From: Hypomesus transpacificus
Taxonomy: Eukaryota > Chordata > Actinopteri > Osmeriformes > Osmeridae
NCBI RefSeq assembly: GCF_021917145.1
Contig: NC_061063.1
Span: 9,442,650 to 9,506,649, forward strand
Length of the DNA: 64,000 nt
Direction of reading: 5' to 3'
Below the pieces are notes generated by a model, which was not told the DNA's origin, did no database searches, and was given only the letters and a program-made list of their open reading frames with translations. Positions 1 to 64,000 of the stretch are shown here, piece after piece; the stretch's first letter is position 1; each line of letters begins with the position of its first letter. The position numbers and the translations under genes are program-made.

Positions 1-100
1 TCCATTTAACAACAAAAGGGGTAAATAATACATCACAATCAGAAACAAATATATAGCGCATCATAAAACAACTAACTATTACACAATGCTGATCCATTAC

Positions 101-3100
101 CATTTTTCTCTTCTGGGAGAGTTTTGAGAAATAGGAGACTTTCTCTACTGGCTTCAGCTGCTGGTTTGGAACCTGCTTTTTCCCACCATCCTTGCAGCTC
201 AGAAGTGCATCAGTCAGCAGCCCGACCAACGTTTTCCCAAACGTGGGATCCTCGCTTGTCATCGCTCTCTGGAGAGCTTCACGGGTGCCGAACTCCCGTA
301 GCAGGGCTTTCCTCACGCTTGAGTCGATCTCCGTTAAGTTCATGTCTTGAAGGCAGGATTCCATTTTCCCGAGCTGTGTCCCATCCCTACACCTTTTCAA
401 GATCTGCTCGGTCAAATCGGCGGCCATTTTGTTGAGAATGACCGCGGATTTAACAGATCGGCTGATCTTGGTGATGATTCTGACCACCAGGATATTTACT
501 GTCGAACATAGGCGTTCGTGGTTAGATGGAGGCATTGGTGGGAGTAAATATTTTGGAGCCATGCTAGCGCTGTGACAGGGGTCATCAGACACCTTACTTG
601 AGGAAGACAGATCGGTTTTACCACTTTTGATAGGATCCTTGCACAGAGTCTCAGTGACGTGTTGAGCCACCACTCTGGTGAACATAGAAACAATATCTTT
701 GGATGCCTTAGAGCAAGCGTTCGGGCATGTTTGAGAACCTATTCCATCAGCTTTCTCTGAAGGAGAGAGGATGGATGATGGAGCAAGGAACATGGTGATC
801 AGTTGCTTGAACATATCCTTAAATGAGTTATCTGTGAACGTGTAGACAAGCTCCAAAAACGTTTCCCTGGACAGCTCCATGTTGGTGTCACCTGTCGTGG
901 CTTCACGTGGCAGAAACATGTCCAATTTAGAATCGGACGGCTCTGGTGAGGTCTTGGGCATGTTGGCAAGCAAAAACTTACTGACCCCATCCACAACACT
1001 GTCTGTGAAAGGCCGAAGAATCCCACAGGAGAGCAGGACTTTAAGGTTTCCCTCAACCTTAGCTGGATCTTCCCCAATGAGCAGCATCCTTTTCATGAGG
1101 CAGATTATCGAAGCCACGGCCGTGCTTAGCTCCACAGACACCATCCCAATCCTGGGGCTCCTGTCACTGGTACCTCTGGCAGTCTCTAACACAGCTTCCT
1201 CGACCTTCGGGTTCCTCATTGAGGGACCTGTTGGGGTTTGGATGGATGTCGCTGAGGACATGGCGGATGAGGACGAGCTCTGGATTTCTTTGGTTGAGCT
1301 TTGGGCCTTGTTTGCCCTCTCGCGCGAGCTTGTACTGCTGGGAGCTTGGCCTGGCTTCAGCCTGAGAGTCCTTTCTGAAGAGAGGGAGCTGGAGGACAAG
1401 GTGTAGTACAAGGATCTCACAGATGAGGGGGTGGTTGAGGTATTGCCAATCATACCGTGGCTTCCCTCATCCACTGTGCCAACACTTTCATAGCTGCTGC
1501 CGTAGCTGGTTGTCAGGATATCAGAGGACGAATGGACGTGGGTGGTCGGAGTGGAATTGTTTCCTGTCGTTGATGATGACGAAACAAATGAGGAAGTGCT
1601 GGTGACCGTCAGACAACCAACTCTTCCATTTCCACCCTGCTCAGTTTCCATCGAGTCAGGTTGATTTCTCCTTAAGCCGCGTCTGGTGTGTGGGCGGACA
1701 ACATTCTCATTTGTAAGTAGAGATTTTGCCTCCTGTTGAACTTCCACTGCTGGTCTGAGTCGTCGGGAGATTAACTTGTCGATTAACGTGAGCCTAACAT
1801 TTTGATAGAAGGATGAAGCCGTAGATTGTATTTTATCCTTTGAGTCTTCGCTTTCAGATGGGAGGTCTGATTTTGCCAAACACTGTTGGTCTTCCCCGCC
1901 ACTGTGATGGGCAGGATCTGGTAAAATCTCAGAATACAAAGAGGGATTAGAGACAGACACTTGCTCCAGAAAGGATGGAATTTCATCTATATATACGCCA
2001 CCAACTGATGGCAGATGGCATGATGCTTTAGCTGGAGTAGACTTGATCAATTCTTCCATTAAATCATTAGATACATTTGAGTGGACATGTGTAAAAATGT
2101 CTTCTTTTAAGCTGCTGTTGTCGTGTTGGGCCTTTTCAGACACAATACTGGACGCAGATGAAAAATAATCTGTGACGCTTTGGAAAATATGACTGATTAC
2201 AGGTTCCAAGCAATGCTGGAAGTCATCGGGTCCCAGTTCGGAATCGGTTGTTGAAGAACTCTTGGATGTCTTTTCCAGACAGGACCCAAAGATGTCAAAG
2301 TCAGACCATTCAGAACGGTCAAAAAGGTTTTCTATGTCTTTGGCAACTGTTTCTACCATCCCAGAAATCACTGCAAAGTGTGAGGTAGACCTGCTAGCCA
2401 CCATGGGGACAACCTCCTGACCTTGCTGGTTGAGTAACAGATCTTGTTGGCTATGGATGGATGATGGAATGAGGACATCACTCACAGCAAGTGTGGCTTT
2501 GATCAAGACATCCCGAGAGAGTTTTGAGGAAGGTTTTCTTGCTAGACTGAGGGAGGACTCTATGATGTCATCGCCGTCATTGGATGACACTTGAACAGTG
2601 GCTTCAACAGGAGCACATAGCACATTTTTATGTGTCACATTCTTTTGCTGGTCGATACTCGTCTGAAGTCCCTTGAAGTGAAACTTCATTTTGTCTGCCA
2701 ACACATGAAGGAAGTTGTTGAAACCAACACTGGCTGCTCTCTGGCTTTTATTTTTATGTATATCCTGGGTTGTGGAGTCCACAAAACTATCCACAATGGT
2801 GAGGGCAACCAGTTCAGCTGCAGGAACTACGTCTGACTCTTTCTCCTTAACCAACTCCACCAACTCTACTGCAGACGGAGTCCACAAGGACAATCCTTGG
2901 ACCTGTGCAGGTACAAAGACGTTGTGCTCGGAGGACATTTGAAATGTTTCAGTTGATGTAGGTTTGCATTCTTTTATAACGTCCTCTGATGTGGTAGGTG
3001 GCAGATTTTCAAATCCTACTTTCTTTTCTTGGTCGACAGTCTTCTGAACTCCCTTGGAGAGATGCTTAATTTTGTCTGCCAACACATGAAGGAAGGTGTT

Positions 3101-6100
3101 AAAACGGCCAATGGTCGCTTTCTGTCTTTTGTCCTCATCTTCACGGATTTCTTTGCTGGTGGAATCCATTAAACTCTCCAATATGGCCACGGCAACCAGT
3201 TCAGCTGCTGAAATTGAGTCTGATTCTTTCTCCACGTCAGACTCCACCAATACGTCTGCAGAAGGAGTTAACGAAGGCAGGCCCTGGATTACTGCACCTA
3301 CATCCTCAGAGAGTATGTGTAAAGTTGTTTCAGATGAAGCTGGTGCTTCGGAAGACATGAAGAGAGCTTTTAGCTTATCTTTAACACTTTGGAATACATT
3401 ACTGACTGCAGGGTCAAGTCTATCTCGCGAGTCATCAGCTCCAAGTTGAGACTCAGCTGTGGAAGAATGCTTGGGTGTCTCTCCCAGACAGGGCTCAAAG
3501 AGGTCAAAGCCAGACTGCTCAAGGCTGTCAAAAAGGTTTTCTAGATTTTTGGCAACTGTCTCCACCATCTCAGAAATCTCTGGATGTGGTGAAGCAGACT
3601 TGCTGGCTATATCTGATTGACCTTGCTCAGCCAATAACAGATCTTGTTGGATAGATGGTAGAATACGTACATCACTCACAGCAAGTGTGGCCTTGATGAA
3701 GACATCCTGAGACAGTTTAGGAGAAGGTTGTCTTGCTAGAACAAGGGAGGACTTAGACTTTTCACCACCTTTATTAGATGACTGTTGAATGGTGGTGTCA
3801 ACAAAAGTATGTGACAGATGTTCACGTGCAACTTTCTTTTCTTGGTCAAGATCAACTGTTTTTTTAACTCCCTCGGTTAAATGCTTAATTTTGTCTGCCA
3901 TCACATGAAGGAAGGTGTTGAAATGAAGCTTGGTTGCTCTCTGGCTTTCATCCTTATTTTCATGGATTTCCTTGCTGGTGGAATCCACTAAACTCTCCAC
4001 AATGGTCAAGGCAACCAGACTAGCTACCGGAAGTAAGTCTGACTCATTCTCCTTTTCCAATTCCACCACTTCTTCTGCAGCAGGGTATGTTGAAGACAAG
4101 CTCTGGACCTCTGAATCTACATCTTTAGAGGATATGCGTGACATTGTTTCAATCAAAGCTGGCTCTTCGGATGGCCTGAAGAAAGCTTTTAGCTTGTCTT
4201 GTAGACTTTGGAATATATTACTGACTGCAGGGTCAAGGCTATCTCGCGAGTCATCAGCTCCCAGTTGAGACTCAGCTGTGGAAGAACGCTTGGGTGTCTC
4301 TCCCAGACAGGGCTCAAAGAGGTCAAAGCCAGACTGCTCAGGACTGTAAGAAAGGTTTTCTAGATGTTTGGCAGCTGTCTCCACCATCTCAGAAACCTCT
4401 GGATGTTGTGAAGCAGACTTACTGGCTATATCCGCTTGACTTTGCTCAGTCAATAACAGATCTTGTTGGTAATGGATGGATGATGGAATGAGGACATCAC
4501 TCACAGCAAGTGTGGCCTTGAAGAAGACATCCTGAGACAGTTTAGGAGAAGGTTGTCTTGCTAGAACGAGGGAGGACACAGCCTTTTCACCACCTTTATT
4601 AGATGACTGTTGAATGGTGGTGTCAACAAAAGTATGTGACAGATTTTCATGTGAAACTTTCTTTTCTTGGTCAAGATCAACAGTTTTTTTAACTCCCTCG
4701 GTTAAATGCTTAATTTTTTCTGCCATCACATGAAGGAAGGTGTTGAAATGAAGCTTGGTTGCTCTCTGGCTTTCATCCTTATTTTCATGGATTTCCTTGC
4801 TTGTTGAATACACTAGACTCTCCACGATAGTAAGGGCAACCAGACTAGCTACTGGAAGTAGGTCTGACTCATTCTCCTTGTCCAATTCCACCACTTCTTC
4901 TGCAGCAGGGGATGTAGACGACAAGCTCTGGACCTCAGAGTCTACATCCTTAGAGGATATGCGTGATGTTGTTTCAGTCAAAGCTGGCTCTTCGGAAGAC
5001 CTGAAGAAAGCTTTTAGCTTGTCTTGTAGACTTTGGAATATATTACTGACTGCAGGGTCAAGGCTATCTCGTGAGTCATCAGCTCCCAGTTGAGACTCAG
5101 CTGTGGAAGAACGCTTGGGTGTCTCTCCCAGACAGGGCTCAAAGAGGTCAAAGCCAGACTGCTCAAGGCTGTCAAAAAGGTTTTCTAGATTTTTGGCAAC
5201 TGTCTCCACCATCTCAGAAACCTCTGGATGTTGTGAAGCAGACTTACTGATGATATCTGCTTGACTTTGCTCAGTCAATAACAAATCTTGTTGGCAAGGG
5301 ATGGGTGATGGAATGAGGACATCACTCACAGCAAGTGTGGCCTTGATCAAGACATCCTGAGAGAGTTTAGGAGAAGGTTGTCTTGCTGGACTGAAGGAGG
5401 TTTCAGTTTTTTCATCACCATCATTGGATGACACTTGAACAGACTTCTCTGCTCCCTTGAGGCAATGCTTCATTTTTTCCGCCATCACGTGAAGGAAAGT
5501 GTTGAAATGGGCATTGCTTTCTCCATGGCTTTTGTTTTTATGTGTTTCCATGCTGGTGAAATCCATTAAACTCTCCACAATAGTTACAGCAACCAGTCCA
5601 GCTGCAGAAACTAAGGCCTCCTCCTCCTTGTCCAGCTCCACCAATTCTTCTGGCAGGCTCTGGATCTCTGCCGCCACGTCCTCTGACGACATGTGCAACA
5701 TTTCAGATGAGGCAGGGCGGACTTCACTAGAGCTTCTGTGGACGTACAGGCTATATCGGTCAGAGTCTGAGCCAGCACCAGACACCGGTGAGTCAGAATT
5801 CGTGCTGAGTTTTTTACGGAGAGCCAATGCTTCAAGTCTCGTTTCTGACATGTCTTCATCAACTGCAAAGGCTGGAGATTTTGATTTTTGTTTCTCAGGT
5901 GTGATTGTGGCTCGTGCTTTGGTGGCACTGAAAATGTTCAGCTTGTCTTCCACGTTTTTGAAGATGTTACTGATTGCAGATTCAAGCCTCTCTTGGAAGT
6001 TATCTTGTGGTAGTTGAGACTCTGCTGTGAAAGAATTTCTGGGTGTCTGAGGCAGAGAGTTGTCAAATATTCCAAAGCCAGACTCAAGACTATCACAAGG

Positions 6101-8511
6101 GCTTTCTAGGTCTTTGGGAACTGTCTCCACCATCCCAGAGGATTCAGCTTTCTCATCACCTTCATTGGATGACTCTTCAAAGGTGGCATCAACAGTAGTA
6201 TGTGACTGATTTCTCTGTACTATATTTTCTTGATTCACAGTCTTCTGATCTCTCTTGGAGAAATGCTTCATTTTCTCTGACATCTGATGAAAGAAGGTGT
6301 TGGAATGGGCACTGCTTTCTCTTTGGCTTACTTCCTTGTTTGCCTTGTGGGAGGAATCCACAAAACTCTCCAAGATTTTGAGAGCAACTTTTACAATTGA
6401 AGGGACTACGTCTGAATCTGTCTCATCCAACACCGTCCTTGTTTCAGTTGCAAAGTTTGTTAAGGACAATCCCAGACTGTCCGCAGAGGCTTGCCATCGT
6501 GTGTCAAATAGGTTTATCGAGGCTGTTGCAAGTAACTGCCCAGGTCCGTCTGTGCTAGTGGATGGTAATTCCAGCCAAGTGGGTCCTTGACAAAAAATCT
6601 GTTGCTTGATGTACTTGGAAAGGGCAGCATTGATTTTCTGGTGGATGAGGTTAACAATCTTTCTGACCTGCTCAACTGAGACACCCTTGAAAAGAGGCTC
6701 CTCTGAGTGCATGTTGATCATGCTTTCTCGGACGTCTTCAAAAATCCTGTCCTCTGATATGTCAAAGAGATCCTCAAGAGGCTTTGCCTCAGCTTGAATG
6801 CACAATTCTTTCCTCTGAGAACTATGAGAAAGCTCAGACCAAATCTTGGTGACTTCATGAGAAGAAACCGATCTACAAAGAAACACAAACAACACGTTTT
6901 ACGGTACAATTCATCATTGCACTTCATAGAACCAATCAAATACAAGATGATCTTATGAGTCTAATGCATGGTCAAACAAGGGAGTAATGACGTCTGCTAT
7001 ACCTCAAAAGAGGTAACACTTACGTTTTGGATGGGTAAGGTGTGGGTAAGCGTAAACTGATCTTTGTTTCAGCACTCCGAGTCGACACCGATGGAGTGGT
7101 GAATTCAAAATGGATGCTTCTAGACTGGGTGCAGGTGCTCTGGATGTCCCTGTCCGAGCGGCTCTTTTCATCCTTCAGAGGACTGTCCGAGAGCATCTGA
7201 TCCAGGAGAAAAGAACTCTGTGTTAACTTCTATTCACAGCACAAGCAAACTTGTTGGTTGATATCACCAATAGACTATCCTGTATGTGTTAAGTTTTGGG
7301 TTGTTCAATGCAACACTTGTCAAGTAACTTTGGATACATGACCTCTGTGCTTCAACGTAAACACTTATCTAAACTCTTTGTATTCTTGATTCTCTGTGAA
7401 GTCACACTTATTATACAGGATGTAATCATTGACATTTTGTACTAACTGTGTATTTGTTAGATGACACCTTCCAGACCATTACTGTTTAACTACCATGATA
7501 TACTTGTAAAGTAGCTACAGTAAGTATAGTATGGTTGGCCAAAGTGCACTCTCTCTCACCATTTCTTTGTTTGGTCCAACAGGGGCCAGATTGGGGACCA
7601 GTTCAACAGCTGGTTTAGGAGTCTTCTGTATCCTGCACACAACATACGATCAAAGGTACATTTACAACACATTTCCGGTTCATGTATTTGTCTTTCTGTG
7701 CATAATTTCAGTGTCATTTCTATGCAGCTTGTTTTGATATAGTGTTGTGTGTAGTTTGTGTAGAACAGTAATTTGACTGTTTTCCTGTGATGCTCTTTTA
7801 GGGGAACTGTCTTTCTAGAAGAATCAGAATCAAAATGGGATTTATTTGCCATGAAAGTTTGCACTGACAAGGAATTTGCTTTAGCAGGAAGGTGCATGCA
7901 ATAAACATATAGGAACCTTAAATATGTGGTCTATCTATACTAAGTGTACATAAACTAGCAATACTATTAGAATTAAAATAAAATGTATAATAAAATAAAA
8001 TATAAGTTGCCTTATCTTGTTTGTCTCAACATATATGTATTTGTGTTTGTCTGTCATTATGTCTGAACTCATACTTGGCTTCATGGGGGTCCACAGGATC
8101 TGACTCCTGACTTTTTTCCATCTCATTTATGGCTTTACATGCATATCTCGATGAGACCAAAATGAATAACATGAAAGAGAATGTATATATTTTGACGTGA
8201 ACCCAAATTGAATTCATCAGCTTTTTAATCATCTTTTTTTCTCCTGTTTTTTCCTAACGTCAACGTTTCAAAACCAAATCGTTTTGAAAAACAAAGCCCA
8301 GCTAGTTTCAGAATGTTCATTTTAATTTGGGATTATGGTATACTGACATAATGTATTATTTTACCAGTCAATATAATTGTAAATCAGAATAAATAACGAA
8401 GATAATGAGTGGTCTTACCTTGTCTGGGATGACTGAACGTTGTTCACCCGCAGACTGGCGCACACACGATGCGTTCTCAATAGTTGGGTAGAATGTGACA
8501 CGGCGCGTCAT
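101..8511 (-). CDS. Unrecognised giant repeat protein (5' part; continues beyond left edge)
   Basis: Three phase-compatible exons are read on the minus strand: 8419-8511 (ATG, 31 codons, begins MTRRVTFYP), 7024-7217 (194 nt) and a single 6772-nt exon 101-6872. The last has no stop, and I place its end at the in-phase donor GTAATG; later exons lie outside the window. The giant exon carries six diverged repeats, mostly 250-275 residues, anchored on helices like VALTIVESLVDSTSKEI followed by HFNTFLHVMADKIKH. Anchor positions on + are near 2702, 3083, 3902, 4727, 5486 and 6284. All spacings (381, 819, 825, 759, 798) are multiples of three, which supports coding. Linkers are Ser/Thr/Glu rich; no signal peptide or membrane segment is seen. 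I do not recognise the family. The single huge repeat exon recalls giant sperm fibrous-sheath proteins such as FSIP2, but that is only an architectural analogy. More exons between 7217 and 8419 are possible. Confidence 0.75.
2590..6420 (-). repeat. Coding tandem repeats, about 0.76-0.83 kb each
   Basis: Six copies of a diverged module lie inside the giant exon of the leftmost gene. The most similar pair spans roughly 3.85-5.45 kb and shares long nearly identical stretches. The copy anchored at 2702 follows after only 381 bp, so one unit is truncated. The number of copies is read directly from the recurring reverse complement of HFNTFLHVMADKIKH. Confidence 0.85.
7817..7970. repeat. Dispersed repeat, copy 1 of 2
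   Basis: It lies in an intron of the leftmost gene. The stretch beginning GAATCAGAATCA and containing GGGATTTATT and AAGGAATTTGCTTT closely matches 32710-32866, including the distal part GGTCTA...ACTAGCAATACTA. It resembles the GAATCAGAAT...TTTATT interspersed repeats common in fish genomes; the family is not determined. Confidence 0.7.
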
Positions 8512-9009
8512 AATGCTAAACAGACCCAGACACAAATCATAACAACTTGTATAGCGACCACCGGCACCAAGACGACAAAAATCGTTACATTTAGGCCACA
8601 AAAACGTCCTCTTTACTTACTTTAACAAGCTATACTAAACCTAAAATTGTATGTGGGCCGATTTGTTCAACCATGAGGACGGAAATCGGAAACACTGAAT
8701 GGGAATTATCTATCATTTTTTTTCACTGGGAAAGCTAGACAAATCTAATCTAACTAGCTACACTGTAATGCTCACCGGAAGAATTGATTTGGTTCTGTAT
8801 TCTAATACTAGTAGCAGTTCAATGCACATCAATGCCCACCTGAATGAGGTGCCAGCTAGTGCTGGTGCGCTAGTAAGATTTAGGCCTATCTGTAACTTCA
8901 TCCAAACAGTATCCTAAAATCATGTTTAATGAAATAAACAAAACAAAAACCAGCTTTTTTCGTAAAGTAAACAAGAATACCGATATATTACGTTACAGTA
9001 GGCTATAAG
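8512..9009. other. Short intergenic spacer with no gene seen
   Basis: It lies between the first exon of the leftmost gene and the polyadenylation signal of the next gene, both on the minus strand. It should hold the promoter of the leftmost gene. I see no convincing TATA box or coding exon. Confidence 0.5.
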
Positions 9010-9015
9010 TTTATT
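9010..9015 (-). terminator. Polyadenylation signal AATAAA
   Basis: AATAAA on the minus strand only about 15 nt after the stop codon at 9031, giving the small gene a very short 3' UTR. Confidence 0.6.
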
Positions 9016-9030
9016 CTCAAACATAAGTTT

Positions 9031-9842
9031 TCATGTTCCATTCTTAAGTTCTGTGTTATCCGGTGCTGTGTTGGGAATTCCTAGGCCTTTCTCTATATCA
9101 ATGTCCTCCACCTCCATGGATAGTTTGAGTTCTGACATTGTTACAGCACTCTGACCCCATGTGCAAAGAAGATTGCAAATGTCCTTGTTGAATCCGAATC
9201 CTCTAAGGTGTTGACTGCAAGTACTCTGAGAGGCTTTCAGAAACACGTCTGCCATCTTCAGTACCACCGTGCCAGTGACGTGGAGGATGACCAATTCGTA
9301 CTCTTCGATACTGCATTCCTTCAACCCTTTTGAAATTCTCCCGTTGTCCTCTCGGCAGGTCCAGAGCTCAACAACGACTTGCTTGTCCTTGTACTTGGTC
9401 AAAGCTGCATCAACTTTTTGGCGAACCAGCATAATTATACTCTCCGCCACTTGGAGCCTGACTTGGCTGTCATCCAATGGGTCGCTTTTGTTCGTTTTAG
9501 TTTTCTGGAACAATTAAACGAACCATTGATGTTTGTAAACTAACAACATCTGTATTTATGTATGCATAAATGTGTTGTTGAGGTTTTATAAATCATACTG
9601 GCATTTTCACTGTCTCCACATTCCTGTAAAGAAGTACCAAATTAGATAAAATTACAAACCATGAAATAGTTTGTCTGGATAAAAGACGAGAAATATAGTT
9701 ACCTGTCAGTGTAGGTCGACAACTGCTTTTGTCTCCCAAGCATGGGACTAATGGAAGAAGCACAGTCGGTTAATATTGACACCTGTAGGTACTTACCTTT
9801 CTTGTAGCAGAATCCTGACAATATGTCCTGAACTACTATCAT
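9031..9842 (-). CDS. Uncharacterised 212-residue protein related in part to the adjacent giant gene
   Basis: Three exons on the minus strand join in phase: 9703-9842 (ATG at 9842, in-frame TAA just upstream), a 25-nt microexon 9599-9623, and 9031-9504 ending in TGA. Splice sites are CAG/GTAACT, TTTACAG ... CCA/GTATGA and TTCCAG. The product is about 212 aa, with no signal peptide or membrane segment. Residues encoded near 9392-9450 contain QKVDAALTKY. The giant gene has QKINAALSKY near 6611-6660, inside a longer similar stretch, so the two look like relatives or a partial tandem duplicate. The function is unknown. The exon structure is inferred; the phase closure over three exons including a microexon is the main support. 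Confidence 0.6.
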
Positions 9843-10370
9843 ACCTTATTCCCTTTCTTTGGCATTGCTGTTTGTGTTACAAAATACCTTTATGTAAAAA
9901 TAATTCTGTGCTTTTAGAATGTTCTATCAAATGTGTAAAAAATTATAAAATAATGCATGTTGTTATGCATGTTGTTATGCAACTAATGATTCTGTCATCT
10001 TATTGAATTAGAACAGGGTTTTAGCAATTAATAATTCGTTTATATACTAGAAAAGACTTAAACATTTTAAAAGCATGATTAATAAATAAATAATTATAAA
10101 TGGTGCTGGACTACAGCAAAAATATGATATAACTGGCTAAGATACAGAGTCCTGATTGACTGTGCAAAATCTCCACCTAGTGGTTAGAATACACACCAGA
10201 GATATGCTGTTGCATTTTCTGCTTTTAAAGAAGTACATTGTGTTATAATCAAAAATAATTAATAGGCTTACCAAACTGAGAGTAATTGTGAGTTTCAAAG
10301 AAAACATGTTTGGAAATGTACAATTTTACACAATTCAGTTAAAATAAGAAAACAGTCTTTAATAATTTTC
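9843..10370. other. AT-rich intergenic stretch, no gene seen
   Basis: It lies between the 5' end of the small minus-strand gene and the 3' end of hdgf. It is AT-rich with short simple repeats (for example TGCATGTTGTTA twice near 9955-9975). No open exon with good splice sites is evident on either strand. Confidence 0.5.
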
Positions 10371-10381
10371 TAATCAACATG

Positions 10382-10387
10382 TTTATT
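10382..10387 (-). terminator. hdgf: hdgf polyadenylation signal AATAAA
   Basis: AATAAA on the minus strand, about 2.26 kb beyond the hdgf stop codon. The region between (10388-12640) lacks coding exons and is AT-rich, consistent with a long hdgf 3' UTR. Confidence 0.6.
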
Positions 10388-12640
10388 GGTTTCAACCAAA
10401 GAGACGGGGGCTACACTGGCAAGTAAAGCTAAACGGCAGGTCGATAAGATAATCACGAAGTATTACATTTAAATCAAGTGCGGATGGTGCAAGGTTTCAG
10501 CTTTGACAATAACTTAAAATTTACTGAGCAATGGTGGTGTGATGTGAAAGTTGAGATAAAACAAAATTAAAATACAACGCCGGTTCAGAACCACACCACA
10601 GGTCGGTCTCGAAAGGTCTACAAAGGAGGCTCATGAACAGGTCAAGACCACTCCACACATCAATACCAATGGCAGGCTTTGAAGGGTCCCCTGCATTGCT
10701 TTCCAAATGTTGAAATCAGCATAACTGATTGCTGATATGATTTTCTTTTAAAGCAAAAATGGATGCCAAAAAAAATACAAAAAAAACATTGAATTAACTT
10801 GAATCAGTGACATGTTTGAAAAACATCTAATAAGAAGTGATTACAATAAACTTGTAAACTCAAACATTATAACAGAATATACAGGTACCCATCAACTTAC
10901 TCCCCCTCAAAATGGGAACAGCACAGTTAGAAATCAATGTTTCAGCACATTACATAAAACCTCAATAATTGACTCAATAAGGGTTGCCTCAAAATGAAAT
11001 GTAAAATATATATATCACAAATAACATTAGTAAGAACTCTTCTATAGTAAGGACGTCCCTAAGAAGTTACTGGAAAAAGCTTATTTCAAACATCTAAATC
11101 TGGTAAAGCAAAGCAACAAATTCGATCTCTTCCAGTTCAGAAAACGCTCACTCAAGGTATGGCCAAAGATTTTATATTTTTTTGCTCTCTCAACCTTTGG
11201 ACTAAACTGATTTTGACGAGTGCAAGACAGTGGCAGACATTTCATCTAGTTGCTGAAACATATTAGCAATGCCACAATAAACTGTGAAAATAGTCAATTT
11301 CACAAGTTTCTTAGTGTATAGATGAACTACTTATGACAAACTTAGAGTGGATAAATTCAGACAGCAGCAGTAGAGGGATTCTGAAAGAGACTAGCAACAC
11401 ATGCATGTCCCTTGGGTAGACTGAAGGTAGCAAAAAAATCCTCTAAACTGTACTGAGGCATTGAACTTCTTCTGTTATACTGTTTATTATCACTTCACCC
11501 AAACAACAGGGGGGACAAAGTGAACATCCCCAAGGCTAAGATGGAGTTTGACTACATGAACAGGGTTGTAGTAAATTAACCAGCGTGTAAGAAAATCAAT
11601 CAGATGACAGGTACATCAAACGTTAAATCAACTTGACCCTTAAATTTATCAAGTAGAAGTCACTTTTTTTAAGGAAAAAAGTAGTGATCTGTTATGAGTT
11701 CAAAACAACTTTTAAGCAATGTATTTCTGTCCTGAAGCACATTATTTTGTCACAGTTCCTTTGCTTGAAAAATATTCAGGATATTTCCTAAATATAAATA
11801 AGGGTGTGTATATATGTGAAGTGGCGATGTCATTACCATTATTTTTTTTCTTTTCTGAATCAGGTTTATTTGAAATGCATATGACGTTCAAAAACAAAAT
11901 ACCAGTGGGATCATTTGGTCAAATGTCATGTTGCACACAAGACAGACGCTACAAAGCATATAGTGTTTAACTAGCAACAACCTGACAGTGAACTAGGTCA
12001 AGAGGCAAAGTATACCAATGAAATAAGAAAATAAAATGTCAGCTAAAAGAGAAAAGAAGAACATACTACTATGATGTATACATCTTCAAGCCATGGAAAG
12101 CAACCTCAGATGTCTTCTTTCAAAGAGCACAACAGTCAGCAGAAAAACTATTTAGTATACATTTAGAACTGAAACCAGGAAAAAAAGGACTTCTGGCCTA
12201 ATCGAATTGTTGTATGATTGTAATGTGTACTTTTCCCCAAAATCGTATTGAAATTTTCATTGAGAGACAGGTGGTTGCTCCCTAGTCTAAACTGTAATGC
12301 CATTTACAGCTAGCAGCCAGACTTTGTAATTGCACTTAAAATAAAAAATAAAACAATTAAGGAAATATACACCATAATCTTATTTCAATTTGAGCCTCAA
12401 AGTGCTCAAATTTCAATTTGACTTCAAATCAACAAGACCTTTATCCTGGAATATACAATATCCCGAACTGGCAAAAGAGGTTTTTTTTATGCCTTTCAAT
12501 ATATACTGTATATGTATATAGGTTAAAAACTCTTCCATGACTTAAACAGCAGAAATCTAGCATCCTGAAGCTTCTTCTTTCGATGCTCCAAAAATCCCAG
12601 GAAAAATCTAGAAGCCCTGGTCCCTTTGGTGGAATTGGTG
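10388..12640 (-). other. hdgf: hdgf 3' untranslated region
   Basis: Contiguous sequence after the hdgf stop at 12641 down to AATAAA at 10382. No splice-bounded open frame is seen on either strand; short open frames here lack coding character. The extent is inferred from the polyadenylation signal. Confidence 0.55.
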
Positions 12641-16836
<4,196 letters not shown>

Positions 16837-18201
16837 ATTTTCCCCGAAAGTAGCCTACTAAGCTTTCTACGCTGTAAATCTGAAAAGCAAAATAACACTA
16901 GATACAAAAATAAGTGTATTTCTTGTTCAACAATTCGATAACGTTAGGTCTTCGGCTTTGACATCAAAATTGATCACGCGTTGAAAATTGGAACATGGAG
17001 GCTAGCGAAAATTCGCACGTTTTACTACTTCTGTGGCGTGCGTTAGTTAAGATGCTGTATATTCCTTGTTTTAAAATAAATACAAATATATTCCCTCGGA
17101 TCTGCTACTTAATGGTCATTCGACTTGTTTTTGTTTGAAATTGAAACCGCTTCCCTCTTCTCAGACGCATACCCTGGTAGCTAGATAATTCTAGTTGCAA
17201 CGAGATCGATTAGTGTGGTCTACCCTGCGAATAAAACGTAGCTAGGCGCCATGGCATGTTCTGTTCAGTTCGAACCGAATGCCTCTTAGACAGTGGTAAT
17301 CACACACAGAGAAATCCTGTCGTCGCAGTTCCGTGGGCAAAGTACAAAAAATACACATATGATAGGCTGGCTATATTATAAAACAAACTAAATGTCATTC
17401 TACTCTGTCAACCTGCAGTGCTGTTGAGATGGGTTGACCTTAGCTCGTGGGAAAAATATATATATGACAGAGAATATAGGTTTGTCCTTACCAAAGGCAG
17501 CGCACACCCCATTACAAATTGAAAAATACATGTATTGTAAAAGGCTATACATGTTCTTACTCTAAGCATATTACCAAATAGAAATGTATGGCCAACGTCG
17601 GTTTTTATCAAACAAGTCCAGTAGAATGCGCAGGAACACTTGCGCCGAAGCTGCGCAAAAAGTAGCTACTCGAACAGTTCTGTATTGAGCGCATCATCAA
17701 TGGCAGCAGCAGCAAAAATGAACATGCTATCATTTTCAAATACAATTTGATATACATTTCACATTTCAAAGGTCCCTTTTGCGTGGGAACCAGTGTTCTT
17801 GCGCAAATCATCTCCAGATCATGCGGTATTACAAGTCGCACGGAATTGTCTTAAACTGCGCACGAAAAGACTGTTAATCCACCCTCAGCGGCCTTTGACG
17901 CACTAATCAAGCAGTGAATCCCCGGTCACAGTTTGGAATTATGGCTGTACTCTGTTTTGTTTGAAAGCAAGTTATTGCTGTTTTCGCCATCGGAAAGCCA
18001 CGTGTAGTTTGTTATTGTTTTTCCTCAGGCGAATATTATCCAAAACAAAGCAAGCGCATTCTGCGTTTCAGCAGTTTGCATCTGTGTAATACGCCAGTCA
18101 CACGACAAGAAAAAGGCCTTTTCGTTTGAAGTGTGTAGCGAGGTAGCTCCTTTGTACCTTGCATTCTATGCCCCCAACGAGTTCGTACATAAACAACAAT
18201 A
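16837..18201. promoter_or_regulatory. Divergent hdgf/prcc intergenic region
   Basis: The two start codons face away from each other across 1365 bp, so both promoters must lie here. I see no TATA box at a convincing position for either gene and no coding exon. Conserved head-to-head pairing of HDGF and PRCC is also found in human. Confidence 0.6.
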
Positions 18202-20917
18202 ATGTCTTTGGTAGCCTACGGGAGCAGTGATGACAGCGATTCAGAGGAAACTTCAACATCTGGTAGCAAGTCTGCAGGTCTTTTCGCCCTTCTCCCCTCT
18301 CCCAAAAAGTCTATATCTGGACCACCAAACAGAGATGCATCAACACACTCCTCTGCGATAAGGAGCACTTTGTCCAACGACGATGCTGCCGAGAACACAC
18401 CGGCCCGGTCTCAAACACTGAAAGGAGGGCTGCTTTTTGACTTGCCTAAACCGAAGAAGCGAACAGAGCCTGTGAAAATCACCATACCACAACTTAATAA
18501 AGATGTAAGTTGACCAGTTATTTTGAAGTTTATCTCCATGAATGAAAAGTAGTTTCAAAATGAGACGACTCAATATCGTGACGATGTTATTGTTTACAGT
18601 CAGATTCAGATGAAGACGAACCAGCCAGGAAGAGAGCGGTGCCCCAGGTAAGAAATGTCTTGTTTACATTTTACAATCTTCTCAATGTCTAAACTTAGTC
18701 AACCTTAGACTGAACTGTCTAATTTATTAATCCACATCCCCCCATTGCACCTCTTTCTGCCTTCCTGGTTAAGGGGTTAGGCCTCTCCTCTCTCTTACCG
18801 CAACCTAGAAACATGACCATAAAGGAGACCGGCAGGTCCCTGGTGCCACACACCCTCACCAAGCGCCCCGACCCTAAGGCCTCCAAGCCCACCAAGCCCT
18901 CCGTCACCCAGGGCCTCTCCAACTCCAGCGCCTCCCCTTCTGCCATTAAGGCCGCAGCCAAGTCTGCCGCCCTGCAGCTAGCCAAGCAGATGGCCGCGGA
19001 CGACCAGGAAAGCGACGAGGAACTCTCCCCAGAGAACTACTTCTCCCTGGGGGACAACTCACTGCCTCTCCCCGCCGTGGATCCCAGCTTGGATCCAGAA
19101 CCCGGAGCCCCTTCGGCTCTACTACCTAATCCGGCGGCGGCGGAGACCGGATCCTTCCAGTCCGACGCTCCCCTGGAGTTTGGGCCGGGCGGCGAGGAGG
19201 CATCTGGGAGCGTGTGGGTGGGTCAGCAGCATGCACCGCTACATCCTCAGTACCTGGAGCCCTCTGTTGAACCTGCGCCGGAGCCCCTCCCACAGGTAAC
19301 GGGAGATCAGGAGGTTACTGATGTCTGGGTTTACAGTTCTTCTGTGCAGAAACATGCTCCAGTGCAGTGGTTCTCAATCCTGATTCTAATAAATGAGTCA
19401 TTATCAAGCTCAACAGAAGCCTGATAACAACCCATTCATTTGAATCAGGTGTTTTGAAGCAGGGAAACGTCTAAAACATGCAGGGCAGGGGGGCCCGAGG
19501 ACCAGGATTGAGAACCACTGCTCTAGTGGTTATAATGCAACAATAGAGCAGCATCTACTCATAATATCTTGTTACCGGGCAGGGTTACTACAATGAGGCA
19601 TACTACCAGAGCCCTGATCCGTCATTGGCTGAGGCAGACGAGCCTGGCTCCTCCGGCCTCTTCGATGATGAAGCGGTAAGCCTCGGTCGTTCACTCTCCC
19701 AACGCAGCACTACACATGCTGCTTCATGTACACACCGCCGTTGTCATTTTCACACTGCCCCAACAAACACCAACAGGTATATCATACCAATTCAACACAA
19801 CAATTGTATGGCTGTTGGTGTTTGTTTGGCCAGTGTTGAACTGGCCCTTAGCTGGTTAGCACCAGAGGCTGATGTGTTGCTGTTGTCCCTAGTTCCGGAG
19901 GCTGCAGGGGAAGAGGAACAGGGGCAAGGAGGAGGTGAAGTTCCTGGAGATCAAAGGAGACGACCAGCTGAGTGGCAACCAGCAGTGGATGGCGAAGAGC
20001 ATCACTGAGGAGAAGCAGGAGCGCAAGTCTTTCAGCAAGGTGAGGGGGGGCGGGGGACAGGCTCTGGGGGAGAGACACAGGCTTTGGGGTAAAGAGACAG
20101 GTTCAGGGGGAAAGAGACAGGCTCGGGGGGAGAGAGACAGGCTTTGGGGGAAAGAGACAGGTTCAGGGGGAAAGAGACAGGCTCGGGGGGAGAGAGACAG
20201 GCTCGGGGGGAGAGAGACAGGTTCAGGGGGAAAGAGACAGGCTCTGGGGGAGAGAGACAGGTTCAGGGGGAAAGAGACAGGCTCGGGGGGAGAGATTAAA
20301 GAGATGAGCATGACCGCTAGGAAGGGTGGGTGTTGTCACCTTCTTACACACCTACTAACCCTGATTCATCCTCATCCTGGTCATGCTGTGGAGGTCGAGG
20401 TGCCTGAATTACTGCAGAAACAAGGATAGCTTTATCACACTGCATTTCTTAAACCAAATCCCTGCCTGTGTCTGCTAAGTGTAGTACAGTAGTACCTGAT
20501 ATCTGACCTTTTACCTACCTGCACTTGTGTTGACAGAAAAAAGGAGACCAGCCCACAGGACAGCAACGCCGCAAGCACCAGATCACATATCTGATCCATC
20601 AGGTGGGTGACACACTTCCATCTACAATTCAAACCGTTAATAAAACACTCCACAGTCACACCCTGACCCGTGTTTAGGGTTTACGTAACGTTTCATTTTG
20701 TAGCAACCATCCCATTTTGCATGTCAAACCGAAACGAACGATGCTTTGACGGTGCTGAAGAACACGTTGTAGTCCCAGATGTGATGCTTCCCTGAAGCTA
20801 ATTTCAGACTATCATGTCCTGCTTCCGCAGGCTAAGGAACGGGAGCTGGAACTGAAGAACAACTGGGCAGAAAACAAGCTGACCCGTCGGCAAACACAGG
20901 CTAAATACGGCTTCTAA
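18202..20917 (+). CDS. prcc: Proline-rich protein PRCC (mitotic/splicing-associated nuclear protein)
   Basis: Seven exons in phase: 18202-18504, 18600-18647, 18774-19295, 19583-19675, 19893-20039, 20537-20602 and 20831-20917, for 421 aa. The N-terminus MSLVAYGSSDDSDSEE and the LPKPKKR segment match PRCC, as do SAIKAAAKSAALQ in the middle and the highly conserved C-terminus (EIKGDDQLSGNQQW, GQQRRKHQITYLIHQ, TRRQTQAKYGF). It is somewhat shorter than the human protein because the proline-rich N-terminal part is reduced. PRCC is a nuclear protein linked to spliceosome components and to MAD2L2, and is a partner in renal carcinoma translocations. Intron 5 carries a minisatellite immediately after the donor. 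Confidence 0.96.
19365..19520. mobile_element. hAT-type MITE with 8-bp target duplication
   Basis: Perfect 18-bp terminal inverted repeats (CAGTGGTTCTCAATCCTG and its complement) bound a 156-bp non-coding element. It is flanked by CTCCAGTG (19357-19364) and CTCTAGTG (19521-19528), an 8-bp target-site duplication with one mismatch, as expected for the hAT superfamily. It sits in prcc intron 3. Confidence 0.85.
20056..20296 (+). repeat. 20-bp minisatellite in prcc intron 5
   Basis: About 11-12 units of the type AGAGACAGGCTCGGGGGG / AGAGACAGGTTCAGGGGG, starting about 17 nt after the exon 5 donor at 20040. Units are G-rich. Confidence 0.9.
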
Positions 20918-21391
20918 CCCCGGAACTCCTCCTGGCATGCAGAATCCTCCCCTCCATGATTTAGGATAGCGCAATCCAAAGCAAGAGTCCCTCATCTTTG
21001 AGGAAGTACTGTAACCTGGCGACCATAACCTAGCGACAGAAGATCCCTGTCCTGCCCACTCCATATCTTCCTGGATACCCTCAACATAATACTTCCCTCC
21101 TCTTACCCCGTATTGGTTGACCTCAGATTTGTGTTACTTCCAACCTTGTTGATTTATACTAGTTTTGGTGGACTGTTTTTGTATCGTGTGGGTCCTGTAG
21201 GGAATGCAGAGTCTACACTGTGAATGAGCTGCTCACAGTTGTCACTAAATTGGCTTTTTTTGGAAATCGTTGTTAGATGCACTTCACCATGTCTGTGGTT
21301 TGACCAGGTGAGGAATATATAAATACCCAGCATATTTCACTTGGTGCTGGACAAGACATTGGAATTTCCAACTAAAAGTAGTGAACATTTA

Positions 21392-21397
21392 AATAAA
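21392..21397 (+). terminator. prcc: prcc polyadenylation signal AATAAA (proximal)
   Basis: AATAAA 475 nt after the prcc stop. A second AATAAA lies at 22268-22273; either or both could be used. Confidence 0.5.
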
Positions 21398-22267
21398 AAG
21401 AACATTTGTGCAACCATTCTTTCTTGGGATATCCAGTACATCTTTGATAATGGTTCAGCTTTTTAACTTCCTACGAAGTTGGACCTGGTACAATTGGTTA
21501 ATGCTTGTTGGACATCCTTTTTGTAGAATAGAGTGGGCTATGACATCTATACAAAGCCAGGAATTTCCCTCCAGACTGATTGAGGTTTAATGAAACCGTG
21601 AATAAGGTGTGTGATCCGGAGGAACACTGCCTTTGTCTCTCTGGTTATGGATACCCTGGCTCAGAAAAAGGAATGTGGATTTCCAGGATTTATTTTACAT
21701 TTACCATCCTCTGGTCGAGACTTTCCAAATGGCTTCTGAGCAACGTATTATATTTGGATCTAAATTAGTTCTAGTCTGCTGTTTTGTAAACAAGTGGACA
21801 TAATCAATGTTGTGTGTCCTTGTTCTGTCACAGACAGAATCTAATCTTAGTAGGAAGTCAGTTGGCTTCCAACCAGTGTATAGTTATGTGAAACATGACT
21901 TCAAAATGGCACCTGTCCAATCCTTGAAGATGGTTGAAGCCCTATAAAAATATTTTTAAGTGTTTCAAGGATAGCTTCCTTAAGTGGATGCAATTAAAGC
22001 CAGCAGACAACAAAGTCTTAGGATCATGGTGTCACTGACAGCAGCTTCTTAGACATCCTTCATTATCTGGTTTCCAGGAGAACTTAAGCGGAGAAACCTA
22101 CTCGAGATCTTTCGACATAAAACATTTACTAAGTTGATAAGTGTTTTAGATATGTAAGAATTTGCAGTGTTATTAGATTGGCAAAAACAAAATACTATCC
22201 AAGTAAACTACTCTTGAGTTTTACCCTACACTGTGTATTTGTTTTGTGGGTGTGATGTTTAAATTGA

Positions 22268-22273
22268 AATAAA
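22268..22273 (+). terminator. prcc: prcc polyadenylation signal AATAAA (distal)
   Basis: AATAAA about 300 bp before the convergent mrpl9 stop codon. The stretch 20918-22572 holds no other gene that I can see. Confidence 0.4.
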
Positions 22274-22572
22274 AATGTAATTTCTGCTCTAATCATTAAA
22301 AGCTCTTTTGTAATTACTTTTTTACATTGTTACATTACAATTACAGTGTTACACAGACTAAATCTGTAGAAACGGGTTTATTTCTTGGTTTGACAGTTCC
22401 ACTGGATTTGAAATGAAAATAAATACAAACCTATATTGTAATAAGAATAGATTCACATATGCTGTTTATTATGATGTACAGCAAACCCATTTCTGTGTGG
22501 AGAAACACAGCTCTGTTGACATTAAAGTGTTGCTAGTTTCAGCAGTCTTTGATGGACAGGCAGTAGACAAGA

Positions 22573-25494
22573 CTACTTGTCTGGTTTGTCTTTGACTTCC
22601 TTGTTTGCGTCGGGACCTGCTGCTGTTTCTGACGTGGTGGCTGAAGGCTTGGGAGCAGCAGGAGCTGCCTCCATTGATGCTGCTGCTGCTGCTGCTGCCT
22701 CCGGAGCTGCTGCTGCCTCCGGAGCTGCTGCTGCTGCCTCCGGAGCTGCTGCTGCTGCCTCCGGAGCTGCTGCTGCCTCCGGAGCTGCTGCTGCTGCCTC
22801 CGGAGCTGCTGCTGCTGCCTCCGGAGCTGCTGCTGCTGCCTTCGGAGCTGCTGCTGCTGCCTCTGGAGCTGCTGCTGCCTCCGGAGCTGCTGCTGCCTCC
22901 GGAGCTGCTGCTGCCTCCGGAGCTGCTGCTGCCTCCGGAGCTGCTGCCTCCATTGATGCTGCTGCCTCCATTGATGCTGCTGCCTCCGGAGCTGCTGCTG
23001 CCTCCGGAGCTGCTGCTGCCTCTGGAGTAGTAGGAGCTGTCTCTGGAGCAGTAGGAGCTGCCTCTACTGATGCTACTGCCTCTACTGCTGCCTCTGGAGC
23101 TGATGCTGCTGCCTCTAGAGATGGTGCTGCTTCCTCTAGAGATGGTGCTGCTGCCTCTAGAGATGGTGCTGCTGCCTCTGGAGATGGTGCTGCTGCCTCT
23201 GGAGCTGATGCTGCTGCCTCTAGAGATGGTGCTGCTGCCTCTAGATATGGTACTGCTGCCTCTGGAGATGGTGCTGCTGCCTCTAGAGATGGTGCTGCTG
23301 CCTCTAGAGATGGTGCTGCTGCCTCTGGAGCAGTAGGAGCTGCCTCTACTGATGCTACTGTCTCTCCGGCTGCCTCTGGTGCCGATGCTGATGCCTCTGG
23401 AACTGAACCTGCAAAGGCTTCTGAAACCGCCTTTGCAGCCGCCTCTGGAGCAGCTGCAACACCTGCCTCTGAAACCGCTGCCACACCTGCCTTTGGAGCA
23501 GCTGCAACACCTGCCTCCGAAGCAACCACCACACCTGCCTCTGGTTCCTCTTCCTGCTGTTTCTGTTGCTTTAACAGAAGTTTAAGCCCTCTGGGGCTGC
23601 CTTGAAAGGGCACCACAGACATGGGAATTTGCACAGTGTTTATCCCGTTGACCTGTCAAAACAAGAACATTCCAATGAGTTTCACGGCAAACGAACAACT
23701 GCTGGAGAGGCCCCTCTCTAGGCACAGGTATTGTCCATTCTCTCCGACAAAACACCTCTTTGGGTTGTTCGGTTCTGCGTCAAAATATCGTCTATGGAAT
23801 AATTGCATTAAGAAAATAATTGTGGAATGCCACGGGCAACACAGAGCCGAAAAACAATTTGGTCGGGAAGTTGGGTCCGGGGTTTCTCGGTTGGGGAAAA
23901 ACTATATCCGAACAAGAGCTGTTCGGACCAATCAAATTGTCAGGGCGGGCTTTATACAATGATGGACAGATGATCAACAGTAACGTAATCCAACCACATC
24001 ACCAAGGAGCACTTCGGTTGAATTTGTTTTCAACAAACAACATACTACGTTGTTCTGATTGGCTGTAGGTCTATTCAATTGAGCGAAAAGGGAATTTTTT
24101 TCCGGGTTCGGTTGAAACGCCCCATACTCACAGCCCAACGGAGCGGTATCAGACTCATATTCTGACTAGAATTATGAGTATGACAGCGTCAGGCTAAGAA
24201 AGTATTAGTTTAATGATCTGATCTTACCGTGACCTCGCACCAGTAATCTCCCAGGTCTTTGATGGGCTCGTCTGGAAGTCTCAGAGCATGAGGAGGGACG
24301 ACTATACCTTGCTGGAGGGAGAAAGCTGTTAAAGATGAACACTTATCATCGCTAATCTTTGATCCAGTGAGTTACACATTTTTAAACCAGTCCTACCTTA
24401 AGAAATTGCCTGCGGACGATCTCTGAGGTGATCACATAATCAAGAGACATTTGCTTTGTGATTTTCAACTCCATGTTCTTCAGGAATTCCACGGTCTGCA
24501 GACATAGGAGGCAATGTTTCTTAAGGTAGACATGCTAGCCTGCTGTGACTGAAATCTGTAGCAACATTGAAGGTACAGACATAAATATCTTTACTAACCA
24601 TTTGCCCAGTGCGTGTTTGAATTCTATCCTCCACTTTCCCCTCCCGTAAAAGCTGTAATAGAAAATTATTTGATGAATGCTTCTTTAAACAAAAGGCAAT
24701 TTGCAACTGTTAAGCATTTGAGTTGTACACTCACTCTCAATTCCTCAGAAAACATCTCTTTGTTTTCTGGTGATGGGTACACTGCCAAGCCTTCTGCCAA
24801 AAGCTTGTTGCGCCCTAAAGATTTCTTGACGATCACCGTGTCTCCTCGACCACCGAGCTCTAAATAGCGAACGAAGAATTAAGGGAGTGCATTATGACAA
24901 ATCATCTTTGAAATAAAAAGAGATTCTTCATGAGAAACACAGGTGTAAGCAAACTAACATACTTGCAACAGTCTGTGTAAGAATGAGCTCCATCTTCTCT
25001 TTAGGCGCATGTTTGGTGTCCTCCACTACTTTGTAAACACGATGTCGCCGCGGGTGTAGCCTGGGCGGACGACCCTCTTTGGACAGCGGCACCTGCCACC
25101 AACGTTCAACCACAACTGTATTCTGCGAGGGCGAGACGAGAGATGCAGCGTTAGCTAGCACTAGAATAGCACCGTATCGTTAACTGGTTATGGCTAACTA
25201 ACTAAAAGCTATTAACCCCGTTTGAGTTTAGTTGGAATATACATTGATAACCTTTAGATTTACCATACCGTCTACTCAATCTCAATTAAGGGTGGTCCAT
25301 ATTGCTCTCTTGTGTCACCTGGCTGTCACTCATTTTCCTACCGGGTTTTAAATCAGACGTTTTAACTGACAAATGTTGCCATCCGATTTACTTTTAAAGC
25401 TTACCTTGCATGCCGTTTGTGAAAAACATTGAACATGGGAATGTGATAAATCCCGCACCAAACCCTGAAGGGCACGTCGGCTGGTACTCCACAT
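22573..25494 (-). CDS. mrpl9: Mitochondrial ribosomal protein bL9m with long Ala/Pro/Glu tail
   Basis: Seven exons in phase: 25405-25494, 24963-25122, 24735-24859, 24599-24652, 24397-24495, 24228-24311 and 22573-23652, for about 563 aa. The first 236 residues match MRPL9: [24 protein letters not shown], the L9 core [25 protein letters not shown], and [12 protein letters not shown]...YWCEVT followed by IPMSVVPF. Exon 1 ([18 protein letters not shown]) looks like a mitochondrial targeting peptide. The last exon then runs on for about 325 residues of APEAAA-type repeats, ending KEVKDKPDK. Human MRPL9 is 267 aa, so the tail more than doubles the protein. It is in the same exon and frame as conserved residues, so it would be translated unless an unseen intron removes it. 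Confidence 0.93.
22666..23520 (-). repeat. mrpl9: Low-complexity Ala/Pro/Glu-coding repeat in mrpl9 last exon
   Basis: Units of 12, 15, 18 or 24 bp built on GCTGCTGCCTCCGGA (plus strand) and related GATGGTGCTGCTGCC units. All indels are multiples of three. Because of the periodicity the plus-strand frames are open too, but these are shadows. Confidence 0.9.
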
Positions 25495-26246
25495 GGCTAG
25501 GTTAATATGCTAACTAGCATACACTTCTTACAGAAGACGTTTCTGTTATACAAACGCACTACGGTATGAATGCCCGGTTTGATCTAATGCATCTAACCGG
25601 CGTGACACTGCTACTGTAAATGATGTTATGGTCCTTACATTATTAACATCTTGAAAGGTAGCTACCTAAGCTTATCACCCAGGACCAAAAGTAGCAAGCT
25701 AGGAAAGCTGTAAGTGTAATCATATGACGTAGTTACTTGCGCGACTCCTGTGGGGCAGGGATAGGACCCCAAAATGTGTTTATTCTAAAGCCTGACCACA
25801 GATCTGAGGATGTGCGTGTGTAACTATGTTATGACTAGCATAACGTTATTTACGCTAGTAAAAAACACTCATATCTTGCATCCATCCAGGAAACCTGGAT
25901 TTTCACAATGTATGCTTCATGTTTTGGCTGCTTGCAATGTTTGGGACTACCTCGTTGTTATGATCAGTGACCTATGCTCTTTTGTAAAGCTCTCTCTTGG
26001 AAGTCGCTTTGGATAAAAGCGTCTGCTAAACGCATAAATGTAAATGTTAACCGTACTAGGCTATACATATTAGTTAGGTAGAGTTATTATAATTTCCAAA
26101 TATTTTAGTAGTGTGTCTAATAAATGGCCATTCACTGTGCCATTGTATAAAGAACAGAAATACCTTAGATGTTAAAGGAAAATCAGTCTACACACACATA
26201 AAATCATGGTGAAAAGGAACAAATAAACTCTCTTGCGGTTTGTTTG
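25495..26246. other. mrpl9 upstream region with a dispersed repeat
   Basis: It holds the mrpl9 promoter side and the repeat at 25899-26047. No coding exon is seen. Confidence 0.5.
25899..26047 (+). repeat. Interspersed repeat sharing the SINE 3' tail, copy 1
   Basis: Nearly identical to 28880-29027: TTTTCACAATGTATGCTTCA ... GGACTACCTCGTTGTTATGA ... GGATAAAAGCGTCTGCTAAA. The body differs from the tRNA-headed SINEs, but the last 35 or so bases are the same type of tail. Confidence 0.85.
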
Positions 26247-26252
26247 TTTATT
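26247..26252 (-). terminator. PI-PLC-like gene polyadenylation signal AATAAA
   Basis: AATAAA on the minus strand about 80 nt beyond the TGA at 26331. Confidence 0.55.
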
Positions 26253-26330
26253 TAATGGGCAAGATCGAATCTGTACCATTGAGGATCATCAATTTAATCA
26301 GTGTCAGTGGTCCAACACCACTGAGGCCTC

Positions 26331-27624
26331 TCAGTTGAAGTCAATGATAATTTGAAGAAGGAGGGCACCAGGGAAGTCTGTGGTGATGATTCCAAAACGT
26401 AAATTCTGCCCCATGCGTGCAGTCAGGTAGTCGTAGATACGGGCGTTGATACGCTGGGCGACGGCATTGGGGTAAGCGAAGACCCCGGCTCCGCTGCCGT
26501 AGGTGAGGAAGATCTCGGCCTTGTTTCCCACGATAGCCATGTCCAGGTGTTCCTCAACGCTCTGCCACTTCTCGTTCACGTGCAGGAGGGTGGGCACCTG
26601 AGGGAAAACAAGGAGTGAGAATCAAATTCACAATTCAACTTACGTGGTCACCAACTGTTAAATAGTTTCTTGAATTGCCATTGGGACTATCTTGAAATAG
26701 ATGAATTGAACTGAATTGAACTGAATCATATTGAACTCAGTTGAACTGAATTGAACTGTCTTTACCTTCCAGTCGTCCGCGATGTTCAGGGACCCGTAGC
26801 GCATTCCCAGGTCTGGTCCGGCAAAGTCCTGCAGGACGATGAGCTTCCCCCGGGCCTCACCCACCGTGGGCACGAGCCGGCTGTGCCACAGCAGGTCCCA
26901 GTGGGCGTAGCGGTGGATGTAGCTCACAACCGGGCCGTAGATATCGTAGGTCTCGCTGAACTCCTCCTTCAGCCGCATGAGCACCGTCTCGCTGGGGTAC
27001 TCGGACAGGAACTGGGCCACGTCCTCCAGCACGTGGCCGAAGTGCGCCCGCTGGTAGGAGACGCCGTGGTGGAGGGTCAGGTTCCCCCGGACGTTGCGGA
27101 CGCGGATGTCCAGGAAGCGGACGCCGGCCCGGAGCTGGGAGGCCAGGCTCCAGGACTCGCACTCCGCCAGGGCCCCGCCATACAGCGCCATGGTGTTGTG
27201 GGTCCCAGGGAGGGTGACCTCAGATAGCGAGCGGCTATCTGGGATGCCCCCCATCCAGGAAGGGTTGAGGAACTCTGGGTTGGCCGTGTCGTCGTAGTCG
27301 GGCCTCTGAATGGTGCTGCCAGTGGTGCTAATGACTCTGCGATTGGGTGGAATGACAATGAGTTATAGGCAGAAAAAAAGTGTGCCTGGATTGCCCCGGA
27401 TGGGTGAGCATACCAAGTGGGATGAGGCCTATGTATTTATATATCAAATAAAACAGTGTGGTTAATGTTTCACAACATAAATCCCTCAAACTGGTCCCTT
27501 CCTCCAGTTTTTCTGTTGCCTGACCTGATTGATTGGACTCCCTTTAAATAACTTACCCAGCTAAGACGATGAGTTCCACGAACATCTTCCCAATTTGCAG
27601 GGAGGTTCGTTTGGGACTTGTCAT
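26331..27624 (-). CDS. Bacterial-type PI-PLC X-domain protein (1-phosphatidylinositol phosphodiesterase-like)
   Basis: Three exons in phase: 27557-27624, 26766-27336 and 26331-26597, for 301 aa. The N-terminus has a short hydrophobic run (MFVELIVLAGVIS), a possible weak signal or anchor. The X-domain follows: LPGTHNTMAL (His69), AGVRFLDIRV, LTLHHGVSYQ (His112/His113), and the C-terminal GIITTDFPG. The two histidines correspond to the general acid/base pair of PI-specific phospholipase C enzymes, which cleave phosphatidylinositol to inositol cyclic phosphate and diacylglycerol without needing calcium in the bacterial type. The residue after His69 is Asn, where many homologues have Asp, so activity may be altered. 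There is no Y, C2 or EF-hand domain, unlike classical metazoan PLCs. The size fits the one-domain fish proteins of this kind. Confidence 0.9.
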
Positions 27625-28592
27625 GTCTGATTCCTCGGTAATGAGAACAGGATCTATATGTAGAATGTGACAAGAACAGAGACTGAACAACAGGGTTAAA
27701 GGGTTAGTACACGCAGACTGTACTGATCAACAGACAACCACTTTGGCAAAAATGATAAATAAATACACCCATAACACCACACCGAGGGAAGATGAAAGTG
27801 TATTGCAGCTGTTGATCCTATTTCAAAAGAAGTGTTATCTAGAGGGAGGCCTGGAGATAACATGTACATTTGTACAAGTGAAAGTTAGAGTAGTTTTCCC
27901 ACCTGGAGATGGGCTCTGAAAAACATAGACAAGATAATATTGTTGACAGTCAATCATTACACAAGTCAAGCTGTGGGCTGAGTTCAGTTCAGTACTGTTA
28001 TCCTCTATATTTCCAGTCCATATTATCTGAAATACCCCAAGGCCTATAAGTGTAAAGTTAACCTGCACTTTCACAAATTAAAATACTCCTCTAGCCTCAG
28101 AAAATAATGTCAGCCAATAAAAAAAAAACATTGGGAACAATTAGGTCAACATTCAAGCTTTGGGTGAGCTGGATGTGAACTCCATTCACCCCTGTGAGGA
28201 ATTTCCATAGCCGGCTTAACATTTCTAATCCCAATGAGAACCAAATCAGGAATGAGCAACCTCACCATTACACAGGAGTAAAAACTCACAATGAAGTTAC
28301 CTGATGTCAAAAGATAGGAGTCTTCAGCCTGACTGACCTGCTGACAAAGGGGGAGAGAGAGGAGGGAGAGGAGGAGAGAGAGGACAGAGCCTGACTGAGT
28401 GAGCCAGCGAGTTAGCCTTGGGTGAAAAGGGGGCATGTTGATGCTGCAGATCTGGTGGAAAGCCGGGGGGTTCAGCGTCAGAGCGAGAGGGGGTGGGGGG
28501 GGGGGGGAAGCGAGGAGGCAAGTCGGAGGGCGCATGAACTGTCACGCCACTGTTTCAGTCGGCGCACGAGCACAACAACAAACATGCTCTCA

Positions 28593-28680
28593 CCCCTTGT
28601 CTCTCTCTCTCTCCCCCTCTCTCTCTCTCTCTCTCTCTCTCTCGCTCGCTCTCGCTCTCTCACACACACACATACACACA
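28593..28680. repeat. (CT)n-(CA)n microsatellite
   Basis: A CT/TCTC run followed by CACACA, in intergenic sequence. Confidence 0.9.
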
Positions 28681-28879
28681 CTGCATGTATGCACACTAAC
28701 AAATACACACACTACAAATAAATTCAGTGTTATTTTTTTATAACTAACTGTTTGGAAAACAATACACTGAGGTTACATATTGGTCATTAATCTTTTTATA
28801 ATAGTTAAGTAGAATGTCTGTGGGATAACATACTTGTTAAGTAATGCTCATTTGGGTCTTCCCTTTGGCACTTGTTTAG

Positions 28880-29027
28880 TTTTTCACAATGTATGCTTCA
28901 TGTTTTGGCTGTTTGCAATGTTTGGGACTACCTCGTTGTTATGATCAGTGACCTATGCTCTTTTGTAAAAATCTCTCTTGGAAGTTGCTTTGGATAAAAG
29001 CGTCTGCTAAATGCATAAACGTAAATC
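28880..29027 (+). repeat. Interspersed repeat sharing the SINE 3' tail, copy 2
   Basis: Counterpart of 25899-26047, differing at only a few positions and ending GGATAAAAGCGTCTGCTAAAT. Confidence 0.85.
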
Positions 29028-30818
29028 TAAATTTAAGTCATCCATATATTGACAAAGACACTTTATCTATATTGCCAGAAAAGGTTGGTTTATGATGTTC
29101 AGGACTAACACTTCAAGACTGTTGATTAACGTTTCAGTCAACATGACTAAAACATATTTTCTCAATGAGTAAAATGAGTCCATGAAGGTAAAAACACATG
29201 TTCAGTTACTCACATGGCTTTAACCACAAATTACATCATTCAGTAGATGCATGTATCCAAAGTAGCATACAAATAGAGCATAGGCACAAAGCAGACCTAC
29301 AGCAGAATGACCAAACTGACTTAAGCTGACAATGCACACAATTGTTGTTGTTTTTATTTTGTTTTTCATATTTTATTCATAAACAAATAAAAAATTAATA
29401 TGTAGGGCGTAAGTTGAAGACAAATACTTATTTCATTTTATTTAATAAGCACTGGTTACTGATTTCAGAAAGCTAATGGTGCAAATATGTTATTTGTGAG
29501 ATCTCTTTTTAACCTTTGTGCTCTATTCATGAAAGTGGCAGTTGGTTTCTTTTTTTCTTTCACTTCAAGTTCAGGTGAACACCAACTCTTAGGAAAGGTG
29601 TGGCTGAGTAGTTTACATGGTATCCCATAACGCAATAGAAACTTGGCTACTCTCACCATGTCCCGCTCTGCTTTGGTTACGCAGAGGCAGGGTACTTCAA
29701 CCAATCAGGACGGGCTAAACCATACTTCCACGTTCCCGTGTTCTTCTTTTGCACAGAAGGCGGGACTTGTCTGAAAGCAAAGGATATGGTGGAAAGAAAA
29801 TAGACCGCTATTGATAGAAGGATAACGATAGCGTTATCGGAGGTAAGCTGACCAATATACCAGGCGCTTTAGAATGTTTTGTAAAGGTCTTGATATTTCA
29901 TCTGAAAGTAGACTCGAGTGGTCCTTTTTATTTTAGACAGAAGACTATGTTTACGTTTTCAGGAAATGAATGCAGGCATACGATAACGAAAGTGTATAGA
30001 TTTACTGAAATGCTAATTCAATTAAATAATGGGAGCGGTTAATGTTTAGGATTTGAGGGCCAAACACATTTTGGGTCGGAAATGTTTTTTTAAATGCCAG
30101 TAGCCTAATTATTTTAAACGTCCACGAGACACACCCACTCTTCAAGAGTGTTTTCCCCTGCATTGCAGCCTTGAGACGGATGACTAATGGAACAAATGAA
30201 ATGAGAGTAAATGGCATTTTCCAATAGGTTTGTACAAGCGGACTCTGTAAATCTAATACAGTGGTTCAGTTGTATGAGTAACTAAAACGTAAAGTATAAA
30301 CTCACTAAATGTCCTCGAATCTCAAAATTCTCCCGGATCGGAATTATCAGCCTACTTAAAGTTCATATAAGGTTTATGTAAAAATGCATTTAAGTTTGTT
30401 AAGTAACTAGAAAGTTTGTTGAGGTTAGGAATAGCCTAATAGTTTTCAAGATATTAATGGCCAAATAAGGCTTCGCAGATCAGACATTTGTGAGTGTGAC
30501 AATGTTAAAAAAATAAAAAATACCAGGAACTGAACACAAAAATTTTACATGCATTTGCTTTGGGACCCAAACATTATATAAAAGAACTTCTGAAAATCTG
30601 AAACAGTGGTGCAACCACTTTCCTGGATTTGTCACAGAATGACCCTAAAATGTTCAAGTTTCCAAACATGTTCCACAAAAAAAGTTTTTAATTTACACAA
30701 TCTGAAAATAACCAGAATAATATGTCACTAATTTGTCCATCCTTCAAATTCCCCATCCAGCTTCCCCCTCCGTTTTCCTGTGAGAGAGCGTCAGCTACTC
30801 AACCTTAGAGCTGCATCC

Positions 30819-31550
30819 ATGGCGAACGCTCAGCAGATCAAAAATACGGCAGTGAAGGTGCTTGTCTGTGTGGAGAAGGTGTCTAACTTCGCCTCCTCCA
30901 TCAACCCTCTCTTCGGCATCGTGACGGCTCTGGTCGGGGTGGCTCGCAAGGGCCTTGAGTGCGAAGAGGTCCATGCCCTGGACAAGGACTTCCAGCAGGT
31001 CCACAGCAAACTGGAGAGCATCTCCAAGAAGAACCAGCAGTGCCTGCGTCAGATCCGCATCGACGAGGTCAACGAGACCTTCGGGAAGTACGAGGAGTAC
31101 ATCAAGTACCAGTACGCGGCCTTCTCCAGCATGGTGGCGCTAGTGAAGAAGGATCCGGAGAACGCCGACCGCCACATGGCGTACTTCGAGAAGGTCTACG
31201 AGAGGTACAAGAGTGACATGAGTCTGGACGTGTACTATCGCGGCGTCATGGGAATGGGGTCCCTCTTCGGGAGGCCCCTGCTGAGCGTGTACCTGGAGCA
31301 CTGCGGGGGCGACCGCCAGGTGATGGAGAGCAGGTGCTCTCACTTGGGCCACCTGTTCCACATGGGTCTGATCGCCCTCATAGGCTACACGGCCGTTACC
31401 GAGGACGACGAGGACGAGGTCAGGGAGAAGTGGGCGAAGCGTGTGGAACACATCCAGGAGAAGATGCAGGAGGTTCTGAGCCGATGCAGCCAGGAGAGTC
31501 AAGACTTGAATGGGACGTCGGGGTCAGGGTCGGGTCTGGCTGGGAGATGA
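30819..31550 (+). CDS. Rapunzel-family protein
   Basis: Single coding exon, 243 aa. I chose the ATG at 30819 (MANAQQIKNTAVKVLVCVEK). An upstream GTG-initiated extension in the same exon lies in what looks like 5' UTR after the acceptor at 30760. Features are an alpha-helical protein with a hydrophobic segment NPLFGIVTALVGVARKGL, a long charged helical middle (EYIKYQYAAFSSMVALVKKD), a second hydrophobic stretch (GHLFHMGLIALIGYTAV), and a Gly/Ser-rich end. This layout matches the rapunzel proteins of zebrafish, a teleost-specific family whose founding mutant causes skeletal overgrowth; the biochemical role is unknown. Which paralogue this is (rpz to rpz5) I cannot say. Confidence 0.85.
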   Translation: MANAQQIKNTAVKVLVCVEKVSNFASSINPLFGIVTALVGVARKGLECEEVHALDKDFQQVHSKLESISKKNQQCLRQIRIDEVNETFGKYEEYIKYQYAAFSSMVALVKKDPENADRHMAYFEKVYERYKSDMSLDVYYRGVMGMGSLFGRPLLSVYLEHCGGDRQVMESRCSHLGHLFHMGLIALIGYTAVTEDDEDEVREKWAKRVEHIQEKMQEVLSRCSQESQDLNGTSGSGSGLAGR

Positions 31551-31834
31551 GGATCTGGTGGTTGCATACCACCAAATCCTCATCTACATTGGGAAGAAGA
31601 GGTCTACACCACTCTCTGGTTCCAAACTATTTCTATTGGACCAAGTCAATAAATGCAATCATATTTAGGTACAAATATGACTATAAAACCTGAAAATATT
31701 TGTTGTAGGCAATATTTGTATCTGTTTGTGTGATCTTTTGCCATCAATCTTTTGTTTTTTCTTTATCATGTTAAGCAATTTCTTGGAACAAAAACTTATG
31801 TTAATGTCCACAACTGCCTTATATGCTGCCTATG

Positions 31835-31840
31835 AATAAA
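31835..31840 (+). terminator. rapunzel-like gene polyadenylation signal AATAAA
   Basis: AATAAA 285 nt after the stop; a second copy is at 31879-31884. Confidence 0.6.
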
Positions 31841-32487
31841 AACTGAATATGTCAATGTTTGTAGCCTACACTGTCTTTAATAAAGAGGTGCGACTCCCAA
31901 CCTTTGGGCCACGGCCCACTAGTGGTCCGTAAGGGTAGTGCAGGTGGGCTGCCAAACCAATGAAAACAAAAAAAAGAATGAATATCTAAATATTTATATA
32001 TAGGCCTACTGTTGGTAAAGGATTATAAAAATTCGTACACATGTTAAAACTACATTTTGACTACATTCATAATGACCGAAACGCCAATATTTACAGTTGG
32101 CACGTTGACGTTAGCCCAACTGACATTTCTGCATTAACTTGCATATGCACTAGTACGCGCCACTTCCGTATTGCGCAAGCCAGACGAACAACTTCCGGTA
32201 GCTCGCAGTTACGATTGTTTTCGCAAACAAAATGCTATAAGCGATAAGTAGGCAAGTCGGTGTTATAATAGTAGGATACTCATCTTTCATTAATTTACAG
32301 TGATCATAATGTGTATACGTTTCATCTATACACCAGTCTCTTACACTGAGACCATAGGGGGAACACATATCCCCGGAGGTCTGAGGGAAGTGGTTCTCCC
32401 TCCTGTAAATGATTTCACAACCATTTTCTACAGTTGCAAATGTTTTATATGCTTTGTTTCCAGTTTTTCTTGTTTTATGTGGTATTT

Positions 32488-32683
32488 GGGAGTCAGATGG
32501 CTGAGCGGTGAGGGAGTTGGGCTAGTAATCAGAAGGTTGCCGGATCGATTCCCCGCCGTGCCAAAATGACGTTGTGTCTTTGGGCAAGGCACTTCACCCT
32601 ACTTGCCTCGGGGGGAATGTCCCTGTACTTACTGTAAGTCGCTCTGGACTAGAGCGTCTGCTAAATGACTAAATGTAAATGTA
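32488..32683 (+). repeat. tRNA-derived SINE, full length
   Basis: GGGAGTCAGATGGCTGAGCG head, B box GGATCGATTCC, GGGCAAGGCACTTCACCC body, GTAAGTCGCTCTGG and the GCGTCTGCTAAATGACTAAA tail. Confidence 0.9.
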
Positions 32684-32709
32684 ATTTGCTGTGATCGGAC
32701 GTAACTGCA

Positions 32710-32866
32710 GAAAAATCAGAATCAGAAAGGGATTTATTCGCCATGAAAATTTGCACAGACAAGGAATTTGCTTTGGCAGTAAGGTGCATACAATAAACAA
32801 ATAGGAATCTTAAATTTAGATATATGGTCTAAATATACTAAGGATACATTAACTAGCAATACTAAG
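32710..32866. repeat. Dispersed repeat, copy 2 of 2
   Basis: Matches 7817-7970 (GAATCAGAA ... GGGATTTATTCGCCATGAAA ... ACTAGCAATACTAA). It lies directly after a SINE. Confidence 0.7.
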
Positions 32867-32887
32867 AAGAAGACGTTTGAAAGGATA

Positions 32888-32889
<2 letters not shown>

Positions 32890-32923
<34 letters not shown>

Positions 32924-32931
32924 TAGATTAC
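32890..32931. repeat. Poly-C homopolymer, about 42 bp
   Basis: An uninterrupted C run following the dispersed repeat. Its true length is uncertain in any assembly. Confidence 0.9.
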
Positions 32932-33214
32932 AGTCTGGCCATTTATAAAGCAAGGGAAGCTGGTGACAATGGTTTACTGTGGCTTCTTTGATCTCTCCAA
33001 ACAAAAGCAAAAAGGTGAACTGTTTGGCTCCAGTGGTGTTGTTATGCATGATAAACGGATGTGTTGGGTGGCCGCAAATAGGCTATATTTGAGTTCTGCA
33101 AGTGGACTGCGAAGTGGAAAAGGTTGGAGTTGCTGGGTTAGACTATGTATTAATTATCAAATCAATTAATTTGAACGTCACACTAGGTAAATGTCATGAG
33201 ACCTGTAATGAAGG

Positions 33215-33251
33215 ACATGGACCTGTCACGCTGTTCGTGACAGGTCCATGT
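33215..33251. other. Perfect 16-bp inverted repeat with 5-nt loop
   Basis: ACATGGACCTGTCACG - CTGTT - its exact complement. It is not flanked by further pairing, and no mobile-element context is seen. Confidence 0.85.
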
Positions 33252-34522
33252 TTCTGAAATACAAATTACATTTATGTAGGCCTATGTAGTCTAAACTCTC
33301 GTTACCTGGAACTTTCTAGAACATTTCAATTTAATTATGTGAATATTTTTTACAGGTAAACTATGCTGTCGAAGATAAAACGTCGATTTATTCATTCTAG
33401 GTGTCAATGTCTTATGTTGTCCCCTAAAACCCTAGTGCAGAAATTGTGCAAACCGTAACCGATTAACTATTCCTTACTGGCTTCAAATGAAAACGATCAG
33501 ATTTGGGAAGCATTAAACCTGTTGGGATCATATAGGACCATAGACCATTCTTGCTTTACTGATAAAGTAGGCCTATACCCATCTCATCAGATTTGATGCT
33601 AGCGGTTGTCCTTTATTATCACGCAGAAAAATAGCCCTTAAATGCACTGAGTCCACCACACCACCAGAGAGAACCGCGAAGTCAGAACGAGGCAGCTGAA
33701 CGTAATGTGACTCTTGTTCATGTCGGTGTGCTGTTGTCGGCAACCCGATGTTTTGCCCATCAGGAAAACCAGTATTATTTTGGAAGTATTAACCAGGTTT
33801 GCTGATACAGCAACCAACTCGAAAAAATGAAGCCGACCACAACGTTAACTTCCAAAAGTTTGTAAGAAGGTCTTATTTCCGGTAAGTTCAAAGCGATTAT
33901 TAAATCATGTGAACTCAGCGCCTGTCATCTCAGGTTGGCAGCGCCCACTTACTTAGTATCTTACCCCTCCAAAAAGTTTAATATACTTATTTATCGATTT
34001 AAATGTTAAGCTTGAGCCGGTTATTAAACTTTTTACATTCACAAACTGTTTGGCTATATCTGCAGCTGTCTGCAGAGGAAGACAGGAGGGTTGGTGGTTT
34101 CCGGGGCGTAACTTGCAACGAACTTGAGATACTCTATGAAAACAAGGTAGCCTGTGAAGTAATTGTAACTGTATTCAAACATTGTAAACCTTGTCGAAAT
34201 ATTGACAGTGTACAAACCGTTTTTTTTAACCGTTAAATTGTTCCAAACGGTAAGAACTGTACTTGTCATGTCATGACACAGTAAGATGTATTTAATGTGT
34301 AGTGTAAGGTAGGGATAATAGGACCTCTTACACTAAACTGCCAGCACACACAGCCTACACAGGATTGACTCCAACGTGGAGGAGGGAGTTGAAAGCACCA
34401 AAGGAAGCCAAGTTTAGATTCCTGTCGAATTAACACCTGCACCCTTCCTAATCACATTGTGTGCTGCGTTTAAATTGTTTTCCAGCCATGATGATGTCCC
34501 ACAGCTGGTCCAGGGTGTATGA

Positions 34523-40350
<5,828 letters not shown>

Positions 40351-41352
40351 ATCCATATGAGACATGTATCTTTTCACAACTTGTACTTTTCTTTGTTGTT
40401 TGTTTTGCTGTTTTGTATCAAACCATTGCCTTGAAGGAGTGTTTTCACAAGAGAATTTAAATAGTTTCTCTCATCACATCATGTATTCGATATTCACATG
40501 ATTGTGTTTATTTTACAAATGAGTATTGCTTAGGCCTACTGTTATTTTTTCAGGGTTGTAAATATTTTTATTTAACGGTTCATTTTATTAAAACAATTTA
40601 TATAATGTGACTGAATTATTACTTGCTGAATCATGTTGTGTACAGATGGAAACGTGGAAAGATAAATTAATCCACATGAGAGCGCTGTTGCCACACAAAA
40701 TGAATTCAGAAACTCGCATGAAGCGATGGTAGAATTAAGACATTACTCAAATCCTAAATGTGCGGATGTAGCCAAAGCGATAAAAATAATCCTGCAATTA
40801 ATTTAATAACTAGCCTATGAAAAGCATGTCTATGATTAAAAGCGTTCAGATAAACAGCAAGTTTTCAATAATGTTTACATGTGTAACCATGGTTACGAAA
40901 CCGCGGTTGAGCCTAGTGGTGATGGGCGAAAGTCCAGAACCGGATATCACAATTTAGTTTTATTTCAAAATGGTTTAGATACTAACATCAAACAGTATAC
41001 TCTTTGTAACTTATCGGAGGTCACGTTTGGGGTGGTGCATATCAGGTACAGATCTTCATCTTTCACTACATTGTTAGTTTTCATGGGATTTTGGCCTTCG
41101 CCAAAATAGCTATAAAACACTAAACATCCGTTTCCTTTTGAGCTAAATTGACAAATGCAATGTGACAATCTTGTACTTGAAGTTACAATGTTGCTTTATG
41201 TTTGCGACTGACGTGTAACAAGCGGCATCTAGTGTAAGCAGCAACAGCTACAGTTGACTACTTTGGTTACAGGTTAGAAAATTAAATACCTCTAGACATC
41301 TTCTTAATGCATGCAGCTTAATTAGCCTACTGTATTTTTGTCTTTTTTTACA
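40351..41352. other. krit1 3' UTR and lrrd1 upstream region
   Basis: AT-rich, with a candidate ATTAAA polyadenylation signal for krit1 at 40587-40592. lrrd1's first coding exon begins after TTTTTACAG at 41353, so a 5' non-coding exon probably lies here. No coding exon is seen. Confidence 0.5.
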
Positions 41353-41362
41353 GGGCATTGCA

Positions 41363-44362
41363 ATGAAAATGTTTGAAGAATTCTTTTTTCAAAACCAAAA
41401 TTCGTCTTTCTCTTTAGACGGTCAGAGTCTGAAGGAAATTCCAGTGGATTTAATTCTGGAAAATGTGAAAGTGAAATGTTTGTCTCTATCAAACAATGAA
41501 CTGAAATCACTGCCAGAGGAGATTGAGGGCATGAGCAATGTGGAAGTTCTATCTGTTCAAGGAAACAAACTGACTTCATTACCTTCAGTTATTCAAAAAC
41601 TGCAGCTTCTCAAAGCCCTCGACATCAGTAACAATCAAATAGCTAAGCTTCCGAATGAAATATGTGAATTGAAGAATATCACACGTATTAATGCAAGCAA
41701 CAACAAACTGGAATGTCTTCCATCCACTTTTGGAGATTTGACAACTTTACAAGTCCTCAACCTGGACGGAAATCGCATTAATGCTTTACCTGAATCTTTT
41801 AGGTCCTTGAAGAACATCACTGTTTTGAATTTGGACAAAAACAAGCTCTCACATTTCCCCCATGTTGTATGCCAACTTCCCAAAATCCTCATCCTCAATC
41901 TCTCAAAAAACAAGATTTTGACTTTACCCAAGCACATATCTAAACTTACAAAACTAAAACAATTATCTATGAATGCCAACAGCCTGACCTGTTTGCCTCT
42001 ACAACTGTTTCGTATGACGAACTTGGAAGAGCTGAACTTGTGTATGAACCAGCTGACATCCCTTCCAGATGAGGTCGAGAAAATGAAGGGACTGAAGGTA
42101 TTACAACTGAGTTACAACAAGATAAGCTCGCTCACAGACAAGATAAGCGGATGTTCAAAACTCAGGCATCTCTGTGTTTCAGGGAACCTATTAAGACGAC
42201 TGCCTGAGAGCATTGGGGTTTTGACGCAGCTGCAAGACTTAATTGCTAACTGGAACCGTCTGGAAACACTTCCTCGACAAATGAGCTTGTTGAGAAACCT
42301 TTCCATCTTTGAATGCTCCAAGAATTACCTGGGTCACATCCCCCTGGAAATACGCAAATGCTCAATGTTGACCTCGGTGGATCTAGGTGGTAACCAGCTT
42401 CGCAACTTTCCAATGGGACTGTGCTCAGGACTTCCTCTGAAATTTCTTGACATCAGCCAAAACTTGTTGTCCAAGCTACCAGCTAACATCGGCGAAATCC
42501 ACACATTGCAGCACTTTAATCTGAGAGAAAACCGTTTCACAGGCGCTTTACCCAAACCTCTCTACGAACTACACAGCCTTATCCATTTGGACCTGAGTGG
42601 TAATGCCATACAGACCGTTCCAGAAGGCATTTCTGGCCTACAAAACCTTCAAGTGCTCTTTCTCCGGGGGAACAGGCTTGACGAGTTCCCTCTGGAGCTG
42701 CATCATCTGAAGAGTGTTCGGGTTCTTGACCTGTCAGACAATTTGCTAGGACGAATATCGACAGAGCTGAAAGGACTGAGAGAACTCAGGGACCTCAACC
42801 TCTCAAACAATCAGTTCTTCCTCTTTCCTGCCAAAGTGTGCGATCTGAAGTCCCTTGAAAAGTTGAAAATGTGCCACAAAAGAGGAGTAAAGGTAGGATG
42901 AGTTGACATTACACTCGGTCATTTAGCAGACACTCTTATCCAGAGCGACTTACAGGAAGTTGTACAGTAAGATTGATTTAGCTACGTTCCTAATCAACCA
43001 AAACGTAACAAACAGACAATTAAAAAATTGTATTCATTACAATTAAAATAGTCTGTTTTTTACTCCCACTAGCTGACTACACTGCCTAAGACCCTAACGA
43101 AGCTGAGATGTTTGAGGGAGTTTGATTTCTCAGACAACATCATCCAAGAGATCCCTGACAACATTGGAGAACTGAAGAACCTCACCAAGCTGATTGGAAA
43201 TAACAACCACATATCCTGCCTGCCCAAATGTATAACAGCTCTGCAGAACCTACAGCATCTAGAGCTGAAAGGTAAGAAGGAATCATGTAATACTTTTAGG
43301 TAAATACCCCCAACTTTCCAAAAATCCCAATTTGGTTTTGGTGCTGTTATGATTTTTCCTTAATGTGGCTAAGTAGAGGTTGGAACATGAGGACGCATAT
43401 GATTCAAGTGAAAGTCATTCTGATTATACTTAATAACGTTAATAATCTCCATCCTCACTCTGTTCTCCATGACAACATGAATACTAGTCCTGTGTCCTCA
43501 GGGAACCGTCTGCAGTACCTACCTCCCTATCTGGGCCAGCTGCCGTCTCTGAAACATGTAGAACTGGAGGGGAACCCACTCACCAGACCACCCAAATCCA
43601 TCTGTGACCAACACCAGATGGATACCATAGGCCAGTACATGAACAGCGAGATCGCCTGGAATGGTAAAGAATGGATCAGGACAGAAACAGTCATGGCAGC
43701 CTACTGTTCTGCAGTTCACAAAAACGTTGTTCTATTTCGTTATTGTTGAATAATGGAATTACGTTCAAATCATGTTTCAAGTTACTGGGTTTTTAATCAT
43801 ATACTATAACACTCTAATTGAACGAAAAGTGGCGCTGAGGATATTTTTCTGTATATCTTCCACCCCGCCAACCTCAAAATTGGATCGTTGTTACAGAGAA
43901 AATCCTACAGAAGGCTTTCAGGTTTGTTGCAAGCAACCTGCAAAGGAGAGACTTCAACCACTTCTGTGTGAAACTAAGAATACTACCTCAGGATTTCAAT
44001 GCTCAAGAAGATAAACAGTAAGATTTTGAATTATATTTTGAAATCCGTCACAGCAGCAACATTTCAATTCTTTTGATCAGAGTTTCAGTTAAAGGCAGTG
44101 TCTGAATGTGTATTTTTTTTACTGCATGGTACTTTTTATGGATAGTTTAGTTGACTACGGTGTGTGTTCTTGTGTCTGCAGAGTGCCACAGAAAGAGAAA
44201 ACAATGCAGGCCTTGACTAAATGGAGAGATCTCTACAACAGTGAGAAGGAGACGTCCTTTGTAGGAGACCAGCTTGTGAGGACCTTAGTTCTGGCGGGCC
44301 TGTATACTCTGTCTTCACAAGTCCAGGCCATAAAGATATATGCCAAGGCCATTAGACTGTGA
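41363..44362 (+). CDS. lrrd1: Leucine-rich repeat and death domain-containing protein 1
   Basis: Five coding exons in phase: 41363-42892, 43073-43271, 43502-43663, 43897-44017 and 44182-44362, for about 730 aa (human LRRD1 is near 860, so the N-terminus is shorter). The first exon is a long run of about 20 leucine-rich repeats of 23 residues, of the LxxLxLSNNxLxxLPxxI type (for example VKCLSLSNNELKSLPEEI). The last exons encode helices consistent with a death-type domain (EKILQKAFRFVASNLQRRDF, then GDQLVRTLVLAGLYTLSSQV). The cellular function is not established; LRR plus death domain suggests a protein-interaction scaffold. Its position between krit1 and cyp51 is the same as in human and supports the name. 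The start follows an acceptor by 10 nt, so an upstream in-frame exon cannot be excluded. Confidence 0.92.
42909..42965 (-). repeat. SINE/LINE 3'-tail fragment
   Basis: Reverse complement of the common tail (CATTTAGCAGACACTCTTATCC), in lrrd1 intron 1. Confidence 0.75.
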
Positions 44363-45270
44363 GAAAACAAATGCAGTAGGAAATGAGCAGAATGTGTCAA
44401 AATACTGTGTTGTTTTGAATTGTATTAGTAAGAAAAGTTATTTTTGTCTTGGAGTATTGTCAGCAATATAATTATTATTGTTTTGAATATCAAATGACTT
44501 TCATGTTGGTTGTTGACATCTACCACCTTGAGACATGGAGGGAAAGAAAAACCGTCAGGATGGTTTCAGCATCGTTTTCATACACTGATTCAAGTTGACT
44601 AACAACAATTGACATTTAATAATAATGTAGTCTGCTTAACATCTACCTTTCAAATAACATTACAGACCATAAACAAAAGATCAGCTTCTCATGATTGTTG
44701 ACTGATTTCTCTGTCATAGACTTGGTATTAATTTTCATTATTCATCATACTCTTATCCCAGACTGTGGCCGGTGAACTTGTAAGAGCGTGACCTCCAACT
44801 CTGTGTGGAGTTCAACCAATGTGGTTCGTTTCCTGCAGCGGCTTGCACCCAGCTGAACAGTGACATCATATAGCCAGACATCAGTTCAGGTAGAGCTAAC
44901 CAATCAGAGTGCCGGAGAGCGTGGAGTTACTTGATTGACACATAGCGAGTAGCCAATGAACCGACGCTTTCAGTCAGGCGGGGGCAGGATTAACATTACA
45001 GTGACAGGTACTGGTAGAGATGCCGGGCAAATATCACCGACCGCGTCCAATTGTCAGTTAGCACTTTCCAGACAGGTGACTTATCAACTACACTTGTCTC
45101 TGGGGTATCGAAGAATCTCCTTATTGCGTATTTAGGAAACGTGTTTTCATAAACGAACGAAGCGTTCATGATTGTCCATTGCGGCGACATCGAAACGGAC
45201 GGGTCTGCATTGTGAATAAGTCTGACGCAGCATATTCAACGGAATCAGGATACATTAAAAAGACGACATC
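44363..45270 (+). promoter_or_regulatory. cyp51: lrrd1-cyp51 intergenic region and cyp51 promoter
   Basis: Two CCAAT boxes (44900-44904, 44953-44957) and a GC box GGCGGGGGC (44977-44985) lie 290-370 bp before the cyp51 ATG. ATCACCGACC at 45033-45042 is a 7 of 10 match to the sterol response element ATCACCCCAC. SREBP-2 with NF-Y and Sp1 drives CYP51 in mammals, so this arrangement fits. The individual sites are predictions. Confidence 0.45.
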
Positions 45271-48200
45271 ATGTCAATGCATTTATATCTAGTTAGCAGT
45301 GCGTTGATTGAAACCACCGTCGGGAAAATAAGTGAAAACCTGACGTCAGTGGTCCTCGCAGCCTCAGTGATCACTCTTGCACTGGGATACATCTCTAAAG
45401 TGCTCATCAAACAGTCATGCGACAAAGACTTGGTAAGTCAAAGTAGCCTGTGTGACAGTTTATCGTTGTCTCATGTAAGTAGCCTGATTAGCAAAGGTTC
45501 GGTGTTCTTACAGAATTTTTGTTTTGTGTGAGTAGAAACACCCACCATACATTCCTTCAAGCATTCCATTTCTGGGACATGCTGTTGCATTTGGAAAAAG
45601 TCCTATTGATTTCTTGGAAAACGCATATGAAAAGGTGAGGCAGCAACTACTTATCTTAAAATTCCAAGCATCACCCAGCCCTCCTATTTCTGGTGATTAA
45701 TGTAGCCTAAATGTTTACAATATGCTTAAGAGTACTCTTAAACTTCAACATCTTATTTCTCCATCCACAGTATGGACCTGTCTTCAGTTTCACCATGGTG
45801 GGCAAAACCTTCACCTATCTCCTGGGCAGTGACGCAGCAACGCTCATGTTCAACAGCAAGAACGAAGACCTCAACGCAGAGGACGTGTACTCTAGACTGA
45901 CCACGCCAGTGTTTGGCAAAGGGGTGGCCTACGATGTAGCCAATCCTGTAAGACACATAGCGAGCTCTTGCTCCAGTTACATCATTTTAATAACATCGAT
46001 TTTGCTCTAGAAGTGTTCAAGTGCTTATTTTTGCTTCTTTGACCGTTTTGCCCAGATCTTTCTGGAGCAGAAGAAGATGCTGAAAACAGGTCTGAACATT
46101 GCCCATTTCAAGCAGCATGTCCAGATCATTGAAGACGAGACCAAGGAATACTTTGAACGATGGGGAGACAGTGGGGAGGAAAGTATGTTGAAAAGTAAAC
46201 ACATCCACAGTGTGTCAAAATGTAGTCCTCTGGAAAACCTCTATCTAAAATCATTGATACATGCAATACTTCTGACAGGATATTCTGCATGGATGCTCGT
46301 ATTGATTACCCTGTCAGCAAGTTTTACACAAACTACTCATCCTCATCATTCTGTCCCTATACAGAACCCCTTCCCCTCACTCTCCTTCCTATTGACCACT
46401 TGACTTATCTTTCACCTACAGTTCCTGGTTTCTCCTATACCCCACCGCACTCTCCTCCCTCTCTCCTACAGACCCCTGCACTCTCCTCCCTCTCTCCTAC
46501 AGACCCACCTCACTCTCCTCCCTCTCTCCTACAGACCCCTGCACTCTCCTCCCTCTCTCCTACAGACCCACCTCACTCTCCTCTCCTCCCACCTCAGATC
46601 TGTTCGAGGCCTTGTCGGAGCTGATCATCCTGACGGCCAGCAGCTGCCTCCATGGTAAGGAGATCCGCAGCATGATGGATGAGAAGGTGGCCCAGCTGTA
46701 CGCTGACCTGGACGGAGGCTTCAGCCATGCTGCCTGGCTGCTGCCTGGTTGGCTACCCCTGCCCAGCTTCATGTAAGAGCCAGGAGGACAGAAAAAAACT
46801 AATTGTCAAAATTCGAATTATTTTTGTTTAAATAACCCCTTTCCCCTTCATTTATTCTGTTTCCCCATGAACGTTTATTTAATATTACATAGGTCAAATT
46901 TTGTAAATGACTGGTTAGAGCAATTGACTGCAGATCAAAAAGGTTGCAGATAGAAATCCCCCTCTGTAAATTGCTGTGGATATCCGTCTACTTACTGAAA
47001 TGAACACCTTACATTATGAAATCTTTGGTGCTTACTGAGGTTGTTACTGCTCTTGTTGGACAGACGGAGGGACAGAGCACACAAGGAGATCAAGAACATC
47101 TTCTTCAAGGTCATCCAGAAACGAAGGAACTCTGGAGAGAAGGTGGACGACATTCTCCAGACTCTTATAGACGCCACCTACAAGTAAGACTCTGACCAGT
47201 CCTCAGCACAACCCTGCCGTCTGGTCTGTAGGCCCTGTCCATTTCAGCTGTAATGTACTTTAACTGAAGCAGTGTAACAGTAAACATTGCCCCAGACTCA
47301 GCAGAAAAGCTCCTGTGGTCGAGATAAAAATCAGAACAGATCATCACAAATCTACTTCCTGCAGGGACGGCAAGCCCCTGAACGACAGCGAGATTGCGGG
47401 GATGCTGATTGGTCTTCTGTTGGCGGGGCAACACACGTCGTCCACCACCAGTGCCTGGCTGGGCTTCTTCCTGGCTCGGGACCGAGACCTGCAGGAGCGC
47501 TGCCACGCCGAGCAGAGGAACGTCTGTGGAGATAACCTGCCCCCTCTGGACCTGGACCAGGTCTGCCTGCTGATCTCCCCCTCTCTCTCTGTGTCTCTCT
47601 CTGTGTCTCTCTGTGTGTCTCTCTGTGTCTCTCTGTGTGTCTCTCTGTGTCTCTCTCTGTGTCTCTCTGTGTCTCTCTCTGTGTCTCTCTGTGTGTCTCT
47701 CTGTGTCTCTCTCTCTGTGTCTCTCTCTGTGTCTCTCTCTCTGTGTCTCTCTCTGTGTCTCTCTCTCTGTGTCTCTCTCTCTGTGTCTCTCTGTGTGTCT
47801 CTCTCTGTGTCTCTCTCTCTGTGTCTCTCTGTGTGTCTCTCTGTGTGTCTCTCTCTGTGTCTCTCTGTGTCTCTCTCTCTGTGTCTCTCTCTGTGTCTCT
47901 CTCTCTGTGTCTCTCTGTGTGTCTCTCTCTGTGTCTCTCTCTCTGTGTCTCTCTCTGTGTCTCTCTGTGTGTCTCTCTGTGTGTCTCTCTCTCTGTGTCT
48001 CTCTGTGTGTCTCTCTCTCTCTGTGTCTCTCTGTGTGTCTCTCTCTCTGTGTCTCTCTGTGTGTCTCTCTCTCTGTGTCTCTCTGTGTGTCTCTCTCTCT
48101 GTGTCTCTCTGTGTGTCTCTCTCTCTGTGTCTCTCTGTGTGTCTCTCTCTCTGTGTCTCTCTGTGTGTCTCTCTCTCTGTGTCTCTCTGTGTGTCTCTCT

Positions 48201-48349
48201 CTCTGTGTCTCTCTGTGTGTCTCTCTCTCTGTTTCTCTCTCTCTGTTTCTCTCTGTGTCTCTCTCTGTGTGTCTCTCTCTTTCTCTTTGTCTCCCTCTCT
48301 CTCTCTGTCTGTCTGTCTGTCTCTCTGTGTCTCTCTCTTTCTCTTTGTT

Positions 48350-48444
<95 letters not shown>

Positions 48445-48467
48445 GTGTCTCTCTCTTTCTCTTTGTT

Positions 48468-48524
<57 letters not shown>

Positions 48525-49697
48525 GTCTGTCTGTCTGTCTGTCTGTACCTTCACATGGAATCCACTCTGTCATGTGATCTAATAGATCAAAATCTTACAC
48601 AATAGCTCTCCTGGTCAGCATTTCAAAATCAGTTTCACACTTTAAACATCAATGTTAAACCGCTGACCTTTTTAAACACCAGTCCACTGTATAGATTCAG
48701 GAAGTGTATAAATCAGAAGTAGCACAGTTTCACCTACCTGCTACCTGGTCTCTCTTACCTGGTCTCTCATCCCCAGCTGAAAGATCTGACCTTGCTGGAC
48801 CGCTGTTTGAAAGAGACCCTCAGACTCCGCCCCCCCATCATGACCATGATGAGAATGGCACGCTCTCCACAGGTGAGTCCCACATCCCAGAGCCCACCGC
48901 CGCTACATCGCACGGTCTCCATGACAACCTGCAACATGGCCTCCCAGAGCCTAATATTTAACAGCCATATAGTTATATATATATAAAAAGAAAAAGCTGT
49001 CCCACCCATATTTGAAAACAAACGTACGCCCCTGCATCATCTATGCACCGTTTGTAAAGTTCGCTTTGGATAAAAGCGTCTGAGAAATGAATCAAACGTA
49101 ATGAAATGTGTCGTCTGCGTCCAGACCGCGGCGGGCTACACCATCCCCGTGGGCCACCAGGTGTGTGTGTCCCCGACCGTCAACCACCGCCTGAAGGACA
49201 CCTGGACGGACAGGACCGAGTTCGAGCCTGACCGCTACCTCCAGGAGAACCCCGCGGCAGGGGAGAAGTTTGCTTACGTGCCGTTTGGAGCAGGTAAGGA
49301 AACCGCCGGAGAAAACTACTGTGGTGCCCTGTCACTGTATGACCAGGGAGGAAGGAAACATGAATTTCAATAACATAAATATTAAAATAAAGTATCCATA
49401 TCATGTGAAGTGGTTTCCACTGAGACAAACATATTTGTCAGATGTTTATAGGATATTTGAATGCCTTAAAAAGAGAGAGAAAAGACAAAACTTAAAAACC
49501 CTTTCCCTTCTCCCCCAGGCCGGCATCGCTGCATAGGAGAAAACTTTGCCTACGTTCAGATCAAGACCATCTGGTCCACCATGCTGCGCCTCTACGAGTT
49601 CGATCTGGTCGACGGCTACTTCCCCACGATCAACTACACCACCATGATTCACACCCCTCACAACCCCGTCATCAGATACAGAAGGAGGACGAACTGA
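45271..49697 (+). CDS. cyp51: Lanosterol 14-alpha-demethylase (CYP51)
   Basis: Ten exons in phase: 45271-45432, 45536-45634, 45771-45947, 46056-46182, 46598-46772, 47064-47183, 47365-47560, 48777-48872, 49125-49293 and 49519-49697, for 499 aa (human about 503-509). An N-terminal membrane anchor ([16 protein letters not shown]) holds it in the ER. P450 signatures are the I-helix [15 protein letters not shown], the K-helix ETLR (ExxR), and the heme-binding loop [11 protein letters not shown] with the axial cysteine. The enzyme removes the 14-alpha methyl group of lanosterol in cholesterol synthesis, using O2 and NADPH-P450 reductase. CYP51-specific residues such as [19 protein letters not shown] near the substrate pocket confirm the family. 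Intron 4 and intron 7 are expanded by tandem repeats next to splice sites. It converges on akap9. Confidence 0.97.
46455..46597 (+). repeat. 31/32-bp tandem repeat up to cyp51 exon 5 acceptor
   Basis: Pyrimidine-rich units ending CTCTCTCCTACAG, with CAG ending at 46471, 46502, 46534 and 46565. The true acceptor CAG at 46597 follows at the same spacing. Confidence 0.9.
47577..48546 (+). repeat. (CT/GTGTCTCT)n microsatellite in cyp51 intron 7
   Basis: Roughly 970 bp of TCTCTCTGTGTCTC-type repeats, grading into pure CT and CTGT runs, starting 17 nt after the exon 7 donor. Long open frames on both strands are artefacts of the period. Confidence 0.95.
49058..49105 (+). repeat. SINE/LINE 3'-tail fragment
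   Basis: CGCTTTGGATAAAAGCGTCT in cyp51 intron 8, ending 20 nt before exon 9. Confidence 0.75.
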
Positions 49698-50290
49698 AGG
49701 AGCAGCGAGGGGGAGAGAGGAGACGAGCGCAGGAGCTGTTTAAAGTATGCAGCTGGACTTGAATGAAATGAGACCTTCAACGTTTGTCTGGGAGCACTCG
49801 GTTGATGGAACGCTTGTTGTTTCGTTGTGTAAATCTATAGTTTTGCAGTCTGGTGTTCCAGCGACAAGTAAATAATTACTTTCAAGCCATTTCTACTTGA
49901 TACTGAATCGTAAGCACTTGTAATACTGCCTTCACTATAAGCATAGAAAAACCACTTATACTTTATTTTTACCCACGTGAATCCCTTCTTGAACTAATTC
50001 GAAGAACGAAGCGATCATTTGTCCAGAGGCTGGTAAAGCAGATGGTGTGTGATGATGCCTTCAGAAGGGAGTGGTGCCTGACAGATGTAGTGCCTTGAGG
50101 AACAAAAGAGACTTCACAGCTGTGTAGTTTAGAAGTTTTGGCTTTCCACTCCCTATAAAATCAATTTGTGATTCTTTCATTAGTTTAACGGAATTCATTT
50201 GAATTCCATTTCTTATTAGTTTTTATTCTACCCTTATTTGAATCGGATCCACCGGTTGGGCATGTTAGCTGATGTGAAATCTTGCATATT

Positions 50291-50296
50291 ATTAAA
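50291..50296 (+). terminator. cyp51: cyp51 polyadenylation signal ATTAAA
   Basis: ATTAAA about 590 nt after the stop and about 85 bp before the akap9 signal on the other strand, giving a tail-to-tail arrangement. Confidence 0.45.
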
Positions 50297-50380
50297 ACAA
50301 GAAAAAATTAAAACTGTTTTCCATCCTGTTTAAACGTCATAAATGAAGGAATGACACAATGCCACGTTTAAAATGTATCA

Positions 50381-50386
50381 TTTATT
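50381..50386 (-). terminator. akap9: akap9 polyadenylation signal AATAAA
   Basis: AATAAA on the minus strand about 465 nt beyond the akap9 stop at 50848. The stretch 50387-50847 would be the 3' UTR. Confidence 0.6.
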
Positions 50387-50847
50387 TCAGTTTTTGACAA
50401 AATACCCAGAAAATTCAAAGCTCCTACCCTTTACAAAAATATGTTTTCTGCAAATGTCGTCTGTCCAGGAACCCGGCCTAGTAAACACAGTGTAGTGTAT
50501 ATATCCAGTAGCAGTCTCCTCAACAACAAACCCAAACATTCCTTAAGTATTCTTCCACCCACACAAACAAAACATCCACGGTATAAATTAATCAAGGGTA
50601 TATATCTTTAAATTAGCATTCCACAAATATACATTAAACATGATTGTAGCTCATCCACAACAAAGAGGCAGAACGATATTACAAACGTAGAAGCTGTTTC
50701 AAGTGCCGGCGACGAAAAGCCCGATAATAAGATGTCTTACACAAAAAATGGTATTTGGTCCCCACGAAATATGGTGCTGTACATAGCATGGTACGAAACC
50801 GCCCAGCATGAGTAAAGGCAACTGAGTATCTTCAAGCGTCTGGGCTT

Positions 50848-53800
50848 CTACCTTCTCATTCCAAAGTGCAATTGAGCATATGAAGATGATCCTGGAGGAA
50901 AAAATGAAATAAAAATCCAACAAAATTCTAAAGGAAATCTACAGTCTTAAGTGGTGTGTTGTGTGAATGTATAAGAATGAATACACTCTCTCTCTAGTGT
51001 GTGTGTGTGTGTGTGTCTCTCGTGTGTGTGTGCGTCTCTCTCTAGTGTGTGTCTCTCGTGTGTATGCGTCTCTCTAGTGTGTGTGTGTGTGTGTGTGTGT
51101 CTCGTGTGTGTGTGTGTGTGTTACCTGACGTCACGCCCCCCAGCCTCCTCTGTAAGGCCTCCAGTCTGGAGATGTAGTCTGTGAGCGCTCTGTCCGGGTC
51201 GTAGCTCTGCAGGTGGGAGCAGCTCAGAGGGCCGGAGTCTCCCGCCAGGTGGAACCTGACAAACACACCCTGCTTTTAAAAAACCCTCCATCATCCTCTG
51301 GGTACACCAACGGTGGTTGCGGTGGTTGTCATGGTAACGGCTGTTGTTGTTGATGTTGCCGTGGTTATGGTACCTGTGTTGTGTGGAGGACAAGGCTGAT
51401 CTGGGGGAGTCTCTGCCAGAGCGCCCTCTGCTGGTCGCTCCCTGTCTGTCGGCGAACACCTCCACACTGCCAGGGTGCAGGAAGGGGGAGTCCCTCACAT
51501 CGCTCCCTGGGGGGGTGGGGGGGGGAGGGGGGGGGGGGGGGAGGAGGGGGGCAGACGGGAGGAGGGGGGGGCAGACGGGAGGAGGGGGGAGGATAGACGT
51601 CTTTAACTACATGTCTTTATCAAATCAAACTTCATTGGTATAGCCCTTCCTACAAGCAGTGTCATAGAAGACTTCACAGATGGACCCATAACCATTCCTG
51701 TACCTGGTGTTATGCTGTGAGGTCCTGTTCCTGGTGTTATGCTGTGAGGTCCTGTACCTGGTGTTATGCTGTGAGGTCCTGTGACTGGTGTTATGCTGTG
51801 AGGTCCTGTACCTGGTGTTATGCTGTGAGGTCCTGTACCTGGTGTTATGCTGTGAGGTCCTGTACCTGGTGTTATGCTGTGAGGTCCTGTGACTGGTGTT
51901 ATGCTGTGAGGTCCTGTGACTGGTGTTATGCTGTGAGGTCTGTACCTGGTGTTATGCTGTGAGGTCCTGTACCTGGTGTTATGCTGTGAGGTCCTGTACC
52001 TGGTGTTATGCTGTGAGGTCTGTACCTGGTGTTATGCTGTGAGGTCCTGTACCTGGTGTTATGCTGTGAGGTCCTGTACCTGGTGTTATGCTGTGAGGTC
52101 CTGTACCTGGTGTTATGCTGTGAGGTCCTGTACCTGGTGTTATGCTGTGAGGTCCTGTACCTGGTGTTATGCTGTGAGGTCCTGTACCTGGTGTTATGCT
52201 GTGAGGTCCTGTGACTGGTGTTATGCTGTGAGGTCTGTACCTGGTGTTATGCTGTGAGGTCCTGTGACTGGTGTTATGCTGTGAGGTCCTGTGACTGGTG
52301 TTATGCTGTGAGGTCCTGTACCTGATGTTATGCTGTGAGGTCCTGTACCTGGTGTTATGCTGTGAGGTCCTGTACCTGGTGTTATGCTGTGAGGTCCTGT
52401 ACCTGGTGTTATGCTGTGAGGTCCTGTACCTGGTGTTATGCTGTGAGGTCCTGTACCTGGTGTTATGCTGTGAGGTCCTGTACCTGGTGTTATGCTGTGA
52501 GGTCCTGTACCTGGTGTTATGCTGTGAGGTCCTGTACCTGGTGTTATGCTGTGAGGTCCTGTACCTGATGTTATGCTGTGAGGTCCTGTACCTGATGTTA
52601 TGCTGTGAGGTCCTGTACCTGGTGTTATGCTGTGAGGTCCTGTACCTGGTGTTATGCTGTGAGGTCCTGTACCTGGTGTTATGCTGTGAGGTCCTGTACC
52701 TGATGTTATGCTGTGAGGTCTGTACCTGGTGTTATGCTGTGAGGTCTGTACCTGGTGTTATGCTGTGAGGTCTGTACCTGGTGTTATGCTGTGAGGTCTG
52801 TACCTGGTGTTATGCTGTGAGGTCTGTACCTGGTGTTATGCTGTGAGGTCTGTACCTGGTGTTATGCTGTGAGGTCTGTACCTGGTGTTATGCTGTGAGG
52901 TCTGTACCTGGTGTTATGCTGTGAGGTCTGTACCTGGTGTTATGCTGTGAGGTCTGTACCTGGTGTTATGCTGTGAGGTCTGTACCTGGTGTTATGCTGT
53001 GAGGTCCTGTACCTGGTGTTATGCTGTGAGGTCCTGTACCTGGTGTTATGCTGTGAGGTCTGTACCTGGTGTTATGCTGTGAGGTCTGTACCTGGTGTTA
53101 TGCTGTGAGGTCCTGTACCTGGTGTTATGCTGTGAGGTCCTGTACCTGGTGTTATGCTGTGAGGTCCTGTACCTGGTGTTATGCTGTGAGGTCCTGTACC
53201 TGGTGTTATGCTGTGAGGTCCTGTACCTGGTGTTATGCTGTGAGGTCCTGTTCCTGGTGTTATGCTGTGAGGTCCTGTACCTGGTGTTATGCTGTGAGGT
53301 CCTGTACCTGGTGTTATGCTGTGAGGTCCTGTACCTGGTGTTATGCTGTGAGGTCCTGTACCTGGTGTTATGCTGTGAGGTCTGTACCTGGTGTTATGCT
53401 GTGAGGTCTGTACCTGGTGTTATGCTGTGAGGTCTGTACCTGGTGTTATGCTGTGAGGTCTGTACCTGGTGTTATGCTGTGAGGTCCTGTGACTGGTGTC
53501 TGGGCGAGGCCGTTTCTGTTGACTGTGCCTGGAGACACAGAGCTCATCCCTGTGGCCTTCTGCCAACGCTTGACCAGGAAACGCATCCTGAAACAGCAGG
53601 AAAGTTGAGCTAAAAATGCTTCTAGCTAAAAAGAAACTCCGGAATAAATCATGTCAGTGGATTAAAAAAAACAACTTTCTATCAACAGTATGGAAGGATG
53701 TCACAAACAACGATGGATTCTGGTTAAATATCAATCACCACCGCGCCCTAAAGGCAGGGCCCTTCACTCCCGACACCCCGAGACTACATTTCCCAGAGTT

Positions 53801-56800
53801 CACCTGGAGAGGGCGATGGAGACCCTGACGGCGGAGCGGAAGCGCGTCAGCCCCCTGTGGCGCTGCGACTCCAGGCTGCAGACGGACGGCCGGCCGCCCA
53901 TCCTGGAGATCAGCGACAGCGTGGCCTCTTCGCACTCCTGGAAGCCGCCCAGCAACAACAACAGGTACTTCTTCTGGTAGATGAGGGCCTTCCGGAAGCT
54001 CTCGGAACGCAGGTACTTCCCGTACATTCTCTGGGTGGAGAGGGAGAGCGGAGGGTGGGGGGTTGAAGGATTTGAGTGAATCACGTGATATGTCATGATT
54101 ATTGAACCTTGAACACAGGAGTTCAACCTTTCAGAATGCCTAATTTTTCGTAATTAATCATCAAAAGCATTTCTGTACTGCATGATATTAAAACTAAATC
54201 CTTATTGACGTGTTTGTCGTGTCTCAGTCTCTGTCATTCCCAGAAACCCTCAGTGTGCAGGAGCAACCAGCAGTGCCTGAGAGCTCACCTTCAGCGTGGT
54301 GTTGTCTGCGTCCGGCCCGCTCATGTCTCTGAGAGCCTCTGTCCTGAGCTCCGCCCGGAGGCGGGAGAGCTCAGCCTGGGCCGTGCGGAGCCCCTTCTCC
54401 AGCCGGCTCCTCTCCCGGCCCCACGCCTCCCGCTCCTGGGAGAACAGGGCGCCCGCCGCGTCCACGCCCGCCACGCCCCTCCTGCTGCCGGGCTGGAAGA
54501 CGGAGAGAGGGTTCAGAACGCTGGGACTCCATTGAACTCATTCTAGAACTATTAGTGTGCTCATCCTGAATGGGATTCCATTCACATCATTCTAGAACTA
54601 AAGCATGTTAACTCAGTTTGCTTTACTAACTCAGCGCCCCCTTGTCTCTATGAAGAACCGTTGCTGTCAGAAGTCAAGACACCCAAAACGACATCTGGGT
54701 ATTCCGACCGTCCGGTAACACTGCACGGTGTATCAGTCCCGGTCCCTCTCTATAAACCTGAACAGCATCCCTCCCGTTAACGGGGCAACTGCGGTGAACT
54801 CACGCTGAGTCCGCTGCCCAGGCCGGAGTGCCGGTACCGCCTCAGCTCCTCCTCCAGCCGCAGCGTCTGGTTCCGCAGATCGTTCTTCTCCTCCGTCAGA
54901 CGGCTGACGAAGCCCGTGAGCTCGGCGTTCTGCCTCAGCAGGCGCTCCGTCAGGGAGCCTCCAGCCAGCAGGGCGGCACTCTGGAGGCAGACACAGAGAT
55001 GGGAGTCAGGTGGCTGAGCGGTTAGGGAATCGGGCTGGTAATCTGAAGGTTGCCAGTTTGATTCCCGGCCGTGCCAAATGACGTTGTGTCCTTGGGCAAG
55101 GCGCTTCCCCCCACTTGCCTCGGGGGGGGGGGAATGTCCCTGTACTTACTGTAAGTCACTCTGGATAAGAGCGTCTGCTAAATGACTAAATGTAAATGTA
55201 GAGATCACACCGACTCTGAGGCTTAAGAGCCCGCACCACTAAAGGCTAAGACTCTCAATAGAAGATGTTGACTCCAGCTGGAAAGGACTGTCCTGTGATA
55301 GGCTTGATTTCTCTCACCTCTGGGGCAGAGGGGAGTCCTGGGAACCGCTGCAGCATGCTGATGACCTCATCAACGTTGGACTGGAGCCAGGTTAGCTCCT
55401 CTCTGTCCACCTCTGTGGTCAGCCTGTTAGAAACATTATTCACATTTTATGTAGTAACCTTTACTTTTTACACAAAAAACTACAACACCACAGTTGAATT
55501 AACTGAATTGAACCTGTCCATGGTATGCATAAATGATTTAAAAAGTATTTATTTTTTGTGTGAATACACAGCTTAAATCCTTGATTCGGTAAGCCAATCG
55601 GGAGCCACACCTGTCAGGTGCCTTGCTGGCCAGAGCCCTGATCCTGCTGGCGATGAGCTGCAGTTTCCCCAGGACCTTGTCCGTGGAGGGTCTGGGGTCG
55701 AGGGGCGCGGTGGTGACCCCCGACCCTGTGGGCTCTCGGAGGGAGGGCGTGCCGGACATGGCGGTCTGAGCGTCAGTGCTCTTCTGCTGGAACACCCAGT
55801 CCATGGTCCTGTCTGTGGGCTCGCCTGTGCACACGCCTGGCTGCTATGGAGCAGGAGGGGTCAATGGTGAAGCACTTGTACAGTACGGACAGCCAGATTG
55901 GTTGGTTGACACTGTGATTATCTAAGGCCGGTGTAAACGAAACAAGCCTATGGTAGATAATGCTAATACGTTAAAGGTTATCGTAGGGCGCCGTGTACCA
56001 ACAGCAACGCAGCAAAACAGGGTTGCTAGGGGTGCAAATAAGCCTGACAATAACTCGAAAAGGGGGCAACAATACAGTTGCCTAGAGACCTACGTGATCT
56101 GTTGTATGGACCTATGGAAACCATTCAACTAAACATAAACAAGTCAAGTGAATTAAACAAGGGTTCAGACTCATGTCTGTAAACTGTCCAGTACTGTAAC
56201 AAACGGGCGACGAGGAGGAGTGCTGACTCACGTTCTGACTGTCAGCTCCCCGCGTGCCTCTCCCTGCCGTCTCCCCCGCCTTCCTCAGCTGGACCACTCT
56301 CTCCTCCAGCCTCTCCTTCTCCTGTTCCAGAGCCTTGCTCCTCTGCACCTCCTTCCTCAGCTGGGCCTGCGCCTCCTGCAAGGCCTCCTGCAGAGCCTGG
56401 AGCTGGGCGCGGCCAGCCTGCAGGGTCTCCTGGTCCTGCTGTGACCTCTGACCTGTGGAGGTGAGCACTTCCTGCTGACGGACAGCCACCAGCTTGTGGG
56501 ACTCCACCTCCCCGAGCAGATGCACCACCTGAGGGGAAGAGGGGATCATTTAATTTTTAATAATAATTTAGCATTTCTTTCTTTTTACAGAATCTTTTAC
56601 TTCAAAAAACAATATGCATGTAATTTATACTTTTTTATTTGTATAATTTATCTTTTTTTTCTTATATATATATATATCACCCTCTTTGTCAACTCAAGTG
56701 TTTACCTGTGCATGTTTCTCATCCAGCTCCCTCTGCAGACTGTCCAGAACAGCTTCAGCCCCCTCCTCCCCCTCCTGGGGGTGACCTCCGCCCCGGCGCA

Positions 56801-59800
56801 TCTCCTTCTCCCTCCCCAGGGCACTGCTCAGCTCCTGGGCCCGGGCTCGCTCCGACTCCAGCTGAACCTGGAGCTCTGACAGACGGCTGTGCAGGGTGAC
56901 GCCCTCCTGCTGAGCCTGGAGGGAGAGCTGGGAGGAGGCCTGGCGCTCCTGCTCCAGGCCCGAGGTCAGCTGGGCCACCTGGCTCTGCAGGTCCTCCACG
57001 GTCAGTTTGAGGTCCTGACAAAGGGGGGTAAACCAGTTTGTGTGTGTGTGAGGGATGAGGGAGAGTTCTAGAATGCTCGCGGGCCACACGAGCTGAGGCG
57101 TTTGTGATAACGGATCGATTGGTCGGCGCAAGGCAGCTCACCTCCAGCTCCTCTCTTCCTGTCTCCTCCCTCCTGTCAGATTTACACCTCTCCTTCTCCA
57201 AGGCCCACTGCTGCTCCCTGGTCTTCTTCTGCTCGTCTGACAGGCGGTCCGTCAGGGAGTCCACCTCGGAGGCCTTCTGATACATCTCCGCCCTGGCAAC
57301 AGCGAGATTGACGACAGTGATGTATTAGACCGACCCAGAGAACAAAGGCTAGAGAGGAAAACCCCTTGTGTTTAAATCTCAGTGTGTGAGTGTGTTTACT
57401 TCCTCGTTCACTGTGGCGAGCTGTTTTAGGCGTTGAGCCTTGTTGCTTTACTGGCTCTGTTTATGTAGGTATGTGTGTGTGTGTGTGTGTGTGGGGGGGG
57501 GGGTGGGTTTGTGTTCCTACCTCAGCATGTCCACCTCTGTCAGGTGTTTGTGCTGAGCCTTCAGTGTGGTCTCCAGCTCCAGTTTGGTCTGAGCCAGCTC
57601 TCCTCTCAGCTCCTCCAGGAGCCCCCTGTCTGCCTGGGGGGGCTCCAGGGGACCCCTCTGGGGTGCCTTGCCCATGTGGGGGGCCTCCGGGGGGCCTCCA
57701 GCACCCCCCTGGGGGACACCTCTCCCCCTTGGCTCTGAAGCACCTGCCTCAACACCAGACTGGAAACCTGTGGAGAAACACAAAATAAGGTCAGTTTCCA
57801 TGATCATCTGTGAGTACTTAACAGCTATGATATTCTTGCTGTTCTGACTGCATACAATCAGAAGGCATTGGTATTTCCTTCCACACCAACACAGCAACCC
57901 AGAGGTGTGTCCAGGCTACATACCTTGGCTGGGGGCGTTTCTGAGGCTGGGGGTATCTCTGAGGCCGGGGTCCGGTGTTTGCAAGTGTTCCAGCTGAGCA
58001 CGAAGCTGCTGGACCTCTGACAGCAGACTGCTCCGGTCAGCAGCGTGGAGGTTTCCCATCGCTTCCCTATGGTGGGAGTCCTGGAGACACACACACACAC
58101 AAGTTTGTTTTTCTATCCTAGTGGGGCCCTACCATTCACTTCCATTCAAAACGGTGTTCTCTAACCCCTAACCTCAACCCTAAATGTAATTCTAACCCTA
58201 ACTCTCAAATCTCTAATGCTCCCTGAGAAAAAACATTAGACTTTTTTTCCCGTTTCACTATAGTTGTGAGGACGTTTGTTCCCATGAACACAGACCTGCT
58301 CGGCTAGCCGGCGCTCCAGCTGGTTGAGGTGGACGATGGCGTCGCTGGTGTCCAGCAGGTCCAGGCGGGCGTAAAGGGCGCTCTTCAGCACGCTGCGCTC
58401 CCTCACAAACACCTGCTGCACCGCCTCCAGCAGCTCCGCGCGCCAGTCTGCCCCCCCTGAGGTCTGAAGGCAAAACAAACGCACCCTAGTTGAGTCAGGG
58501 AAGGCCTACGTCTCGGCCAACTCCCCCCCCCCCCCCCCCCCCCCCCCCTGTGAAATACTTCCTGCTTCTTGTCGGACGTGAAATATGCCCCGTCGTAAAT
58601 GTTGTTTACTGAGATTTCGGTGGATACGTTTGCTGTTATTCTCGTTTTGTTGTCTGTGACATCTCTGACCATCTAAATCTGAAGTGTTCATATTTAGTTG
58701 ACTGCGCTGTGTTGGTGGTGCGTGACAGTGGGCTCCTCACCTGTGTGTCTCTGGTCATCTGGGCGAGGAGGTTTTTGAGGGAGTCTACAGTGGCCACCAG
58801 AGCCTCCCTCTCCCTGGCCCAGCCCTGGCTGTGGAGGCCTGCCGGTCCGGCCTCCCCCTCCCCCGCCGGCAGCTCCGACAGGGAGAGGACCTGCATGCCT
58901 TCCTGGTGAACCTCCCGAAGAAGAGTCTGGATGTGGACACGGAACACAGAAACACAAATATCTGTCGTTAAATAGTGTAATACAATAGCCAAAGCATATC
59001 AAGATCGGGTTTTAACGAAATGGTTTGAAGTGACACTGGATACACACAACGACAACAACAAAATCAATGTATACATGCATTTCAACAACAAACGTGTCCC
59101 AGTGCTGGCAGGGCTGTCTGACCTTGATTCTATCAGGGAGGGCGTCGTCCGTCTCCCTCCTGGCTCCCTCTGGAGTGCTCCTGAACTCCTGCTGCAGGTT
59201 AGGGAGGTCGTACCCCGTCCTCTGGCTCCAGTCTGAGCTGCTGTCTGGAGGAGGAGGAGCAGGAGGAGGCGGGGGTGGGGAGGAGCAGGAGGAGGAGGGG
59301 GGGGGGAGCAGGAGGGGGGGGGGGGGGGAGCAGGAGGAGGGGAAGCAGGAGGAGGGGAAGCAGGAGGAGGGGGGGGGGGGGAGGAAGCAGGAGGAGGGGA
59401 AGCAGGAGGAGGAGGAGGAAGAAGAGGAGGTTTCAGCCTTGTCCATGCTGAGATGAGCTACTGAGCTAGCTGGTTACTTCACTTTACTGCTGGTTACCTC
59501 ACTTTACTGCTGGTTACCTCACTTTACTGCTGGTTACTTGGTTACTCAAGTTAGCCTGAGGCTTGTAAATACAGTCTGTTACTTGACTCTGACCATTGAA
59601 ATACAGTTACAACTATGAACTTCTGATCCTTGGTGTTCTAGTTTGCTTTCCACGTGCACTATTTGTACTTCGCTTTGGATGAAAGCTCCTGCTAAACGGG
59701 TAACATGTAAAGGGACTTGGGTCAGGGTGCGATGCACAGTACTGCTGAAGCTCACCACTGGTGTAGCCGTCCTTGAGATGTGATGCTGCAGGGCGCTCGG

Positions 59801-62800
59801 GTCTGGATGAAGCGGCCTGGAGGGGATGAAACCAGACGAAACCACATTCAAACACATTCTCCTCTCCTCTGCCCTTCTGTATCTGTGCTAAGCCTGTAAG
59901 TCCTGTAAAGGAGGACTGAGATGGTGGAATAAAGAATCTTCACCATGCTGAGGCGTTTGTGAAAGGCACAATAACATCAATCTCTCTCCAGCAAGTACTT
60001 GCAAGCTCAACACAAAACCTGTCATCAATCTAATCCCAGCAACATCCAAGAAAGACACACACACCCTCATCCACCCCCAACGCACACATCCACACACACA
60101 CACACCCTCCCACACCCCCACACACAGCAGGTCACGGCCCTCACCTCGCTGGAGCACAGTTTATCGATGACGGCCTTCAGAGCCCTGCACTCTTCCTCCG
60201 CTTGCTGTCCCTCTCTCCTCAGCGCCTCGCTCTCCCTCCTCAGCGCCTCACTCTCCGCGATGTGCCGCGCCTCCATGTCCAGGATCTCGGCCGCGTGCAG
60301 CTCCAGCATCTGTCCGATCTTCTCCTGGTACTCTCTGACGACCTCCCAAGCCCCCTCCGCCTCCTCCTCGTCCGCACGCTGGCTGGGCGCCCTCTGCGAG
60401 GGCTTTGTCTGCGTGGACGAGTCCGCGGTCGGGGAGCGCGGCCGTTCGGAGCCGTTGTTCAGCGGGGGAGTCCGAGGTTTCTCGGAGGAGGAAGAAGAGG
60501 TGGGAGCGGAGCCCTTCCTCACGAGGGTTTGTTTGTCTTTGGCGTCTCCAGCCTTCCTGCTCCCTTGCTTCCCTCCTTTCTTCTTGGGTTGGGAGGAAGA
60601 GGAGGTGGCGGAGGAGGAGAGGGGCTGAGGCGACGGGGACGGTGAAGGAGGCACGTCTGCCTTGGCCAAGGCTGCTCCCAGCTTGTGCACCTCTTCCTGG
60701 AGCTGGGCGATGGACAGGTCCCGGGCTTGGAGCTCACCCTGGAGCTTGTCCGTACTGTCCCTGAAGCTGGTGAGCTGCTCCTTGGTGGAGGCCGCCTCGT
60801 CTCGGACGTCCTGGAGCTCCTGGAGGAGTTCAGACCTCTCAGCCCCCAAGCCCTCCGACGATGCCTGGGGGAGGGGTGTGTGACCGATCGTGTTTCGTTT
60901 GCGAGATGTCGAGGTGAAATAAAATCATATTGTATGTCTGTAGAGCCGAGTCTTACCTGGTGAAGTTCGCCCTTGAGATGTGCGATGGTCATCTCTCTCT
61001 CCTTCATCAAAAAAAAAAAACCACACGACATGATGAGTTAAATACTGTCAAAAAGAATAAAACGTACAAAATCTGCGATCCGCATTCCAAGTAGCCTACA
61101 GAGCCCTTCTTCAAACGCTCAAGTAGCACAGGTTAGGGATAATGCAGAGGCTTTAGCGTCAGAAGACGACCCTTGACCTCCGTCAGTACCTGCAGCAGCT
61201 CCTGGAGCTTGTCACAGCGCTCCTTGCAGCTGCTTAGCTCCTCTTTGGCGGCGTAGGCCTCCTGTTTGAAGTCCCTCAACTCTCGCTGCATCTCCGCCAT
61301 CTTGGCTTCCTCAGCACCTCTAGACGATGCCTGAGGACGACAGGAGAACGCGTTTAAAAAATATATATTTTCAGCTTTTTCATGTATTGCTCTGGGAAAG
61401 TTGAAGCTGTAACCAAATTTGCTTTCTTACCCTTTGAAGGTCTTCTTGGAGCTTTGCTACCGCAATCTCTTTTTCCTAGAATACAAGAGAAAAGAGCATT
61501 TGCTAAATCCCATAAAATATGTTAAATAAAGTCAACATAAATACTTTCATACTTTTTTTGTGTGTATGTTATGTACCTTGAGCTCTTCCTGAAGTTTGCT
61601 GCTGCTCTCCTTGAAGGTGCTCAGCTGTTGCCTGGTAACGGCAGCTTCCTCTCTCACTTCCTGTAGTTCTTGGAGAACGTTGGACACTGAGGTGTCGCTG
61701 GTGGACGATGCCTGAGTCAAAGTAAAAAATGTCTAACCATTAATCAACATGACACTGTGGAAAAACACCAAACGTTTTGATATCAAACATCCATCGGCTG
61801 ACATGATCAAAGTAGTAAAACATTTGTATACATATATTATTTTTTAGCCCTGATGCTAACGCTAACTCCCCAACCGGCAGCTGCACATGCTAACGCTAAC
61901 ACATAACCCCTGCAGCTGCACATGCTAACGCTAACACATAACCCCTGCAGCTGCACATGCTAACGCTAACACGTAACCCCTGCAGCTGCACATGCTAACG
62001 CTAACACGCACCCCTGCCTGCAGGCTGCTCCTCAGGTGCCCGGCTGGTTTCATCTGGTTGAGCAGGTCCATGAGGGTGGCCAGCCTCCTCTCGTACTCCA
62101 TCACCTCCACCTCCGAGCTGGACAGCAGCTGTTTCTGTAGCTCCTGGTCCCTCTGCATGCCGCTGAGCCCCACCTCCAGCTCCCATAGCTTCTCCGTCAG
62201 AAGCACCACCTTCCCGGCCGGACCCCGTTTGGCTACGCCCAGCACCCCAAAGTCCATCTTGGGGACCCCCGGGAACCCAAAGTCGTGGGCCGCTGCCTGG
62301 GACTCTCCCCGGGTATCCAGGTCCGTCTCGTCGGATCCCTGGGCCTTGGAAGCGTGAGACTGCTGCTGGACGGCCCCCAGTTGGGCCTGGCTAACCAGCG
62401 TCGCGGCCACCCTGTCCCTTAGCTTGTCCTCGAGGTTGGAGACCTTGTGCTGGAGCTCATCGGCATCTTCCTGAGCCTTCTCCACCAGGAAGCGACAGCG
62501 GGCCAGCTCCGAGTCCCTCTCCCCGACCAGACCCTCCAGGTCCTGGACACGACGGCTCAACTCCTCCACCCTGGAGGTGGCGCTCTGCTCCAGGGCCTGG
62601 ACCTGGGCCTGCATCACCAAAAAAGCGGCGGTCTTCTCCCTCAGAGCGTCTTCGAAGTCCGACTCCGAGGCCTCGTCCAGCTTTTCCGTCTCCGCCAAAG
62701 CCAAGGCGCTCTCCTTCAAGCGCAGGTACGTGTCCAAGAGGGAGCCGTGCTCCGCTTTGAGCGTGTTCAGCTCATGGGTGGCCTGGTCCACCCTCTGCTT

Positions 62801-63686
62801 CATTTCGTCAAACTCGTCCCTGCTGGGTCCTCCCGTCTGGCTCCCTGGACGCGGCGGCTCCTCCTCCTCCTCGTCTTCCTCCTCCTCCGCCGCCTGTTTC
62901 TGCTCGATGTTAGCGAGCTCCTCCTGGAGTTTTTCGATGACAGCGTTGAGCTGGTACAGCTCTTCCTCGCTGTTCCTCTTCAGACGATCCCGTTCGCTCC
63001 GCATGAACTCCACCCGAGACTCCAGCTCCCGAATCAGCTCGTCCTTCTCGTCGATGTCCTGGAGAGAAGGGCTAAGGTGAGTAAGGAATACAGGATGCAT
63101 GTCCTGGAGAGAAGGGCTAAGGTGAGTAAGGAATACAGGATGCATGTCCTGGAGAGAAGGGCTAAGGTGAGTAAGGAATACAGGATGCCGAGCTGATCGC
63201 TTTCAGACTTGCCGTGCTTTTCTTTAAAACCTACGAGACACGGCTGTGGTTCCAGTCCGGATTGTCTAGCGATGCCTGAAACGATCAGTTCATCGTTTAG
63301 CGATGCCTTAACGATGAGCTCATCGACGCTTTCTTAGGTGCATTCACGGAGGTCAAATGCAGTGTCAGTTTCATGACAAAAGCTCAAAACAATCACTGCT
63401 CTTGAGTGTCTCAAAAGTTTATCCAGACATACGACAACAACTCACGACAGGTCTACTTACCGAAACCAAAGACACCAAAAAATGGTGGTTTTACGAAACA
63501 CAAAATGAGTTTCACGCAAACAAACACACAGCACTGCCACAGACATATACAAATACGCAAACAGATCCAGGTCTGTTCCGTATGTGCATATTGTGTTACC
63601 TTGTTATCAGATGCTGTTTCCGTGTGTTGAAGCTTAGCGATCTGTTCATTAAGAACAGCTATTTCCCTGTCCCTCTCCTCCAAAAC
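50848..63686 (-). CDS. akap9: A-kinase anchor protein 9 (AKAP9/AKAP450), C-terminal part
   Basis: Twenty-five exons in phase, 1763 codons before the stop, 5' end beyond the window. In ascending order: 50848-50891, 51125-51255, 51374-51506, 53466-53587, 53804-54030, 54289-54492, 54804-54980, 55318-55423, 55611-55840, 56232-56528, 56706-57014, 57142-57292, 57521-57767, 57924-58080, 58296-58463, 58741-58926, 59123-59244, 59756-59816, 60145-60864, 60957-61001, 61190-61330, 61431-61475, 61577-61711, 62012-63058 and 63600-63686. Nearly all of it is coiled coil. The exon at 53804-54030 holds the PACT centrosome-targeting domain (SFRKALIYQKKYLLLLLGGF, FRSAVRVSIALSR). The end matches AKAP9 (SYDPDRALTDYISRLEALQ, then LHFGMRR). 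AKAP9 scaffolds PKA, phosphatases and gamma-tubulin complexes at centrosome and Golgi. The donor of exon 53466 lies in a minisatellite and is the least certain junction. Confidence 0.95.
50996..51121. repeat. (GT)n-rich microsatellite
   Basis: GTGTGT runs interspersed with CTCTAGTGTG and CTCGTGTG, adjoining the donor of the penultimate akap9 exon at 51124. Confidence 0.9.
51507..51596. repeat. G-rich low-complexity tract
   Basis: Poly-G and GGAGGGGGG stretches directly upstream (on the minus strand) of the akap9 exon starting at 51506; read as C-rich pyrimidine tract in the transcript. Confidence 0.85.
51698..53497 (-). repeat. akap9: 26/27-bp minisatellite, about 67 units, overlapping an akap9 exon end
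   Basis: Plus-strand unit CTGTACCTGGTGTTATGCTG followed by TGAGGTC, with 27-bp and 26-bp forms and a few point variants (GACTGG, CTGATG, TTCCTGG). On the akap9 strand most units contain ACACCAG/GTACAG; the GACTGG variants do not. The akap9 exon at 53466-53587 ends inside the first units of the array. Confidence 0.95.
55001..55200 (+). repeat. tRNA-derived SINE in akap9 intron
   Basis: GGGAGTCAGGTGGCTGAGCG head and GCGTCTGCTAAATGACTAAA tail, antisense to akap9, 20 nt upstream of the acceptor of exon 54804-54980. Confidence 0.9.
58527..58549. repeat. Poly-C homopolymer
   Basis: Uninterrupted C run in an akap9 intron, about 60 bp from the exon starting at 58463. Confidence 0.85.
59247..59421. 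repeat. GGAGGA/poly-G purine tract next to an akap9 acceptor
   Basis: Repeated AGGAGGAGG, AGGAGGGGAAGC and G runs. On the akap9 strand it is a 175-nt pyrimidine tract ending directly at the CAG before exon 59123-59244. Confidence 0.9.
61878..62015. repeat. 35-bp tandem repeat, about 4 units
   Basis: Units of CAGCTGCACATGCTAACGCT plus AACACATAACCCCTG. The last unit runs into the donor of the large akap9 exon 62012-63058. Confidence 0.9.
63059..63187 (-). repeat. akap9: 45-bp tandem triplication of an akap9 3' splice site
   Basis: Nearly three copies of a 45-bp unit. Each carries the pyrimidine tract and CAG (63059-63061, 63104-63106, 63149-63151 on plus). The first is the acceptor of exon 62012-63058. 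Confidence 0.95.
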
Positions 63687-63689
63687 CTT

Positions 63690-64000
63690 CAAAAAGGTGG
63701 AGATTATATTATGGCGCCTCTCAACACAAACATCACCCTTATCCTGGGACTACAACTATGGGAAACAGTGTTTAATTGTTTATTTTGTACTTTTTATAAC
63801 TAATAAAATACTGTAATTTTCTGCCTACACCCTAGACAATCTAACGATAACAAATCACATGTATCGGTAGAGTTGAGAAGGAAAAAAAGAGTCAAAGCCT
63901 ATTGCGGTTTACCAGGGCTTATCATAACCACAAGGTCTCTCTGTCTTCAGAGTCTTTACGGAGCGACACACTGCAGTTAGTCAACCTGCTACGGAGGGGT
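63690..64000 (-). other. akap9: akap9 intron toward the right edge; nothing certain
   Basis: Intron sequence upstream of the exon at 63600-63686. A short stretch near 63948-63975 could be part of another exon but cannot be confirmed at the window edge. Confidence 0.4.

Follow-up and report, generated by a model that had tools for sequence, protein, structure and literature searches.

An in-frame minisatellite in the last exon of mrpl9 predicts a 326-residue Ala/Glu/Pro tail on the mitochondrial ribosomal protein bL9m of Hypomesus transpacificus

In the genome of Hypomesus transpacificus the gene encoding the mitochondrial ribosomal protein bL9m (mrpl9) runs, in its last exon, from conserved codons straight into an array of short repeats. 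This raises the question of whether a protein of the mitoribosome is produced with a long repetitive tail and, if so, how such a tail came about and what it would mean for the ribosome. The window, by which we mean the whole stretch of DNA that was analysed, comprises 64,000 nucleotides of contig NC_061063.1 (positions 9,442,650 to 9,506,649), and all positions below are counted from its first letter unless otherwise stated.

The mrpl9 gene occupies positions 22573-25494 on the minus strand and consists of seven exons separated by six introns, all of them GT-AG. Exon 1 (25405..25494) carries the start codon and an Arg/Ser-rich N terminus, which is presequence-like as judged by eye, and ends at the donor AAG/GTAAGC (score 10.9; this and all other splice scores were calculated from approximate base frequencies at splice sites and not with a trained model). 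The domains recognised by Pfam are distributed over the following exons: bL9m_N (residues 33-65) and the beginning of Ribosomal_L9_N are in exon 2 (24963..25122), the bulk of Ribosomal_L9_N (residues 74-120) is in exon 3 (24735..24859), and bL9m_C (residues 134-218) begins in exon 4 (24599..24652) and continues through exon 5 (24397..24495) and exon 6 (24228..24311). Exon 7 (22573..23652; 359 residues) starts at the acceptor TTTTGACAG at 23652 (score 9.7), its first 33 codons (23554..23652) encoding the end of bL9m_C and a short linker, and is closed by the stop codon TAG at 22573..22575. The open reading frame itself reaches back to 23655 and so includes three bases of the intron. A polyadenylation signal AATAAA is placed about 100 bases past the stop (22465..22470), and a second one is found at 22377-22382, both on the minus strand as are all the exons.

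The predicted protein has 563 residues, of which 237 form an ordinary core and the remaining 326 the tail. Within residues 33-218 of the core the three domains follow each other in the order known for bL9m, with scores of 72.2 (bL9m_N), 49.2 (Ribosomal_L9_N) and 125.7 bits (bL9m_C), all above the cut-off, and bL9m_C stops at residue 218 of the 237 core residues; the general bacterial model Ribosomal_L9_C stayed below the Pfam cut-off on this protein. Among solved structures in the PDB, 26 distinct sequences matched at E 0.001 or better. The four best were full-length bL9m chains of 265-268 residues (top 9e9c_H, E 4.5e-73), and the best three chain sequences (E 4.5e-73 to 1.4e-72) were collinear over about 204-209 core residues. 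Because of these domains and matches, the gene is, as read from its sequence, mrpl9, in agreement with the first-pass annotation. Chain H of 3j7y and chain I of 4ce4, which we take to be mammalian MRPL9, share the collinear core of about 204-209 residues with the protein described here. However, with 265-268 residues the mammalian chains have no room for such a tail, and the length of 563 residues lies well outside that range, so that the earlier statement that the protein is more than doubled stands.

A search of the 437-Mb genome with the 237-residue core returned six matches, all six being the exons of mrpl9 itself, and a search of the same genome for the L9_N family led to a single place, again mrpl9. 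No second L9 copy was therefore found in this genome, nor was a tail-less retrocopy or paralogue of mrpl9. Moreover, exon 7 has no stop between the conserved codons and the tail, and the frame is open to 22573-22575, as had been described before. With no intervening stop and no further L9 gene detected, any mRNA in which exon 7 is complete has to give rise to the tail. Judging from the sequence, translation would be the default outcome provided that exon 7 stays unspliced.

Counted from EEEPEAG, the tail (22576..23553, minus strand) has 326 codons; the length first proposed, 325 residues, was thus right to one residue, and the limit of 23560 then given is close to the start measured at 23553. 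Alanine makes up 155 of the 326 residues, followed by glutamate (48), proline (44), serine (23) and threonine (9), with a proline about every 5-7 residues; there are eight lysines and no arginine. The net charge is -43 for the tail and +14 for the core. Repeat periods of 18, 21, 24 and 48 bases, all multiples of three and all inside exon 7, agree with what defines a coding minisatellite, and the Tandem Repeats Finder scores of 420 (18-base period), 408 (21-base) and 152 (48-base) are far above chance. Three sub-arrays can be distinguished on the minus strand. The one closest to the core (23446..23541) consists of four 24-base units of the EAGVAAAP type and has decayed furthest, with a mean pairwise identity of 0.80, and the middle one (23083..23313) of 11 units of 21 bases of the PSLEAAA type (mean pairwise identity 0.91). 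The distal one (22678..23022) is made chiefly of 18- and 21-base units and shows an identity of about 0.98 among 14 units of these two lengths, units bearing SM and units of 15 bases being excluded from that figure. The C terminus (22576..22671) shows little repetition. This gradient of identity, rising from 0.80 through 0.91 to about 0.98 between the core and the end, suggests that the array grew stepwise and that its distal part is the youngest. In addition, one phrase of 12 residues is present twice within the tail, which points to an additional, larger internal duplication.

No family was matched when exon 7 was scanned by itself with Pfam. The tail had two matches in the PDB, 5vj4 (E 1.5e-7) and 8qae (E 0.003), which were taken as compositional. 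In its own genome the tail has at least 29 further matches; of the six that were examined (L002-L007), five are other repeat arrays, and the sixth, L003, contains a long open frame, the portion of which that was examined is not APE-rich. One of the five arrays, L006 (contig C14, near 17518100-17519000), is a 21-base minisatellite with 40 units reading AASCEVR (280 codons); three of its six frames run without a stop for 375, 370 and 350 codons, which makes it helpful in judging open frames over repeats of this type.

Tandem arrays are also present elsewhere in the window. At 13476-13616 an 18-base array (7.8 copies) encodes AQKTGG repeats within an open minus-strand frame (13168-13788) and is possibly a second in-frame coding minisatellite of the window; a Pfam scan of this frame region gave no match. 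The top-scoring tandem repeat of the window is a 27-base array at 51696-53499 (about 67 copies, 97% matches), each strand of which has frames that are open in places, and a 43-base array, whose period is not divisible by three, is placed at 39077-39380 (7 copies, 98% matches). Convergent with mrpl9 on the plus strand are exons at 18723-20916 which we take to be PRCC-like; this region includes a 20/60-base array (20056-20295), and one piece of it had no match in Pfam. Among the other neighbours, Pfam recognised a PI-PLC X-domain exon at 26658-27362 (minus) and a leucine-rich-repeat frame at 41258-42901 (plus). The exons at about 46000-49500 are presumably CYP51A1-like and those at 56000-63200 presumably AKAP9-like coiled-coil exons, and none of the pieces of these two regions scanned with Pfam gave a match above the cut-off.

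From the fact that the frame is kept over the whole repeat the first-pass annotation had suggested that the tail is translated and tolerated. The argument is a weak one and supports neither translation nor selection. All units of the tail (15 to 24 bases) are multiples of three and changes in their number preserve any frame; three of the six frames across the tail are without stop; and the units show no clear preponderance of silent changes. In two unit types read in the true frame, only 0.8-2.1% of single substitutions, weighted four to one for transitions by assumption, would create a stop. When random substitutions were added in simulations, the tail kept its open frame in 284 of 500 trials after 40 substitutions and in 125 of 500 after 98. 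With three frames open, stops so rare and the L006 array likewise open, the open frame was rejected as more than weak evidence of coding. The changes among units can be summarised as follows, with the reservation that they are few and that the copies are not independent of each other. In the 21-base sub-array, the 11 units show 12 codon changes of six kinds, none of which is silent (expected silent share about 0.35), the first four 24-base units show five silent changes out of 11 (0.32 expected), a slight silent excess, and the 14 distal units differ by a single silent and a single amino-acid-changing substitution. Residue-level constraint is thus not clearly evident among the units of the tail.

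What is known of L9 from other ribosomes bears on whether such a tail could be carried. According to two papers (PMC3335287; also PMC4592705), bacterial L9 spans from beneath the L1 stalk to the adjacent ribosome in crystals. The first of these also reports that Escherichia coli survives both truncation and deletion of L9 and that truncated L9 is not incorporated in Thermus ribosomes, the latter indicating that the C-terminal half may matter. The bL9m of trypanosomes is described as having the N-terminal domain only (PMC12885271). In Mycoplasma, according to PMC9534751, L9 is mainly flat in 70S ribosomes overall (68.9%) and extended in 20.2%, and in tightly packed polysomes its C-terminal domain enters the factor-binding site of the next ribosome. 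The PDB also lists two different chain sequences of bL9m (6nu2 type, two entries; 9hcg, one entry) with no more than 95 residues, corresponding to the N-terminal half, which suggests that the remainder was not built in those structures. By analogy the last domain of bL9m is probably mobile, and a tail attached to it would likely be tolerated. The tail itself was drawn with helices in the repeats when exon 7 alone was modelled with AlphaFold from the single sequence (mean pLDDT 50.9). The longest of them comprises model residues 263-328 (66 residues) in the distal array, with a block pLDDT of 60-71. As the helices are drawn at low to middling confidence, the model gives no more than a hint of helical stretches.

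Extensions of ribosomal proteins have been described before. PMC9534751 reports that terminal extensions are common throughout bacteria and not specific to a sub-group and that those of Mycoplasma are mostly predicted to be disordered; disrupting the latter reportedly has consequences for fitness or survival. They resemble the tail of the fish protein in being terminal and lying beyond the conserved protein, but they are bacterial, and were defined by a length above 20 residues (one with 17 being retained) in 11 proteins. Being common and fitness-affecting, they indicate that this type of feature is already known and that it need not be neutral. The first-pass annotation knew of no described equivalent, and this may hold in the narrow sense of a repeat tail on bL9m, for which no report appeared among the literature matches listed, judged by title and the opening of the abstract; in the wide sense it cannot be maintained in view of the bacterial extensions. 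The zinc-finger array of Prdm9 (PMC3890296) is likewise made of tandem units in coding sequence with rapid turnover; however, each of its units folds as a zinc finger and is reported to evolve under positive selection, whereas those of the fish tail are of low complexity with no clear constraint. Type I antifreeze proteins (PMC3855684) are, like the tail, alanine-rich with helical stretches and found in fish. In contrast to them the tail has a proline every 5-7 residues or so, is poor in threonine (9 in 326), is acidic and is fused to a mitochondrial ribosomal protein. An antifreeze-like identity was dropped on composition, and there is no reason to assume that the tail binds ice.

Splicing within exon 7 could remove the tail, or its core-proximal part, and leave a protein of near-ordinary length or with a shorter tail, which we regard as unlikely. 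Two candidate donors (23535 and 23487, both 8.6) and three in-phase candidate acceptors (23324, 23042 and 23021, scores 7.1-7.4) are present within the exon, and past the stop there are acceptors at 22492 (7.4) and 22430 (6.9). The real sites of mrpl9 score 6.4-10.9 (donors) and 7.0-9.7 (acceptors), so that all of these candidates are like real sites except 22430, which is just under the range, and the pairs within exon 7 would excise a multiple of three bases. Nevertheless, when 1000 random stretches of equal length were taken from the window, 312 of them contained a donor-acceptor pair as good as these. Moreover, the acceptors inside the exon would leave about 149 or more codons of the tail, and near-total removal needs an acceptor past the stop. 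The tail might also be translated and then cleaved during or after import, with the ribosome keeping an ordinary bL9m. Long low-complexity stretches are plausible targets of proteases, but we think such cleavage improbable.

It can also be supposed that the tail is a functional extension which, carried by the mobile C-terminal domain of bL9m near the L1 stalk, keeps neighbouring mitoribosomes apart like a spacer or bumper, or tethers them to another mitochondrial structure. This would be an analogy to Mycoplasma, where L9 reaches into the next ribosome and disrupted extensions affect fitness (PMC9534751), and the length of the tail, its acidic nature (net -43) and the 66-residue helix predicted in the distal array are consistent with it. 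However, the units show no clear residue-level constraint, the AlphaFold model is a single-sequence one of low confidence and the genome has many other minisatellites, for which reasons a function of this kind appears improbable as well. The more specific proposal that the tail is retained on the mitoribosome as a spacer of variable length, setting the distance between mitoribosomes in the polysomes of this fish lineage, is suggested by the capacity of the L9 C-terminal domain to reach the neighbouring ribosome in a polysome, and we give it very little credence. Lastly, the in-frame tail could be real and the length of the array an artefact of assembly, the true array being shorter or longer, as the distal units are about 98% identical and arrays of this type are collapsed or miscounted by short reads. 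The window contains 0 N, though, the core-proximal part is diverged and the locus is deep within its contig (C4, at 9.46 Mb), all of which make an artefact very improbable.

The explanation that we consider probable is that of a coding minisatellite which has grown stepwise in the last exon of mrpl9, with a tail that is translated, tolerated and neutral or nearly so. It is supported by the GT-AG introns, the Pfam domains, the single copy, the open frame, the AATAAA downstream and the gradient of identity. The minisatellite would have arisen in the last exon of the sole mrpl9 found, directly downstream of the sequence encoding the conserved C-terminal domain, and would have lengthened as units of 15 to 24 bases were gained through slippage or unequal exchange, the distal part last. 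The protein would then be produced and imported with an acidic, alanine-rich and largely disordered tail that has some helical stretches and is attached to the last bL9m domain. As the bacterial counterpart of this domain is mobile and can reach off the ribosome, a tail there should be tolerated and is probably selectively neutral or nearly so. Against this explanation stand the splice-like pairs in exon 7, the small surplus of silent changes among the 24-base units, the fitness effect of the Mycoplasma extensions together with the mainly flat L9 of that organism, and the failure of truncated L9 to be incorporated in Thermus.

Should mature mitoribosomes carry the tail, it would show how much unstructured mass near the L1 stalk the vertebrate mitoribosome tolerates, and it would offer a natural test of the role played by L9's mobile C-terminal domain. 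A neutral tail, on the other hand, would be a clear case of a housekeeping protein doubled by a minisatellite at no obvious cost, and also a caution against taking open frames in repeats with triplet units for selection. The tail of this fish bL9m most likely represents the expansion of a repeat that is tolerated, and not a new machine.
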